Part shown: positions 1-64,000 of the stretch, piece after piece
How positions within the stretch are numbered: the first letter of the stretch is position 1
How the letters are laid out: every line of letters starts with the position of its first letter
Assembly: GCF_033441515.1 (NCBI RefSeq)
Contig: NZ_JAWQJT010000002.1
Coordinates: 1,612,001 to 1,676,000, forward strand
Length of the DNA stretch: 64,000 nucleotides
Direction: 5' to 3'
Origin: Amycolatopsis solani
Lineage (GTDB): Bacteria; Actinomycetota; Actinomycetes; Mycobacteriales; Pseudonocardiaceae
Program-made: the position numbers and the translations under genes
Notes under the pieces: model-generated
Seen by the model: only the letters and a program-made list of their open reading frames with translations
What the model was told of the DNA's origin: nothing
Database searches by the model: none

Positions 1-140
1 TGCTGCAGGACGTCGAAGCGCTCGACGTCCTCGAACGCGTCATCGCCACCGAACCGGCGGGCTACCAGGAGCTTTCGGTCAACATCGACACCGGCGGGCT
101 CGCGGCCCGCCGGATGCTGCAGCGGCTGGTCTCGCCGTGA
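1..140 (+). CDS. Rieske-type ring-hydroxylating oxygenase, C-terminal end (partial)
   Basis: Only the last 45 codons are present; reading from base 3 the frame gives LQDVEALDVLERV and ends in MLQRLVSP. I recognise this tail as resembling the C-terminal helix of Rieske non-heme iron oxygenase alpha subunits of the VanA/phthalate dioxygenase type, which hydroxylate or demethylate aromatic or alicyclic substrates. The Rieske and mononuclear iron domains lie outside the window, so the assignment rests on this tail and on the reductase encoded two genes downstream. Its TGA overlaps the GTG of the next small gene, which suggests translational coupling. Substrate unknown. Confidence 0.6.
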   Translation, partial: LQDVEALDVLERVIATEPAGYQELSVNIDTGGLAARRMLQRLVSP

Positions 141-268
141 ACCGGGTGCTGTGGGTCCCCGGCACCGACTGGCTGCACGCGATCTGCCACTGCGGGGCCG
201 AACGCGAATTCGACGACCCGGTCGCGCTCTGGGACTGGCTCCTCGCCCACCCCGAAGGACATCGATGA
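137..268 (+). CDS. Small 43-aa protein between oxygenase and reductase
   Basis: This short frame starts at a GTG that overlaps the stop of the upstream oxygenase (GTGA) and stops by overlapping the ATG of the reductase (ATGA), so it is locked between its neighbours. It encodes MNRVLWVPGTDWLHAICHCG, then AEREFDDPVALWDWLLAHPE and GHR. The composition (five Trp, a CHC cluster, acidic middle) does not look like random read-through. A His/Cys metal site or a subunit-like role in the oxygenase system is possible, but that is inference. It is too short for most gene finders. I do not recognise a named family. Confidence 0.6.
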   Translation: MNRVLWVPGTDWLHAICHCGAEREFDDPVALWDWLLAHPEGHR

Positions 269-1158
269 AGCTTCTGGTGGAAACGAAGGAAGAAGTGGCC
301 GACGGCGTCGTCCGCTTGACGCTGCGGGCCCCCGGCGGCGAGCCGCTGCCACCTTGGGAGCCCGGCGCGCACGTCGACCTCGAGCTGCCCGGCGGCGTGC
401 GGCAGTACTCGCTGTGCGGGCGTCCCGAAGACACCTCGGCGTACCAGGTCGCGGTGCTGCGGGAGCCCGCCGGCCGCGGCGGCTCGGCGTACGTCCACGA
501 CGAGCTGCGCCCCGGACACGAGGTCGAGGTTTCGCTGCCCCGCAACCACTTCCCGCTGGTGCCCGCGGAGCGGTACCTGTTCATCGCGGGCGGCGTCGGC
601 ATCACGCCGATCCTCCCGATGCTCGCACGCGCGACCGAGTGGCAGCTCGTGTACGGCGGCCGGACGCGTTCGTCGATGGCCTTCACCGGCGACCTGGCCC
701 GCTACGGCGACCGCGTGACGCTCCACCCGCAGGACGAGGTCGGCCTCCTGGACCTGGCCGGGTTGCCGGTCGAGCCGGGCACCGCGGTGTACTGCTGCGG
801 CCCGGAACCGCTGCTGGCGGCGGTGGAGGCACTCGGCTTCGACGACCTGCACGTCGAGCGCTTCACCGCGAAACCGGACGACGGCGCGCGCACGGCGTTC
901 GAGGTGGAACTCGCCGGGTCGGGGCGCGTGCTGGCGGTGCCCGCCGACCGGTCGATCCTCGACGTGGTCGGGGAAGCCGGGGTCACGGTGCTGTCGTCGT
1001 GCCGCGAAGGGACGTGCGGCACCTGCGAAACCGGCGTGCTCGGCGGGACCCCGGACCACCGCGACACCGTGCTGACCGAGGCCGAGCGGGAGGAGGGCGA
1101 GGTGATGATGCTCTGCGTGTCCCGCGCCCGCTCGCCGCGGCTGGTGCTCGACCTTTGA
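265..1158 (+). CDS. VanB/phthalate dioxygenase reductase-like ferredoxin oxidoreductase
   Basis: Transfers electrons from NAD(P)H through a flavin and a plant-type [2Fe-2S] cluster to the Rieske oxygenase encoded upstream. The 297-aa protein has the family order: flavin-binding barrel with RQYSLCG near residue 50, nucleotide-binding domain with GGVGITPI near residue 112 and YCCGPEPL near 175, and a C-terminal ferredoxin domain with CREGTCGTC plus a distal Cys in MMLCVS. The length fits one-component reductases of class IA oxygenases. ATG 265 was chosen because it overlaps the preceding stop. The 3' end is one base from the stop of the convergent aldehyde dehydrogenase, leaving no room for a terminator. 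Confidence 0.92.
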   Translation: MKLLVETKEEVADGVVRLTLRAPGGEPLPPWEPGAHVDLELPGGVRQYSLCGRPEDTSAYQVAVLREPAGRGGSAYVHDELRPGHEVEVSLPRNHFPLVPAERYLFIAGGVGITPILPMLARATEWQLVYGGRTRSSMAFTGDLARYGDRVTLHPQDEVGLLDLAGLPVEPGTAVYCCGPEPLLAAVEALGFDDLHVERFTAKPDDGARTAFEVELAGSGRVLAVPADRSILDVVGEAGVTVLSSCREGTCGTCETGVLGGTPDHRDTVLTEAEREEGEVMMLCVSRARSPRLVLDL

Positions 1159-1159
1159 G

Positions 1160-2731
1160 TTACCGCAAGCGCAGCTTCCGCAGCGTCTTGAGCCCGGAAA
1201 GCATGCTCTCGACGTACTTTTCGTAGCCCTGCCCCGGCCGCGGGCCCATCACCTGCTTCTTCAGCACCGCCAGGTTCTGCCCGTCGGTGTACTTGAGCAG
1301 GCCCTGGTCGCCGTGGCGGGCGCCGACGCCGGAGTTCTTGACGCCGCCCGACGGGGTGCCCTTGGCCGCGTAGGCCGTCGCGAGGATGTCGTTGACGTTC
1401 ACGTTGCCGGACTCGATGCGGGCCGCCAGCGCGCGGGCCGCCGGGACGTCGGCGCTCCAGACCGAGGCGTTCAGGCCGTAGTCGGTGTCGTTGGCCAGCG
1501 CGACCGCTTCGTCGACCGTGCGGTAGGTGTGCAGCGCCACCACGGGGCCGAACGTTTCCGTCACACCGCAGAGCATGTCCTTCGTGACGCCTTCGAGGAT
1601 CGTCGGCTCGAAGAACGCCGGGCCGAGGTCAGGGCGCGGCTTCCCGCCGGTCAGCACCGTGGCGCCCTTGGCGACGGCGTCGTCCACATGGGACTTGACG
1701 CGCCGCATGTGGTCCACCGAGACCAGCGAGCCCATCTCCGGACCGAAGTCGTACGCCGCGCGGACGTCGAGCGCCGACGCCGCCGCCACGAACGCCGTCT
1801 TGAACTCGTCGTAGCGGGACTCCGGCAGGTAGATCCGCTCGACGTGCATGCAGATCTGGCCGGTGTTGCCGAACGCGCCGAACACCGCGCCCCGCACGGC
1901 TTCCCCGATGTCGGCGTCCGCCAGCACGATCATCGGGTTCTTGCCGCCGAGTTCGAGGCAGCAGCCGATGAGGTTGCGGCCGGCGCGCTCGCCGATCACT
2001 TTGCCGGTGGCCGTGGAGCCGGTGAACATCACGTAGTCGGCCTGGTCGATCAGCGTCGGGCCGACGTCCGGGCCTTCGCCGCAGACGACCTGGAACAGCC
2101 CTTCCGGCAGGCCGGCCTCCTCCAGCAGCCGCACGCCGTAGAGCGGGGAGAGCGCCGTCTTGTTGTCCGGCTTCAGGACGACCGCGTTGCCGGCCATCAG
2201 CGCCGGGACGGCGTCGGAAATGCCGGTGGCGAACGGGAAGTTCCACGGCGCGATGATGCCGACGACGCCCTTGGGCCGCCGGACCTCGGTCGAGGACGTC
2301 ACCAGCGGCACCGGCCCGCCGCGCTTCACCGGGGCCAGCAGCTTCGCCGCCCGCTTGAGGTAGTGGCTCATCACCATCGGCGGGTCGCAGGTCTCCTCGA
2401 TCGCCATCCGCCGGTTCTTGCCGCTCTCGACCTGGATGAGGTCGGCGATGTCCCGCGCGTGGTCGACGAACAGCGTGTGCGCCCGCTTGAACACGGCCAG
2501 CCGCTGCTTGACCGGCGTGGCGGCCCACTTCCGCTGGGCCTCGCGCGCGACCGCGAACGCCCGCTCGATGTCCCCGGGCGTGGACTGCGGGAGCCCGACC
2601 AGGACGTCGCCGGTGTAGACCTCGGTGAGTTTCCAGGTCGCGCCGGACCCCAGCACCCTGGCGACCAGCTGGTTCAGGAACACGTCGGTCACCGAGGCCG
2701 GGCGGGAAAGCTCGAGCGGGGCGAGGGTCAT
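1160..2731 (-). CDS. Aldehyde dehydrogenase, succinate-semialdehyde dehydrogenase-like
   Basis: NAD(P)-dependent oxidation of an aldehyde to the acid. The 523-aa protein shows the complete ALDH signature set: IIAPWNFPF in the cofactor domain, FTGSTATG, the general-base motif LELGGKNP, and the catalytic cysteine in NTGQICMHVER. The C-terminal part contains ETFGPVVALH and GVKNSGVGARHG. Its ATG overlaps the stop of the GMC oxidoreductase (ATGA), so the two are one operon and probably act in sequence, alcohol to aldehyde to acid. The gcvP-like or coenzyme A-acylating variants are excluded by the catalytic region. The physiological aldehyde cannot be read from the sequence. Confidence 0.93.
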   Translation of the reverse strand: MTLAPLELSRPASVTDVFLNQLVARVLGSGATWKLTEVYTGDVLVGLPQSTPGDIERAFAVAREAQRKWAATPVKQRLAVFKRAHTLFVDHARDIADLIQVESGKNRRMAIEETCDPPMVMSHYLKRAAKLLAPVKRGGPVPLVTSSTEVRRPKGVVGIIAPWNFPFATGISDAVPALMAGNAVVLKPDNKTALSPLYGVRLLEEAGLPEGLFQVVCGEGPDVGPTLIDQADYVMFTGSTATGKVIGERAGRNLIGCCLELGGKNPMIVLADADIGEAVRGAVFGAFGNTGQICMHVERIYLPESRYDEFKTAFVAAASALDVRAAYDFGPEMGSLVSVDHMRRVKSHVDDAVAKGATVLTGGKPRPDLGPAFFEPTILEGVTKDMLCGVTETFGPVVALHTYRTVDEAVALANDTDYGLNASVWSADVPAARALAARIESGNVNVNDILATAYAAKGTPSGGVKNSGVGARHGDQGLLKYTDGQNLAVLKKQVMGPRPGQGYEKYVESMLSGLKTLRKLRLR

Positions 2732-4356
2732 GACCGGCTCCCGAGGACGAGCTGGGCGCCCATTTCGCCGATCATGATGCAGGGCGCGTTGGTGTTGCCG
2801 CCGGTGATCGACGGCATGATCGAAGCGTCGCAGACCCGCAGGGCGTCGACCCCGCGGACCTTGAGGTCGGGCCCGACGACGGCGAGCTCGTCGACACCCA
2901 TCCGGCAGGTGCCGACGCCGTGGTAGACCGACGTCGCGCGGTTGAGGATCGCGTCGCGCAGCGCCTGGCCCTTGAGGTTCTCGCCGGGGTGGATCTCCTC
3001 CTTCACGGCGCCGCCGAACGCCTTCGAGGCCATGATCTCGCGCACCATCTCCGAGCCTTCGCCGAGCACTTCGAGGTCGGCCGGGTCGGCGAGGTACTGG
3101 AAGTCGATGAGCGGTGGGGCGGTGGGGTCGGCCGAGGCGAGCCGCAGCGTGCCGCGGCTCTTCGGGTAGATCAGCGTGGTGAGGACGGTCAGCGCGCCGC
3201 GCTTGTCGACGGCGTGCCGGATCGGGGCGTCCTGGTTGGGCGAGACGTACGCCCACGGCAGCAGGTGCAGCTGCAGGTCGGGGACGGTTTCGGCCTGCGA
3301 GGTGCGGAGGAACGCGACCGCCTCGAAGACGGAGTTCGCCAGGAACGTGGAGCCGGGGCGCAGCAGCTCCTTGGCCAGGCCGCGGGCGAAGAACGGCGCC
3401 GTGCCGCGCAGCTTGCTCGAAGACACCTGGAAGGTCAGGGCGTGGAACATGTGGTCGTGCAGGTTGTCCCCGACGGGCAGGTCGGCGACGACGTCGACGC
3501 CGTGTTCCTTCAGGTGCTCGGCGTGGCCGACCCCGGAGAGCATCAGCAGCTGCGCGGAGCCGACGACCCCGGCGGCGAGGATGACCTCCTTGCCGGCCCG
3601 CACGACCCGGCGACCGCCGCCGGTGTCGGTGACTTCGACGCCGCTGGCGCGGCCGTTCTCGATGAGCACCTTCGTCGCCAGCACGCGGGACTGGAGCTCG
3701 AGCGACGGCGGCGCGTGGTGGAGGTAGCCGCGCGAGGCGCTGTAGCGGAGGCCGTCGGCGGCGTTCTGCTGCATCCGGCTGACGCCTTCTTGGGACTCGG
3801 CGTTGTAGTCGTCGAGGATCTCGCAGCCGATGGCGTCGGCGGTGGCCTCGAGGAACTGCAGCGTCCCTTCCTGCGGGATCTTGTTGCGGGTGATGCGGAT
3901 GGGCCCGCCGGCGCCGCGGAAGGCGTTCTCGCCGTCCTCGAAGTCCTCCATCCGCTTGTAGGCGGCGTTGACGCGATCGGCGTCCCAGCCCTCGTTGCCC
4001 TCGGCGGCCCAGGAGTCGAAGTTGGCGCGGTTGCCGCGGACGTAGACCATGCCGTTCACGGAGCTCGACCCGCCGACGACCTTGCCCCGCGGCACCGGCA
4101 TCCGACGATCTAGAACGTGTTTCTGCGGAACGGAGTAGTAGCCCCAGTCGACGAGGCCCTTCAGCTGCGGCACCGCGTGCATCGGCGCGACCATGCCGGG
4201 CTTGGTGACCAGCAGCCGGCTGTCGCTCTTGCCCGCTTCCAGCACGATCACGCTGGCCCCGGACTGCGCCAGCCGCCCCGCGACCGCGGCACCGGAGCTC
4301 CCCGACCCGACGACGACGTAATCGGCTTCGTCGCCGCGCGGCGCCCGCTTCGCCAT
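2728..4356 (-). CDS. GMC-family FAD oxidoreductase (choline dehydrogenase-like)
   Basis: FAD-dependent alcohol or sterol dehydrogenase of the glucose-methanol-choline family, 542 aa. Visible elements are the N-terminal dinucleotide fold VVVGSGSSGAAVAGRL, GMC signature 1 (GKVVGGSSSVNGMVYVRG), GMC signature 2 (GSAQLLMLSGVG), and the active-site histidine and asparagine in YHGVGTCRMG and GGNTNAPCIM. The start ATG at 4356 follows GGAGCGGAA at good spacing. There is no signal peptide, so it is cytoplasmic, unlike secreted cholesterol oxidases. A perfect KstR-type palindrome lies 33 bp upstream, hinting at control with lipid or steroid catabolism. The downstream aldehyde dehydrogenase would take its product. 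Confidence 0.92.
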   Translation of the reverse strand: MAKRAPRGDEADYVVVGSGSSGAAVAGRLAQSGASVIVLEAGKSDSRLLVTKPGMVAPMHAVPQLKGLVDWGYYSVPQKHVLDRRMPVPRGKVVGGSSSVNGMVYVRGNRANFDSWAAEGNEGWDADRVNAAYKRMEDFEDGENAFRGAGGPIRITRNKIPQEGTLQFLEATADAIGCEILDDYNAESQEGVSRMQQNAADGLRYSASRGYLHHAPPSLELQSRVLATKVLIENGRASGVEVTDTGGGRRVVRAGKEVILAAGVVGSAQLLMLSGVGHAEHLKEHGVDVVADLPVGDNLHDHMFHALTFQVSSSKLRGTAPFFARGLAKELLRPGSTFLANSVFEAVAFLRTSQAETVPDLQLHLLPWAYVSPNQDAPIRHAVDKRGALTVLTTLIYPKSRGTLRLASADPTAPPLIDFQYLADPADLEVLGEGSEMVREIMASKAFGGAVKEEIHPGENLKGQALRDAILNRATSVYHGVGTCRMGVDELAVVGPDLKVRGVDALRVCDASIMPSITGGNTNAPCIMIGEMGAQLVLGSRS

Positions 4357-4388
4357 TTCCGCTCCTCGGTCCGCCCGGACACGTAAAC

Positions 4389-4402
4389 TGTAACGTGTTC
4401 TA
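4389..4402 (-). promoter_or_regulatory. KstR-like operator
   Basis: The 14-mer TGTAACGTGTTCTA matches the published KstR consensus TNNAACNNGTTNNA at every defined position, on both strands. It sits 33 bp before the GMC oxidoreductase start, where a repressor would block the promoter. KstR is a TetR-family repressor of cholesterol catabolism in mycobacteria and rhodococci; other TetR proteins use similar sites, so the regulator here is not certain. Confidence 0.55.
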
Positions 4403-4463
4403 GTCAGGCAACCGTATAGCGTGAAGCCCGGGGAGCGCAACGGTCCCCGGGAGCGGCAGGCTC

Positions 4464-4922
4464 TCAGCCCCAGGTCAGGAAGCGGTAGTGCAACCCCGTC
4501 GAGGACTCCAGCCACTCCCCCACCGACTCCGCCGGCCGCCCCACCTCGGGTGCGTGGGTGTCGCCCTCGAAGGACTCGCGGAGCTCGGTCACCACCACCC
4601 GGTCCGCGACCGGCAGCGCCGCCGCGTACACCGCCGCGCCGCCGATCACCCAGACGTCGCCGGACACCGCCGCCAACGCCGAGGCCAGCGAGGGGAACGT
4701 CTCGGCGCCCTCCTGCGGGGTCCGCGAAAGCACCAGGTTGCGCCGCCCGGGCAGCGGCCGGAACCGCGGCGGGAGCGACTCCCACGTGCGGCGGCCCATC
4801 AGCACCGCCGCGCCCGCCGTCACCGCGCGGAAGTGGCGCAGGTCCTCCGGCAGGTGCCACGGCAGCTGCCCGTCCCGCCCGATGACACCGTTCGACGCCT
4901 GGGCCCAGATCAGCCCGATCAC
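4464..4922 (-). CDS. folA: Dihydrofolate reductase
   Basis: Reduces dihydrofolate to tetrahydrofolate with NADPH, regenerating the cofactor consumed by thymidylate synthase. The 152-aa protein has the typical N-terminus [20 protein letters not shown], the [11 protein letters not shown] motif with the substrate-binding acidic residue, [11 protein letters not shown], and the cofactor motif [13 protein letters not shown]. The GTG start at 4922 overlaps the thyA stop as GTGA, so translation is coupled. Gene order thyA-folA is common in actinobacteria. Confidence 0.96.
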
Positions 4923-5716
4923 ACCGCCACCGGGGCCTTGATGCCCGGGTGCGGGTCGTAGCCTTCGACCGCGAAGTGCTCGTAGGTGTAGTCGAACAGG
5001 CTGTCGGCCGGCTTCAGCTCCAGCGTCGGGAACGGCCGCGCCTCGCGCGCGAGCTGCGTGCGAACCTGGTCGACGTGGTTGTCGTAGACGTGGCAGTCGC
5101 CGCCGGTCCAGATGAAGTCGCCGACGCCGAGGCCCACCTGCGCGGCGATCATGTGGGTCAGCAGCGCGTAGCTCGCGATGTTGAACGGCACGCCGAGGAA
5201 CAGGTCCGCGCTGCGCTGGTACAGCTGGCAGGACAGCTTGCCGTCGGCGACGTGGAACTGGAAGAACGCGTGGCACGGCGGGAGCGCCATCCGCGGGATG
5301 TCGGCCACGTTCCACGCGGACACGATGATCCGCCGCGAGTCGGGGTTCTCGCGCAGCGTGCGCAGGACCTCCGCGATCTGGTCGACGTGGCCGCCGTCCG
5401 GGGTCGGCCACGAGCGCCACTGGACGCCGTAGACCGGGCCGAGGTCACCGTCTTCGGCGGCCCACTCATCCCAGATCGTCACGCCGTGCTCGCGCAGCCA
5501 GCCGACGTTCGCGTCGCCGCGCAGGAACCACAGGAGCTCGTAGGCGATCGAGCGGAAGTGGACCTTCTTCGTGGTGATCAGCGGGAAGCCGTCCGAGAGG
5601 CGGTAGCGCAGCTGGTGCCCGAAGATCGACCGCGTGCCCGTACCAGTACGGTCCCCTTTGCGGGTCCCCGTTTCGAGCACGTGGCGGAGGAGGTCTTCGT
5701 ACTGCGTGTCCGGCAT
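4919..5716 (-). CDS. thyA: Thymidylate synthase ThyA
   Basis: Methylates dUMP to dTMP using methylenetetrahydrofolate, releasing dihydrofolate for FolA. The protein is 265 aa, essentially the length of the E. coli enzyme. It contains the folate/dUMP loop [15 protein letters not shown], the nucleophilic cysteine in [12 protein letters not shown], and the dUMP-binding [10 protein letters not shown] region. ATG 5716 is preferred over the upstream extension because [14 protein letters not shown] is the normal family N-terminus. It is divergent from furA. Confidence 0.97.
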
Positions 5717-5795
5717 GCCCGCGAGCCTAGCCAGCCTCGCCGCCGCCGAGGTACCCGCACCGCGTGACACCACCGGGTGGAACCGCCGTCGTAAC

Positions 5796-5824
5796 TTGAC
5801 TCATTCCAGATACGGTCCTAGGGT
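5796..5824 (+). promoter_or_regulatory. furA-katG promoter, probably giving a leaderless furA transcript
   Basis: TTGACT (5796-5801) and TAGGGT (5819-5824) are separated by 17 bp. The -10 hexamer ends 8 bases before the furA ATG and no Shine-Dalgarno sequence fits between, so the transcript should begin at or within a base or two of the start codon. The AT-richer stretch TGACTCATTCCAGATA in the spacer is where FurA autorepression would act by analogy with mycobacterial furA. Confidence 0.65.
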
Positions 5825-5832
5825 CGACGGCG

Positions 5833-8558
<2,726 letters not shown>

Positions 8559-8570
8559 TCGGACGCCCGG

Positions 8571-8616
8571 GTCGTGAGTGTTTAGTCGGGTTAGAACCCG
8601 ACTAAACACTCACGAC
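8571..8616. terminator. Long perfect hairpin between convergent katG and coxM
   Basis: A 22-bp perfect inverted repeat (8571-8592 with 8595-8616) with a two-base AG centre. The stem ends TAGTCGGGTT at the loop and begins GTCGTGAGTG at the base. It lies 12 bp after the katG stop and 4 bp before the coxM stop, so it can end transcription from both sides. It has no long U tract. A close relative lies at 33638-33681. Confidence 0.8.
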
Positions 8617-8620
8617 CGGG

Positions 8621-9439
8621 TCAGGACCGGGCCGACGCCTCCGTCAGCGCGCGGCGGGTGAGTACGCGAGCCAAGTGACGGCGGTACTCGGCCGTCGCGT
8701 GCGGCTCGTCCGGCGGGTTCGTGCCCTCCGCCGCCAACGCCGCCGCGTCCTCGATCGACGCGCCTGACGCCAGCGCTTCCTCCGTCGCCGTGGCCCGCAA
8801 GGGCACGCCGCCCATGTTGATCAGGCCCACGCGGCCGCCGGCCACGGCCACGCCGACCATGGCCCAGTCGATCGCGCGGCGGGTGAACTTCTGGAAGCCC
8901 CACCCCTGCCCGGTCTGGCGGGGCAGGCGGACCTCGGTGAGCAGCTCGTCGGGCTCCAGCGGCGTCGTGAACGGGCCGAGGAAGAACTCCGCCGCCGGGA
9001 TGCGCCGCTCCCCCGCCGGGCCGCGGGCGACCAGGACCGCGTCCGACGCCAGCACCACCGCGGGCAGGTCGGCCGCCGAGTCGGCGTGCACCAGCGAGCC
9101 GCCGAGGGTGCCGCGGTGGCGGACCTGGCGGTCGCCGACCTCGCCGGACGCGTGCGCCAGCAGCGGCGCGTGCTCCCGCAGGACCGGGTCCTGCGCGAGG
9201 TCGTGGTACCGGGACAGGGCGCCGATCACGACGTCGTCGCCGTCGAGGCGGACGTAGCGGAGCTCGTCGACCGGGCCGATGTCGACCACGTACTCCGGCG
9301 CCGCCAGCCGCAGCTTCATCAGCGGCAGCAGGGAATGCCCGCCCGCCAGCACCTTCGCCTCGTCGCCGTGCTCGGCGAGCCTGGCCAGCGCTTCGTCCAC
9401 TGTGGACACGCGCTCGTAGCGGAATTCGGCGGGGATCAC
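8621..9439 (-). CDS. coxM: Molybdenum hydroxylase FAD subunit (CoxM-like)
   Basis: Medium subunit that carries FAD and passes electrons from the iron-sulfur subunit to the acceptor. The 272-aa protein begins [17 protein letters not shown] and contains the FAD contacts [13 protein letters not shown] and [18 protein letters not shown] typical of CO dehydrogenase/xanthine dehydrogenase FAD subunits. The GTG start at 9439 overlaps the stop of coxS (GTGA). It is the last gene of the three-gene operon and ends at the long hairpin shared with katG. Confidence 0.9.
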
Positions 9440-9906
9440 CGGTCCACCTCCTGGCCCGAAGCGTCGATCACGGCGCTGACGATGTTGTGGTACCCCGTGC
9501 AGCGGCAGAGGTTGCCCTCGAGCCCGGCCCGGACCTCGTCGCGGGTCGGCTTCGGGTTGTCCGCCAGCAGCGACACCGACGCCATGATCATCCCCGGCGT
9601 GCAGAACCCGCACTGCAGGCCGTGCTGCTCGCGGAACGCGCGCTGCACCGGGTGCAGTGAGCCGTCCGGCTCGGCCAGTCCTTCGACCGTCGTGACGGCG
9701 TGGCCGTCGGCCTGCGCGGCCAGCACCGTGCAGGACTTCACCGACTCGCCGTCGAGCAGCACCGTGCAGGCGCCGCAGGACGTCGTGTCGCAGCCGATGT
9801 TCGTGCCGGTGAACCCGGCCGTGTCGCGCAGGAAGTGCACCAGCAGCGTCCGGTCCGGCACCTCCTCGGCCACCGGCCGCCCGTTGACCTCGATCGAAAC
9901 CTTCAC
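9436..9906 (-). CDS. coxS: Molybdenum hydroxylase 2x[2Fe-2S] subunit (CoxS-like)
   Basis: Small subunit that wires the molybdenum centre to FAD. The 156-aa protein has the plant-type cluster motif [16 protein letters not shown] with the fourth Cys in VKSCTVLA, then the second cluster in [12 protein letters not shown] and [11 protein letters not shown]. The length and spacing are normal for the family. GTG 9906 overlaps the coxL stop as GTGA and its own stop overlaps coxM, so the three subunits are translationally coupled in the order L-S-M. Confidence 0.95.
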
Positions 9907-12167
9907 CGCGCGCTTCCCTTCCCAGCTTCTTCAAGAGCCGCCCAGACCCGGATCGGGGTCGTGGGCATGTCCAGGTGGTGCACCCCGCGGGCGCTGAGCG
10001 CGTCCACCACGGCGTTGTGCACCGCCGGCGTCGAACCGATCGTCGCCGCCTCGCCGATCCCCTTGACCCCCAGCAGGTTCCGGTCGGTCGGGGTGGCCAT
10101 GTCGACCAGCTCGAAGTCGGGCAGCTCCGCGGCGGTGACGAACGAGTAGTCCGCCAGCGTCGCGGTCGTCGGGTTGCCGTCCTCGTCGTAGGTGACGACC
10201 TCCATCAGCGCCTGCGCCGCGCCCTGCCCGAGCCCGCCGTGGCGCTGGCCGCGGAAGGTGAGCGGGTTGACGATCGGGCCGGCGTCGTCGACCGCGACGA
10301 TCCGGCGCAGCTCGACCTTGCCGGTCTCGGTGTCGACCTCGACCACCGCGAGGTGCGCGCCGAACGGGAACGTCGGCTTGCCGCCACCGAACCAGACGTC
10401 GGCCGACAGCTTGCCCTCGCCCGCCGTCTCGGCAACCTGCGCCCAGCTCAGCACGGTGCTCGACGGCGCGCCGCGCACCTGCCAGACGCCGCGTTCGGCG
10501 TCGAGCTCGAGGTCGTCCGGCGCCGCTTCCAGCAGGTCGGCCGCCAGCTCGCGCGCCTGCGCGATCACCTCTTCCGCCGCCTGCCGGATCGCCGAGCCGC
10601 CCAGCTGCAGCGACCGCGAACCGAACGTGCCGATGGCCTTGGGCACCTCGTCGGTGTCGCCGTGGCGCACGGTGATCTTCTCCAGCGGCACGCCGAGCTG
10701 GTCGGACAGCAGCATCGCCAGCGACGTGCCGAGGCCCTGCCCGTGCGGCGAACTGCCGGTCCACGCGACGACCGAGCCGTCCGGGTGGATGTCGACGCGG
10801 CCGCTCTCGCCGCCGGAGTCGCCGCCGGTGATCTCGACGTAGGCCGCGATCCCCAGGCCCAGCTCGACCGGGTCACCGGCTTCGCGGCGCCGCTTCTGCT
10901 CGGCGCGCAGCTCGGCGTACCCGGCGGCGTCGAGGGCCTTGTCCAGCGCGGCCGCGTACTCGCCCGTGTCGTAAGAGGCGCCGGTCGGCGTCTGGTACGG
11001 GAACTCCTCGGGCCGGATGAAGTTGACCCGGCGGACTTCCGCCGGGTCCATCCCGATCTCCGCGGCGAAGACGTCCATCCCCCGCTCGACGGCGGCGGTC
11101 GCTTCGGGGCGGCCGGCGCCGCGGTAGGCCGCGATCGGCGTGGTGTTCGTGACGACCGCGCGGCTGCGCGTCTGGACCTTCGGGAACCGGTAGACCCCGA
11201 CGGCCATCAGCTCGGTGAGCGTCGGCAGAAACAGCGTCCGCGGGTACGCGCCGGCGTCCTGGACGACGTCGAGGCGGTAGGCCAGGACGGTGCCGTCGCG
11301 CTTCCCGCCGATGGTCACGGTGTTCAGCTGCCCGCGGCCGTGCGTCATCGCGGTCAGGTTCTCGCTGCGCGACTCGACCCAGCGCACCGGGCGCCCGATC
11401 TCCTTGGCGGCCCAGCCCAGCACGGTGGCTTCGGGGTCGGCGCCGATCTTCGCGCCGAAGCCGCCGCCGACGTCGGGCGCGATCACGCGGACGTTCTCCT
11501 CGCCGACGCCGAGGCTCGCGGCCAGCTGCGTCCGCGCGATCTGGGCGTTCTGGGTGGACAGCCAGACCGTCAGCCTGCCGTCTTCGCCCCACGCGCACGA
11601 AGCGCCGCGCACTTCGAGCGGTGCCGGCGCGACGCGCTGGTTCACGATCGTCTGCGAAACGACGACCTCGCACTCGCCGAAGATCGTGTCGTCGAACTCT
11701 TCCGCGCCCTTGACCTGCACGATGTTGCTGCCGATTTCGGGGTACAGCACCGTCTCGTCCGCGAGGGCGGCGCCGATGCTCGCGACGGCGTCGAGCGGGT
11801 CGTAGTCGACGTCGACCAGCTCGGCCGCGTCGGCCAGCTGGTAGCGCTCCTCGGTGAGGACGAGCGCGACCGGCTCGCCGACGTAGCGCACCACGCCGTC
11901 GGCCAGCCAAGGTTCCGGCACCGGCCCGGCCGCGTGCGGGCCGAGCCCGAGGTCGGCGGCGGTGAACACGCCGAGCACACCCGGCGCCGCCTTCGCCTCG
12001 CTCACATCGATGCCGCCGATCCGCGCGTGCGCGATGGGACTGCGCACGAACACCGCGTGCGCGGCTCCGGAAAGCGCTTCCTCCCGCAAATCGTCAACGT
12101 AGGTGCCGCCCGCGGTGATCAGGTTCTGATCCTCTTGGCGGACGACCCGGGTCCCGACAATGCTCAT
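9903..12167 (-). CDS. coxL: Molybdopterin-binding large subunit, form II CODH/aldehyde oxidase-like
   Basis: Catalytic subunit of a molybdenum hydroxylase, 754 aa. It carries the loop AYRGAGR near residue 347, the signature of form II (CoxL-like) enzymes; true form I CO dehydrogenases have AYXCSFR with the copper-binding cysteine, which is missing here. So aerobic CO oxidation cannot be assumed and an aldehyde or N-heterocycle substrate is equally likely. Other landmarks are GGGFGAKIG and the C-terminal glutamate region [12 protein letters not shown]. The start follows AGGAGACCAG. No maturation genes are visible nearby. Confidence 0.88.
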
Positions 12168-12245
12168 CTGGTCTCCTGCTCGCCGATACCCCGCCGATCA
12201 TGCCTTGTCCGCGGCACCGCCGTCAGCCCGCGGCGGGGAAGTCTT

Positions 12246-13007
12246 TCAGGCGTAAGCCTGCCAGGCGAGCACGACGGCCAGCCCGAGCCCGGCGAGCCCG
12301 ATCCCGATGCGCAGCGGCGTCGCCGGCAGGTGGCGCACGAGGGTCGAGCCCAGCCACGAGCCGCCGAGCGAACCGAGGCAGACGGCGAGCGCGGCGAGCC
12401 AGACGACCTTGCCGGTACAGGCGAAGACGATCGCGGCGAGGAAGTTCGCCGACCCGGTGACCAGGTTTTTCGCCGCGTTCGTCCGGGCGAGCGGCTGGCT
12501 CCACACCGACACGAGCAGCGCAAGCATGAGGACACCGGCGGCGGCCCCGAAGTAGCCGCCGTAGACGCCGATGAAGAACGCGGCGACCGCGGTGCCGGGG
12601 CGGAGGCCGTGGTGTTCGGCGGCTTCGGCCAGGCGGCGCAGGCGCGGGCCCGCCATCAGGACCACCGCGGCGCCGCCGATGAGCCACGGGACGATCGCGG
12701 TGAAGGCGTCGGACGGCGTCAGCAGGAGCACGAGCCCGCCGGCCGCGCCGCCGACGGTGGTGATGAGGCAGAGCGGCACGATCCGGGCGCGCTGACCGGC
12801 GAGTTCGGGCCGCGCCCCGGCCGCGGCCCCGGCGGTGGTGCCGAGCATGGCGACGGTGTTGGTGACATTGGCGACGACCGGCGGCAGCCCGGCGGCGAGC
12901 AGCGCCGGGTAGGAGACGAGCGAAGCGAGCCCGGCGATGGCCCCGGTGAGCCCGGCGCCGACGCCGGCGAGCACGAGGAGGAGCAGGGTGGCCGGGTCGG
13001 TGATCAC
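12246..13007 (-). CDS. TauE/SafE-family sulfite exporter-like permease
   Basis: A 253-aa polytopic membrane protein with about eight hydrophobic segments arranged as two similar halves, characteristic of TauE/SafE (DUF81) anion exporters. The N-terminal half has GLTGAIAGLASLVSYPALLA and NVTNTVAMLG, the C-terminal half GVYGGYFGAAAGVL and TNAAKNLVTGSANF, the paired motifs of the family. Start GTG 13007 was chosen because the ATG just upstream runs into a stop. It lies 78 bp before coxL on the same strand and may be co-transcribed. The substrate is not evident. Confidence 0.85.
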   Translation of the reverse strand: MITDPATLLLLVLAGVGAGLTGAIAGLASLVSYPALLAAGLPPVVANVTNTVAMLGTTAGAAAGARPELAGQRARIVPLCLITTVGGAAGGLVLLLTPSDAFTAIVPWLIGGAAVVLMAGPRLRRLAEAAEHHGLRPGTAVAAFFIGVYGGYFGAAAGVLMLALLVSVWSQPLARTNAAKNLVTGSANFLAAIVFACTGKVVWLAALAVCLGSLGGSWLGSTLVRHLPATPLRIGIGLAGLGLAVVLAWQAYA

Positions 13008-13087
13008 GTTGTCATCTCAACACGCCGGCCCCGCCCGTCGCCGGTGAGCTTGCTCCCACCGCCCGCGCGTCCGGCCCGAAACGACGT

Positions 13088-13241
13088 GAATGACTCATTC
13101 CTGTCGTCGGAGGCCAGGGCTCCGGCAAAGTCGTCGGCCCCGGCTCGCTTCACCGCCGGCAGGCAGAGTGGGCGGTTCGAGCGAGGTCGCGAATGAGTCA
13201 TTGGCGGCTTTAGAGGTCCCGAATGAGTCATTCGCGACCTC
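13088..13241. repeat. Three GAATGASTCATTC palindromes, two forming a 20-bp inverted repeat
   Basis: The 427-bp gap between the divergent permease and the 1018-aa secreted protein has no convincing gene. It holds three copies of a 13-bp palindrome: 13088-13100 (GAATGACTCATTC), 13191-13203 (last base changed) and 13221-13233. The last two sit in opposite-facing arms (13183-13202 and 13222-13241) that match at 19 of 20 positions and could form a hairpin. Whether this is a dispersed genomic repeat, a protein-binding site or a transcription-insulating structure cannot be told here. Confidence 0.75.
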
Positions 13242-13401
13242 GCCTTCGGCAAGCCGCCGCTCGGTGCGCGGGAGGTCCGGACGGGCGGGAACCAGCCGCG
13301 CAGTATAGGTCGTTATACGAATTACCCGGGTCTTGTCCGAAATCGGACGGGATCCGGCCGCAGGGTTGCCCGGCCGCCGCCCGGCGTCCCAGAATCCGCG
13401 C

Positions 13402-13415
13402 TGACAAGGTTGTCA
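13402..13415. promoter_or_regulatory. Candidate repressor operator before the Tat-exported protein
   Basis: TGACAAGGTTGTCA is a perfect inverted repeat with 6-base arms, 19 bp before the start codon of the 1018-aa protein. The LacI-family gene 3.2 kb downstream is the natural candidate to bind it, but LacI sites usually have a central CG, which is absent here. Confidence 0.4.
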
Positions 13416-13434
13416 ACGCACCTGGGAGTCACGC

Positions 13435-16400
13435 ATGGGTGAGCTCGACCGGCGGCACGCGCTCGCCCTGTTCGGCGCGGCCGGCGCCGCCGCGCTGCTG
13501 GTGAACCTGCCCGGCCGGGCGGACGCCGCCGCGAGCGCGCCCGATCCCGTCGCCGCCACCTACCTCCGCGTCCTGCTGCGGCACACCCGCTGGGCCGAGC
13601 AGCAGTTCGACGCCAAAGCCGGCATCTACCCCGCCCGCGACTTCACCTTCGCCGTCGTGCTCGGCAACGCCGTCCTCCTCACCCGCGACGGCTACGACCC
13701 CGAAACCGCCGGGGTCGACCGGGAGACGCTCAAGGCCCACACCCTCGCCACGATCCGGCACTTCGCCGCGTCCAACCTCCTGACCGGCGGCACCGAGTGG
13801 GGCCGCAAGCTGTTCTTCGACACCACGTTCCAGTCCTACTTCCTGCTCGCCGCCCGTCTACTGTGGACGGACCTGGACGCGGCCACGCGCGCCAACGTCG
13901 AGCGCATCACCACCGAACAGGCCGCCTACACGACCGCGCTCGGCGACCAGGACGACCCCACCTCCGGCAGCTGGACCCCGAACGGCCTCAAGGGCGGCTA
14001 CGTCGGGGACACGAAACTCGAGGAAATGGGCGTCTACGCCCAATCCCTCGCCCCGGCCCTCGCCTGGGCGCCGGCCGACCCCCGGGCGCAGGCGTGGCGG
14101 GACGCCTTCGGCACCTGGAGCCGCAACGAAGCCGGGCTGCCCGCCGCCGACCTCGCCAACCCGCGGCTCGTCGACGGCCGCCCGGTCAGCGCCAACACCG
14201 CCACCAACCTCTACGACACCTTCCTCGTCGAGAACCACGGCTCCTTCGGCCCGCACTACCAGGAAGAGCTCTGGCGCACGTCCGGCCGCAACGCGATGCA
14301 CTTCCTCGCCGCCGGGACGCCGCTGCCCGAGGTGCTCACCGCGCAGCCGAACGGCGAACTGCTCTGGCGCACCATGCTGCTCATGACCAGCGACGCCGGT
14401 GAGCCGCTGATGCCGATGGTCGCCGACCGCGAGCACCTCTACGGCCGCGACGTCATCCCGCTCGCCTTCCGCGCCCAGGTCCTCGGCGACCGCTACGCCG
14501 CGTACGCCGAGGCGCAGCTGGCCGGCCGGCTCGAGCCGTACCAGGCCTACGCGCCCGCCGACCGGATCACGAAGTTCTCCGGCGAGCCGAAGTACGAGCC
14601 GGAGGCCCGCGCCGAACTCGCCATCAGCTACCTGCTCCACGAGTGGCGCGCGAAGCAGGGCCGGGTCACGCCGGTCACGAAGCAGGAGTTCGACGCCCAC
14701 GCCGCCGGGGTCGCCGACTTCGGCACCGGGCCGGGGCTGCTCGCCCACCGCTCCCCCGCCGCCTGGGCGGGCACCGTGACCAAGCCCGGGTTCGTGAAAT
14801 TCGCCTGGCAGCCGAACCACGACGACTGGCTGTTCGTCCTCGGCGGCGCCAACCCCGCGCTGCTGCCCGCCACGAACATCGCCGTGCGCGAACGCCACGC
14901 GACCACCTACGAGCGGGTCCGCGACGGCTTCGACGCCACCGTCGGCGTGCTGCGCTTCGACACCGGGTACGCCGCCTTCGCGACCCTGCCCACCGGCGCC
15001 GCCGTCTACGCCAGCACCGGCGTCACCGACGGCGAAGGCGTGCTGAACGTCTACAACCTCGCCATGCCCGGCGTGCCCGGCCTCGACGGCGACCGCGCCT
15101 ACACCTCCGCCGAAGGGACCGTGACGGTCGAAGCGCAGGCCGCACCGACCGGCGCCCGCACCGACGACGTCACCTTCGCGCCGGTCACCGCGCGGCACGT
15201 CCGGATGCTCGGCGTCACACCGGACCCGCAGTACGGCTACTCGCTCTGGGCGTTCGAAGTCCGCGACGGGACCGGCCCCGACCTCGCCCGCGCCGGGACG
15301 GCGACGGCGTCCTCGGCGACCGCGGGCAAGGAAGCGAAGTACGCCAACGACGGCGACCCGGCGACGCGCTGGGCGGTGTCCACTTCGGACCGTCCGCGCG
15401 CCGACAGCTGGCTCGCCGTCGACCTCGGCACCGCGCGGGTGTTCGACCGCGCCCGGCTCAGCTGGGAGGCGGCCGCGGGCCGCAAGTACCGGCTCGAAAC
15501 CTCGCCCGACGGCGTGACCTGGACGGCGGTCGCGACCTACCCGGTCCCCGCGCTGCGGAGCACCGGCGGCCGGCTGGACGTCGACGGGCGGGCCGGGATC
15601 GTCGTCGACAGCCCGAACCCGCTCACCGTCACCGGCGACCGCGTCACGCTTTCCGACGGCCCCGCCGCGCCCCTGCTCGCGGAGCTCTACCCGGCCCCGG
15701 CCGGTGCGAAGCCGTCCGGACGCGCCGCGACCACCGCGCCCGCCGTCCGGGCGAGCGTCACCGACGGCTTCCTGGTGCTGGTCAACCTTTCCGGCACCGC
15801 CGCCACGGGCACCGCGGACCTGCGGCAGAGCCGGCCGGAGAAAACGCTCTACCGCGGCGAGCAGGTCCTCACCGCGACCGGGACCACCTACACCGTCGGC
15901 CTCGCGCCCGCCGAAGGCCGCGTCGAACCCCCGCGGTTCACCGTGCGCGGCCCGGCCGGGCTGAAGGCCGTCGTGCGCGACGCGAGCCGCGTCGACCTCA
16001 CCGCGCCCGGACCGCTGCCGTCGGTCGTCACCGTGACACCCGAGGGTGGACGCCCGCGGCCGGTGGTGCTGCCGCCGCGCCGGACGGTGCCCGTCGTGTT
16101 CGGCGAAGTCCGGCCCTACCCCCTGGCCGACCTCGCGCTCGGTGCGCGCGCCTTCCCCGCCGAACCGCTGCCGCCCGGGATGTCGAGCCCGGCCGCCGCC
16201 GTCGACGACGACCCGGCGACCGCGTGGCGGCCCGGGCCCGGCGGCCGGCTCGTCGTCGATCTCGGCGCGGCGGCCGCGGTCTCCGCCGTCGAGCTCGCCT
16301 GGACGCCGGGGCGCGTGCCCGCCGCCACGGTGGAAACCAGCACCGACGGGGTCACCTACACGACCGCGGGTACCGCGGGCCGCGGCCGCACCTCGACGGT

Positions 16401-16491
16401 GAAGCTCACCGGTCCGGCGCGGTACGTCGCCGTCCGGACGGACTGGCGCGGCGGCGACGCGAGCCTCACGCGGTTGTCCGGGTGGACTTGA
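13435..16491 (+). CDS. Tat-exported 1018-aa protein with discoidin domains, possible glycan-active enzyme
   Basis: The N-terminus MGELDRRHALALFGAAGAAA is a twin-arginine type signal ending near GRADAAAS. Residues about 35-400 are helix-rich with repeating aromatic segments (TFQSYFLLAARLLW, SGSWTPNGLKGGYVGDTK), reminiscent of the alpha/alpha toroid of polysaccharide lyases and some glycosidases. A beta-rich middle part follows. An F5/8C-like discoidin module covers about residues 590-720 (YGYSLWAFEVRDG, then NDGDPATRWAV) and another the last 130 residues. I do not recognise a named catalytic family. Position beside the LacI repressor and laminarinase genes suggests extracellular polysaccharide use. 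The start is the first ATG with a sensible signal peptide. Confidence 0.75.
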   Translation: MGELDRRHALALFGAAGAAALLVNLPGRADAAASAPDPVAATYLRVLLRHTRWAEQQFDAKAGIYPARDFTFAVVLGNAVLLTRDGYDPETAGVDRETLKAHTLATIRHFAASNLLTGGTEWGRKLFFDTTFQSYFLLAARLLWTDLDAATRANVERITTEQAAYTTALGDQDDPTSGSWTPNGLKGGYVGDTKLEEMGVYAQSLAPALAWAPADPRAQAWRDAFGTWSRNEAGLPAADLANPRLVDGRPVSANTATNLYDTFLVENHGSFGPHYQEELWRTSGRNAMHFLAAGTPLPEVLTAQPNGELLWRTMLLMTSDAGEPLMPMVADREHLYGRDVIPLAFRAQVLGDRYAAYAEAQLAGRLEPYQAYAPADRITKFSGEPKYEPEARAELAISYLLHEWRAKQGRVTPVTKQEFDAHAAGVADFGTGPGLLAHRSPAAWAGTVTKPGFVKFAWQPNHDDWLFVLGGANPALLPATNIAVRERHATTYERVRDGFDATVGVLRFDTGYAAFATLPTGAAVYASTGVTDGEGVLNVYNLAMPGVPGLDGDRAYTSAEGTVTVEAQAAPTGARTDDVTFAPVTARHVRMLGVTPDPQYGYSLWAFEVRDGTGPDLARAGTATASSATAGKEAKYANDGDPATRWAVSTSDRPRADSWLAVDLGTARVFDRARLSWEAAAGRKYRLETSPDGVTWTAVATYPVPALRSTGGRLDVDGRAGIVVDSPNPLTVTGDRVTLSDGPAAPLLAELYPAPAGAKPSGRAATTAPAVRASVTDGFLVLVNLSGTAATGTADLRQSRPEKTLYRGEQVLTATGTTYTVGLAPAEGRVEPPRFTVRGPAGLKAVVRDASRVDLTAPGPLPSVVTVTPEGGRPRPVVLPPRRTVPVVFGEVRPYPLADLALGARAFPAEPLPPGMSSPAAAVDDDPATAWRPGPGGRLVVDLGAAAAVSAVELAWTPGRVPAATVETSTDGVTYTTAGTAGRGRTSTVKLTGPARYVAVRTDWRGGDASLTRLSGWT

Positions 16492-16573
16492 TCGATTTCG
16501 CACCGGTCGCGGCGGGCGCCGAGGCGAGTACCTTGGCACCACAGGACTTGCCACCCCCCGCTCGGGAGGACGG

Positions 16574-17620
16574 ATGCGCGTCACGATCGCCGAGGTCGCC
16601 CGCCGCGCGCGGGTGAGCAAGACGACCGTGTCCAGGGTGCTCAACAACAAAGCCGATGTGGACGCGGCGACCGCGATCCGGGTGCGCGAGGTGATCGCCG
16701 CGACCGGGTACATCCCCAGCGCCGGCGCGGTCGGGCTGGCCCGCGGCGTGACGCGCACGGTCGGGATGCTGGTGCCGGGCCTGACCTGGCCGTGGATGGG
16801 CGAAGTGCTGCAGGGCGTCGCCGACGTCGTGGAGTCGAAGGGTTACGGCCTGCTGCTGTCCACCGCCAACCGCGGCAGTGAATCCCTGGACGAGTTTTCC
16901 CGGCAGGTGTCGGCCAAGGCGTTCGACGGCCTGCTGCTCATCGAGCCGCCGGACGCGGTGCGCCACTTGCGCGTGCTGCACGACTCCGGGCTGCCGGTGG
17001 TGGTGATCGACGACCGCGGCCGCCGTCCCGCGTTCCCGTCGGTGGGCACGGACAACCGCCACGGCGGTGCGGTGGCGGCGCGCCACCTGCTGGACACCGG
17101 CCGCACCCGGCTGGCCACGGTCACCGGCCCGCGCGACTTCGGCTGCACCGCCGACCGCCTCAACGGGTTCAACGAAGCCGTCCGCGACGCCGGGCTGACG
17201 CTCGACCCGAACCTCATCATCGAAGGCGACTTCACGAGTGAGAGCGGCGAGGCCGCGATCCTCCAGCTGCTGGCGTCGGGCCCGGAGTTCGACGCGGTCT
17301 TCGCGCACAACGACCTCACCGCGGCCGGGGTGCTGGCCGGGCTGCGCAAGTCCGGGCGCGCGGTGCCGGGGGACGTCGCCGTGGTCGGCTTCGACGACAT
17401 CCCCCTGGCCGCGCACACCCAGCCGCCGCTGACGACGATCCGCCAGCCGCTGCGGACCATGGGCGAGACGGCGGCCCGGCAGCTGCTCGCGCAGCTCGCC
17501 GGGGCGCCGCCGCCGGGACAGCCGCTGATCGTCCCGACCTCGCTCGTGGTGCGGGAATCGACTCAGGAAACGGTCAGCGTGCCCGACAGGGGCACGTTGC
17601 GCGACGAGTCGCCGACGTAG
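16574..17620 (+). CDS. LacI-family transcriptional repressor
   Basis: A 348-aa sugar-responsive regulator. The N-terminal helix-turn-helix plus hinge is classical: VTIAEVARRARVSKTTVSRVLNN. The periplasmic-binding-protein-like core contains GMLVPGLTWPWMGEVLQGV, FDGLLLIEP, VFAHNDLTAAGVLAGLR and VVGFDDIPLAAHTQPPLTTI, typical of the LacI/GalR effector domain. It starts 82 bp after the 1018-aa gene and its last 58 bp overlap the 3' end of the convergent GH3 gene. It probably represses the surrounding beta-glucan genes and responds to a released oligosaccharide; that is inferred from position. Confidence 0.93.
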   Translation: MRVTIAEVARRARVSKTTVSRVLNNKADVDAATAIRVREVIAATGYIPSAGAVGLARGVTRTVGMLVPGLTWPWMGEVLQGVADVVESKGYGLLLSTANRGSESLDEFSRQVSAKAFDGLLLIEPPDAVRHLRVLHDSGLPVVVIDDRGRRPAFPSVGTDNRHGGAVAARHLLDTGRTRLATVTGPRDFGCTADRLNGFNEAVRDAGLTLDPNLIIEGDFTSESGEAAILQLLASGPEFDAVFAHNDLTAAGVLAGLRKSGRAVPGDVAVVGFDDIPLAAHTQPPLTTIRQPLRTMGETAARQLLAQLAGAPPPGQPLIVPTSLVVRESTQETVSVPDRGTLRDESPT

Positions 17621-20469
17621 ACGCGGTACTGCCCCGCGTTCGCCGTCCACGAACCGGTCCAGTGCGCGAGGTCCCGCGGGGTGAGCGGGAACGACACGGC
17701 CTGGCTCTGCCCGGGGTTCAGCTGGACCTTCTTGAACCCTTTCAGTTGTTTCGGCGGCTCCCCGTTGCCGGCGGGCTGCCCGACGTAGAGCTGGACGACG
17801 TCGGCGCCCGCCCGGGTCCCGGTGTTGGTCACCGTCGCCGTCACGGTGGCCGTGCCGTTCGTCCCCTGCGGGGAGACGACCAGGTTCGAGAACCCGAACG
17901 TCGTGTACGACAGGCCGAAGCCGAACGGGAACAGCGGTTCGACGTTCCGGCTGTCGTACCAGCGGTAGCCGACGTTGAGCCCTTCGGAGTACTCGATCCG
18001 GTCGTTCGCGCCCGGGAACTGCTGGACGTTCGCGGTCGGCAGGTCGGCGAGCTGCTTCGGGAAGCTGACCGGCAGCTTGCCCGAGGGGTTGACGTCGCCG
18101 TAGAGCAGCGACGCGATCGCGGTGCCGTTCTCCTGGCCCGGGTACCAGCCCTCGATCACCGCGGCGACCTTGCCCAGCCACGGCATCGTGACCGCGGACC
18201 CGGTGTTGAGCACGACCACCGTGCGCGGGTTGGCCGAGGCGACGGCGTCGATCAGGTCGTTCTGCTGGTGCTGCAGATCGATCGTGTCGAGGTCCTCGGT
18301 CTCGGATTCACCGTAGCTGGCGAACACGATCGCGACGTCCGCGGTGCGCGCGGCCGCCACCGCACCCGCGATGTTCGGCGTCTGGACGTGCTCCCCTGCA
18401 CCGTCCACATAGGACACCGTGACGCCGGACCCGGCCCGTGCCCTGATCCCGTCGATCGGGTTCACCGACGCCGGCGACGGGTTGACCTTCGCGCTGCCGC
18501 CGCCGATGTTCTGCGGATCGATGCCGTCGCCGCCGGAGAGCGCGATCGATTTCGTCGAAGCGGTCAGCGGCAGCACGCCGGTGTTCTTCAGCAGCACCGA
18601 TCCGGCCGCGGCGACGTCCCGCGCGGTGGCGACGTTCGCCGCGTTCGTCACGACCGACTGCGGGGTCCCCCGCCGGGCCCGGTCGAACACCCCGAACCGG
18701 AACATCTGCGTCAGCACCCGCCGGACCATGTCGTCGACCCTGGCCTGCGTGACCTCGCCGCGTGAGACGGCGTCGAGCAGACCCTGGCCGAAGAACGCGC
18801 CGCCGGGCATCTCCATGTCCAGTCCGCCGTTGGCCAGCTGCCGCGGGCCGCCGGTCGCCGAACCCCAGTCGGAGCCGACGAAGCCGCCCCACCCGGCGTC
18901 CTGCTTGATCGCCGTCGTGAGCACGCCGGCGTTCTGGCACGCCGGGACGCCGTTGATCTGGTTGTAGGCGCACATCATCGACGCGACCTGGCCCTGGCTC
19001 GCCACCTGCTGGAAGGCGGGCAGGTACAGCTCGTGCAGCGTCCGGTCGTCGATGATGACGTTGTCCGACGGCGTCCCGCGCGAGGCCCCGGCCTCGACGT
19101 TGTAGGCGGCCGCGTGCTTGGCCTGCGCCATCACGCCCTGGCTCTGGATGCCCTGGATCGTCGCGGTCCCGGCCGCCCCGGCGAGGTACGGGTCTTCGGC
19201 GTAGGTCTCGAAGTTGCGGCCCCAGCGCGGATCGCGGACGAGGTTGATCGTCGGGCCGAGCGCGATGTCGACGCCCTTCCCGGCGAACTCGGCACCCATC
19301 GCGGAGCCGTACCGGTTCAGCAACGCCGTGTCCCAGGTCGCGGCGGCCGTCACCGGTGCCGGGAACTGGGTGACGCCGTCGAGGCCGTCGCCGACCCCGG
19401 CCGGCCCGTCCTGCAGGCCGAGCGCGGGGACGCACAGCTCCGGCACGGCGTCGGTGTTGCCGATGTACGGCCCGGTCGCGCCGTTGCCGTGCAGCACCTT
19501 CACCTTCTGCTGCGGGCTCATCGCGGCCATCAGCTGGGTGAGGCGGTCGGCGACCGGTGCCGTGGAGCCGACCCACGGGCACCCGGTCGTCGGCGGCGGG
19601 TCGCTGTCACTCGTGTGCACCGCGAATTCCCACAGCGAGACGCCCCACTGGGTCGCCCGCGCGGTCGCGTCCACCCGGACGTACCTCGCCGTGCCCGACA
19701 CCGCGGGGTGTTCGGTGCCACCGGTGCCGGTCACGGTCGCCGCCGTCGTCCACGACGTGCCGTTCGTGGACAGCTGGATCGTGTACGCGCTCGCGTAGGC
19801 CGCTTCCCAGGTCAGGTTGACGCCGCAGACCGGCCGGGCACTCCCGAGGTCGACCTGGAGCCACTGCGGGTCGGCGGCCAGGCTCGACCACCGCGTGCCG
19901 CCGTCGCCGTCGACGGCCGCGCTCGCCGGGAACGCGTCGGACTGGACGCTCGACGCGGTCGCGGGCTGCCGCAGGGCGGCGTTGGCGCTGCCGCACGCCT
20001 GGGCCGAGCCGTCGCCGAAGACCTGGAACTCCCACAGCGACACGCCCCACTGGGTCGCGCGCCGGGTCGTGGTCAGCCGGACGTACCGGCCGCTGCCCGA
20101 CACCGGCAGCGTCTGGGTGCCGCCCGTGCCGGTCGTGGTCGAGTAGACGGTGGCCCACTGCCCGCCGTCGGCCGAGGCCTGAATCGTGAACGCCGTGGCG
20201 TAGGCCGCTTCCCACTGCAGGACGACCTGGCTCAGGGTGTGCGACGAGCCGAGGTCGACCTGCAGCGTCTGCGGGTCGGCGGCGAGGCTGGACCAGCGCG
20301 TGCCCGGGTCGCCGTCGACCGCCGCGCTCGCCGGGAAGGCGGCGTTTTCGGTGGAGGACGCGGTCACGGCGTGGCCTTGGGAGAGCAGCGCCGGGGCCGC
20401 CTGGGCGGCGAACGGCGGGACGGCGAGCAGGCCCGCCGTCACCACCGCCCCGAGGACGAGCCGCCTCAC
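17563..20469 (-). CDS. Secreted GH3 beta-glucosidase with two discoidin domains
   Basis: A 968-aa exported enzyme likely to cleave glucosyl residues from oligosaccharides. Signal peptide RRLVLGAVVTAGLLAVPPFA is followed by two F5/8C domains (about residues 28-155 and 160-290), then a GH3 N-terminal barrel with the catalytic Asp534 in FVGSDWG, the GH3 C-terminal domain and a fibronectin-III-like end typical of bacterial GH3. Start GTG 20469 overlaps the GH16 stop (GTGA), giving a coupled laminarinase/glucosidase pair. The substrate is inferred as beta-1,3-glucan from the neighbours. The 3' end overlaps the lacI gene by 58 bp. Confidence 0.92.
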   Translation of the reverse strand: MRRLVLGAVVTAGLLAVPPFAAQAAPALLSQGHAVTASSTENAAFPASAAVDGDPGTRWSSLAADPQTLQVDLGSSHTLSQVVLQWEAAYATAFTIQASADGGQWATVYSTTTGTGGTQTLPVSGSGRYVRLTTTRRATQWGVSLWEFQVFGDGSAQACGSANAALRQPATASSVQSDAFPASAAVDGDGGTRWSSLAADPQWLQVDLGSARPVCGVNLTWEAAYASAYTIQLSTNGTSWTTAATVTGTGGTEHPAVSGTARYVRVDATARATQWGVSLWEFAVHTSDSDPPPTTGCPWVGSTAPVADRLTQLMAAMSPQQKVKVLHGNGATGPYIGNTDAVPELCVPALGLQDGPAGVGDGLDGVTQFPAPVTAAATWDTALLNRYGSAMGAEFAGKGVDIALGPTINLVRDPRWGRNFETYAEDPYLAGAAGTATIQGIQSQGVMAQAKHAAAYNVEAGASRGTPSDNVIIDDRTLHELYLPAFQQVASQGQVASMMCAYNQINGVPACQNAGVLTTAIKQDAGWGGFVGSDWGSATGGPRQLANGGLDMEMPGGAFFGQGLLDAVSRGEVTQARVDDMVRRVLTQMFRFGVFDRARRGTPQSVVTNAANVATARDVAAAGSVLLKNTGVLPLTASTKSIALSGGDGIDPQNIGGGSAKVNPSPASVNPIDGIRARAGSGVTVSYVDGAGEHVQTPNIAGAVAAARTADVAIVFASYGESETEDLDTIDLQHQQNDLIDAVASANPRTVVVLNTGSAVTMPWLGKVAAVIEGWYPGQENGTAIASLLYGDVNPSGKLPVSFPKQLADLPTANVQQFPGANDRIEYSEGLNVGYRWYDSRNVEPLFPFGFGLSYTTFGFSNLVVSPQGTNGTATVTATVTNTGTRAGADVVQLYVGQPAGNGEPPKQLKGFKKVQLNPGQSQAVSFPLTPRDLAHWTGSWTANAGQYRVYVGDSSRNVPLSGTLTVS

Positions 20470-22181
20470 TGGTAGACCCGCACGTAGTCGATCACCATGT
20501 CCTGCGGCAGGACGGTCCCGGCGCCCGGCGGACCGGGGAAGTCGCCGCCGATGGCGTTGTTGAGGATCAGGAAGAACGGGTGGTCGTAGACCCACGGGCC
20601 GCGCGTGCTCTCCACGGTGTCGCGGTTGATCGTCTCGAAGGCGTTCCCGTCGACGGAGAAGGTCATGTGGGTGGCGTCCCAGTCCATCCCGAACCGGTGG
20701 AAGCCGGCCGAGACGTCCTGGCCGAGGTCGAGCGGCGCGCCGATGCCGCCCGCGCCGTTGTACGCGGGCGCGTGGATCGTCGAGTAGGCCAGGTTCGGCG
20801 ACTTGCCGACGTGCTCCATGATGTCGATCTCACCGCAGTTGGGCCACGGCGTGCCGCTGAAGAAGTTGGCGCCCAGCAACCAGAACGCGGGCCACAGCCC
20901 CTGCGTGCCGGACACCTTGATGTTCGCCTCGACGTGGCCGTAGGTGAAGCTGAACTTGCCCGCGGTGTTGATCCGGCCCGAGGTGTACTGGCAGGTCGTG
21001 CTGCCGCTGATCGGGTCCCGTGGGCAGGCGCTGCCCGGGGTGGCTTCGCGGCGGACCTGGATGACGAGGTTGCCGCGGCCGTCCTGCTTGGCGTTGTTGT
21101 TGTTCGTGTAGTACTCGAGTTCGTTGTTGACCCCGGGGCCGGTCTCGGCGGTCCACTTGCTCGCGTCCGGGTTCGCGCCCGCGGCGCCGTTGAACTCGTC
21201 GCTCCAGACCAGCGTGCCCGGGAAGTGCGGGGCCGGCGGCGCGGGCGGCGGGGTCGTCGGGCTGCCACCGGTGCCGTAGACGTCGAAGCCCCACAGCGAG
21301 TAGCCGTAGCCGTTGGAGCGGGCGGTGCCGTACATCCGGACGTACCGGCCCGAACCGTTGACGGTCAGCGTCTCCTTGAAGCCCTTGCCGGTCGTGGTCG
21401 AGTAGAGCGAGGTCCAGTTCGCGTTGTCGTTCGACACCTGAATCTGGTAGGCGACCGCGTAGGCCGGGTCCCACTGCAGGACCACCTGGTGGATCGCCGC
21501 GGACGCGCCGAGGTCGACGGTGATCCAGCCGGGGTCGACCCAGCCGGTCGTCGCGCTGGTCGCCCAGCGGGTCGCCGGGTCGCGGTCGAACGCCTTCGCC
21601 GGGAGGCAGCCGGGGCAGGCCCCGTCGTCCTGGTACGACGACGCCGTGCCGGACTTCCCGTACGACAGCAGGACGTCACCGGGCTGGGTCGTGCCGCTTC
21701 CGCCGTAGACCTGGAACTCCCACAGCGAGTAGCCGTACTGCGTGGCGCGCTGGGTGCCGGTGAGCCGGACGTACCGGCCGCTGCCGGTGACGTTCAGGGT
21801 CTGCGTCCCGCCGGCGCCGGTGGTCGTCGAGTACAGCGACGTCCAGGTGGTGCCGTCGGCGGACGCCTGGATCGTGAAGGCCTTGGCGTAGGCGGCTTCC
21901 CAGTTCAGCACGACCTGGGACAGCTGCTGGGTGGACCCGAGGTCGACCTGCAGCGTCTGGGGGTCGCCGAACGCGCTGGACCAGCGCGTGCCGGGATCCC
22001 CGTCGACGGCGGCCGACGCGGGGAAGGCGGCGGATTCGGCCGAGGACGCCGTCACCGGCCGCCCTTGGGAGAGCAGGACGGGCGCGGCTTGGGCGACGGG
22101 CGCGGCCGGCGCGGTGAACAGAGCGGCCAGGGTCAGGACGAGGACGGCGAGAACCCGGGTTCTCGGCATGCGGCGTTGCAT
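20466..22181 (-). CDS. Secreted GH16 laminarinase-like endo-glucanase with two discoidin domains
   Basis: A 571-aa exported protein: signal peptide (RVLAVLVLTLAALFTAPAAP), two F5/8C domains (about 34-160 and 170-303), a Pro-rich linker, then a GH16 domain from about 320. The catalytic motif EIDIME gives nucleophile Glu451, helper Asp453 and acid/base Glu456; WPAFWLLG and the FILNNAIGG-like end fit bacterial beta-1,3-glucanases. I chose ATG 22181 rather than the GTG four codons upstream because GGAGGTG sits seven bases before it. A sigma70-like promoter lies about 110 bp upstream. Co-transcribed with the GH3 gene. Confidence 0.93.
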   Translation of the reverse strand: MQRRMPRTRVLAVLVLTLAALFTAPAAPVAQAAPVLLSQGRPVTASSAESAAFPASAAVDGDPGTRWSSAFGDPQTLQVDLGSTQQLSQVVLNWEAAYAKAFTIQASADGTTWTSLYSTTTGAGGTQTLNVTGSGRYVRLTGTQRATQYGYSLWEFQVYGGSGTTQPGDVLLSYGKSGTASSYQDDGACPGCLPAKAFDRDPATRWATSATTGWVDPGWITVDLGASAAIHQVVLQWDPAYAVAYQIQVSNDNANWTSLYSTTTGKGFKETLTVNGSGRYVRMYGTARSNGYGYSLWGFDVYGTGGSPTTPPPAPPAPHFPGTLVWSDEFNGAAGANPDASKWTAETGPGVNNELEYYTNNNNAKQDGRGNLVIQVRREATPGSACPRDPISGSTTCQYTSGRINTAGKFSFTYGHVEANIKVSGTQGLWPAFWLLGANFFSGTPWPNCGEIDIMEHVGKSPNLAYSTIHAPAYNGAGGIGAPLDLGQDVSAGFHRFGMDWDATHMTFSVDGNAFETINRDTVESTRGPWVYDHPFFLILNNAIGGDFPGPPGAGTVLPQDMVIDYVRVYQ

Positions 22182-22292
22182 GGGCACCTCCACGGCGAAC
22201 CGGCGCCGGGACGGCCTTGCCCCGGCGCGGATCGGCTCACGTGGTCCTCGGTGCGGGTGTGGGGCCCGCCCCTCGGCACGCTCTTAGTTCAG

Positions 22293-22321
22293 GATATAAA
22301 TAAAGAGCCGTAAAATGTCAA
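22293..22321 (-). promoter_or_regulatory. Promoter of the GH16-GH3 operon
   Basis: On the minus strand TTGACA (22321-22316) is followed after 17 bp by TATATC (22298-22293), unusually AT-rich for this genome. Transcription would start near 22286 and leave an untranslated leader of about 105 bases before the GH16 ATG. The whole 472-bp gap (22182-22653) between the divergent GH16 and GH55-like genes contains no convincing gene. Confidence 0.65.
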
Positions 22322-22396
22322 CTTCCCTGCGCCGGACGGTCGTGGACCACCCCCGGGACTGGTCCGGGTGAACGAATCCGCGGCGGATCCTTGACT

Positions 22397-22442
22397 CCGC
22401 GGAACCCCGCGGTGTTGACTTCGAGCCGCTGGAACCGGTTCC
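22397..22442. promoter_or_regulatory. Palindromes between the divergent glucanase genes
   Basis: GGAACCGGTTCC (22431-22442) is a perfect 12-bp palindrome with a central CG, the architecture of LacI-family operators. A second inverted repeat, CCGCGG-AACC-CCGCGG, spans 22397-22412. Both lie in the gap that serves the GH16-GH3 operon and the GH55-like gene, and the nearby LacI-type protein is the likely binder. Confidence 0.45.
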
Positions 22443-22653
22443 GTGACCGCCACCCGGGCCGATTCCCCGCGCCACGCACACCTTCGGGCTGACCGGTTCG
22501 CGCCGTCGCACCCACTCCGGCACCGCTCTTCCGGCTCACGGCGCCGGGCGGGCGCCCGGCGCGAACCCGCCGCACCACCCGAACACCGGCGCGAGCTGTG
22601 GGGCTCGCCCGGTCCCTTTCGCACGTCCTCCCCCCCGATCAGCAGGCAGGCCG

Positions 22654-24867
22654 ATGAGATCAACGACGTTCTCCCCCGTACACCGCCTCCTCGTCATCGC
22701 CACCACCTTCGTCACCGCGGTCACGACCGCGGCGGTGGTCGGCTCCGCACCCGCGCAAGCCGCCGCGTGCGGGACGACCAACCTCGCGCAGGGCCGCACC
22801 GCGACCGCGTCGTCCACCGAAAACGGCGGCACCCCCGCGTCCGCCGCGGTCGACGGCAACACCGGCACGCGCTGGTCCAGCGCGTTCAGCGATCCGCAGT
22901 GGCTCCAGGTCGACCTCGGGTCCGCGCAGCAGCTCTGCGACGTGGTGTTGACCTGGGAAGCCGCGTACGCGAAAGCATTCTCCGTGCAGCTGTCGAGCAA
23001 CGGCACGAGCTGGACCGACGCGTACGCCACGACCGCCGGCAGCGGCGGCACGCAGACGGTGCCCGTCAGCAGCACCGCCCGTTACCTGCGGGTCTACGGC
23101 ACCCAGCGGGCGACCGGCTACGGCTACTCCCTGTGGGAAGTCGCCGTGCACGGCACCGGCGGCGGCACCACGATCCCGCCGACCGACCCGCGCAACCCGG
23201 ACCTCGGGCCGAACGTGTCGGTGTTCGACCCGTCGACGCCGGCCTCGACGATCCAGAACCGGCTCACGCAGCTGGCGAACCAGCAGCACACCAACCAGTT
23301 CGGCGACGAGCGCTACGCCGTGCTGTTCAAGCCGGGCACCTACACCGCCGACGTGAACCTCGGCTTCTACGAACAGGTCGCGGGTCTGGGCCTGTCCCCC
23401 GACGACGTCAACCTCAACGGCCACGTCCGCGTCGAAGCGGACTGGCTGCAGCAGGGCGACAACCCGAACAACAAGGGCAACGCGACGCAGAACTTCTGGC
23501 GCTCCGCCGAGAACCTCTCGGTGACGCTGCCCGCCGGGCAGGTCGAGCGCTGGGCCGTCGCGCAGGCCGCGCCGTACCGCCGGATGCACCTCAAGGGCAG
23601 CCAGATCCAGCTGTGGAACGGCGGCGACGGCTGGGCCAGCGGCGGCCTGATCGCCGACAGCAAGATCGAGGGCCAGGCCGTTTCGGGTTCGCAGCAGCAG
23701 TTCCTGACCCGCAACAGCGAACTGGGCAGCTGGACGGGTGGCGTCTGGAACATGGTGTTCGTCGGCTCGACCGGCACCCCGCCGGCGTCGTTCCCGAACC
23801 CGCCGGAGACGGTGGTCGGGCAGACGCCGGTGATCCGCGAGAAGCCGTTCCTCTACGTCGACGGCTCGGGCAGCTACAACGTGTTCGTCCCGGCGCTGCG
23901 GCAGAACTCCCAGGGCACGAGCTGGGGCCACGGCACGCCGGCCGGCCAGTCGATCTCGCTCAGCGAGTTCTACGTGGCGAAGCCGTCCGACTCGGCGGCG
24001 ACGCTCAACGCCGCGCTGGCCGCGGGCAAGAACCTGCTCGTCACGCCCGGCGTGTACCACCTCGACCAGGCGCTGAACGTCACGCGCCCGGACACCGTGG
24101 TGCTCGGCCTCGGCCTGGCGACGCTGATGCCCACCAACGGCACCGCGGCCATCACGACGTCCGATGTGGACGGCGTGAAGATCGCCGGGCTGCTGATCGA
24201 CGCCGGTGCGGTCAACTCGCCGGTGCTGCTGCAGGTCGGGCCGCCGGGGTCGAACGCCGGCCACGCGGCCGACCCGACGTCGCTGCACGACGTGTTCTTC
24301 CGGATCGGCGGCGCGGCCGTCGGGAAGGCCACGCAGACGCTGGTGGTCAACTCGAACAACGTCATCGGCGACCACATGTGGCTGTGGCGCGGCGACCACT
24401 CGAACGGCGTCGGCTGGAACGTCAACACCGCGGCCAACGGCCTCGTCGTCAACGGTGCGAACGTGACGATGTACGGCCTCTTCGTCGAGCACTACCAGCA
24501 GTACGAGGTGCTCTGGAACGGCAACGGCGGGCGGACGTACTTCTTCCAGAACGAGATGCCGTACGACCCGCCGGACCAGGCGTCCTGGACCAGCGGCGGC
24601 GGCCGGCAGGGCTGGGCGGCGTACAAGGTGGCCGATTCGGTGACCAGCCACGAAGGCTGGGGCCTGGGCAGCTACTGCTTCTTCAACACCAATCCGTCCA
24701 TTGTGGCCAGTCACTCCTTCGAGGTGCCGAACAACGGCGGGGTCCGGTTCCACAACCTCGTTTCGGTGTCACTCGGTGGCGTCGGCACGATCGCGCACGT
24801 CGTCAACGACGCGGGTGACGCCGCGAACACCGGGCACCAGGTGAGCCCGCTGGTCAGCTACCCGTAG
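22654..24867 (+). CDS. Secreted GH55-like beta-helix glucanase with N-terminal discoidin domain
   Basis: A 737-aa exported protein with a signal peptide ending near SAPAQAAA, one F5/8C domain (about 40-170) and a long right-handed beta-helix region. The core (NVSVFDPSTPASTIQNRL, YAVLFKPGTYTADVNLGFYE, EKPFLYVDG, FTPGVYHL-like VTPGVYHLDQALNV, VFVPALRQNSQGTSWG) resembles what I remember of actinomycete GH55 exo-beta-1,3-glucanases, often mislabelled adenylyl cyclase in databases. That recall is the weak step; the beta-helix and secretion are clear. Divergent from GH16-GH3, it would add an exo-acting laminarinase. Its last 99 bp overlap the convergent hydroxylase gene. Confidence 0.75.
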   Translation: MRSTTFSPVHRLLVIATTFVTAVTTAAVVGSAPAQAAACGTTNLAQGRTATASSTENGGTPASAAVDGNTGTRWSSAFSDPQWLQVDLGSAQQLCDVVLTWEAAYAKAFSVQLSSNGTSWTDAYATTAGSGGTQTVPVSSTARYLRVYGTQRATGYGYSLWEVAVHGTGGGTTIPPTDPRNPDLGPNVSVFDPSTPASTIQNRLTQLANQQHTNQFGDERYAVLFKPGTYTADVNLGFYEQVAGLGLSPDDVNLNGHVRVEADWLQQGDNPNNKGNATQNFWRSAENLSVTLPAGQVERWAVAQAAPYRRMHLKGSQIQLWNGGDGWASGGLIADSKIEGQAVSGSQQQFLTRNSELGSWTGGVWNMVFVGSTGTPPASFPNPPETVVGQTPVIREKPFLYVDGSGSYNVFVPALRQNSQGTSWGHGTPAGQSISLSEFYVAKPSDSAATLNAALAAGKNLLVTPGVYHLDQALNVTRPDTVVLGLGLATLMPTNGTAAITTSDVDGVKIAGLLIDAGAVNSPVLLQVGPPGSNAGHAADPTSLHDVFFRIGGAAVGKATQTLVVNSNNVIGDHMWLWRGDHSNGVGWNVNTAANGLVVNGANVTMYGLFVEHYQQYEVLWNGNGGRTYFFQNEMPYDPPDQASWTSGGGRQGWAAYKVADSVTSHEGWGLGSYCFFNTNPSIVASHSFEVPNNGGVRFHNLVSVSLGGVGTIAHVVNDAGDAANTGHQVSPLVSYP

Positions 24868-26304
24868 CACGGCGGCGACGTACGCGTCCGGGCGGACCAG
24901 CCAGGCTTCGCCCGGACGCGCGCCGAGGGCCCCGCCCAGCGGGATCCCGGCGCTGGGCGCTCCCTCGGCCCGCACGCCCGGGGTCGTCAAGAGCAGGAAG
25001 CCTTGCCGGGCCAGGTCGCGCAACCGTCCACTCGCGACGGTGACGTCCGGCAGCAGCACCCCCGGCCCCGGCGGCGGCACCGTTCCCCGTGGTGGCCTGC
25101 CACCGAACGGCCGCTCCGGGTCTGCCGTGGTCAAGGGCGAGCCGGCGTACCAGAACGGTTCCGCGAGCCGTCCCGAGTCGACCCGCACGTGCACCGCCGG
25201 GTCGGTGGCGGCCCGGGTGAGGACGTCGAGGCGGTGGGCCCGCTGCTCGTCGTCCTGCGGGACCAGGAAGTCCATGGTGGCGGTGGTGACCGCCGCGTTC
25301 TCCACGGCCGCCGCGTGCCGCTCGGTGTGGTAGCTCTCCAGCAGGTCCTCGCCGGCGTCGCCGCGCAGGACCCAGGCGAGCTTCCAGGCCGCGTTCTCCG
25401 CGTCGGCGACCCCGGAGTTGAGCCCGCGCGCCCCGAACGGCGCGACCAGGTGCGCGCAGTCACCGGCGAGCAGCACGCGGCCGACGCGCATCCGCTCGAC
25501 GAGCCGCGTGTGGAACCGGTACACCGAGCGCCACACGACTTCGTAGGGCGCCGGGCCGATGATCGCCCGGATCCGCTTGTCCAGTGCGCCACCGGATTCC
25601 TCGGCCGCGAGGTCGTAGTCCTCGGGCACCTGCCAGTCGATGCGGAACTCCGAGCCGGGACACGGGTGGATCAGCACCTGACGGCCCGGGTTCCAGGGCG
25701 GGTCGAAGAAGAACCGCCGTTCGGCCGCCCAGCCCGGCAGGTCGGCGCGGATGTCGCAGATGAGGAACAGGTCCCGGAACGAGATCCCGTCGAGGCGCTG
25801 GCCGAGGGCCCGGCGCACGGTGTCGCCGCGCGCGCCCGCGCAGGCGATCGCGTAGTCGGCTTCGATCCGGCGCGGCCCGTTCTTCGTTTCGCACCGGATT
25901 TCGACGCAGCCCGGCTGGGTCACACCGGTGACGCGGTGCCCGCGCCGCACGTCGATCAGCGGCTGCCCGGCGATCAGGCCGTCGAGGACCTCCTCGACGC
26001 GCGCCTGCGAGATGTTGACGAACGGCGGGAGCGCCGACCCGCCGCCGGGCAGTTCCAGCGAGAAGAGCTCGGTCTCGCGGTGGAACGTCCGCGCGGTCGT
26101 CCAGGTGAGCCCTTCCTCGGCGAGGCACCCCGCCCCGAGCGACGCCCAGACGTCCAAAGTGTCCCGTTGCTGGCAGATGGCCTTGGACCCCAAGGGGTCG
26201 CGCACCTCGTGCTCGTCGACGAGCACCACCGGTACGCCCCAGCGCGCGAGCAGCAGCGCGGCCGTCTGCCCGACCGGGCCGCCGCCGAGGACCGCGACCG
26301 TCAT
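24769..26304 (-). CDS. FAD-dependent aromatic hydroxylase (MhpA-like)
   Basis: A 511-aa class A flavoprotein monooxygenase that would hydroxylate a phenolic or polyketide ring using NAD(P)H and oxygen. Motifs in order: GGGPVGQTAALLLARWG (FAD), the RRALG-preceding CAGARGD (cofactor contact), and RVLLAGDCAHLVAPFGARGL with GVADAENAAWKLAW (second FAD motif). The thioredoxin-like C-terminal part typical of 3-(3-hydroxyphenyl)propionate hydroxylases follows. ATG 26304 overlaps the stop of the MBL-fold gene. Its 3' end runs 99 bp into the GH55-like gene on the other strand. Substrate unknown; regulation by the divergent MarR is likely. Confidence 0.88.
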   Translation of the reverse strand: MTVAVLGGGPVGQTAALLLARWGVPVVLVDEHEVRDPLGSKAICQQRDTLDVWASLGAGCLAEEGLTWTTARTFHRETELFSLELPGGGSALPPFVNISQARVEEVLDGLIAGQPLIDVRRGHRVTGVTQPGCVEIRCETKNGPRRIEADYAIACAGARGDTVRRALGQRLDGISFRDLFLICDIRADLPGWAAERRFFFDPPWNPGRQVLIHPCPGSEFRIDWQVPEDYDLAAEESGGALDKRIRAIIGPAPYEVVWRSVYRFHTRLVERMRVGRVLLAGDCAHLVAPFGARGLNSGVADAENAAWKLAWVLRGDAGEDLLESYHTERHAAAVENAAVTTATMDFLVPQDDEQRAHRLDVLTRAATDPAVHVRVDSGRLAEPFWYAGSPLTTADPERPFGGRPPRGTVPPPGPGVLLPDVTVASGRLRDLARQGFLLLTTPGVRAEGAPSAGIPLGGALGARPGEAWLVRPDAYVAAVLRVADQRAHLVPGVRGVTRVVDDVRDRADATE

Positions 26305-27263
26305 CCCTGCAGCTGGTCCCAGACTTCGCGGTCGCGTTCGGCGGTCCACACCACCGGCCGCTCGATGCCGCCCAGCTCGTCCCAGAGCCGGGAGACGTCG
26401 AAGGGCAGGCAGTGCTCGAAGATCGGCCAGTGCCCGTACTGGTCGTTCAGGGCCGCGTGCGTGCGCTCGAAGGCGTCCTTGAGCGTGCCGCCGGCGTCGC
26501 GGACCGCACCGACCTCGCGGATCATCGTGGTCAGGAAGTGCCGGGTCTGCGCGACGGCGGCCTCGACCGCCTCCCGGCCCCGGCTCACGCCGCCGCGTCC
26601 GCCGATCAGCGTCTCGGCACCGAACGCGCCGACGCGGTCCAAAGTGGACGAAGCCCAGTCGCGGTGGAACGCGTCCCCGGTGTACAGCGCGGCTTCGGCT
26701 TCCACGAGGTCGCCGGCGTAGAGGATCTTCTGCCGCGGCAGCCAGGCCACGATGTCGCCTTCGGTGTGCCCGCGCCCGCAGTACTGCAGGACCAGGTCGC
26801 CGCGGTCGCCGCCGAGGTCGATGGTGAGCCGGTCGGAGAAGGTCAGCGTCGGCCAGGTGAGCCCGGGCACCGAATCCGCGCCCTTGGCCAGCCGCGGCAT
26901 CCGGCCGAACTCGCTGGCCCAGTCCTCCTTCCCGCGCTCGGCGACCAGCGCGCGGGTGTTCTCGTGCGCGACGATGACTTCGGCGTCGAACGCGGAAGCG
27001 CCGAGCACGCGCACCGCGTGGTAGTGGCTGAGCACCAGGTAGCGCACGGGTTTGTCGGTGTGTTCCCGCAGTTTCGCGAGCCACTCGCGAGCCGCGACGG
27101 GTGTCGCCAGCGCCTCGAAGCAGACGAGGAAGTCCTCACCCTCGACGGCGCCGATGTTGGGATCACCCTCGGCGGTCAGCGCGTAGACGCCGTCGTCGAG
27201 GACTTCCAGGGTCTGCGTTTTCTCCGCCAGGTCGGCCGAAGAGGCGAACGCTTTCTTCGTCAC
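26301..27263 (-). CDS. MBL-fold protein with incomplete metal-binding motif
   Basis: A 320-aa metallo-beta-lactamase-fold protein, first gene of the operon with the flavin hydroxylase, so probably a hydrolase or lyase step in the same aromatic pathway. The canonical HxHxDH motif reads H80-Y-H82-A-V84-R85, so the aspartate and third histidine are replaced; a later GRGHTEGDIVAW histidine and YAGDLVEAE aspartate are kept. It may bind one metal only, or use an altered mechanism. GTG 27263 was chosen with AAGGAG nine bases upstream. A MarR-type palindrome lies in the promoter region. Confidence 0.8.
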   Translation of the reverse strand: MTKKAFASSADLAEKTQTLEVLDDGVYALTAEGDPNIGAVEGEDFLVCFEALATPVAAREWLAKLREHTDKPVRYLVLSHYHAVRVLGASAFDAEVIVAHENTRALVAERGKEDWASEFGRMPRLAKGADSVPGLTWPTLTFSDRLTIDLGGDRGDLVLQYCGRGHTEGDIVAWLPRQKILYAGDLVEAEAALYTGDAFHRDWASSTLDRVGAFGAETLIGGRGGVSRGREAVEAAVAQTRHFLTTMIREVGAVRDAGGTLKDAFERTHAALNDQYGHWPIFEHCLPFDVSRLWDELGGIERPVVWTAERDREVWDQLQG

Positions 27264-27281
27264 GGCTAGGGCTCCTTGATC

Positions 27282-27295
27282 GTCAAAGCATTGAC
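27282..27295. promoter_or_regulatory. Candidate MarR operator
   Basis: GTCAAAGCATTGAC has perfect 5-base arms around a 4-base centre and lies 19 bp before the MBL-fold gene, in the 98-bp gap shared with the divergent MarR gene. It overlaps a second, smaller repeat (TTGATCGTCAA). Such TCAA/TTGA half-sites are common for MarR proteins controlling aromatic degradation. Confidence 0.5.
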
Positions 27296-27361
27296 CATCT
27301 CGGCCCAGGCTAGCCCGCCGCGCCGCCGCGCGGAACCCCTCCGTCGCCTAACCTTGGCCGT

Positions 27362-27892
27362 ATGACCGACCGACCGGCCGACCTCGACTACCTTTCGTTC
27401 GTCGACTACGCGATCGGGAAGACGCAGGCCGAGCTCCCCGCGACCGACCCGGTGGCGATGCGCCTCGGCCTGACCCTGCACCGCCTCGCCGGCGCGCTGG
27501 TCTACGACTGGGAGTCGACGGTCCACCGCCCCCGCGGCTGGAGCTGGGGCGGGTTCCGGGTGCTGTTCGTGCTGTGGCTGGCCGGCCCCCTGGAATCCCG
27601 CCACGTGGCCCGCCTGGCCGGCATGAGCCGCGCGGCGGTGTCGGCACTGGTCAAGACCCTGGAGCGCGACGGCCTGGTGACCCGCGCGCCGGTCCCCCGC
27701 GACCGTCGCGCGGTCGAACTCGACCTGACGGAGGCGGGCCACACCTCGGTCGCCGAGGCGTACGAGGAGCACAACGCACGCGAGCGAGCCTGGGCGGCGT
27801 CACTCACGCCGTCGGAGCAGACGGCGCTGATCGGCTTGCTGGAGAAGCTGACGACAGGCCCGGCCGCGGCGGCGGCCCAGCGCCTGACCTAG
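27362..27892 (+). CDS. MarR-family transcriptional regulator
   Basis: A 176-aa winged-helix regulator. The recognition helix and wing are visible in HVARLAGMSRAAVSALVKTL and ERDGLVTRAPVPRDRRAVEL, with the conserved D-x-R-R wing. It is divergent from the MBL/hydroxylase operon, and aromatic ligands are the usual effectors of such regulators, so local control is likely. The last base of its TAG stop codon is also the first base of the terminal repeat of an IS5-like remnant; an original, longer C-terminus may have been replaced by the insertion, although the protein has normal length. Confidence 0.92.
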   Translation: MTDRPADLDYLSFVDYAIGKTQAELPATDPVAMRLGLTLHRLAGALVYDWESTVHRPRGWSWGGFRVLFVLWLAGPLESRHVARLAGMSRAAVSALVKTLERDGLVTRAPVPRDRRAVELDLTEAGHTSVAEAYEEHNARERAWAASLTPSEQTALIGLLEKLTTGPAAAAAQRLT

Positions 27893-28283
27893 GGCCTGTA
27901 TCGAAGTCGGTCAGAGCCACTCGTTGATCGCAGCGACATGGACGGCGGCTTCGTAGCGGACGGCGAGCTTGTCGTAGCGGGTGGCCACCCCACGGTGGCG
28001 TTTGAGCCGGTTGATGCCGCACTCCACCGCGTGTAGCCGGGACGGGGATGAACTGCGGGCTGTCACCGCCGGATCGCGTCGATCAGCTGCCGTCTGCTCC
28101 ACATCGACGGTCGCCCAGGCCGCTTCGGCTCGGGCAGCAACGGCCCCAGAACGGCCCACTGAGCGTCGGTCAGGTCGAACTGCCCCGCCACCACCAGGGT
28201 GTCCACGAGGTCTCCGGTGTTCAGGTTCTGAGGACGGGTTATCCGATGGGGAGCGGGGCAGGTCGACATAGGGATGCAGGCCC
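27892..28283 (-). mobile_element. Internally deleted IS5-family element
   Basis: A 392-bp element bounded by imperfect inverted repeats: GGGCCTGTATC at 27892-27902 and its counterpart GATGCAGGCCC at 28273-28283. It contains only the two ends of an IS5-type transposase gene. No matching target duplication is visible (CTA on the left, GGA on the right). It is non-autonomous but could be mobilised in trans if a full copy exists elsewhere in the genome. Confidence 0.8.
27911..28269 (-). pseudogene. IS5-family transposase remnant
   Basis: The start codon at 28269 opens a frame with the IS5-type N-terminal domain ([20 protein letters not shown], then [10 protein letters not shown]), which stops at 28063. 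The C-terminal catalytic end survives in another frame downstream ([20 protein letters not shown], ending AAINEWL at 27911). The intervening roughly 150-200 residues with the first two acidic catalytic residues are missing, so the protein cannot be active. The deletion junction lies around 28035-28063. Confidence 0.85.
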
Positions 28284-28311
28284 GGAGCCTGGTGACTACG
28301 GGCCGATCCCA

Positions 28312-29535
28312 TCAAGCCGCGAACGGCAGCGGCTGGTGCAGATTGTTGCGCCTGGGTTTTCGACGCTTGTCCAGGAATCGCGGGGGCACGAATTCCGGGT
28401 GACCATCGGACGCCACGCGGACCTGCCAGCCGGAACGGTGGATCAGTCGATGGTGATGCGCGCACAACAGGACCAGGTTGGCCAGATCCGTGGGACCACC
28501 GTCGACCCAATGGCGAATGTGGTGGCCCTGGCAATGCCGCGGCGGGCGGTGACAGCCCGGGAACGCGCAGCCACGGTCACGCAAAAACAAGGCCCGACGC
28601 AGACCAGGTGAGATCAGGCGGCGCGCTCGGCCCAAGTCCAGCGGTTCGCTGTTCGTACCCAGGACGGCCGGGATCAGCTTGCAATCGCAGGCATGGATCC
28701 GAGCCTCGAACGCCGAGATCAGGCCGGTGTCACCCAGGGTCGCGTGGCCCAGGCCGGATTTGAGGTCGGCGAGGGAGACCGCGACCATCACGTGGGCGCG
28801 TTCCCCGGCCTGGGCCGGTAGCTCCGGGGAGTTCAACGCCAGGTCCACCGCGTCGGAGAAGGCGTCGCCGTAGCGTTCCTGCGGGGAACGGAAATCGCCA
28901 CCGTCGTCAGCGGTGCGGCGTTCGGCCAACGCATCGAGCAGGGCACCGGCGCGGGTACCGGTCTCGTCGTCGAACCGGCCGGACAGCTCCCAGACCCCGG
29001 TGCGTTTGCGGCGCAACGAGAGCTCCCGGGTGGGAGTAGCGGGTTCCGTCTCGACCGGCGCGGCGCCGTCAGGGTCGAGGTGGGCGACGATCCGCGCACC
29101 GAGAGCGGCGACTTGGCGGTGGCCCGCGTCGGCGGCGAAAGCCAGCAGATCCTGTTCGGCGGTGTCGCGGTGCTCGGCGGGGATCCGGGACACGGCCTCG
29201 ATGATGGTGTCGATCATCGAGGTGCTCAGCGACCCCGTCAGGGCGGCAACGCCGGTGGCGGGGGCGAGCGCAGGAGTCCCGTCGAGGCTGTGAGTGGCGT
29301 TGAGGGCGTAGGCTCGGGTGACCGTGCGCCGGGCGGCGGTGTGGGGAATGTCCGCGAGGTGTTCCAGCAGCCGGGCAGTGGAGCGGTAGCCGAACAGCTC
29401 CATGACGCCACGGGATTCGATTTCCACGAGCAGCGCGCCGATTTCGGCCTCGGCAGACCGCACGACGGTGAGCAGCGCACGGAGACGGTCGGCCAAGGCC
29501 TCCGCGTCCGCTTGCCACACCGCTTCGCTGTCCAC
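28312..29535 (-). CDS. DUF222-HNH endonuclease domain protein
   Basis: A 407-aa member of the actinobacterial 13E12-repeat group: an N-terminal DUF222 helical domain (about residues 10-260; [20 protein letters not shown] segment near 50) and a C-terminal HNH nuclease with [20 protein letters not shown] and [11 protein letters not shown]. These are multicopy genes in actinobacterial genomes and their role is unknown; they often lie near mobile elements, and here an IS5 remnant is only 28 bp away. GTG 29535 lacks a Shine-Dalgarno site, while a TAATCT -10-like hexamer sits just upstream, so the mRNA may be leaderless. Confidence 0.9.
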
Positions 29536-29630
29536 ACAACAAGATTATCGGCGTTCGCACGCCTGTTCATCACTCGACCGGGTGGCGATGAGCGTTGCCC
29601 GGGAAGCCGTATCAGTGAAGCCGGCCAGTA

Positions 29631-30266
29631 TCAGCTGGCGATCCCGGGCAGGCTCAGGGTGTGCCCGGTCTGCTCGGCCTTGGCCCGCAGGTACCGGACG
29701 TTGTTCTCGGTCGCGAACACCCCGGTGGGCACCTGGTCCCGCACCGCGATCCCGGCCGCCCGCAGCTGAGCGGCCTTGTCGGGGTTGTTGGAGAGCAGAT
29801 CGACCTCATCGGCCCCGAGCGCCTTGAGCATCTGCGCGGCGACGGCGTAGTCCCGCGCGTCTTCCGGCAGCCCGAGCGCGGCGTTGGCGGCGTAGGTGTC
29901 GAGGCCGCCGTCCTGGAGGGCGTAGGCGTCGAGCTTGTTGTAGAGCCCGATCCCCCGGCCTTCCTGCCGCAGGTAGAGCAGGTACCCGCCGGTTTCGGAG
30001 ATCCGCTGCACGGCTTCGGCCAGCTGCGGCCCGCAGTCGCAGCGCGCGGACCCGAAGACGTCCCCGGTGAGGCATTCGGAGTGCGGCCGGACGAGGGGAA
30101 CGTCCCCGGGGGTGCCGAGCACGAGGGCGAGGTGTTCCCCGCCGTCTTCGAGCCCCCGGAAGGTGACGGCTTCGGCGTCGACCTCGAGCCCGCCGTGCAG
30201 CCGCAGCGGAATCCGCACCCGGGTCCGCACCTCGGCGGTCACGTCGTCGCCCCTGGAATCAGCCAC
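29631..30266 (-). CDS. ribA: GTP cyclohydrolase II
   Basis: First committed enzyme of riboflavin synthesis; opens GTP to a diaminopyrimidine with release of formate. The 211-aa protein has the zinc site ECLTGDVFGSARCDCGPQL, the catalytic arginine region YLRQEGRGIGLYNKLDAY, and LLSNNPDK. It is the stand-alone RibA form, without the RibB domain found fused in many actinobacteria, and no other rib gene is next to it. GTG 30266 gives the MADSRGDD N-terminus. It is divergent from the LysE gene. Confidence 0.94.
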   Translation of the reverse strand: MADSRGDDVTAEVRTRVRIPLRLHGGLEVDAEAVTFRGLEDGGEHLALVLGTPGDVPLVRPHSECLTGDVFGSARCDCGPQLAEAVQRISETGGYLLYLRQEGRGIGLYNKLDAYALQDGGLDTYAANAALGLPEDARDYAVAAQMLKALGADEVDLLSNNPDKAAQLRAAGIAVRDQVPTGVFATENNVRYLRAKAEQTGHTLSLPGIAS

Positions 30267-30354
30267 AAGATCGACCCTACACGAAGTTCAAATTCGAACC
30301 TGAGAGGTTCGCCACCCGGGAAAACCGCTGGCGCGGCGGTCGTAAGCTCGCCCC

Positions 30355-30987
30355 ATGATCCCCGCTGCCACCGCGGCCTCCTTCCTCCTCGTCGTCGTCC
30401 TCGGCGCGATGTCCCCCGGCCCCGACTTCGTCGTCGTCACCCGCTCGGCCCTCACCGGGGGGCGGCGGGCCGGGATCGCCGCCGGGCTGGGGATCGCGCT
30501 CGGGGTCTTCGCCTGGGTGGTCGCGATCGCGCTCGGGGTGGCCGCCGTGCTGACCGCGTCCGCGGTCGCCTTCACCGTCGTCAAACTGGTCGGGGCCGCC
30601 TACCTCGTCTTCCTCGGCGTCAAGGCCTGGCTGGCCGTCCGCCGCGGGGACTACCGGGACCTCGGCGAAGACGAGCACAAGGACCCGCTCAAAGCCGCCG
30701 CCGCGTTCCGGCAAGGGCTCTTCACCAACCTGCTCAACCCGAAGGTGGCCGTCTACTTCCTCGCGCTGCTCCCCCAGTTCCTCCCCGCCGACGGCTCCAC
30801 CCTGCAGACCCTCGAGCTCGCCGCCATCGCCACCGCCGGGACCGTGCTGTGGTTCGTCACCCTCGCCGTGGTCGTCGGGGCGCTCAAGAAGGTCTTCCGC
30901 AGCGGCCGGGTCCGGCGAGGGCTCGACGCGGTCCTGGGCAGCCTGCTCGTCGCGCTCGGCCTGAAAGTCGCGGCCGGGACGGCGTGA
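30355..30987 (+). CDS. LysE/RhtB-family amino-acid exporter
   Basis: A 210-aa inner-membrane exporter with about six transmembrane helices. The family fingerprint GAMSPGPDFVVVTRSAL near residue 20 and the loop FRQGLFTNLLNPKVAVYFLA near residue 120 are both present. The transported compound cannot be deduced. It is divergent from ribA, convergent with the MetE-like gene, and its stop codon lies within the left arm of the hairpin that separates them. Confidence 0.93.
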   Translation: MIPAATAASFLLVVVLGAMSPGPDFVVVTRSALTGGRRAGIAAGLGIALGVFAWVVAIALGVAAVLTASAVAFTVVKLVGAAYLVFLGVKAWLAVRRGDYRDLGEDEHKDPLKAAAAFRQGLFTNLLNPKVAVYFLALLPQFLPADGSTLQTLELAAIATAGTVLWFVTLAVVVGALKKVFRSGRVRRGLDAVLGSLLVALGLKVAAGTA

Positions 30988-31016
30988 GCCCGGAGCGGCA
31001 CCCCCGGGCTCACGCC
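30981..31016. terminator. Bidirectional hairpin between lysE-like and metE-like genes
   Basis: Perfect 13-bp stem, GGCGTGAGCCCGG (30981-30993) with CCGGGCTCACGCC (31004-31016), loop 10 bases. The lysE-type TGA (30985-30987) lies within the stem and the convergent gene stops 6 bp beyond it. There is no U tract. Confidence 0.7.
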
Positions 31017-31021
31017 GCGGC

Positions 31022-32083
31022 TCAGCCGAGCTTCTCGGCGGCCAGGCGGGTGCCTTCCACCCGGGCCTTGATCTTCGCGAAGGCGATGTCGCGCGAGGTC
31101 GACGTGTCGTCCGCGAACGGGGAGAACCCGCAGTCGTCGCACGTCCCCAGCCGCTCCACCGGCACGTGCCGGGCCGCCCGCAGCACGCGGTCGCAGACCT
31201 CTTCCGGGGTTTCCACGCGCGGGTCGATCGGGTCGACGACGCCGACGAAGACCCGCTGGTCCGCCTTCAGGTTGTCGGCGATGATCGCGAGCGCGCGGTC
31301 CGGGTCGGGTTCGCTGGCCAGCTGGACGAAGAAGCGCCCGGCCTTGAGGTCGAACAGCGCCGGCAGCAGGCCCGCGTAGTCGACGTCGAGGCTGTGCACC
31401 GAGTCCTGGTCACCACCGGGGCAGGTGTGGACGCCGATCTTCGCGCGTTCCTCCGCGGTGAACCGGTCGAGGACCGCGTTGTTCAGGTCGACGAACTGGC
31501 GCAGCAGGCCGCCGGACGGGTCCAGCTTCAGCGACAGGCGGCCCTCGGTGAAGTCGATCTGGACGCTGTCCGCGCCCGCGTCGAGGCTGCGCCGGATGTC
31601 CGCTTCGGCCGCGTCCACCAGGTCGGCGACGAACTGCTCCTGCGAGTACCCGTCGATGCCGTCGGCCGGGTAGATCAGCGAGATCGCGGACGCCGCGATC
31701 ACCGCCTGCTTGACCGGCTTGCCCGTCAGCGCCTTCGCCCGGGTCAGGTACTCGTCCGCGTGGGTCGCGTAGCGGAACGGGCCCGCCGTCAGCCGCGGCA
31801 GCTGGCGGGTGTGCCCGTCGGCGAACGGGATGACGACGCCGTCCGGGGCCAGCGCGGTCAGCCCGGCCAGCGGGTACGTCGCGAAGCTCGGCTTGCCCTG
31901 CTCGCCGTCGGTCAGCACCGGGGACCCGGTCTCTTCGAACCGGCTGATCGTGTCGGCCAGCGCGCGGCTCTCCAGCTCGGCGAGCGCGGCGGCGTCGATC
32001 CGGCCCGCGGCGAACTCGCCGAGGCCTTCGACGAGGTAGTCGGGGCGCGGGATGCTGCCGATCGGTTCGGTGGGCAGGGTCAT
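31022..32083 (-). CDS. Stand-alone MetE C-terminal domain-like methyltransferase
   Basis: A 353-aa protein of the cobalamin-independent methionine synthase barrel family, without the N-terminal half of classical MetE (about 750 aa). The zinc ligands are recognisable in GVHTCPGGD (His and Cys) and CDDCGF, and the acidic substrate site in SVQIDFTEGRL. Such short forms transfer methyl groups to homocysteine or related thiols from donors other than folylpolyglutamate; the donor here is unknown. ATG 32083 follows GGAGGACCTCG, which rules out the longer frame. The 248-bp leader shows no riboswitch I can recognise. Confidence 0.85.
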   Translation of the reverse strand: MTLPTEPIGSIPRPDYLVEGLGEFAAGRIDAAALAELESRALADTISRFEETGSPVLTDGEQGKPSFATYPLAGLTALAPDGVVIPFADGHTRQLPRLTAGPFRYATHADEYLTRAKALTGKPVKQAVIAASAISLIYPADGIDGYSQEQFVADLVDAAEADIRRSLDAGADSVQIDFTEGRLSLKLDPSGGLLRQFVDLNNAVLDRFTAEERAKIGVHTCPGGDQDSVHSLDVDYAGLLPALFDLKAGRFFVQLASEPDPDRALAIIADNLKADQRVFVGVVDPIDPRVETPEEVCDRVLRAARHVPVERLGTCDDCGFSPFADDTSTSRDIAFAKIKARVEGTRLAAEKLG

Positions 32084-32331
32084 CGAGGTCCTCCAGCTGC
32101 TTGAAGGTTCAGGCGCACGAAGAGGACGCAACGGCCCCCATCCGTCACCCGGGCCGTCACCGGCCACGTTCACAGGGCAACTTAACGTGCTCATCGGCCG
32201 TTACCGGGCCGGGATCACCCGGTCGGAGCAGCAAAAAGCACGAAATCAGAAGACGTTCGGCGGTTCGTTCGGAGGACGATGGGGTATTCGCTCTGGCGAC
32301 ACGGCGGGTTCGGCGCCGAAGGAGTACCCCG

Positions 32332-32595
32332 ATGCTCAGTCACCACGATCGCACCGAGCTCGAGAAGATCGAGCGCAGTCTCGAGGTCAGCGACCCCGAC
32401 CTCGCCACCGCCCTGCGCGAGGGCAAGCGCCCCCGATCGCGCGCGCTCCGCAGCACCGTCCTGATCGTCTTCGACGTCGTCGCCGTGGCCCTGCTGGTCG
32501 TGGGGCTGGTCCTGCCCGACCCCGGGGTCACGCTGTGCGGGATCCTCGCGCTCACCGGCACCGTCTGGACCCACGTGGCGCGGCACCGGATCTGA
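32332..32595 (+). CDS. DUF3040 small membrane protein
   Basis: An 87-aa protein with the DUF3040 layout: cytosolic start MLSHHDRTELEKIERSLEVS, a basic stretch, then two adjacent hydrophobic helices (about 42-62 and 66-82). The family is actinobacterial and of unknown function. ATG 32332 has AAGGAG at ideal spacing. It ends 16 bp before the polymerase gene on the same strand, so the two may be co-transcribed. Confidence 0.88.
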   Translation: MLSHHDRTELEKIERSLEVSDPDLATALREGKRPRSRALRSTVLIVFDVVAVALLVVGLVLPDPGVTLCGILALTGTVWTHVARHRI

Positions 32596-32611
32596 GGCGA
32601 GACTGGGCCCC

Positions 32612-33643
32612 GTGAAGTGGGTCCTGCACGTCGACCTCGACCAGTTCATCGCCGCGGTCGAGATCGCCCGCCACCCGGAGCTCGCGGGCAAGCCCGTCGT
32701 CGTCGGGGGCAACGGCGATCCCACCGAACGGGCCGTGGTCGCGACCGCCTCGTACGAGGCCCGCGAGTTCGGCGTCCAGTCCGGCATGCCGCTGCGGCTC
32801 GCCGCCAAGCGCTGCCCGGACGCCGTCTTCCTGCCCAGTGACCCGGACGCCTACCTCGAGGTGTCCGCGCGCGTGATGGCGGTGCTGCGGGAGTTCCCGG
32901 TCGTCGTGCAGGTGCTGGGCTGGGACGAGGCGTTCCTGGGTGCGGAAACCGGCGACCCGGAGGCGCTCGCGGCCGGCCTCAAGGACGCCGTGGCCCGCGA
33001 GACGGGGCTGTCGTGCGCGGTCGGGATCGGCGACAACAAGCTGCGGGCCAAGCTCGCCACCGGGTTCGGCAAGCCGGGCGGGATCTACCGGCTGACGCAG
33101 GAGAACTGGTGGGCGGTGATGGCCGGACGCCCGACCGACGCGCTGTGGGGCATCGGCGGCAAGACCGCGAAGAAGCTGGCCGAACTGGGCATCCACACGG
33201 TGCTCGACCTGGCGGGCGCGGACGCGGCGGCGCTGGCCGCCCGGTTCGGCCCGAAGACGGGACCGTGGCTGCGGCTGCTCGGCGGCGGCATCAGCGACGC
33301 CGACGTCAGCGCGACCCCGTACGTGGCCCGCTCCCGCAGCCGCGAGACGACGTTCCAGCGCGACCTCACCGACCCGGCGGAGATGGCGGCGGAGGTGTCG
33401 GCGCTGGCGAAGCGGGTCGCCCAGGACGTCCTGGACGAAGCCCGCCCGGCGGCGCGGGTGGCGGTCAAGGTCCGGTTCGTGCCGTTCCTGACCCACACGC
33501 ACAGCATCACCCTGCCGGAGCCGACGTCGGACGCCGCGGAGATCGACCGGGCGGCGCGCGAGGTGCTGGGGATGTTCGAGCTGACCCGCGCGGTGCGGCT
33601 GCTGGGCGTGCGCGCCGAGTTCACCCGCGAGGAAACCTCGTGA
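32612..33643 (+). CDS. dinB2: DinB2-type Y-family DNA polymerase
   Basis: A 343-aa translesion polymerase. Over its length it matches my memory of mycobacterial DinB2: WVLHVDLDQF, VVVGGNGDPTERAVV, GWDEAFL, CAVGIGDNKLRAKLATG, WGIGGKTAKKLAELGI and FELTRAVRLLGVR. Metal ligands Asp8, Asp105 and Glu106 are intact. At the steric-gate position (Tyr12 of Dpo4, Leu14 of M. smegmatis DinB2) it has Ile13, so poor discrimination against ribonucleotides is expected. No C-terminal beta-clamp motif is evident. GTG 32612 matches the family N-terminus. Its TGA lies inside the following hairpin. Confidence 0.93.
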   Translation: MKWVLHVDLDQFIAAVEIARHPELAGKPVVVGGNGDPTERAVVATASYEAREFGVQSGMPLRLAAKRCPDAVFLPSDPDAYLEVSARVMAVLREFPVVVQVLGWDEAFLGAETGDPEALAAGLKDAVARETGLSCAVGIGDNKLRAKLATGFGKPGGIYRLTQENWWAVMAGRPTDALWGIGGKTAKKLAELGIHTVLDLAGADAAALAARFGPKTGPWLRLLGGGISDADVSATPYVARSRSRETTFQRDLTDPAEMAAEVSALAKRVAQDVLDEARPAARVAVKVRFVPFLTHTHSITLPEPTSDAAEIDRAAREVLGMFELTRAVRLLGVRAEFTREETS

Positions 33644-33681
33644 GTGGTAAGTCGGGTTAGAACCCGACTTACCACTCACGA
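33638..33681. terminator. Long perfect hairpin between convergent dinB2 and tetR
   Basis: A 21-bp perfect inverted repeat (33638-33658 with 33661-33681) with AG between the arms. The dinB2 stop codon (33641-33643) is part of the left arm, and the tetR stop is 4 bp after the right arm. The loop-proximal AGTCGGGTT-AG-AACCCGACT and the basal CGTGAGTG are identical to the hairpin at 8571-8616, 25 kb away. Confidence 0.8.
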
Positions 33682-33684
33682 CCT

Positions 33685-34332
33685 CTAGAGCTCGCCGGGC
33701 AGCGGCAGCGGCCGGTCCGGGTCGAGGTCCACCCCGCCCGCCTTCAGCGTGTGGTCCAGCATCGCCCAGATCGTGCCCGTCAGCTGGTCCGTCAGCTGGG
33801 GCAGGCTCAGCGCGCCCGGGTGGTCGAGCCAGCGGGTGGTCGCCGACTCGACGTAGCCGACCAGGCCGAACGCGATCGTGTCCGCCGGGGCCGGGTCGAG
33901 GCCGAACGCCGTCAGGTAGCCCGAGAACAGGCCGCTGAGGTGGCGGGCGATCGTGCCGCGGACGTCCGGCGTGGCCGGGACCGCGCGGGTCAGGTAGCGG
34001 TGCAGGGACTCGTGCTCGGTCAGCCAGCGCAGGTGCGTCGAAATCACCGCCGTGATCATCTCGTGCGGCGAACCCGAGGGGTGCCACAGCGGCGCGAGCT
34101 CGGCCGTCACCAGTTCGGCCGCGCGTTCGGCGATCGCGCGCTGGAGGTCGGCCGCGTCGGCGAAGTGGCGGTACAGCCGGGTGCGGGCCACGCCGGCGCG
34201 CTCGGCGATCTGCTCGGTCGAGACCTCCGGGCCGTGCTCGGCGATGGCCGCCAGCGCCGCGTCGACGAATTCGGCGCGCCGCCGCTCCTGCTGGCCCGCC
34301 CAGCGCGCCGCCCGTCCGTCGACCTTGGTCAC
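33685..34332 (-). CDS. TetR-family transcriptional regulator
   Basis: A 215-aa TetR regulator: N-terminal helix-turn-helix FVDAALAAIAEHGPEVSTEQ, then IAERAGVARTRLYRHFADA, followed by an all-helical ligand domain. It is divergent from the AurF-like oxygenase across 89 bp and most likely controls that gene and itself. The intergenic stretch contains TGTAC (34364-34368) and GTACA (34386-34390) as possible half-sites. Start GTG 34332. Confidence 0.92.
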   Translation of the reverse strand: MTKVDGRAARWAGQQERRRAEFVDAALAAIAEHGPEVSTEQIAERAGVARTRLYRHFADAADLQRAIAERAAELVTAELAPLWHPSGSPHEMITAVISTHLRWLTEHESLHRYLTRAVPATPDVRGTIARHLSGLFSGYLTAFGLDPAPADTIAFGLVGYVESATTRWLDHPGALSLPQLTDQLTGTIWAMLDHTLKAGGVDLDPDRPLPLPGEL

Positions 34333-34421
34333 CCGGGAAGCCTACTCAAGTCCGGCGAGCCGGTGTACGCTCGCCGAAGTAACTAGTACAGCGCGTACCC
34401 CCTACTTTTCCGGAGGCCGCC

Positions 34422-35312
34422 ATGGGCGTCGAGGCCCAGGACCGGGACGTCACCGCGGCTCGCCTGCTCAAGAGCTCCGCGAAGAACTCCTACGACCCGT
34501 ACGTCGACATCGACTGGGCCGCGCCGCTCGCCGAGGGCAAGGCCTACATGCCCCTGGAGCGCGTCTCCCTCTACGGCACCGCGCTCTGGGCGGACCTCAC
34601 GCCGGAGCAGCGGATCGAGCTGTCCAAGCACGAGATCGCCAGCATCATGAGCGTCGGCCTGTGGTTCGAGATCGTCCTCATGCAGCTGCTCGCCCGGTAC
34701 GTCTTCGACCTCGACGCGCGCACCGAGCACGCGCAGTACGCGATGACCGAGATCGGTGACGAGACGCGGCACTCGGTGATGTTCGCCCGCACCGCCGAGC
34801 GGCTCGGCGTCCCGCGCTACGGCGTCCCGAAGGTCGTGCACCGCGCCGCCAAGGTGTTCGGCGCGACCGCCGCCGGGCCGTCGATGTTCGCCAGCGTGCT
34901 GGTCGCCGAGGAGACCACCGACCGGCTGCAGCGCTCGATGATGGACGACGACGGCATCCAGCCGCTGATCCGCTCGGTCAACCGCATCCACGTCGTCGAG
35001 GAGGCCCGGCACGTCCGGTTCGCCAAGGAAGAGGTGCTGCGGGAGACGCCGAAGCTGTCGAAAGCGGCGCTGCAGCGGCACCGGCTGCGGACCGCGCTGG
35101 TCGCGTTCGGCGTCATCGACAGCATGGTCGACCCGCGGGTCTACCGCAGCGTCGGGATCGACCCCCGCGCCGGCCGGGCCGCGGCGCTCGCCAACCCGCA
35201 CTTCCACGAGACGCGCCGCTGGATGGCGGAGAAGATCGTGCCGTTCCTGCGCGACGCGGGGCTGATCGGCGGCCGGTCGGAGGGCGTTTGGCGGCGCGCG
35301 CACCTGCTCTGA
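34422..35312 (+). CDS. AurF-like diiron oxygenase
   Basis: A 296-aa four-helix-bundle diiron protein related to the p-aminobenzoate N-oxygenase AurF. Ligand motifs are EIGDETRHSVMF, VAEETTDR and VEEARHVRFAKEE, which supply the glutamates and histidines of the site, including the extra histidine of the family. Most actinobacterial members are uncharacterised; amine oxidation or fatty-acyl chemistry are both possible. A strong ribosome site (GGAGG) precedes ATG 34422. The divergent TetR gene is the likely regulator. No pathway partners are adjacent. Confidence 0.85.
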   Translation: MGVEAQDRDVTAARLLKSSAKNSYDPYVDIDWAAPLAEGKAYMPLERVSLYGTALWADLTPEQRIELSKHEIASIMSVGLWFEIVLMQLLARYVFDLDARTEHAQYAMTEIGDETRHSVMFARTAERLGVPRYGVPKVVHRAAKVFGATAAGPSMFASVLVAEETTDRLQRSMMDDDGIQPLIRSVNRIHVVEEARHVRFAKEEVLRETPKLSKAALQRHRLRTALVAFGVIDSMVDPRVYRSVGIDPRAGRAAALANPHFHETRRWMAEKIVPFLRDAGLIGGRSEGVWRRAHLL

Positions 35313-35369
35313 CGCGCTGACCGGAAAATTCCCTTCACACCCCTTGCCCGGTTCCGCCACGATGCTCGC

Positions 35370-36011
35370 GTGACCGCAGAGCTCCCCGCCGCGCCCGCGC
35401 CGCCGCGCACCCACCCCGTCTTCGCGGGCCTCGTCGGCGTCATCGTGGGCGCGGTGCTGGTCGGCGTGCCGTGGCTGGCGCTGAGCCTGCTCGGCGGGCC
35501 CAGCGGAGGCGCGCTGACCGCGCCGGCCACCCTGGGCGGGCTCGCCCGCGCCCAGGACGCGCTCGCGAAGTTCGGCGTGGAAGAGAGCAAGGGCCAGGTC
35601 GCCCGCGTCGACAAGGCCGACCGGGAGACGGCCGCCCGGACGTCGGCGGCCTACGGCGGCGCGGGCGCGGTCGTGCAGCAGTACCAGGACGCCGGGCTGG
35701 AGCGCTCGTTCCAGCTGATCGCGGTGCGCGCGGCCTCGCCGGAGCTGGTGGCGCCGTACGAGGACGCCGAGGCGCTGGACCTGGCCGCGCCGGGCACCGA
35801 GCTCGTGCGCACCGGTGCCGTGCAGTGCCTGGTCCACCACGACCCCGAGCCGGCGGGCTCGCCACCGGACCCCGACCGGTCCTCCGTGCTGAGCTGCCAG
35901 CGCAGCGGCCCGGATCTGACCGTCACCGTGCGGTGCCTCAGCGCCGAGGGCAACCGCGATCCCCGCGAACTCGCCGGGATCGTCGAAGAGGCGTGGAAGG
36001 AGCTGTCGTGA
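35370..36011 (+). CDS. Single-pass membrane protein of unknown function
   Basis: A 213-aa protein with a short Pro/Ala-rich cytosolic start, one membrane helix at about residues 18-42 (VFAGLVGVIVGAVLVGVPWL) and an extracytoplasmic domain of about 170 residues with two cysteines (CLVHH, SCQRSG, also VRCLSA) that may form a disulfide. I do not recognise a family. The GTG start lacks a clear ribosome site. Its stop overlaps the GTG of the acetyltransferase gene (GTGA). Confidence 0.75.
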   Translation: MTAELPAAPAPPRTHPVFAGLVGVIVGAVLVGVPWLALSLLGGPSGGALTAPATLGGLARAQDALAKFGVEESKGQVARVDKADRETAARTSAAYGGAGAVVQQYQDAGLERSFQLIAVRAASPELVAPYEDAEALDLAAPGTELVRTGAVQCLVHHDPEPAGSPPDPDRSSVLSCQRSGPDLTVTVRCLSAEGNRDPRELAGIVEEAWKELS

Positions 36012-36493
36012 CGATCGCCGTCCGGCCGGCCCGCGCCGGGGACGAAGCCGCGCTCGCGAAGATCGACGAGCGCACGTGGGGCCCCGCCGTGTCCCCCGCT
36101 CCCCCGCCGCCGCCCGGCACGCCGTTCTTCGACGGCGGCTTGCGCACGGAGAACGTCCTCGTCGCCGAGCACGACGACGTCGTCGCCGGGTACGTCCGGC
36201 TCGACGAAGGCTTCGGCATCCCGGCCCACCGGCACGTGCTGGTCCTCGGCGGCCTCGCCGTCGACCCGGACCGCCAGGGCCTCGGCATCGCGGGCCGGCT
36301 GGTGGACGCGGCCGTGGCCGAAGCGCGCCGGCGCGGCGCCCGCAAGCTGACGCTGCGCGTGCTGGGTCACAACGCCGCCGCCCGCCGGGTCTACGAGCGG
36401 TGCGGGTTCACCGTGGAAGGCGTGCTGCGCGGGGAATTCCGCGTCGGCGGGACCGACGTCGACGACGTCCTGATGGCCCGTTCGCTCGCTTGA
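36008..36493 (+). CDS. GNAT-family N-acetyltransferase
   Basis: A 161-aa acetyltransferase. The acetyl-CoA binding motif A is in [20 protein letters not shown], and motif B in [19 protein letters not shown], followed by VEGVLRGEF as in RimI/RimJ-type enzymes. Target unknown. GTG 36008 overlaps the upstream stop. It ends 31 bp before the structured leader of ahcY and has no terminator of its own, so some read-through could enter the riboswitch. Confidence 0.88.
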
Positions 36494-36524
36494 CAGCTTC
36501 CCGGCGGCTTTGCCATCCTGGATC

Positions 36525-36594
36525 CGGGCCGAGAGGCGCTGCGACGGAAATTCTTCCGCCACGCTCGGCCCGCGACACGCATCCAAGGGCGCCT
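36525..36594 (+). promoter_or_regulatory. S-adenosylhomocysteine (SAH) riboswitch of ahcY
   Basis: The leader fits the known SAH riboswitch fold. P1 is CGGGCCGAG (36525-36533) with CTCGGCCCG (36564-36572). The conserved GGCGCTGCGAC follows the P1 left strand, and CCACGCTCGG matches the conserved right side. P2 is CGGAA-ATTC-TTCCG (36545-36558). The long-range helix pairs AGGCGC (36534-36539) with GCGCCT (36589-36594). The downstream gene encodes SAH hydrolase, the expected target. The distal strand overlaps the 5' arm of the terminator at 36588, so ligand binding should prevent termination and turn ahcY on. Confidence 0.9.
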
Positions 36595-36617
36595 CCCGCG
36601 AGGGAGGTGCCTTTTTT
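36588..36617 (+). terminator. Riboswitch-controlled intrinsic terminator before ahcY
   Basis: Stem GGCGCCTCCC (36588-36597) with GGGAGGTGCC (36602-36611), one G-U pair, GCGA tetraloop, then six T residues (36612-36617). It sits 63 bases before the ahcY ATG. Its left arm contains GCGCCT, which the riboswitch uses for its pseudoknot helix, so the two structures exclude each other. It is the only classical U-tailed terminator I found in the window. Confidence 0.88.
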
Positions 36618-36680
36618 CGTGGTGTCCCGCCAGTTCCTCCCGAGCGCTTCCGCAACCAGCCTCAGGAAAGAGCTCGAGGA

Positions 36681-38141
<1,461 letters not shown>

Positions 38142-38260
38142 CCCGAGATTGCTCCATTTGACGCAGTTTGCCGCACCGCGAAAGTGGCCATTCTCCCCGT
38201 GACAGCGCATCCGCCGGCCGGCACGCCGGATGGGTCCCATGCGAAGGAGTGTGTGTCAAA

Positions 38261-38416
38261 GTGATCGTTCTCGGTGTAATTCTTCTGATCATCGGGTTCA
38301 TCGTGGGAATCCCGGTGCTTTACACCATCGGCATCATTCTCGCGGTGGCCGGCGTGGCGTTGGCCATCCTCGGCGGCACCGGCCGCCGGATCGGTGGGCG
38401 TGCGCACTGGTACTGA
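38261..38416 (+). CDS. DUF6131-type 51-aa membrane protein
   Basis: A tiny protein, mostly two hydrophobic helices (IVLGVILLIIGFIVGIPVLY and IGIILAVAGVALAILGG) followed by a basic tail GRRIGGRAHWY. The layout matches a small actinobacterial membrane protein family (DUF6131) of unknown role. GTG 38261 lies 11 bases after AAGGAG; the overlapping upstream GTG within the ribosome site is less likely. Confidence 0.75.
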   Translation: MIVLGVILLIIGFIVGIPVLYTIGIILAVAGVALAILGGTGRRIGGRAHWY

Positions 38417-38517
38417 TCCACGACCGGCGAACGGCCCGGCACGTCAGCAGCGATGCTGTCGCGCCGGGCCGTTCGGCCGTTCCGCACCGCTTCGGGCGGG
38501 GAAAGCGGGAAATTTAA

Positions 38518-38558
38518 GGGTCCTCCGGCTCCGAGGGGGAGGGAGAGCCGAAGGACCC
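38518..38558 (-). terminator. Hairpin downstream of ku
   Basis: GGGTCCT-C-CGGCTC (38518-38531) pairs with GAGCCG-A-AGGACCC (38545-38558), 13 pairs and one mismatch around a 13-base loop. Read on the minus strand it is followed by TTAAATTT, so it best serves transcripts coming from ku, whose stop codon is about 260 bp upstream on that strand. Confidence 0.55.
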
Positions 38559-38637
38559 CGTTAGTGTTAGCACATCGCCAAGCCGGTGTACACAGCTGCA
38601 TACACGATCGTGTGACCGCAGGGGCACCGTCCCCACG

Positions 38638-38690
38638 CCGCGAAGGCCTCCCCGGCAGGTGCGCGGCACCCGGCGGGAAGGCCTTCGCGG
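38638..38690. terminator. 12-bp perfect hairpin between DUF6131 gene and ku
   Basis: CCGCGAAGGCCT (38638-38649) and AGGCCTTCGCGG (38679-38690) pair perfectly; the 29-base loop contains a further GC-rich stem. No U tract on either side. A role in transcription termination between these convergent genes is plausible. Confidence 0.5.
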
Positions 38691-38816
38691 ATCCTGGCGG
38701 GAGGCTCAGGAAGCTCGGCGCGGCAACGACTTCCGCACACTTCCTGGGTACCACCGCGAGGCGGCCGGGCGCGCGACCGCGGCGGCGTGTCGGCCGCGAC
38801 CACCCGTCCGGGGTGC

Positions 38817-39701
38817 TCAGGCGGACTTGGGGGCCCGTTTCCTCGGTGCCGACTTCTTCTTCGGCGCCGGCTTCGCGTCCTCATCGGACGCCTCCGAAGT
38901 GGACGTGTCCGAAACGGACTCACGCGACTTCTTCGCCGCGTCGACGCTGGCCTGCAGCGCCGCCATCAGGTCGACGACGTCGGCCTTGGCGGTGACCGCC
39001 GCGGGCTTGGTCGTCTCCTCCCCCGCGACCTTGGCCTCGATCATCTCCTCGAGGGCCTCGCGGTAGTGGTCGTGGTACTTCTCCGGCTCGAACACCGGCT
39101 CGGCCAGCGAGTCGATCAGCGAGCCCGCCATGGACAGCTCCTGCGGGCGGATCTGCGGCGGGTCGTCGCGCAGGAACGGGAAGTCGGGTTCGCGGACCTC
39201 GTCCGGCCACAGCATCGTCGTCATCACCAGCACGTCGGCGTGCACCCGCAGCACCGCCATGCTCTCCCGCTGCCGCACGGCGACCTTCGCGATGGCCACC
39301 TGGCTCGACTTGTGCAGCGCGTCCCGCAGCACGATGTACGGCTTCACCGCGTTCTTCTGCGGCTCCAGGTAGTACGTCCGGTCGTACTGGATCGGGTCGA
39401 TCGACTCCAGCGGCACGAACTCCAGCACGTCGATCGTGCGCTGCGTGGGCAGCGGCAGGTCGGCCATCTCGGCGTCGGTGATGACGACCATCTCACCGTC
39501 GGGCAGCTCGTAGCCCTTGGCGATCTCCGGGTACGGGACCTCGGCGCCGTCGATCGTGCAGAACCGCTTGTACTGGATGCGGCCGCCGTCGGCCTCGTGC
39601 ACCTGGCGGAGCGAGACGTTCTTGTTCTCGGTGGCCGCGTACAGCTGGATCGGGATGCTGACCAGCCCGAACGACACCGAGCCCTTCCACATCGCCCGCA
39701 T
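38817..39701 (-). CDS. ku: Bacterial Ku, non-homologous end-joining
   Basis: Forms the homodimeric ring that holds broken DNA ends and recruits LigD. The 294-aa protein has the Ku core (MWKGSVSFGLVSIPIQLYAA, then FCTIDGAEVPYPEIAKGYEL, ALHKSSQVAIAKVAVRQRES) and a Lys/Ala-rich basic tail (KPAPKKKSAPRKRAPKSA) typical of actinobacterial Ku and thought to thread on DNA. ATG 39701 is chosen because GGAGG is eight bases upstream and MRAMWKGS is the usual start. A LigD-like gene lies 9.7 kb away rather than adjacent. Confidence 0.96.
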   Translation of the reverse strand: MRAMWKGSVSFGLVSIPIQLYAATENKNVSLRQVHEADGGRIQYKRFCTIDGAEVPYPEIAKGYELPDGEMVVITDAEMADLPLPTQRTIDVLEFVPLESIDPIQYDRTYYLEPQKNAVKPYIVLRDALHKSSQVAIAKVAVRQRESMAVLRVHADVLVMTTMLWPDEVREPDFPFLRDDPPQIRPQELSMAGSLIDSLAEPVFEPEKYHDHYREALEEMIEAKVAGEETTKPAAVTAKADVVDLMAALQASVDAAKKSRESVSDTSTSEASDEDAKPAPKKKSAPRKRAPKSA

Positions 39702-39775
39702 GCCACGTACCTCCGAGGTCGACTTCACGCTCGGTAATTACCGTAGCCCGAAACGTCCCCCGGCGACAGTCTGAT

Positions 39776-41002
39776 CTAGACCTCTGCCAGGTACTTCTCC
39801 CACTTCGCGGGGTCCAGGAACCAGTGCTGGAAGTCGGTCGGGTCGGTGAACCCGTTGGCGAACCGCCGGGCCACGGCCGGGTTCTGGCCCGCCACCCCGA
39901 GGATCTGGAGCACGTGCGGGGGCGGCGGGAGGAGCAGCGCGTTGGTCCATTCGGTGACGTGCTGGGCGTACTCCCAGTAGCGCTCGAACGTGGCATCCAT
40001 CCACGCGGCGTCGAACGGCCGGTCGCCGTGCTCGAGGATCGCGGTCAGGTAGGTCGCCGCGCAGTGGCTCGCGTTGTTCGAGCCCTGCCCGGTGATCGGG
40101 TCGTTCGCCACGACGACGTCGGCCATGCCCAGCACCCGCGCGCCACCCGGCAGGGTGCCGACCGGGTTGCGCACGACCGGGGTGTACCCGCCGGCCAGTG
40201 CCGCCTTGCCGTCGGTCAGCTCGGCGTCGCGGCAGCGCTCGTACTCCCACGGCACGAACTGCCGCATCAGGTCCAGCAGGCGCGTGAAGTGCTCGGCCGG
40301 GGCCGGGTGGTCGCCGAAGCAGTCCAGCGGCCCGCCGGGGATCCCCTCGAAGAACAGGATGTCGCAGTTCCCGCTCAGCGTGTACGCCGGGATCATGAAC
40401 AGCTCGCCGACGCCGGGCACGATGTTGAACCGCACCGCCTGCTTGTCCGGGTGCTCCGGCCGCGGCCGGACACCGTGGGCGTACGCCAGCGAGAGCGCGC
40501 GCATCGGCTTCGTGTACGGCGACCGCTCGGGCACGCGGTCGAACAGCTGCACCAGCTCGCCCTTGCCGGCCGAGATGATCACCAGGTCGTACAGCCGCGC
40601 CAGCGCGTCCAGTTCGGACGTCATCACGCCGTGGATGACGAGCTTGCCGCCGCGGTCCTCGAACAGCTCCAGCCAGCCCGCCATCTTCACGCGCTGGTCG
40701 ACCGACTGCGCGTAGTGGTCCAGCTCGGCGAACCAGTCCAGCGCGCGGCCGCCGTCCGGCGCGGCCACCGACACGCCGAGGCCCTCGACCCGGACGGTCT
40801 CGTCCTCCCACTGGTTCAGCCCGAGGTCCCGTTCGTGCTGCAGCGCGTCGTTGAACATGCACTGCGTCGACATCACCCGCCCGGCCCGGATCTCCTCCGG
40901 CGTCCGCGCGGACATCACCGTGACGTCGTAGTCCTTCGCCAGCAGCCCGAGGGCCAGCTGCAGCCCGGACTGGCCGGCGCCCACGATCAGGACTCTGCGC
41001 AT
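39776..41002 (-). CDS. Styrene monooxygenase StyA-like flavoprotein at the end of a conservon
   Basis: A 408-aa class E flavoprotein monooxygenase. The N-terminal FAD fold RRVLIVGAGQSGLQLALGLL, LVIISAGKGE and the second FAD region DPITGQGSNNASHCA match StyA-like epoxidases; length is close to StyA (about 415). Such enzymes need a separate flavin reductase (StyB), which is not encoded nearby. It starts 19 bp after cvnD on the same strand and is thus the fifth gene of the conservon, the slot filled by a cytochrome P450 in several Streptomyces conservons. ATG 41002 follows AGGAGAGAAG. Confidence 0.85.
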   Translation of the reverse strand: MRRVLIVGAGQSGLQLALGLLAKDYDVTVMSARTPEEIRAGRVMSTQCMFNDALQHERDLGLNQWEDETVRVEGLGVSVAAPDGGRALDWFAELDHYAQSVDQRVKMAGWLELFEDRGGKLVIHGVMTSELDALARLYDLVIISAGKGELVQLFDRVPERSPYTKPMRALSLAYAHGVRPRPEHPDKQAVRFNIVPGVGELFMIPAYTLSGNCDILFFEGIPGGPLDCFGDHPAPAEHFTRLLDLMRQFVPWEYERCRDAELTDGKAALAGGYTPVVRNPVGTLPGGARVLGMADVVVANDPITGQGSNNASHCAATYLTAILEHGDRPFDAAWMDATFERYWEYAQHVTEWTNALLLPPPPHVLQILGVAGQNPAVARRFANGFTDPTDFQHWFLDPAKWEKYLAEV

Positions 41003-41021
41003 GAAGCTCTTCTCTCCTCGT

Positions 41022-41642
41022 TCAGGCCTGGGCAACGCTGCCGGCCAGCTCACGCGGCCCGGACAGCACGGCGAGCGACAGCGTGTGGCTGACCAGCTCG
41101 GTCAAGGTGGCGATCGCCGACGCGCGGTCACGGGCGTCGCAGGTGACCAGCGGGACGCTCGGGTCGAGCGCGAGCGCGTCGCGCACCTCCTCGAGGTCGT
41201 GCACCGGCATGCCCTCGAACTGGTTGACCGCGACGACGAACGGCAGCTCCGAGTCGTTCTCGAAGTAGTTGATCGCCGCGAACGACTCGTCGATCCGGCT
41301 GGTGTCGACCAGCACGACCGCGCCGAGCGCGCCGCGGCTCAGGTCGTCCCAGAGGAACCAGAACCGCGCCTGCCCCGGCGTGCCGAACAGGTACAGCAGC
41401 AGGTCCGGCCGCAGCGTGATGCGGCCGAAGTCCATCGCGACGGTCGTGGTCGACTTGCCGCCGGGCGGGATCTCGTCGACGCCTTCGCCGGCCTCGGTCA
41501 TCCAGGCTTCGTTGCTCATCGGCGGCACTTCCGACACCGCGCCGACGAACGTGGTCTTGCCGACACCGAAGCCCCCGGCGACGACGATCTTCGCGGAGAT
41601 CGTCAGCAGATCGCCCTCAGGCGGGGAGCCGCTTGAGCCCAT
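41022..41642 (-). CDS. cvnD: Conservon Ras-like GTPase CvnD
   Basis: A 206-aa MglA/Ras-like GTPase. The P-loop is GGFGVGKTTF, switch II lies in FGTPGQARFWF, and the base-recognition motif is NQFE in place of NKxD, as usual in conservon GTPases. It would be the output switch of the CvnA-B-C membrane-associated complex. ATG 41642 is preferred over the adjoining TTG; it lies 26 bp inside the end of cvnC. The monooxygenase gene follows directly. Confidence 0.93.
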   Translation of the reverse strand: MGSSGSPPEGDLLTISAKIVVAGGFGVGKTTFVGAVSEVPPMSNEAWMTEAGEGVDEIPPGGKSTTTVAMDFGRITLRPDLLLYLFGTPGQARFWFLWDDLSRGALGAVVLVDTSRIDESFAAINYFENDSELPFVVAVNQFEGMPVHDLEEVRDALALDPSVPLVTCDARDRASAIATLTELVSHTLSLAVLSGPRELAGSVAQA

Positions 41643-42018
41643 CAAGGATCCTCTCGAGGACGTTGGTGTCGTGGTGGTAGGCGTGCGCGGTGGGGTGGAC
41701 GAACACCGCGCCCTGGGAAGCGAGGTCGCCGATCAGCACCCGCACCACGCCCAGCGGCAGGTCCAGCCCCACCGACAGCTCGGCGATCGAGGACCGCACG
41801 CGAGCGCGTTCGTAGAGCGAGCGCGATTCGGGCATCAGCGTGTCGCTCAGCGACGGGTCGTACTGCGGGACCGAGACCAGCGTTTCCACCAGCAGCTGGT
41901 GGCGGGTGCTGGTGCGGCCGCCGGTGAGCGCGTACGCCCGGATCCGGCGGCTGCGCCGGGGCAAGGCGGTGTCCTTCTCGGACATGGTCTTCCCATCCGT
42001 GTCGGGCACGCCCATCAC
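41617..42018 (-). CDS. cvnC: Conservon DUF742 protein CvnC
   Basis: A 133-aa DUF742 protein, typical third member of a conservon. It has the family hallmark RAYALTGGRT near residue 30 and a winged-helix-like core (ELSVGLDLPLGVVRVLIGDL). The GTG at 42018 overlaps the stop of cvnB; a later ATG (MSEKDTALP) is an alternative start. It has been proposed to link the sensor to the GTPase in heterotrimer-like signalling. Confidence 0.92.
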   Translation of the reverse strand: MMGVPDTDGKTMSEKDTALPRRSRRIRAYALTGGRTSTRHQLLVETLVSVPQYDPSLSDTLMPESRSLYERARVRSSIAELSVGLDLPLGVVRVLIGDLASQGAVFVHPTAHAYHHDTNVLERILDGLKRLPA

Positions 42019-42452
42019 ACCCGCGGCCGGCGCGCGGTCAGCACCTGGCGCAGTTCGGCGCGCACCTCGGGGGTGAGCGCGTGGCCGGCGTTGGTGATGA
42101 ACTGGGTCATCTCGTAGGCGACCACCTTCATGTCCGCCTCGCCCGAGGTCAGCACCGCGAGCCCGGCACCGGAACCGATGCCCATGAAGAGGAAGTAGCC
42201 GTGGGTGAGCCGGATGATGATCTGCTCGCAGGCGCCCTTCCCGAACAGCGCCGCGCTGTTGCCGGCCAGGGAGAGCAGGCCGCTGGCGATCGCGGCGAGC
42301 TGCTCGGCCTCCGCTTCGCCGACCGAGTCCGACGCGGTCAGCGGGAAGCCGTCGACGCTCATGATCAGCGCGTGGCTGACCCCGTGCACCTTCCGGACGA
42401 AGTCGTCGAGCAGCCAGGCGAAGTTCGCCGGTGCCGGGTGGGGGGCGCTCAC
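42015..42452 (-). CDS. cvnB: Conservon roadblock/LC7 protein CvnB
   Basis: A 145-aa roadblock/LC7-domain protein, resembling GTPase-activating or scaffold proteins of MglB type. Recognisable elements are FVRKVHGVSHALIMSVDGFP near the start and LTHGYFLFMGIGSGAGLAVL in the core. GTG 42452 overlaps the cvnA stop (GTGA). It would act on CvnD. Confidence 0.93.
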   Translation of the reverse strand: MSAPHPAPANFAWLLDDFVRKVHGVSHALIMSVDGFPLTASDSVGEAEAEQLAAIASGLLSLAGNSAALFGKGACEQIIIRLTHGYFLFMGIGSGAGLAVLTSGEADMKVVAYEMTQFITNAGHALTPEVRAELRQVLTARRPRV

Positions 42453-43687
42453 GGGGCGGTTCCTCCGGGCGTTTCGTCCTGGTGGGCGGGGTTTTCGGCG
42501 TGCGCGGCCGCCTCGCCGTCGGCGAACGCGCCGAGGTCGGCGAGCAGCTTCTCGTGCCCGTTCGCCGCCGGTTCCGCGGCCGGGGGCGGCGGTGGCGGCT
42601 CGGGGGCGGCGCCGCGGATGCTGCCGGGCACGCGGCGCGGCAGGCCGTTGGCCGTGGTGCCGCCGGTGGCCCGCTCGACCGGCCGGGGCCGGGGGGTGGG
42701 CTTGCGCGGCACCGGCGCGGGCTCCTCGCGCGGGAAGGCGCCCGGGCGGCGGCGCGGCAGCCCGCCGGTCACCACCGGTTCGCCGCCGGCCTTGACCGGT
42801 TCGGCCGTGACGGTCCGAGTGCCCGACCACGCGTTCTCGGCCAGCTCGGTGACGACGCCGGTGGGCAGCAGCACGGTCACGACCGTGCCGTGCGGGCTGC
42901 GCCGGTCCAGGCGCACGGCGACGCCGTGGCGAGCGGCGAGGCGGGCGACCACGGCGAGGCCCATGTGCCGCGCCGAAGCGTCGTCGAGGTCGCCGCCCGC
43001 GGCCAGCCGCCGGTTGAGGCCGTCGACGCGGTCGGCGGGGATGCCGATGCCCTCGTCCTCGATCCGGACGAGCACGCTGCCCTGCTCGGTCAGGTGCGCG
43101 CTGACGTGCACCGGCGAGCTGGGCGAAGACTGGTTGGCGGCGTTGTCGAGCAGCTCCGCGAGCACCCGGCCCAGGTCTTCGGCGGCGAAGCCGACGACCC
43201 CCAGGTGCACCACGCGCCCGATGGTGATCCGGGCGTAGTGGTCGATCGAGGACATCGCGGCGCGCACGAGGTCGAGCACCGAAGTCGCGCGGGCGGCGTC
43301 GTCGGCGGTGTCCTGCCCGGCCAGCACCCGCAGGTTCTCGGCGTTGCGCCGCAGCCGAGTGGCGAGGTGGTCGAGCTGGTAGAGCTCGGCGAGGCGGTGG
43401 TGGTCCTCCTCCCCCGCCTCGAGCTCCTCGAGCCGCGCGAGCAGCTGGTCCAAGAGGTTGAGGTCACGCAGGGCCACGCTGGCGCAGATCTCGGCCAGCA
43501 CGCCTTCGTCCGCGGCCGGCGTCGCCGGCTCCAGCTCGGGCCGCGACAGCTCCGCGATGGCCGGCCCCGGCGCGGGCTCGTACCCGGGGTGCTTCGGCGG
43601 CGCGGTGAGGTACTGCGCGGCGGCGACCCGCGAGCGGTCCAGCAGGACGCGTGATCGATCCAGGAGTTCCCGGGCCCGGCTCGCCAT
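42449..43687 (-). CDS. cvnA: Conservon sensor-kinase-like ATPase CvnA, short cytosolic form
   Basis: A 412-aa protein with the HATPase domain of conservon kinases: the helical segment LDHLATRLRRNAENLRVLAG, N box LAELLDNAANQSSP, G1 box EDEGIGIP and MGLAVVARLAARHG. The C-terminal third is Pro/Arg-rich and low complexity. Unlike many CvnA proteins it has no transmembrane helices or extracellular sensor; the predicted N-terminus is a 40-residue stretch with repeated LLDRSRV. No upstream in-frame extension with hydrophobic segments was seen. First gene of the operon; an inverted repeat lies 180 bp upstream. Confidence 0.9.
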   Translation of the reverse strand: MASRARELLDRSRVLLDRSRVAAAQYLTAPPKHPGYEPAPGPAIAELSRPELEPATPAADEGVLAEICASVALRDLNLLDQLLARLEELEAGEEDHHRLAELYQLDHLATRLRRNAENLRVLAGQDTADDAARATSVLDLVRAAMSSIDHYARITIGRVVHLGVVGFAAEDLGRVLAELLDNAANQSSPSSPVHVSAHLTEQGSVLVRIEDEGIGIPADRVDGLNRRLAAGGDLDDASARHMGLAVVARLAARHGVAVRLDRRSPHGTVVTVLLPTGVVTELAENAWSGTRTVTAEPVKAGGEPVVTGGLPRRRPGAFPREEPAPVPRKPTPRPRPVERATGGTTANGLPRRVPGSIRGAAPEPPPPPPAAEPAANGHEKLLADLGAFADGEAAAHAENPAHQDETPGGTAP

Positions 43688-43869
43688 GTGGTCCCACTTC
43701 TTCCTTGCTCAGGTTCGGCAACGACTGCAGCGCCGACCCCCGGGCGGCGATGCCGGACATGCAAGCAGAAAGGTTCGTCGGATGTCCACAGCCGGTCCCC
43801 GCGCGATCGCTCGACGTGACCGGATTTCGGGGCCGTCGCTGCTGGTGAGCGCAGTGGGCTAGGCCATTC

Positions 43870-43892
43870 GGTGCAATTTTGCATCTTGCACC
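43870..43892. promoter_or_regulatory. Inverted repeat upstream of the conservon
   Basis: GGTGCAA (43870-43876) and TTGCACC (43886-43892) form a perfect 7-base inverted repeat around a 9-base centre. It lies in the 349-bp gap between cvnA and the divergent TetR gene, which otherwise shows only the tandem TetR-like sites nearer 44000. A candidate protein-binding site for conservon control. Confidence 0.4.
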
Positions 43893-43981
43893 TGGCAACG
43901 GAGCGCACATGGCCGCCGATCTCGCAGCCCATCCCCCGCTTTCGCCACGAAATCCCTGGTCGTGCCCGATTCGTCCCAAAC

Positions 43982-44030
43982 TTGCGGGCCACGCACTTTT
44001 TTGCGGGGCACGCAAGTTTTTCGCTACACT
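43982..44030 (+). promoter_or_regulatory. Tandem operators and leaderless promoter of the TetR-ABC operon
   Basis: Two near-identical 15-mers start 19 bp apart: TTGCGGGCCACGCAC (43982) and TTGCGGGGCACGCAA (44001), the second a perfect TTGCG-N5-CGCAA palindrome. The second contains the probable -35 (TTGCGG), and TACACT (44025-44030) is a good -10 after 18 bp. The ATG follows 7 bases later, so the mRNA is probably leaderless and the TetR protein probably represses itself and the exporter here. Confidence 0.6.
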
Positions 44031-44036
44031 CCGTTC

Positions 44037-44702
44037 ATGCCGCCGGACGAACCACCACCGCTGACCCTGCGCGAGCGCAAGAAGCGCGAGGCCCGCAAGG
44101 CGCTCGCCCAGGCGGCACTGCGGCTGACGCTGGAGCGCGGGCTGGAGAACGTGAAGGTCGAGGACATCGCCACCGAGGTCGGCGTGTCACCCCGCACATT
44201 CAACAACTACTTCTCCAGCAAGGAGCAGGCGGTCTGCTCGGTCGTCGTCGACCGGCACGAGGGGATGCGCGAGGCGCTGCTCGCGCGGCCGGACGGCGAG
44301 CCGCTCTGGGACTCGGTCAAGCACGCGGTGCTCGAGCAATATTCGCGTGAAGGGGAACCCGATCGCGCGTATGTTGCGCGTATCCGTGAGCTGATGGGAC
44401 GGCTCATGCTGCGCGGCGAGTTCCTCAACGCCCACGCGGCCGTCGAGCGCGTCCTGGCCGAAACGATCGCGAAACGGGTGGGCGGTGTGGACCACCTGTT
44501 GTGCCGGCTGATGGCGGCTTCGGTGGAAAGCGCTGTCCGGGTGGCCTTCACCAACTGGTTCACCACCGAAGGCGAACCGTTCCTGCCGATCCTGGAACGG
44601 CTGCTGGACGAGCTTTCCGCCGGGATGCCCACCCTGACCGGCGGCACCGCTGCTCCGAAACCCGAACCGACCACCACTCCACTGGGGGAATCGTTGTGCT
44701 AG
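44037..44702 (+). CDS. TetR-family regulator of an ABC exporter
   Basis: A 221-aa TetR regulator with helix-turn-helix KALAQAALRLTLERGLENVK and VEDIATEVGVSPRTFNNYFS, then SKEQAVCSVVVDRHEGMREA, a form frequent in actinobacterial multidrug-efflux operons. The stop TAG overlaps the GTG start of the first ABC gene by seven bases, so regulator and exporter are one transcript. The promoter carries two tandem palindromes. ATG 44037 is favoured because a -10 box ends seven bases upstream. Confidence 0.93.
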   Translation: MPPDEPPPLTLRERKKREARKALAQAALRLTLERGLENVKVEDIATEVGVSPRTFNNYFSSKEQAVCSVVVDRHEGMREALLARPDGEPLWDSVKHAVLEQYSREGEPDRAYVARIRELMGRLMLRGEFLNAHAAVERVLAETIAKRVGGVDHLLCRLMAASVESAVRVAFTNWFTTEGEPFLPILERLLDELSAGMPTLTGGTAAPKPEPTTTPLGESLC

Positions 44703-46429
44703 TCAAGCTCCTGCGCAGCCACCTGCGCCCGTACCGGAGCACGTTGTGGGTGATCGTGCTGCTCCAGCTGGTGCAGACCATCGCGATGCTCTACCTGCCG
44801 ACGCTGAACGCCGACATCGTCGACAACGGGTTGATCAAGGGCGACATGGACTACATCCTGCGCGTCGGCGCGATGATGCTCGTCATCACGCTCGCGCAGA
44901 TCGCCGGCTCGATCGGCGCGGTCTACTTCGGCGCCCGCACCGCGATGGCGATCGGCCGCGACATCCGCGCCGGCGTCTTCCACCGGGTGCAGGACTTCTC
45001 CGCCCGCGAGGTCGGCCAGTTCGGCACGCCGTCGCTGATCACCCGCACCACCAACGACGTCCAGCAGATCCAGATGCTCGTCCTGATGACGCTGACGCTG
45101 ATGGTGTCGGCGCCGATCATGTGCGTCGGCGGGATCATCCTGGCGCTGAACCTCGACGTGCCGCTGTCGTCGCTGCTGCTGGTCATCGTGCCGGTGCTGG
45201 CGGTCGCGGTCGGCACCATCATCACGAAGATGCGCCCGGCGTTCCGGCTGATGCAGGAGCGCATCGACCGGATCAACCAGATCCTGCGCGAGCAGATCAT
45301 GGGCATCCGGGTGATCCGTGCGTTCGTGCGCGACAAGCACGAGCGGGAGCGCTTCGACGTCGCCAACGACCAGCTGCTCACCGTTTCGCTGCGAGTGGGC
45401 AAGCTGATGGCGCTGATGTTCCCGATCGTCATGCTGGTGATGAACGCCTCCAGCGTCGCGGTGCTGTGGTTCGGCGGCCAGCGGATCGACTCCGGCAGCA
45501 TGCAGATCGGCGCGATGACCGCGTTCCTGTCCTACCTGCTGCAGATCCTGATGGCCGTCATGATGGCCACGTTCATGTTCATGATGGTGCCGCGCGCGGA
45601 GGTCAGCGCCGAGCGGATCAGCGAGGTGCTCGACACCGAGTCGAGCGTCCGCCCGCCGGTGTCGCCGATCCGGCCCGGCGCGGTGCACGGGCACCTGGAG
45701 CTCACCGGCGTCGAGTTCCGCTACCCCGGCGCGGAAAAGCCGGTGCTGTGCGACATCTCGCTGATCGGGCGGCCGGGTGAGACCACCGCGGTGATCGGCT
45801 CGACGGGCACCGGCAAGACCACGCTGCTCAACCTGATCCCGCGCCTGATGGACGCCACCGCCGGCACGGTGAAGGTGGACGGCGTCGACGTCCGCGACCT
45901 CGACCCGGCGGTGCTCGCCCGCGCGGTCGGGCTGGTGCCGCAGAAGCCGTACCTGTTCGCCGGCACGGTGGCGAGCAACCTGCGCTACGGCAACCCGGAC
46001 GCGACCGACGAGGAGCTGTGGCACGCGCTGGAAGTGGCGCAGGGCAAGGACTTCGTCGAAGCGATGCCCGACGGTCTCGAGTCCCCGATCGCCCAGGGCG
46101 GCACGAACGTCTCGGGCGGGCAGCGCCAGCGGATCGCGATCGCGCGGATGCTGGTGCACAAGCCGGAGATCTACCTGTTCGACGACTCGTTCTCCGCGCT
46201 CGACTACGCGACCGACGCGGCCCTGCGCCGCGCGCTGGTGTCGGAAACGGCCGAGGCGACGGTGGTCATCGTGGCGCAGCGGGTCAGCACGATCCGCGGC
46301 GCCGACCGCATCATCGTCCTCGACGAAGGCCGCGTCGTCGGCACCGGCACCCACCACGAACTCATGGACGGCAACGAAACCTACCGGGAGATCGTGCTGT
46401 CCCAGCTCACCGAACAGGAGGCGGCGTGA
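44696..46429 (+). CDS. Heterodimeric ABC exporter subunit, degenerate ATPase site
   Basis: A 577-aa half-transporter: six membrane helices (residues about 15-300), then a nucleotide-binding domain with Walker A GSTGTGKTT, signature VSGGQRQRIAIARM and Walker B LFDDSFSALD. The usual catalytic glutamate after Walker B is Asp here, which marks the degenerate site of heterodimeric exporters such as TM287/288. Its partner is the next gene, overlapped as GTGA. Likely exports a drug, lipid or metabolite. The GTG start overlaps the tetR stop, with GGGGGAA as ribosome site. Confidence 0.93.
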   Translation: MLVKLLRSHLRPYRSTLWVIVLLQLVQTIAMLYLPTLNADIVDNGLIKGDMDYILRVGAMMLVITLAQIAGSIGAVYFGARTAMAIGRDIRAGVFHRVQDFSAREVGQFGTPSLITRTTNDVQQIQMLVLMTLTLMVSAPIMCVGGIILALNLDVPLSSLLLVIVPVLAVAVGTIITKMRPAFRLMQERIDRINQILREQIMGIRVIRAFVRDKHERERFDVANDQLLTVSLRVGKLMALMFPIVMLVMNASSVAVLWFGGQRIDSGSMQIGAMTAFLSYLLQILMAVMMATFMFMMVPRAEVSAERISEVLDTESSVRPPVSPIRPGAVHGHLELTGVEFRYPGAEKPVLCDISLIGRPGETTAVIGSTGTGKTTLLNLIPRLMDATAGTVKVDGVDVRDLDPAVLARAVGLVPQKPYLFAGTVASNLRYGNPDATDEELWHALEVAQGKDFVEAMPDGLESPIAQGGTNVSGGQRQRIAIARMLVHKPEIYLFDDSFSALDYATDAALRRALVSETAEATVVIVAQRVSTIRGADRIIVLDEGRVVGTGTHHELMDGNETYREIVLSQLTEQEAA

Positions 46430-48435
46430 GCACGACCGAATCGCCCAAAGCCGCCGTCACCGACGCCGGGGAACGGCCGACCGCCGAGCGGCAGCGGAAC
46501 ACCGGTGCCGCGACGGCCGGGCCCGGCCGCTGGATGGCCGGCGGCGCGCCGCCGGAGAAAGCGCTCGACTTCAAGGGTTCGCTGAAGCGGCTGCTGCGGC
46601 TGCTGCGCCCGCAGCGGGCCGCGCTCATCGGCGTGCTCGTGCTCGGCGCGGCCAGCGTCACGCTCACCGTGATCGGCCCGAAGATCCTCGGCCAGGCCAC
46701 CGACGCCATCCTGGCCGGCGTACTCGGCAAGCAGGTGCCGCCGGGCGTCACGAAGGAGCAGATCGTCGCCGGGCTGCGGGCCCGCGGCGACGGCACCCTC
46801 GCCGACATCTACAGCCGCGTCGACCTCGTGCCGGGCGTCGGCATCGACTTCGACAAGGTCGGGCAGATCCTGCTCACCGTGCTGGCGCTGTTCGTGATCT
46901 CGTCGTTCTTCGGGCTGATCCAGGCCCGGCTGACCACGACGCTGGTGCAGCAGGCGGTGTACCGGCTGCGCGAAGAGGTCGAGGAAAAGTTCTCGCGGCT
47001 GCCGCTGAAGTACTTCGACCGCCAGCCGCGCGGCGAGGTGCTTTCCCGCGTCACCAACGACATCGACAACCTGGCGATGTCGTTGCAGCAGACGTTGTCG
47101 CAGATCGTGTCGTCGCTGCTGACGGTGATCGGCGTGCTGATCATGATGTTCCTGATCTCGCCGCTGCTGGCGCTGATCGCGCTGCTCACGGTGCCGCTGT
47201 CGGCCGTCGTGGCGGCGAAGATCGGGAAGCGGGCGCAGCCGAACTTCATCAAGCAGTGGTCGACGACCGGGAAGCTCAACGCGCACGTCGAGGAGATGTA
47301 CACCGGCCACTCGCTGGTCAAGGTGTTCGGCCGCCGCGACGAGGCCGCGGCGATCTTCGACAAGCAGAACGACACCCTGTACCAGGCGAGCTTCCGGGCG
47401 CAGTTCATCTCCGGCATGATCCAGCCGGCGATGATGTTCATCGGCAACCTGAGCTACGTGCTGGTGGCGGTGATCGGCGCGCTGCGCGTCGCGTCGGGCA
47501 GCCTGACGCTCGGCGAGGTGCAGGCGTTCATCCAGTACTCGCGCCAGTTCAGCCAGCCGGTGACGCAGATCGCGAGCATGGCGAACCTGCTGCAGTCCGG
47601 CGTCGCCTCGGCCGAGCGGGTGTTCGCGCTGCTCGACGCCGAGGAGCAGGCCCCCGAGCCCGCGTCGCCGGAGCGGCCTTCGCCGGTGCGGGGGCGCGTC
47701 GAGTTCCAGGACGTCTCCTTCCGCTACCTGCCGGAGAAGCCGCTGATCGACGGCCTGTCGCTGACCGTGGAGCCCGGCCAGACGGTGGCGATCGTCGGCC
47801 CGACCGGCGCGGGCAAGACGACGCTGGTCAACCTGCTCATGCGCTTCTACGAGCTGGACAGCGGCCGCATCACCCTCGACGGCGTCGACATCGCGAAGAT
47901 GAACCGCGAGGAACTGCGCGACCAGACCGGCATGGTGCTGCAGGACGCGTGGCTGTTCGGCGGCACGATCGCGGAGAACATCGCCTACGGCGCGGACAAC
48001 CCGACGCACGAGGAGATCGTGGAGGCGGCTCAGGCGACGTACGTGGACCGCTTCGTCCGCACGCTGCCGGACGGCTACGACACGGTGCTCGACGACGAAG
48101 GCGGCACGGTCAGCGCGGGCGAGAAGCAGCTGATCACGGTGGCGCGGGCGTTCCTGGCCAAGCCGGTGATCCTCATCCTGGACGAGGCGACCAGCTCGGT
48201 GGACACCCGCACCGAGGTGCTCATCCAGCGGGCGATGAACTCGCTGCGCAGCGGCCGGACGAGCTTCGTCATCGCGCACCGGCTGTCCACGATCCGCGAC
48301 GCCGACGTGATCCTGGTGATGGAGCACGGGCAGATCGTCGAGCAGGGCGACCACGAAACGCTGCTGCACAGCGGCGGCGCGTACGCGCGGCTGTACGCGG
48401 CCCAGTTCGCCGAAGCGATGGCCGAGACGGACTGA
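46426..48435 (+). CDS. Heterodimeric ABC exporter subunit, catalytic ATPase site
   Basis: A 669-aa half-transporter with a 60-residue hydrophilic N-terminal extension, six membrane helices and an ATPase domain: Walker A GPTGAGKTT, Walker B ILILDEATSSVD with the catalytic glutamate, but a changed signature VSAGEKQLITVARA. An insert after the first membrane helix (about residues 105-150, VTKEQIVAGLRARGDG) is extracytoplasmic and longer than usual. Together with the preceding subunit it gives one good and one poor ATP site, as expected for this type. The operon is controlled by its own TetR. Confidence 0.94.
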   Translation: MSTTESPKAAVTDAGERPTAERQRNTGAATAGPGRWMAGGAPPEKALDFKGSLKRLLRLLRPQRAALIGVLVLGAASVTLTVIGPKILGQATDAILAGVLGKQVPPGVTKEQIVAGLRARGDGTLADIYSRVDLVPGVGIDFDKVGQILLTVLALFVISSFFGLIQARLTTTLVQQAVYRLREEVEEKFSRLPLKYFDRQPRGEVLSRVTNDIDNLAMSLQQTLSQIVSSLLTVIGVLIMMFLISPLLALIALLTVPLSAVVAAKIGKRAQPNFIKQWSTTGKLNAHVEEMYTGHSLVKVFGRRDEAAAIFDKQNDTLYQASFRAQFISGMIQPAMMFIGNLSYVLVAVIGALRVASGSLTLGEVQAFIQYSRQFSQPVTQIASMANLLQSGVASAERVFALLDAEEQAPEPASPERPSPVRGRVEFQDVSFRYLPEKPLIDGLSLTVEPGQTVAIVGPTGAGKTTLVNLLMRFYELDSGRITLDGVDIAKMNREELRDQTGMVLQDAWLFGGTIAENIAYGADNPTHEEIVEAAQATYVDRFVRTLPDGYDTVLDDEGGTVSAGEKQLITVARAFLAKPVILILDEATSSVDTRTEVLIQRAMNSLRSGRTSFVIAHRLSTIRDADVILVMEHGQIVEQGDHETLLHSGGAYARLYAAQFAEAMAETD

Positions 48436-48491
48436 GGCCCGCCGCCCGGTACCCTGGAAGCTCTTGCGGCGGAAGGGGTACCGGGGCGGCC

Positions 48492-49556
48492 ATGGCCGAC
48501 AGACTCGAGGAATACCGGGGCAAGCGCGGCAAGGACCGCACCCCCGAACCCTGGCCGGACGGCCCGCCCGAGCCCGGGGACGACGACCTCTTCGTCATCC
48601 AGGAACACCACGCCACTCGCCTGCACTGGGACTTCCGGCTGGAGCGCGACGGCGTGCTCGTCTCCTGGGCGGTCCCCAAGGGCCTGCCGCTCTCCCCTGG
48701 CGTCTCCCGGCTCGCCGTGCACACCGAAGACCACCCCATGGAGTACCTCACCTTCGAAGGCGAGATCCCGGCGGGCGAGTACGGCGGTGGCCGGATGACC
48801 GTGTGGGACACCGGGAAGTACGAAACCCTGCACTGGAACGACCACAAGGTCGAGGTCGTCTTCCACGGCGGCCGCGCCCGCGGCAAGTACCTGTTCCTCA
48901 ACCGCCACGACGAAGACGACCGCGACTGGACGCTGCGGCGCCTCGACCCCGCCGAGCCCGGCCACGAAGACGCACCCGAATTCCTCGAGCCGATGACGGC
49001 GGTGCCCGGCGAGCTGCCCGCCGACGACGACGCGTGGGCGTACGAGTTCGCCTGGGGCGGCCTGCGGACGATGCTGCTGGTCAGCGGCGGCCGCGTGACC
49101 GCGCACGACGAGACCGGCGCCGACGTCACCGGGCGCTACCCCGAACTGCACAAGCTCGGCGAAGAGTTCGGATCGACGGAAGTGCTGCTGGACGGCGAAG
49201 TCGTCGTGATCAGGGACGGCAAGCCGTCCCCCGAGGGGCTCGAAGAACGCCGGAAGGCCGACGGCGCCGCCGCCAAACGGCTCAAGGCCCACTGCCCGGT
49301 CTTCTACTTCGCTTCCGACGTCCTGCACCTCGACGGCAGGCCGACCCTGGACCTGCCGTACACGAAACGCCGGGAGCTCCTCGACGGCCTGGCCGTCGAG
49401 GACCGGCACTGGCAGGTGCCGCGCTACTACGCCGGAGGGGGCGAGGCCGTCGCCGGGGCCAGCCGTCAGCACGGCCTCCCCGGCGTGGTCGCGAAACGGG
49501 CGGACAGCCCGTACCGGCCCGGCGACTCGGGCGACTGGCTGCTGATCAGGAACTGA
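48492..49556 (+). CDS. LigD-like 3'-phosphoesterase fused to an inactive ligase domain
   Basis: A 354-aa protein. Residues about 30-150 form the LigD phosphoesterase (FVIQEHHATRLHWDFRLE with His40, His45, Asp47; GEYGGGRMTVWDTG), which trims 3' ends before joining. Residues 165-354 have the fold of the ATP-dependent ligase adenylation domain, but motif I, normally KxDG, reads A187-W-G189-G190, and the last motif ends DWLLIRN with no lysine. AMP transfer is therefore not possible; LDGEVVVI and GVVAKRADSPY are retained. It may be a structural or regulatory NHEJ factor. Ku is 9.7 kb away. ATG 48492. Confidence 0.88.
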   Translation: MADRLEEYRGKRGKDRTPEPWPDGPPEPGDDDLFVIQEHHATRLHWDFRLERDGVLVSWAVPKGLPLSPGVSRLAVHTEDHPMEYLTFEGEIPAGEYGGGRMTVWDTGKYETLHWNDHKVEVVFHGGRARGKYLFLNRHDEDDRDWTLRRLDPAEPGHEDAPEFLEPMTAVPGELPADDDAWAYEFAWGGLRTMLLVSGGRVTAHDETGADVTGRYPELHKLGEEFGSTEVLLDGEVVVIRDGKPSPEGLEERRKADGAAAKRLKAHCPVFYFASDVLHLDGRPTLDLPYTKRRELLDGLAVEDRHWQVPRYYAGGGEAVAGASRQHGLPGVVAKRADSPYRPGDSGDWLLIRN

Positions 49557-49926
49557 CGCGCCGCGCGAGCGCCATCCCCGCGACGACGACCACGGCCCCC
49601 GCCACGACGTTGCCGATCAGGGCACCGGTCGACGGCGGGGTCTCACCGCCGTGGCGGAGCAGCCACGGCGAGACGGCGGCCCACGCGCCCAGTACCGGGA
49701 TCACCCAGCCGATCAGCGCGAGGCGGCGGGTGGCCGTGCGGGCGATCGCCAGCGCGATCAGGACCAGGCCGACCAGGGTGTCGCTCAGCGCGAGCACGCC
49801 CGCGCCGCCGAAACCGGCGATCCACGGGGCCAGGACCAGGTAGAGCCCGGCAAGCAGGACGAAGCCCGCCGCCGCGCCGATCAGCGCCGTGCGCGGGCGG
49901 GGAGCCGGGGTGCTGTGCGAAGTCAT
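49546..49926 (-). CDS. SPW-repeat membrane protein
   Basis: A 126-aa protein with four hydrophobic helices arranged as two similar halves, each with the SPW-type motif (LAPWIAGFG, then VSPWLLRHGG). The family is widespread in actinobacteria with unknown function. ATG 49926 has GAGGTGAGGAG just upstream. Its last 11 bp overlap the convergent LigD-like gene. Confidence 0.88.
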   Translation of the reverse strand: MTSHSTPAPRPRTALIGAAAGFVLLAGLYLVLAPWIAGFGGAGVLALSDTLVGLVLIALAIARTATRRLALIGWVIPVLGAWAAVSPWLLRHGGETPPSTGALIGNVVAGAVVVVAGMALARRVSS

Positions 49927-49972
49927 CTCCTCACCTCCACCCGCGCGGGTACCCGGCCGTCGCGGCCGGTAA

Positions 49973-50012
49973 CCGGGGCCTGTCCGCCGCCCTCGGAACG
50001 GACAGGCCCCGG
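49973..50012 (-). terminator. 14-bp hairpin after the small secreted protein gene
   Basis: CCGGGGCCTGTCCG (49973-49986) pairs perfectly with CGGACAGGCCCCGG (49999-50012), loop 12 bases. It begins 4 bp after the stop of the 169-aa secreted protein on the minus strand. No U tract. Confidence 0.7.
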
Positions 50013-50016
50013 GACG

Positions 50017-50526
50017 TCAGCAGCCGCAGGTGTAGTACGTGATGTCCCAGTGGTTGCCTTCGTCGCAGTAGAGGTTGCCGGAGCCGGCCTTCCACTGCGG
50101 GTAGCCGTCGCCGCGCAGGCCGATGTAGCCGAAGCTGTTCTTGATGTAGGCGTCGATGCAGCTGTTGTGCGAGATGTCCACCTTGTAGCCGTTGTAGTGG
50201 CTGTAGGTACCCGACGCGTGGCCGACCTCGGTCCCGCCGGTGATGTTGATCGCGCAGCCGCTGGCGCGCTTCAGCGTGATGACGCCGCTGACCGTGCTCT
50301 GGTTGATCTGCTCGTAGGACGTGCAGGTCGAGTTCGACCGCGTCGTGCAGCCCCCGCTGGACGAGTGGGTCACCCCGGCCGCGGACAGCTGCGAGGCCGC
50401 CTGCGCCTGGGTCAGCTTGGTGACCTCGACGCTCGCCGACGCGGTGCCGATCGTGGCGAAGACCACCGTCGCGGCCGAAGCGACGAGCCCCAGTGCCGCC
50501 CGCGCCAGAATCCGTTGTGCCGGCAT
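50017..50526 (-). CDS. Small secreted protein, candidate LAS-type metallopeptidase
   Basis: A 169-aa secreted protein with a signal peptide ending near residue 31 (VVFATIGTASAS). The mature part has seven cysteines. His110-x6-Asp117 in SHYNGYKVDIS and His159 in GNHWDITYY resemble the zinc site HxxxxxxD ... HxH of LAS enzymes (VanX, D-Ala-D-Ala peptidases, hedgehog fold), although the last histidine of HxH is Asp. That would suggest cell-wall peptide cleavage. This is motif-level evidence only. ATG 50526 follows AAGGAGCAAGGC; the longer frame has no signal sequence at its start. Confidence 0.65.
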   Translation of the reverse strand: MPAQRILARAALGLVASAATVVFATIGTASASVEVTKLTQAQAASQLSAAGVTHSSSGGCTTRSNSTCTSYEQINQSTVSGVITLKRASGCAINITGGTEVGHASGTYSHYNGYKVDISHNSCIDAYIKNSFGYIGLRGDGYPQWKAGSGNLYCDEGNHWDITYYTCGC

Positions 50527-50626
50527 GCCTTGCTCCTTCTCGTGCGACGATCCGAACGGCGGCAGCCAAATCGGGCCGGCCATAACTTCGCCAAACACCG
50601 CCGCCGCGGACCGGGGCGCGAGACCC

Positions 50627-53600
50627 TCAGGTCCTGATCTTCGTCAAGAGTTCACGGCTCCGGTCGCGGGCCGGGGATTCACCGGTGACGCTGGTCAGTT
50701 CCCCCAGCGCACGCAGTTCCCACAGCGGGAACCCGAGCTCGCGGAACAGCCCGGCCGAGCTGCGCAGGCACTTCGCGGCCTCGGGCGCGGCGTCCTCGGT
50801 CACGTGCGTCCGGCCCAGGCTGAGCAGGGCGTACCCGGCGCCGCGCCGGTCGTGCAGCTCCCGGAAGACGCCCATGGCGGCCAGCAGGTGCCGCCGCGCA
50901 CCGGCCGGGTCACCGGCGCGGCGACGGGCTTCGGCCAGGCTGCGGTGGGTGTAGGCGGCAGCGTGCCGGTGCCCGATCTGGTCGAACAGCGTCAGCGACC
51001 GCGTCAGGCACCGCTGCGCGTCGGCGAGCTCGCCGGCGTCGGCGTGCAGGTCGCCGAGGCTGCGCAGGACGTGCGCCTCCCAATGCCGTTCCCGCGTGCG
51101 GACGGCCCCGCCCAGCGCACCGGTGAGCAGGTCGGCCGCCTGGTCGTGGCCACCGTGCCGGCGCAGGACGTCGGCGTAGCGCTTGGCGACCTGGTCGTGC
51201 CAGCGGCCGTCGTCGCATTCACGGGCGAGCAGCATGCTCACTTCGAAGCTCTCGACCGCACGCCGTACATCCCCGACGTCTTCGGCGAGCGAGCCCAGCT
51301 GAGCGGCGGCGGCCGCCTGCCCGCGCCGGTCCCCGCAGTCGCGCAGCAGGTCCAGCGCCTCCCGCAGTTCGGCTTCGGCGGCCCGCGGGTCCCCACCGTC
51401 GAGGTGGACGTCGGCGAGCGCGGCGAGCGCCGTCCCGGTCCCGCGCGGGTCGTCCAGGATCCGGTAGCGGTGCTCGGCCATGACGAAGTAGTTCCGCGCC
51501 TGCCGCCAGCGGCCGTGTTGCCAGTGCACCGAGCCGAGGGTGAAGAGCTTCTCGGCCTCCGCCCGCGGATCCCGCCGCCGCCGGGCCGCGGCCAGCCCGG
51601 TGACGGTGACCGCACGGGCGGCGTGCCCGAGCCAGGGGGTGCCGGCGAGCGCGGTGCAGGCATCGGCGAGCTGTTCGGTGAGGTCGTGCCACCCGTGCGC
51701 CCCGGCCAGCCGCACGGCGGCGGCGAGGTGCCCGGTCTCGGCGGCGGCCCAGGCAGCGGGATCGGCCTCGATCCGGCGCAGCACGGCGGGATCGGGCTTG
51801 GTTGGCAGGCGTCGCGGGACCGCCGGGGTTGGCCCGGCCTCGGCAACCCCCGGCTCGCCAGCGGGCCGCCGCGGGACCGCCGAATCCCCCGCGGCACCAC
51901 CTGGCACGCCAGCAGCCCGAAGTGGCACCGCCCGGCTCGGCCCAACCTCGGCAACCCTCGGCACGCCACCAGGCCGCCGCGGGACCGCCGAATCGCCCGC
52001 GGCACCGCCGGGCGCCCGGTGCGCCTGGAGTCCCAGCGCGTGCTCGGCCAGCGCCAACGCCGCCTCGCACGACCGGCGCAGCGCCACCGGATCCACCTCG
52101 CCCTGCCGGCCCTCCGCGAGCGCCAGTCGCACGAACGGCGGGACCCGTCCCGACGGGTCCAGCAGGTGCGCGGCCGCCAATGCGTCGAGCCGGTCGCGGG
52201 CCTCCGTGGTCGGGCGGTCGAGCAGGGCCGCCGCGGACCAGTCCGGGACCGCGCCGTCGAAGGCCGCGAGCAGTCTCAGCAGCGCCACATCCGCGGCGGG
52301 CCGCAGCGCCGACGTCACCGCCGCTCGGACGCTCAGGTCGCCCGCCGTCAGTTCGTCGAGGCGGCGCCGGTCGTCGGACAGCCGCGCGGCCAGCTCCGCG
52401 AGTGACAGGTTCGGCCGGGCCGCGAGCCGCACCCCGGCGATCCGGACGGCAAGCGCCAGGCCGCCGCAGTACCCGAGAAGCCGTTGTGCCGCTTCGGGTT
52501 CCGCTCGCAGCCGCGACTCCCCCACGATGGCCGAGAGCAGCGCGAAAGCGTCCAATGTGGACAGTGAGAGCACCGGCACCGGGTGCGCGCCGCACAGACC
52601 GGGCAGCTCGCGGCGGGCGGTGACCAGCGTGGCGCAGCCGGGACCGCTCGGCAGCAGGGCCCGCACCTGCGCCTCCGACGCCGCGTCCTCCAGCAGCACC
52701 AGCAGCCGCCGGTCGGCGGTGTAGCCGCGCCAGAGCCCGGGCAGTCCCGCGCGGTCGGCCAGTTCGGCCGGGGTCGCGCCGAGCAGGCGCAGGAACCCCG
52801 CCAGCACGGCCGCGGGTTCGGCGGGCGTGCCGTCCTGGCCGCGCAGCGACGCCGTCAGCTGGCCGTCGGGGAAGCGGCGGCGGACCCGCCAGGCGGCCTG
52901 CACCGCCAGCGCCGACTTCCCGGCCCCGGCGGCGCCGTGCAGCACCACCGGCGCCGGCCCCCGCAACGCGCGGGTGACGTCGGCGAGCTCGGCCGCGCGG
53001 CCGGTGAAGTCGGGCACGGCGGGCGGCAGCTGGGCGGGCGGCCCCGGCGTCGTCCACTCGGTGCCGGCGATCCGGCGGTACACCGCGACCAGGTCCGCGC
53101 CCGGCCACACGCCCGCCTCTTCCCAGAGCGCCCGCCGGGTCCGGCGGAGCACCTCCAGCGCCGATTCGCGGCGGCCGACCGTGCCCAGCGCCGACGCGAG
53201 CCGGGCGGCGAACCGCTCGTCGGCGGGCCGCGCCGCGACCACCGGGGCGAGGCGCTCGACCACGGACCGGCCGTCGCCGTCGGCGAGCTCCAGCTCGACC
53301 AGCTGCAGCAGCGCCGCCGAGCGCCGGTCCTCCAGCCACAGCTTGTGCGCCTCCAGCAGCGGCCCGCCGGCGACGTCGGCGAACGCGTCGCCCCGCCAGC
53401 ACGCCAGCGCCCGTTCGAGGGCGCGGCGGCGCTGGGCGCGGTCGTCCGCACCCGCCGACACCCACGTCAGGAACTCGTCCGCGTCCAGCTCACCCGGCTC
53501 GACGGCCAGCGCGTACCCCCGCGGCCCGGACCGCAGCCGCTGCCCGGCCTCGGCGGCACCGAGGCCGGGCGAGAGCGTCTTGCGCAGCTTCGACACGGTG

Positions 53601-53779
53601 ACCTGCACGATCGCCGCGGCGCTCGACGGCGCGCCGTCCGGCCACAGCTCGTCGACCAGCGTGTCGCGGCCGACGTACTGGCCGGCGCGGGCAAGCAGGA
53701 CGGCGAGCAGCCGCCGCGGCTGGGCCGCCGAGGGCAGCGGGACGGAGGCCGTCATCGGACCGAGCACCTGGAACCGCAC
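50627..53779 (-). CDS. AfsR/SARP-type regulator with NB-ARC and TPR domains
   Basis: A 1050-aa pathway-type transcriptional activator: OmpR-like winged helix (1-90; LLAVLLARAGQYVGRDTLVD, SKLRKTLSPG), bacterial transcriptional activation domain (95-240), STAND ATPase (250-500; P-loop GAAGAGKSALAV, ATLVTARRELPGL), and TPR-like helices from about 720 (YRILDDPRGTGTALAALADV). The linker at 590-665 contains a duplicated 36-residue unit. AfsR proteins integrate kinase signals and switch on secondary metabolism; no biosynthetic cluster is adjacent. GTG 53779 gives the standard start MRFQVLGP. Confidence 0.92.
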   Translation of the reverse strand: MRFQVLGPMTASVPLPSAAQPRRLLAVLLARAGQYVGRDTLVDELWPDGAPSSAAAIVQVTVSKLRKTLSPGLGAAEAGQRLRSGPRGYALAVEPGELDADEFLTWVSAGADDRAQRRRALERALACWRGDAFADVAGGPLLEAHKLWLEDRRSAALLQLVELELADGDGRSVVERLAPVVAARPADERFAARLASALGTVGRRESALEVLRRTRRALWEEAGVWPGADLVAVYRRIAGTEWTTPGPPAQLPPAVPDFTGRAAELADVTRALRGPAPVVLHGAAGAGKSALAVQAAWRVRRRFPDGQLTASLRGQDGTPAEPAAVLAGFLRLLGATPAELADRAGLPGLWRGYTADRRLLVLLEDAASEAQVRALLPSGPGCATLVTARRELPGLCGAHPVPVLSLSTLDAFALLSAIVGESRLRAEPEAAQRLLGYCGGLALAVRIAGVRLAARPNLSLAELAARLSDDRRRLDELTAGDLSVRAAVTSALRPAADVALLRLLAAFDGAVPDWSAAALLDRPTTEARDRLDALAAAHLLDPSGRVPPFVRLALAEGRQGEVDPVALRRSCEAALALAEHALGLQAHRAPGGAAGDSAVPRRPGGVPRVAEVGPSRAVPLRAAGVPGGAAGDSAVPRRPAGEPGVAEAGPTPAVPRRLPTKPDPAVLRRIEADPAAWAAAETGHLAAAVRLAGAHGWHDLTEQLADACTALAGTPWLGHAARAVTVTGLAAARRRRDPRAEAEKLFTLGSVHWQHGRWRQARNYFVMAEHRYRILDDPRGTGTALAALADVHLDGGDPRAAEAELREALDLLRDCGDRRGQAAAAAQLGSLAEDVGDVRRAVESFEVSMLLARECDDGRWHDQVAKRYADVLRRHGGHDQAADLLTGALGGAVRTRERHWEAHVLRSLGDLHADAGELADAQRCLTRSLTLFDQIGHRHAAAYTHRSLAEARRRAGDPAGARRHLLAAMGVFRELHDRRGAGYALLSLGRTHVTEDAAPEAAKCLRSSAGLFRELGFPLWELRALGELTSVTGESPARDRSRELLTKIRT
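51814..52006 (-). repeat. 108-bp tandem duplication inside the AfsR-like gene
   Basis: Two copies of a 108-bp unit, about 85 bp of which is well conserved, lie head-to-tail: GCGGGACCGCCGAATC occurs at 51871 and again at 51979, and CGGCAACCC at 51841 and 51949. The product is a repeated GGAAGDSAVPRRP segment in the linker between the ATPase and TPR parts. The 36-codon unit keeps the frame. Confidence 0.85.
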
Positions 53780-53882
53780 GGCTACAACACCCCACCCGCG
53801 AGATCACCTGATCGAGCGAGCTGAATCTAACCGCCGGGCCCGCGCCACGTCCGCCGATCACCCGGATGGCCGACGACGTCCG

Positions 53883-54587
53883 TCAGGTGTGCGCGAGCAG
53901 CTTCTCCAGCAGCGCCGGGTGCTCGGCCAGGCCTTCCCGCAGGGTGTGCTCCCGCAGCGGCTTGAGGTCGCCGTAGGGCTGGTTCGCCCAGTCCAGCGCG
54001 CCCTGCGGCGGCTCGGGGTCGTACTCGATCGCGAACTGGATGTTCGTCGCGACCCGCCGCCCGGCGAGGCGTTCCACCAGGTGCAGCGCCAGGTCGATGC
54101 CCGCCGACACGCCGGCGGCGGTGATCACCGAGCCGTCCTCCACCCACCGCCGCGCGACCGGCGTGGCACCGAGCCCGGCGAGCAGGTCGCGGAACATCCA
54201 GTGCGTGGTCGCCCGCTTCCCCTCCAGCAGGCCGGCCGCGCCGAGGATCAGCGACCCGGTGCAGACCGACGTCACCAGCTCCGCGCCCCCGGCCGCGGCG
54301 CGCAGCCACGCGAGGAGGCGCTCGTCGGCCATCGCCCGCAGCGTCGGCACGGTGCCACCGGGGACCAGCACCGCGTACGGCGCCGGGACCTCCTCGAACG
54401 TGTGGCTCGGGGCGACGCGCAACGGCGTGTCCGTGCCGACGGTGTCCTTGGTCGCGCCGACGACGACGGTCCGGTAGCCCGCGTCCATCTGCGCGAGCCC
54501 GCTGAGCACCTGGAGCGGGCCCACCAGGTCGAGCGGCGTCAGCCCGGGGTAAACGACGAAGGCGAGGGTCTTCTGCGCATCGGTCAT
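53883..54587 (-). CDS. DJ-1/PfpI-family protein (isonitrile hydratase-like)
   Basis: A 234-aa class I glutamine amidotransferase-like protein. The nucleophile elbow is TSVCTGSLILGAAGLLEGK, followed by ATTHWMF, the pattern of isonitrile hydratases and GlxA-type sensor domains. An N-terminal VVYPGLTPLDLVGPLQVL contributes the conserved acidic residue region. Enzymatic function uncertain. It is divergent from the GlxA-type regulator, whose N-terminal half has the same fold; they may derive from one another. ATG 54587. Confidence 0.85.
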   Translation of the reverse strand: MTDAQKTLAFVVYPGLTPLDLVGPLQVLSGLAQMDAGYRTVVVGATKDTVGTDTPLRVAPSHTFEEVPAPYAVLVPGGTVPTLRAMADERLLAWLRAAAGGAELVTSVCTGSLILGAAGLLEGKRATTHWMFRDLLAGLGATPVARRWVEDGSVITAAGVSAGIDLALHLVERLAGRRVATNIQFAIEYDPEPPQGALDWANQPYGDLKPLREHTLREGLAEHPALLEKLLAHT

Positions 54588-54685
54588 GCCCCGACCATGG
54601 CGGGCCGGGCCGCCCGGCGGGCCGCCGGTGTCCGGATTCCTGCGAACCACGTCCGAGCGCCCGGTCCGGCTGCTAGCGTTCGATC

Positions 54686-55663
54686 ATGCCAGGGTCACCC
54701 AGACGGGTCGTGATCGTCGGGTACGCCGACGCCGAGCTGCTGGACATCGCCTGTCCCGCCGATGTGTTCGACGCGGCGAACCGGCTCGGCGCGCGGCCGC
54801 CGTACGACATCCAGCTCGCCTCCGTCGACGGTCACGGCATCCGCACCTGCGCCGGGCTGGTGGTGCAGCCGCACCTGCGGCTCGACCAGGTCACCGGCGA
54901 CCTCGACACGCTGGTCGTCGCGGGCGGCTGGGGCAGCCCGGCCGCGGCCGCCGACGAGCGCGTACTGGCCCACGTCCGGCGGCTCGCCCGAGCCAGCCGC
55001 CGCGTCGCGTCGGTCTGCACGGGTGCCGAGGTGCTCGCCGCGGCCGGCCTGCTCAACGGCCGCCGCGCGACCACCCACTGGCGCTACGCGGCCCGGCTCG
55101 CCCGCGACTACCCGGCGGTGACGGTGGACCCGGTGCCGCTGTACATCCGCCACGGCAACGTCTACACGGCGGCGGGCGTGACGAGCGGGCTCGACCTGAC
55201 GCTGTCGCTGGTGGAGGCCGACCACGGCCCGACGCTGGCCCGCGAGGCGGCCCGCGCGCTGGTCACGTACCTGCAGCGGCCGGGGAACCAGGCCCAGGTG
55301 AGCCTGTTCCTGTCCGGTCCCCCGCCGGAGCACCGCGAGGTCCGCGACCTCACCGCGTACATCGCCGAGCACCTCGGCGAAGACCTGGGCACGCCGGCGC
55401 TCGCGGCCCGGGCGGGCATCAGCACCCGCCAGCTCACCCGGCTGTTCGACGCGCACCTCGGCACCACGCCGGGCCGGTACGTCCGGACGATCCGCACCGA
55501 GCAGGCGGCCCGCCTGCTGTCCGGCACGGACCTCCCGCTGGCCACGATCGCCCGCCGCTGCGGCTTCGGCTCCACGGAAACCCTGCGGCAGGCCTTCCTC
55601 GACCACTTCGACACCCCGCCGTCGGCGTACCGCCGGGTCCACGTCCGCCAGGCGTACGGCTGA
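54686..55663 (+). CDS. GlxA-family AraC-type regulator
   Basis: A 325-aa regulator with an N-terminal DJ-1/PfpI-like domain (residues 5-180; SVCTGAEVLAAAGLLNGRRA, ATTHWRY) and a C-terminal AraC helix-turn-helix pair (LAARAGISTRQLTRLFDAHL; TPGRYVRTIRTEQAARLL; IARRCGFGSTETLRQAFLDH). It is divergent from the DJ-1/PfpI protein with 98 bp between, and probably controls it. Confidence 0.93.
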   Translation: MPGSPRRVVIVGYADAELLDIACPADVFDAANRLGARPPYDIQLASVDGHGIRTCAGLVVQPHLRLDQVTGDLDTLVVAGGWGSPAAAADERVLAHVRRLARASRRVASVCTGAEVLAAAGLLNGRRATTHWRYAARLARDYPAVTVDPVPLYIRHGNVYTAAGVTSGLDLTLSLVEADHGPTLAREAARALVTYLQRPGNQAQVSLFLSGPPPEHREVRDLTAYIAEHLGEDLGTPALAARAGISTRQLTRLFDAHLGTTPGRYVRTIRTEQAARLLSGTDLPLATIARRCGFGSTETLRQAFLDHFDTPPSAYRRVHVRQAYG

Positions 55664-55734
55664 GGCATCCGGACGAACCGGGCCGTCGGCGGCCCCTGGC
55701 GCGGGCGCCGGGATCCCGCTGTCAGGATGTGCGG

Positions 55735-57624
55735 GTGGACCGCCCCGACCTCGCCGACGACGACACCGGACCGATTCGCCGGGTCACGGACGAGGTGTCC
55801 CCTTCGCCGGGACCCGGGACGTCCGGCACGCCGGGAACGCCCGGGAAACCCCTCCGCCGGACGCCGGCTGACGGTGTTCGCCGCGCGGCCGACCCAGCCC
55901 GCCGCCGGACCGACACGGGACCGCAGCGGGTCCCGGCCGAGGTCGCGGCCCCCCGCCCCGGCCGCCGAGCCGACACCGGCGCCCAGCGGATCCCGGCCGG
56001 CGAGTCCGCTTCCCGCCGCGGCGACACCGGCCCCCAGCGGGTCCCCACAGGCGACGCACCTTCCCGCCGCGGCGACACCAGCGCGCAACAGGTTCCTCCG
56101 GGTGACCCCGCGCCCCGCCGCCGTGGCGACACCGGCCCGCAGCGGGTCCCCACCGACAACGCAACTCCCCGCCGCAGCGACACCGGCCCCCAGAAGATCC
56201 CCGCCGGTCACGAAACCCCCCGCCGTGGCGACACCGGCCCCCAGCGCGCCGCAGCCCCAGCCGACCCCGCCGCCCGCCGCGCCCACCGGGGCGACACCGG
56301 GCCTCAGCGCACCGCTCGCCGCGGGGACACCGGCCCGCAGCGGGTCGCCGAGGACGGCGTCCGGCCCCGCCGGACAGGCCCGGAACCCGAAGCCGGCCAC
56401 GGACACGGTCATGGGCACGGCCACGGCCCCGCCGCCCCCGCGTCACGGCGGGTCAAGCTGCTCCTGATCTGGCTGCTCGCCCCGCTCGCGCTCGCCACCG
56501 TCGTCGGCATGGTCGTCCTCTACCCCTGGGGCAAGGCCTCGCCGACGAGCGTCGTCCCCCAGGGCACGCCCGTGCACGCGAGCATCACCGCCACCGCCAC
56601 CGGTCCGTGCCTCGCGCAGGGTCAGGTGCAGGTCGGCGACCAGACCGACCCGAACGCGAAACCCTGCCTGACCGTCGACCTCACCATGACCGACGGCCCG
56701 GCGAGCGGGAAGCAGCTCAAGCTGACCGTGCCGATCGAGCCCAGCACCCCGCGGTTCGCCGCCAAGGACGCCGTCGTGCTCGCCTACAACGGCGGGAACG
56801 CGGCCGACCCCGCCAGTTTCCAGCTGGTCGACTTCCAGCGCGGGACGCCGCTGCTCGTCCTGGCCGCGCTGTTCGCGGTCGCCGTACTCGTGCTCGGCCG
56901 CTGGCAGGGGCTCGCCGCGCTGGTCGCGCTCGGGCTGTCCTTCGCCGTCATCGCGCTGTTCATCCTCCCGGCCATCCTCGCCGGCGAAAACCCCCTGGTC
57001 GTGGCGATCGCCGGGGCGGGCGCGATCATGTTCATCGCGCTCTACCTGACCCACGGGCTGACCGCGAGAACGTCCGCGGCGGTGCTCGGCACGCTCGTCA
57101 GCCTCGCGCTCATCGGCGTCCTCTCCGCGATCTTCTCCGCCGCGGCCTCGCTGACCGGGCTCGACGACAGCACGTCCACGCTCATCGGCTCGCTCGGGCA
57201 CGGCATCGACGCGCGCGGCCTGCTGCTCGCCGGCGTCGTGATCGGCGCGCTCGGCGTGCTCGACGACGTCACCGTCACCCAGACCAGCGCCGTCTGGGAG
57301 CTGCGCCGGGCCAACCCGGACCTGACCTGGCAGGAGCTGTACCGCTCCGGCCTGCGGATCGGCCGCGACCACGTCGGCTCCGCGGTCAACACGCTCGTCA
57401 TGGCCTACGCCGGGGCCGCGCTGCCGGTGCTGCTGTACTCGTCGATCTCCGGCGTCGGCCTGGGCGCGCTGCTCGGCAGCGAGGACATCGCGCAGGAGAT
57501 CATCCGCACGCTGGCTGGCAGCGTCGGCATCGTCGCGGCCGTCCCGGTGACGACGATCCTGGCCGCGCTGATCGCCTCCCGCGAGCCGGCGGCGTACCTC
57601 GAGACAGCCGTCAGTCGAGCGTAG
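55735..57624 (+). CDS. YibE/F-family membrane protein with a repetitive cytosolic N-terminus
   Basis: A 629-aa protein. The C-terminal 380 residues are a YibE/F-type membrane domain: one helix (LLLIWLLAPLALATVVGMVV), an extracytoplasmic domain, then about seven helices with GVLDDVTVTQTSAVWELR and AGAALPVLLYS, hallmarks of the family, whose function is unknown. The first 220 residues are disordered, with nine copies of a DTGPQR unit and a run of five His-Gly pairs just before the membrane. GTG 55735 is chosen because CAGGAT seven bases upstream resembles a -10 box; GTG 55729 is an alternative. Its last 14 bp overlap the convergent gene. Confidence 0.85.
   Translation: MDRPDLADDDTGPIRRVTDEVSPSPGPGTSGTPGTPGKPLRRTPADGVRRAADPARRRTDTGPQRVPAEVAAPRPGRRADTGAQRIPAGESASRRGDTGPQRVPTGDAPSRRGDTSAQQVPPGDPAPRRRGDTGPQRVPTDNATPRRSDTGPQKIPAGHETPRRGDTGPQRAAAPADPAARRAHRGDTGPQRTARRGDTGPQRVAEDGVRPRRTGPEPEAGHGHGHGHGHGPAAPASRRVKLLLIWLLAPLALATVVGMVVLYPWGKASPTSVVPQGTPVHASITATATGPCLAQGQVQVGDQTDPNAKPCLTVDLTMTDGPASGKQLKLTVPIEPSTPRFAAKDAVVLAYNGGNAADPASFQLVDFQRGTPLLVLAALFAVAVLVLGRWQGLAALVALGLSFAVIALFILPAILAGENPLVVAIAGAGAIMFIALYLTHGLTARTSAAVLGTLVSLALIGVLSAIFSAAASLTGLDDSTSTLIGSLGHGIDARGLLLAGVVIGALGVLDDVTVTQTSAVWELRRANPDLTWQELYRSGLRIGRDHVGSAVNTLVMAYAGAALPVLLYSSISGVGLGALLGSEDIAQEIIRTLAGSVGIVAAVPVTTILAALIASREPAAYLETAVSRA
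55904..56360 (+). repeat. Nine DTGPQR-type repeats in the YibE/F protein
   Basis: In-frame repeats of about 15-20 residues with core R-R-G-D-T-G-P-Q-R-V-P; variants include ADTGAQRIP, GDTSAQQVP, SDTGPQKIP. An earlier DDTGPIRRV near the N-terminus may be the ancestral copy. The DNA repeat core is a G/C-rich GCGACACCGGCCC. Copies differ enough to show that the array is not brand new. Confidence 0.9.
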
Positions 57625-58252
57625 CCACGAACCGGCTGACCGCTTCCATCGTGAAGCGCTGCACGTACTTGCCCGACGGCGCCACCGACGCCAGCCGGTA
57701 GAGCGGGCGCTCCGCCACGCCGGAACCGCGGGCTTCGGCCTTCAGCTCGGCGACCAGCAGCTCGCCGAAGACGAGGCCGTTCGCCTCGGTGTTGTTCATC
57801 AGCGCGTTCGCCAGCTTCCGCAGCTGCAGGATGCCCAGCTCGCGCCCGCCAGTACCGGAGAACACCGCCAGGTCGACCTTCGCGACCTTGCCGCGCTGCC
57901 CGGCGTTGACCAGCAGGCTGACCGTGCGGCTGCCCCGGACGTCGCCGACGACGAGGTCGAGCCGGGTCGCGGTGACCAGGTCGACGCGGCGCAGCCCCCA
58001 GGTGCGCACGAGCAGCGTCGAGCCCTCCAGCCAGACGCGGCGGCGGATGCTGACCGCCATCACGTACAGCAGCGGCAGGGCGATCACCAGCGCGACGACC
58101 AGCCCGGTCACCGTGCCGCCGATCAGCCCGGCGACGCCGCCGAACGCCGCGGCCACGATGACCACGCCGATCAGGCCCGAGATCCCGCGCCGGCGGCGGC
58201 CCTTCGGGTCCTCCTCGAACAGCGCCAGCCGTTCGGTCGTCTCCCCGGCCAT
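57611..58252 (-). CDS. Membrane protein with PH-like domain, function unknown
   Basis: A 213-aa protein: basic start, two adjacent helices (about residues 28-70; ISGLIGVVIVAAAFGGVAGL), then a soluble beta-rich part (VWLEGSTLLVRTWGLRRVDL) that looks like the bacterial PH domain found in many actinobacterial membrane proteins. It begins 2 bases after the stop of the MBL hydrolase gene, so the two are one operon. No known function. Its 3' end overlaps yibE/F-type gene by 14 bp. Confidence 0.75.
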   Translation of the reverse strand: MAGETTERLALFEEDPKGRRRRGISGLIGVVIVAAAFGGVAGLIGGTVTGLVVALVIALPLLYVMAVSIRRRVWLEGSTLLVRTWGLRRVDLVTATRLDLVVGDVRGSRTVSLLVNAGQRGKVAKVDLAVFSGTGGRELGILQLRKLANALMNNTEANGLVFGELLVAELKAEARGSGVAERPLYRLASVAPSGKYVQRFTMEAVSRFVATLD

Positions 58253-58254
58253 GC

Positions 58255-58839
58255 TCAAGCCCCCGTCCCGGCGAGGAACGGGTTGCCCGCGCGTTCCCGG
58301 CCGATCGTCGTCGCCGGGCCGTGGCCCGGCAGCACCACCGTGTCGTCCGGCAGGCCCGCCAGCAGGTCCCGCACCGCCTCCGCGACGTCGCCGCGGCCCA
58401 CCGAGCCGGCGAACAGCGTGTCGCCGGTCAGCGCGAGCCGCCCGCCTTCCGCCGTCTCCAGGACGAGCACCACCGAACCCGGGGTGTGCCCGGGCGCGGG
58501 CCGGACGTCGATGTCCAGCCCGGCGAAGGTGCCGGCCTCGAGCGGGACGCTGGCTCCGTCGTGCAGGTCCGCGTCGGCCGGGTGCAGGTGCAGCGGGACG
58601 CCGTGCTCGGCCGACAGCTCGGCGGCCGAAGCGACGTGGTCGGGGTGCCCGTGGGTGGCCAGCAGGGCGGCCGGGACCAGCCGGTGCTCGGCCAGCGCGG
58701 CGGCCAGCGGACCGGCCACCTCCTGCCCCGGATCCACGACCACGCACGGCCCGCCGGCGGCCTCCGCCAGCAGGTAGCAGTTCGCCTGCAGCGGGCCGCT
58801 GCCGAACCCGACGACGAGCACCGAACGCCTCCCGGACAT
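58255..58839 (-). CDS. MBL-fold hydrolase, glyoxalase II-like
   Basis: A 194-aa metallo-beta-lactamase-fold thioesterase-like enzyme with intact metal ligands: THGHPDHV, APGHTPGSVV, LTGDTLFAG and LPGHGPATT. These are the motifs of hydroxyacylglutathione hydrolase-like proteins; in an actinomycete the natural thiol would be mycothiol rather than glutathione. ATG 58839. Divergent from the cyclophilin gene; first gene of an operon with the membrane protein. Confidence 0.92.
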   Translation of the reverse strand: MSGRRSVLVVGFGSGPLQANCYLLAEAAGGPCVVVDPGQEVAGPLAAALAEHRLVPAALLATHGHPDHVASAAELSAEHGVPLHLHPADADLHDGASVPLEAGTFAGLDIDVRPAPGHTPGSVVLVLETAEGGRLALTGDTLFAGSVGRGDVAEAVRDLLAGLPDDTVVLPGHGPATTIGRERAGNPFLAGTGA

Positions 58840-58968
58840 CCGCGCCGGATGGCGCCGATCACGATCGGGTTGAGACTAGCGGGCCCTGTACATGGTCCTC
58901 ACAGGCTGTGCCCATACACTGCCGCTACCTCAGACGTGTGACACGAGCGGAAACCTGGAGGGTACGGG

Positions 58969-59844
58969 GTGGCGACCAACCAGCAGCGCCGCGAAGCTGC
59001 GAAGCGCAAGCTCGAGAGGCAGCTCGAGCGCCGATTGGAGCAGCAGAAGCGACGCAGGAGGATCGGCGCCGGCGTCGTCGGCGTAGCGGTCCTCGTCGTC
59101 GCGGGCGTGGTGGTGTGGATCGTGAGCGCCAACGGCGGTGACAGCACCGACGCGGCCGCGTCGTCGTCGGCCGCCCCGCCGCCGACCGAGGTCCAGATCC
59201 CGACGCAGCGCACCGCGCTGCCGAAGCGGGCCACGGCGCTGCCGAACCCGACGACGTGCGACTTCAAGGCCGACACGACGGGCAGCAAGGCGCCGAAGAA
59301 GGTGAACACGCCCGACGGCAAGAACGTCCCGTCGACGGGCACGGTGAACGTGACGCTGAAGAGCACCGCGGGCGACATCCCGCTGACGCTCGACCGGGCG
59401 CTCGCCCCCTGCGCCGTGCAGAGCTTCGTCAGCCTCGCGAAGCAGAACTTCTACAACGACACCATGTGCCACCGGCTCGGCACCGAAGGCCTGCAGATGC
59501 TGCAGTGCGGTGACCCGTCGGCCACCGGTGACCCGCAGACCGACGGGCAGGGCGGCCCCGGCTACACGATGCCGGACGAGGCGTTCCCGGAGATCAAGTA
59601 CGGCCGCGGCATCCTGGCCATGGCGAAGACGTCCGCCCCGAACTCCGGTGGCAGCCAGTTCTTCATGGTCTACGGCAACGCCGAGGGCCTCCCGGCGGAC
59701 TACTCGGTGTTCGGCAGCATCAGCGACGAGGGCCTGAAGGTCCTCGACGCGGTCGCCAAGGCGGGCATCGCGAACCCGAACCCGCAGGACGGCACCGGGG
59801 CGCCGACCAAGCAGGTCAAGTTCACGGGCGTCACCGTCCAGTAG
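58969..59844 (+). CDS. Membrane-anchored cyclophilin-type peptidyl-prolyl isomerase
   Basis: A 291-aa protein with a basic cytosolic helix (EAAKRKLERQLERRLEQQKR), one membrane anchor (VVGVAVLVVAGVVVWIVS), a Ser/Ala/Pro linker and an extracytoplasmic cyclophilin domain from about residue 120 (PNSGGSQFFMVYG is the core active-site motif). It would assist folding of exported proteins, comparable to PpiB of mycobacteria. GTG 58969 has GGAGGG at the right distance. A 19-bp hairpin follows. Confidence 0.92.
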   Translation: MATNQQRREAAKRKLERQLERRLEQQKRRRRIGAGVVGVAVLVVAGVVVWIVSANGGDSTDAAASSSAAPPPTEVQIPTQRTALPKRATALPNPTTCDFKADTTGSKAPKKVNTPDGKNVPSTGTVNVTLKSTAGDIPLTLDRALAPCAVQSFVSLAKQNFYNDTMCHRLGTEGLQMLQCGDPSATGDPQTDGQGGPGYTMPDEAFPEIKYGRGILAMAKTSAPNSGGSQFFMVYGNAEGLPADYSVFGSISDEGLKVLDAVAKAGIANPNPQDGTGAPTKQVKFTGVTVQ

Positions 59845-59871
59845 TTCCGCCTCGCCACGAGAGCTGAACGG

Positions 59872-59925
59872 GGACCCGCCCGTCCCGGACACCGCGCGCG
59901 ACGCGGGTCCGGGACGGGCGGGTCC
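59872..59925. terminator. 19-bp hairpin after the cyclophilin gene
   Basis: GGACCCGCCCGTCCCGGAC (59872-59890) pairs perfectly with the segment at 59907-59925, leaving a 16-base loop. It starts 28 bp after the stop codon. Very stable but no U tract, as with most hairpins here. Confidence 0.8.
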
Positions 59926-60061
59926 TCGTGCTCGTGTCCGGCTCCGCTCGCGAAGGCCCGCGAAACCGTTCCCCGGGACGGAATCTGAACCACGGCCGCA
60001 CCGGCCCCGTGTAGGGGGCAACACCGGGACCCGCCGGGGTCGCCGGGGAGAGGTGCCAACC

Positions 60062-60841
60062 ATGGCCGAAAACCGGGCTTCCGCGGTGCGCCGCGTCCTC
60101 GGGCGGGCCGGGCAAGCCGGCGCCGCCGGTGTCCTCTTCGCGGTGCTCGCCGGCGGTCCGGCGCTCGCGCAGACCGCGCCGCCCCCGCCGTCGGTCAAGT
60201 ACTACATCGTGCCGCACGCCGACAACCCGAACGACATCACGCTGTTCAAGATCGCCGAGCGCGCGCTCGGCGACGGCAACCGGTACCCGGAGATCTTCGA
60301 GCTCAACAAGGGCAGGCCACGCCCGGACGGCACGCCGTTCGGCGACGCCACGCAGATCGAGCCGGGGCAGGTGCTCCAGCTGCCCGAGGACGCCGAGGAC
60401 CCCGCCGTGCAGTTCGGGCCGCTGCCGCCCGCGCCCCCGCCCGCCGCGCCCGCCCCGGTGGTGACCGAGGCGCCGTCCGGGATCGGCGCCGGGCTGGCGT
60501 CGGCCGTCAGCGGCACCGGGGGCCTGCTGACCGGCCTGCTCGCCGGGCTCTGGTGGCGGCGGCGCCCGCAGCTCGTCCCGCCACCGCCGTTCGAACCCGA
60601 TTTCGGCGACGACGACGAGTGCAGCGGCTCGGTCTCCGGCACGCTGCCGATCCCGGTCGTGCCCGAGCTGCTGCGCCAGGAACCGATCACCGCCGAGCAC
60701 TCGATCATCGTGCTCGACACCGCCGACACGCAGGTGATCGCCGCGGTCCGGCCGGGCTCGCGGTTCCACTTCAAGCTGGGCGGGCCCCCCGATTTCGCCG
60801 ACGGCTCGACCGTGCTCGTCGTCGACGACGACGGGCGGTGA
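60062..60841 (+). CDS. LysM-like secreted or membrane-anchored protein
   Basis: A 259-aa protein with an export signal (AGAAGVLFAVLAGGPALAQ), a LysM-like module at about residues 42-105 (YYIVPHADNPNDITLFKIAE, NRYPEIFELNKGR, IEPGQVLQLP), a Pro/Ala linker, a second hydrophobic helix (TGGLLTGLLAGLWWRRR) and a 95-residue C-terminal part that is probably cytosolic. Similar LysM-helix proteins occur near BTAD/AfsR regulators in actinobacteria. ATG 60062 fits GGAGAGG eight bases upstream better than the GTG nine bases earlier. Confidence 0.78.
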   Translation: MAENRASAVRRVLGRAGQAGAAGVLFAVLAGGPALAQTAPPPPSVKYYIVPHADNPNDITLFKIAERALGDGNRYPEIFELNKGRPRPDGTPFGDATQIEPGQVLQLPEDAEDPAVQFGPLPPAPPPAAPAPVVTEAPSGIGAGLASAVSGTGGLLTGLLAGLWWRRRPQLVPPPPFEPDFGDDDECSGSVSGTLPIPVVPELLRQEPITAEHSIIVLDTADTQVIAAVRPGSRFHFKLGGPPDFADGSTVLVVDDDGR

Positions 60842-60915
60842 CCGGCCCTGCGCTGAACGGCTCAACCGGCGCCGGAACTCTGGCCTCGGCCCGCCGGTGC
60901 CGCAATAGTCGAACG

Positions 60916-61479
60916 ATGACCTCGGATCCGTTCGGGACCCTGCGCAAGGCGCTGTGGATCGGCGGCGCCCCGTGGACCGGCAAGTCCACGGTCGCGCGCC
61001 TGCTGGCCGATCGCCACGGGCTGACGACCTACCACCACGACGCCCGCGCCCGCCCCGGGCGCGTGCCCGGGGACGACGTGCCGGCCCGCGAGCAGCTGAC
61101 CGCGGTGCTGGCGGAGTTCGAGCAGCGCTTCCAGCGGGCGCTCGACGAGCTGCGCGCGTGGGAGTCGCCGCGCCCGATCGTCGCCGAGGGCTCGGGCCTG
61201 CACCCGGAACTCGTGGCGCCGCTGGTGGATTCGCCGCGCCGGATGGTGCTGCTGGTGCCGACCGAGCTGTTCCGCCAGCACCAGCTGCGGCACCGGCCGG
61301 ACGAGCCCGAGATCCCGGAGCAGCGCAGCCGCCTGACGCGCGACCGGATGCTGGCCGCGCAGGCGGTCCGCGCGGCGCGGGCCCGCGGCATCCGGGTCAT
61401 CGAAATCGACGGCCACCTCGATCCCGCCGGGGTCACCGACGTGGTCGCCGAGCACTTCCGCGAGTACCTGGACGCCTGA
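60916..61479 (+). CDS. P-loop kinase-like protein
   Basis: A 187-aa protein with Walker A GGAPWTGKST near residue 16 and a core like small-molecule kinases of the shikimate/adenylate kinase superfamily (IVAEGSGLHPELVAPL, RMVLLVPTELF, a possible LID RHRPDEPEIPEQRSRLTRDR). The substrate is unknown. ATG 60916 lies six bases after AATAGT, a possible -10, so the mRNA could be leaderless. Confidence 0.8.
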   Translation: MTSDPFGTLRKALWIGGAPWTGKSTVARLLADRHGLTTYHHDARARPGRVPGDDVPAREQLTAVLAEFEQRFQRALDELRAWESPRPIVAEGSGLHPELVAPLVDSPRRMVLLVPTELFRQHQLRHRPDEPEIPEQRSRLTRDRMLAAQAVRAARARGIRVIEIDGHLDPAGVTDVVAEHFREYLDA

Positions 61480-61501
61480 CTTCCCCGGCGGGGGAAGGGT
61501 T

Positions 61502-62281
61502 TCAGCGGAAGGTGAAGCGCGGCGGGCGCCGCTCGAGGAACGCGGCGACGCCCTCCGCGTAGTCCTCGCCGTGCAGGGCGTCGGAGCGGATCTCCTCGAC
61601 CTCGGCGTCCGGTTCACCCTGGCCGTCGACGATCTTCTCGATGATCCGGTTCATCCCGCGGATCGACGCCTGCGAACGCGAGCACAGCGTCGCGATGAAC
61701 TCCGCCGTCGACGCTTCCAGCGACTCCGCCGGGAAAACGTCGTTGAGGAGGCCGATCTCGCGGGCGCGGCCCGCGGTGATCAGCTCGCCCGAAAGCAGGA
61801 AGTACTTGGCGTGCGCCGGGCCGATCAGCGAGACCAGCTGGCGCGTCGAATCGAAGTGGTAGACGATGCCGAGCTTCGCCGGGGTGATGCCGAACCGGGA
61901 ACCCTCCGCGGCGAACCGGAAGTCGCACGCGACCGAGACCTGGCAGCCGCCGCCGATGCAGTTGCCCTGGATCATCGCCACCGAGGGTTTGCGCATCGCG
62001 GTCAGCGCCGCCACCGCGCCCTCGACCGCCTTGTCGTAGCTCGCCGCGCCGTCCGCCGTCGTGCGCAGCTCACCGAATTCGCTGATGTCGGCGCCCGCCG
62101 AGAAGTGCCGGCCGGAGCCCGCGATGAGCAGCACCTTCAGCGCCGGGTCGGCCTCCACCTCGGCCACCACGTCCGGGAGCGCCGACCACATGCCGTAGGT
62201 GATCGCGTTCATCTTTTCCGGCCGCGTCAGCGTGAGGCGGGCGACCTCGCCGTCGCGCGTCAGCTCGAATCCGTCGGTCAT
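61502..62281 (-). CDS. Crotonase-superfamily protein lacking the hydratase glutamates
   Basis: A 259-aa enoyl-CoA hydratase/isomerase-fold protein. The CoA and oxyanion-hole motifs are present (SGRHFSAGADISEF; QGNCIGGGCQVSVACD). The two catalytic glutamates of true hydratases (GGCE and PE) are Gln114 and Ala135, so water addition by the standard mechanism is not expected; an isomerase, hydrolase or decarboxylase is more likely. ATG 62281 follows a TAGGGT -10-like box by seven bases and has no ribosome site, so it is probably leaderless. Divergent from the alpha/beta hydrolase. Confidence 0.85.
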   Translation of the reverse strand: MTDGFELTRDGEVARLTLTRPEKMNAITYGMWSALPDVVAEVEADPALKVLLIAGSGRHFSAGADISEFGELRTTADGAASYDKAVEGAVAALTAMRKPSVAMIQGNCIGGGCQVSVACDFRFAAEGSRFGITPAKLGIVYHFDSTRQLVSLIGPAHAKYFLLSGELITAGRAREIGLLNDVFPAESLEASTAEFIATLCSRSQASIRGMNRIIEKIVDGQGEPDAEVEEIRSDALHGEDYAEGVAAFLERRPPRFTFR

Positions 62282-62354
62282 GGTTGGCACCCTAGCTTCT
62301 CGCCCTGAGCGAAAACTGCGGTGTGTGACACGGTCGGGTGGCTAGTTTGGGGCC

Positions 62355-63188
62355 ATGGCGATGATCGAAGTGGGCGGGACGGCGTTCGGCTACGACGAAG
62401 CGGGTGAGGGGCCCGCGGTCGTGCTGCTGCACACGGCGATCGGCGACCGCCGGATGTGGGACGCCCAGTTCACCGCGCTCGCCGCCACGCACCGGGTGAT
62501 CCGCTACGACCGCCGCGGCTTCGGCGAAACCGGCGGCGGGCCCGGCGAGTTCGCCCACTACGAGGACCTGCTGGCGCTGCTCGATGCCCGGGGGATCGAG
62601 CAGGCCGCGCTCGTGGGGGCGTCCATGGGCGGGGCGTGCGCGCTCGACGCCGCCCTCGCCGCGCCGGAGCGGATCACCCGGCTCGCACTGCTCGGCTCCG
62701 GCCTCACCGGGCACGAGTGGCCGGACCACATGCAGGCGGACATCGCGCGCCTGACCGCCGAGGCGTTCACGCCCGAACGGCTCGCCCACTACCTCGCCCG
62801 CGAAGGCGACCTCGACCCGGCGGACGTGCGGGCGATGGCGGACGCCAACATCCGGTACCTGGTCGCGGGCCCGGCGCGTGACGTGTCCGTGCTGCCGGCC
62901 GAGATGCTCGCGCTGGTGCGGGAAATGTGCGCGCAGGTGTACCGGCGCGAGTGGACGGCTCCACAGTGGACGGAGCGGATCCCGGACACCCGGCACCGGC
63001 TCGCCGAGATCACCACGCCCGCACTGGTGGTGATCGGGACGGCGGACGCGCTCGGCCTGATCGAGCTGTCCGCCCACCTGGCGGAGTCGCTGCCGAACGC
63101 GGAGCTGGCCGAGCTCCCCGACACCGGCCACCTCCCGTCGATGGAACGCCCGGACGAGGTGACCACCCTGCTGCGCAAGTTCCTCTGA
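62355..63188 (+). CDS. Alpha/beta-fold hydrolase
   Basis: A 277-aa hydrolase with oxyanion segment VVLLHTAIGDRRMW, nucleophile elbow GASMGGA, acid residue in GTADALG and catalytic histidine in DTGHLPSMERP; the helical cap lies between. It resembles 3-oxoadipate enol-lactonase and related esterases; substrate not assignable. A TAGTTT box (62343-62348) seven bases before the ATG indicates another leaderless start facing that of the crotonase. Confidence 0.9.
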   Translation: MAMIEVGGTAFGYDEAGEGPAVVLLHTAIGDRRMWDAQFTALAATHRVIRYDRRGFGETGGGPGEFAHYEDLLALLDARGIEQAALVGASMGGACALDAALAAPERITRLALLGSGLTGHEWPDHMQADIARLTAEAFTPERLAHYLAREGDLDPADVRAMADANIRYLVAGPARDVSVLPAEMLALVREMCAQVYRREWTAPQWTERIPDTRHRLAEITTPALVVIGTADALGLIELSAHLAESLPNAELAELPDTGHLPSMERPDEVTTLLRKFL

Positions 63189-63198
63189 GGACAGTGGC

Positions 63199-63540
63199 TC
63201 AGGTGAAGATCTTCTGGACCTGGTCGGAAATCTTCGCCACCAGCTCGGAGAACTGGGCGAGCCCGCCCAGCAGGCCCTTGACCTTCTCCCACCGGCTGCG
63301 CACCACCGCGGGCTCGGCGGCGTCGGCGTCACGCAGGTCGGCCGCGAGGTCGGTCAGCGTGTCCTCCAGGACCTCCTGCTTCGCCAGCTCCTGGCCGCGC
63401 ACCTCGGCCGTGAGGCGCTCGACGAGCTCCAGCAAGGACGAGACCGCGGCCTCTCCCCCGCCGCCCTCGATGCCCGTCTGGGTGATGTCGCCCGAGTTGT
63501 CGCGTCCGATGCTGACCTTGTTCGAAATCCGGTGTCCCAT
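63199..63540 (-). CDS. 113-aa protein with GRDN-ITQTG motif and helical domain
   Basis: Not a family I can name. The first 25 residues carry NKVSIGRDNSGDITQTG, followed by a Gly-rich joint and about 80 residues of amphipathic helix (SLLELVERLTAEVRGQELAK, then VRSRWEKVKGLLGG). The N-terminal motif recurs near the C-terminus of the protein encoded just upstream. Stop and start of the two genes overlap by one base (TGATG), so they are co-translated. The layout suggests an interaction motif plus a small helical effector or adaptor. Function unknown. Confidence 0.75.
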   Translation of the reverse strand: MGHRISNKVSIGRDNSGDITQTGIEGGGGEAAVSSLLELVERLTAEVRGQELAKQEVLEDTLTDLAADLRDADAAEPAVVRSRWEKVKGLLGGLAQFSELVAKISDQVQKIFT

Positions 63541-64000
63541 CAGGCCTCCGTCCTGGTCGCCCCGCCGGGCTTGCCGGACGGGCGCGAGCGCTGGCCGCGC
63601 ACCCCGGTCTGGGTGATCGGGGCGCGGTTGTCACCCTCGATGGTGACGTCGTTGTTGACCACGACCGCCGCCTGCTCGTCGAACTTGGCGGTCGAGAACC
63701 CGGCGTCGGCCAGGAGCTTGCCGATCGCCGGGAGCAGCCGGCTTTCGATGATCTTCTCGTAGCGTTCGATGTCCACGAGCTGGAAGTAGTCGGTGAAGCG
63801 GTTCACCGAGCCCAGTTCGCGCAGCGTCTGCGCGGCGCCGTAGCGGTCCGGGTCGAGGACGCCGGGCTCGCGCCCGGGCCGCCGGATCCAGGACGCCAGG
63901 TTCGCGATCCGGCCCGGCAGGCTCGCCGGCATCTCCAGCCACGACAGCAGTCCCTGGCCGAACGGGCGCAGCGAGTCCGGCCGCATCTTGTCCACCGCCC
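63540..64000 (-). CDS. Protein with C-terminal GDN-ITQTG motif (partial, runs off the window)
   Basis: At least 151 aa; a GTG at 63995 could be a start, but the frame stays open to the window edge, so the gene is probably longer. The visible part has a helix-rich segment (VNRFTDYFQLVDIERYEKII, SRLLPAIGKLLADAGFSTAK) and then VVNNDVTIEGDNRAPITQTG with a basic tail (RGQRSRPSGKPGG). The last motif matches that of the following gene. Function unknown; what lies upstream would be decisive. Confidence 0.65.
   Translation of the reverse strand, partial: AVDKMRPDSLRPFGQGLLSWLEMPASLPGRIANLASWIRRPGREPGVLDPDRYGAAQTLRELGSVNRFTDYFQLVDIERYEKIIESRLLPAIGKLLADAGFSTAKFDEQAAVVVNNDVTIEGDNRAPITQTGVRGQRSRPSGKPGGATRTEA

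Follow-up and report, generated by a model that had tools for sequence, protein, structure and literature searches.

How might the leader of ahcY in Amycolatopsis solani couple the level of S-adenosylhomocysteine (SAH) to production of the hydrolase that removes it? We analysed a window of 64,000 nucleotides around this leader (contig NZ_JAWQJT010000002.1, positions 1,612,001 to 1,676,000). Judged from its sequence, the best-supported mechanism is SAH-dependent antitermination with SAH as the ON signal, and we put the probability that an SAH riboswitch controls the SAH hydrolase gene by antitermination at roughly 77%. The features on which this reading depends are listed below in window coordinates.

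36490..36521, + strand: putative promoter, TTGACA at 36490-36495, 18 bases, CATCCT at 36514-36519; suggested by conservation in relatives
36525..36601, + strand: SAH riboswitch aptamer, RF01057 match
36525-36533 with 36564-36572, + strand: P1, 9 pairs, CGGGCCGAG with CUCGGCCCG, read from the sequence
36534..36539, + strand: pseudoknot 5' strand AGGCGC, partner at 36589-36594
36545-36549 with 36554-36558, + strand: P2, CGGAA with UUCCG, read from the sequence
36588..36597, + strand: terminator left arm GGCGCCUCCC, containing the pseudoknot 3' strand
36589..36594, + strand: pseudoknot 3' strand GCGCCU, inside the terminator left arm
36598..36601, + strand: hairpin loop GCGA, read from the sequence
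36602..36611, + strand: terminator right arm GGGAGGUGCC, containing GGAGGUG, a Shine-Dalgarno sequence
36612..36617, + strand: U-tract U6, directly after the right arm
36635..36640, + strand: CCUCCC block downstream of the hairpin, with partial complementarity to the terminator right arm
36681..38141, + strand: ahcY, S-adenosylhomocysteine hydrolase, 486 aa (TIGR00936, PF05221, PF00670)

The SAH riboswitch is the sole Rfam match at the gathering threshold in the whole window. A cmscan search places RF01057 at 36525-36601 with 38.8 bits against a cut-off of 37, a small margin; over the entire window the E value is 0.0011, and all 78 positions of the model are covered. The earlier note on this DNA had proposed such a covariance search, and the match is significant. 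It had also named the riboswitch parts in order, and every element lies where it was placed, letter for letter. P1, P2 and the pseudoknot are all present, as in other members of the class, and the downstream gene belongs to SAH or methionine metabolism (ahcY here, metH for a second copy elsewhere in the genome). The ahcY product scores 615 bits with TIGR00936 against a cut-off of 497.6, and both the riboswitch class and the target gene stand as first proposed. The window shares with the Rfam consensus the aptamer fold, the conserved core and ahcY as a target, but the alignment shows both pseudoknot strands to differ (GAGCGC/GCGCUC in the consensus, AGGCGC/GCGCCU here), and the consensus has A where the window has G at 36543. 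The ligand of the window aptamer would be SAH, as in the class. RF01057 matches at E <= 1 occur in 76 of the 80 genus genomes sampled and exceed the cut-off in 46. At E <= 0.01 the model matches 196 of 297 genomes in a family sample (92 above the cut-off) and 61 of 393 in a class sample (19 above). We examined eight weak hits in genus genomes (24.5-26.8 bits) as candidate third SAH targets and treated them as chance matches, since no ahcY or metH lies in the retrieved stretches.

The distal part of the leader has the structure of an intrinsic terminator, a stable G+C-rich hairpin followed by a U-tract. The stem comprises ten pairs, one of them G-U. Hairpin and tail together have a predicted stability of -22.9 kcal/mol (z -5.8), which none of 200 shuffles equalled. 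A scan of both strands of the window for U-tailed hairpins (dG <= -10, at least five T in seven) found the site at 36588-36617 alone, at -23.9. Dinucleotide shuffles of one strand (n = 60) gave a mean of 0.38 sites, the strongest reaching -18.6 against -23.9 at the window site. The earlier description of this hairpin as the only U-tailed terminator in the window is borne out, as the two-strand scan finds no other strong U-tailed hairpin. One other T6 run is present on the + strand, at 43997-44002, and in the scan it is not immediately preceded by a hairpin of dG <= -7. A separate terminator scan of 26600-46500 did not list the hairpin at 36588-36617, probably because AAG:UUU can add three pairs that extend the stem into the U-run. 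Transcription would be expected to stop at this hairpin.

The pseudoknot and the terminator overlap just as the earlier note had claimed, with GCGCCU at 36589-36594 lying within the left arm at 36588-36597. The pseudoknot strand and the terminator arm are therefore made of the same bases, and the two folds are mutually exclusive. In the proposed mechanism, RNA polymerase would start at about 36526, which would place the aptamer at the very 5' end of the RNA. In the absence of SAH, GCGCCU would enter the hairpin at 36588-36611 and transcription would stop within the U-tract at about 36617. Once SAH is bound, the pseudoknot 36534-36539/36589-36594 would close and keep six bases of the ten-base left arm out of the hairpin, which would then fail to form; ahcY would be transcribed, and SAH would induce its own removing enzyme. 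The prediction that SAH is the ON signal comes from the identity of the strand held by the aptamer and also fits the role of the enzyme. The main physical doubt about antitermination is the short time available for ligand binding. The right arm starts only 8 bases past the pseudoknot strand, so the decision must fall with the polymerase near the U-tract.

We compared this arrangement with the ahcY leaders of relatives. We classified 77 leaders: 71 from genus genomes (70 without the second G056 copy), one from a named A. orientalis and five from named outgroups. A named A. orientalis record has an AhcY identical to that of genus genome G036, which points to Amycolatopsis as the genus sampled. 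The 70 derive from 73 genus loci, two of which (G070 and G079) lack the core, while one is a second copy from the same genome. The search pattern required the core and GGCGCCT and leaves leaders without these uncounted; the constancy of the pseudoknot in ahcY leaders is not evidence, because the pattern required the strand. Aptamer and hairpin occur together in all 70 classified genus loci, including clades with the hairpin directly before the ahcY start. In 57 of them the start lies 49-230 bases past the hairpin and at least four of the next 8 bases are T; in 10 a gene intervenes, and in three the start is beside the hairpin, again with at least four T. None of the 70 combines a start 20-700 bases from the hairpin with fewer than four T. 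A tail of at least four T in 8 bases is thus found after the hairpin in 57/57 distant-start leaders, against 6.6% of 4605 other 8-mers from the same leaders. Four T stand in a row in 29 of the 57 and five in 23. One clade has a run of four T in just 3 of 19 leaders, and its termination may therefore be weak. From other genera of the family 27 loci were chosen, of which 25 could be read: 12 have the start beside the hairpin, one has a distant start with a T-tail and 12 have a distant start without one. Readable distant-start leaders outside the genus thus have fewer than four T in 12 of 13 cases, so a distant start alone is no proof of a terminator. The combination of distant start and T-tail is nearly confined to Amycolatopsis, and distant starts elsewhere therefore need another explanation.

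The position of the RNA start is suggested by a second conserved sequence. A TTGACAG-N12-TTTGCCAT[C/T]CTGG element lies upstream of the aptamer in 46 of the 57 distant-start leaders, with N always 12, and is absent from the other 11. It ends 3-4 bases 5' of P1 in 44 of the 46 leaders and 38 bases 5' of it in two. A consensus promoter scan detected no promoter before the aptamer. From the conservation we infer a promoter at 36490-36521 and an RNA start at about 36526, which would give a terminated transcript of about 90 nt. In the window the promoter-like sequence overlaps the stop codon of an acetyltransferase gene ending at 36493. The earlier note did not mention this element, which would place the RNA start at P1.

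A different reading accepts the aptamer but makes the hairpin mainly translational, hiding GGGAGGUG, which would serve a short leader frame coupled to ahcY. Such a frame exists in the window (GTG at 36619 to TGA at 36684, overlapping the ahcY ATG), 53 of the 57 leaders have a Shine-Dalgarno sequence as their right arm, and the cited part of a study of M. tuberculosis (PMC12810186) reports a conserved upstream frame controlled by a translational riboswitch. We nevertheless consider this reading very unlikely: the start codon, frame and length of the leader frames differ among relatives, many frames have only a TTG drawn from the T-run, 2 of 58 leaders have no frame at all, and the U-tract is left without a role. 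A conserved leader peptide was also considered, and was ruled out by the variation in start, frame and length. It is a little harder still to credit that the switch works but that termination needs Rho or NusA/NusG instead of being intrinsic. The same account of M. tuberculosis (PMC12810186) reports Rho-dependent termination together with a translational riboswitch, and T-runs are interrupted in many relatives, but the hairpin and U6 of the window are canonical. That the hairpin and U6 are the ordinary terminator of the upstream acetyltransferase gene, overlapping by chance a degenerate or non-responding aptamer, is highly improbable: a same-strand GNAT gene (Pfam Acetyltransf_1) does end 95 bases 5' of the hairpin, but aptamer and hairpin co-occur in the 70 genus loci, including hairpins adjoining the ahcY start, the pseudoknot covaries in metH copies, and the conserved promoter-like sequence lies between the two genes.

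The covariation comes from a paralogous switch that the earlier note had not described. The genome of the window has two RF01057 matches at E <= 1, and the second (L001) precedes MetH, methionine synthase, whose profile score lies below the full-length cut-off because the retrieved stretch holds the N-terminal part only. The metH leader has the strand CCAAGGGCGCCUCCC in common with the ahcY leader. Its partner, GGGAGGCUGCC, is the Shine-Dalgarno sequence for a GTG start codon that lies a few bases further downstream, and the hairpin lacks a U-tract. The other metH copies that were read also have the right arm directly 5' of the start codon, and only 2 of 64 parsed copies from genus and class have at least four T in the 8 bases after the hairpin. 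These copies were found with a pattern that required the core and a GGRCGCCT-like strand, which leaves leaders without them uncounted. The pseudoknot is paired in 64/64 parsed copies, with changes on both sides in five (AGGCGU or GGGCGU with ACGCCU); the pairs are AGGCGC/GCGCCU in 50, GGGCGC/GCGCCU in seven, AGGCGU/ACGCCU in four, AGGCGU/GCGCCU in two and GGGCGU/ACGCCU in one. The core letter at 36543 is specific to the paralogue: 75 of 76 ahcY switches have G (UGCGAC-type) and 61 of 64 metH switches have A (UGCAAC). This difference may tune affinity.

The window gene is one of two for the enzyme in its genome. At least two AhcY matches are present in 76 of 80 genus genomes, some of them possibly split or doubled genes. 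The second AhcY of the window genome (C1:2728108) is 71% identical and has no RF01057 match nearby, a point missing from the earlier note. The enzyme under riboswitch control is probably a second, inducible SAH hydrolase, and the two AhcY enzymes may divide the labour between them.

Relatives also suggest where the terminator came from. In Jidongwangia and Pseudosporangium the ahcY start lies beside the hairpin, as it does, with a T-rich spacer, in Herbihabitans, Actinoplanes and two genus genomes (G003 and G057); in G003 and G057 the order is hairpin, T-run, GTG start. Among the five named outgroups, the start is beside the hairpin in two with fewer T and in two with at least four T; Dactylosporangium is classed as distant, though an in-frame ATG lies 11 bases past the Shine-Dalgarno sequence. 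Since relatives have the ahcY start directly after the same hairpin, a few of them with a U-run spacer, a hairpin that masked the Shine-Dalgarno sequence of ahcY was probably the precursor of the terminator. The U-rich spacer before the start codon would have become the U-tract once the ahcY start shifted downstream. The right arm, which the earlier note had not recognised as a Shine-Dalgarno sequence common to relatives with an adjoining start codon, retains GGAGGUG in those 53 distant-start leaders at the cost of one G-U pair in the stem; GGAGGCG, which pairs better, occurs in three. Retention of GGAGGUG despite the G-U pair fits a relic Shine-Dalgarno sequence. The direction of evolution was read from an AhcY tree of 92 rows, built by a quick method, in which 40 of 88 inner branches stay open. 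One clade (97, starred) unites the riboswitch-linked AhcY proteins; it includes Micromonosporaceae and two members without a riboswitch core. The terminator state needs seven changes on this tree, at least four of them forced by starred branches. In the simplest account the ancestral form was a hairpin that hid the Shine-Dalgarno sequence and was followed by a U-rich spacer; the terminator state may also have been gained repeatedly and reversed.

We also considered a role for the CCUCCC block downstream of the hairpin. A CCUCC[C/U] block recurs in the clade of the window, in a second Amycolatopsis clade and in genus g141 of the same family, and its letters tend to track the right arm. A 6-mer of the left arm is repeated in the block in 31 of 57 leaders, with 7.3 expected: 24 of 27 in the window's own clade, 6 of 6 in another group and one of the remaining 24. 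In a strand relay with a latch, the block would capture the right arm freed by SAH-dependent read-through, lock the leader ON and keep ribosomes off the relic site. We regard this extension as unlikely. Pairing between block and right arm is weak in the window (pairing 0.02; complementarity p 0.18). Complementarity reaches p <= 0.05 in 16/27 loci of the window's clade, 4/6 of another group and 5/13 from other genera, and in 0/19 and 0/5 in other Amycolatopsis groups, values that are not independent because the loci are related; arm:block pairing exceeds 0.5 in 14 of 30 loci. A version of the relay in which the block hides the Shine-Dalgarno sequence of ahcY itself found no support. The probability that this site is unpaired averages 0.39 over 33 loci when the arm is free and 0.35 when it is hidden, being higher by more than 0.05 in 12 loci and lower in four. 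The block is complementary to the ahcY site at p <= 0.05 in 6/26 loci of the window's clade, 0/6 and 1/6 in other groups.

Antitermination by SAH would place the ahcY leader among several known systems. The cited sections of earlier work describe SAH riboswitches before ahcY in Proteobacteria and before metH in Comamonadaceae (PMC4239095), the class in Mycobacteriaceae (PMC3766115), and both ON riboswitches that bury pieces of a terminator and dual platforms (PMC2258182). The literature thus already covers the riboswitch class, its occurrence in actinobacteria and dual platforms, and the window riboswitch belongs to a known class and has an expression platform of a known kind. In certain adenine, glycine and lysine ON switches, ligand binding withholds a terminator arm as proposed here (PMC2258182, in the section cited), but what is withheld in the window would be the aptamer's own pseudoknot strand. 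In fluoride and ZTP riboswitches, as described in parts of PMC13273304 and PMC10907184, the aptamer or pseudoknot overlaps the terminator and the two compete during transcription, as here; ligands and folds are different, and no relationship is implied. Dual transcription-translation platforms, in which the 3' terminator arm holds the ribosome-binding site, as outlined in the passage cited from PMC2258182, resemble G003, G057 and Herbihabitans in having hairpin, T-run and start codon in succession. That passage sets a distance of at most 10 nt between terminator and start codon, whereas the window retains the Shine-Dalgarno arm and has the ahcY ATG 69 bases past the end of the hairpin. We found no paper on this ahcY leader in the open-licence literature; an earlier description of terminator-type SAH switches is possible. 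The leader is a clean candidate for testing whether SAH controls termination in a high-GC actinomycete, and its value lies in two things. One is the metH switch with the same left arm, a naturally occurring translational control within this genome. The other is a graded series of relatives, from a Shine-Dalgarno hairpin beside the start, through the same hairpin with a U-rich spacer, to a hairpin with a U-tract and a distant start; existing sequences could therefore allow the change from a translational to a transcriptional riboswitch to be traced stepwise.

Several loci depart from these patterns. Six loci of genus g141 (L301, L294, L307, L308, L309 and L293) have the ahcY start 45-78 bases from the hairpin and a tail of fewer than four T. 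Riboswitch-type or related AhcY proteins without the core in the stretch read are found at L168 and L169 (G070 and G079) and at L211 and L212 (G001 and G011). Two hairpins outside the 70-locus count have a T-tail (G031) and an interrupted tail (G073). The riboswitch-linked ahcY of G031 (L215) matches in two pieces in different frames, the result of an assembly error or a real break. In 11 leaders of the A. orientalis clade (L033, L164, L170-L173 and L176-L180), about 0.85-0.9 kb separates the hairpin from ahcY. In the three that were read (L033, L164 and L177) the insert is a methyltransferase gene on the opposite strand, assigned in L033 by Pfam Methyltransf_25/11, and the riboswitch RNA would run antisense to it. 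All 11 of these leaders keep the Shine-Dalgarno arm with a GTG 6-8 bases on.
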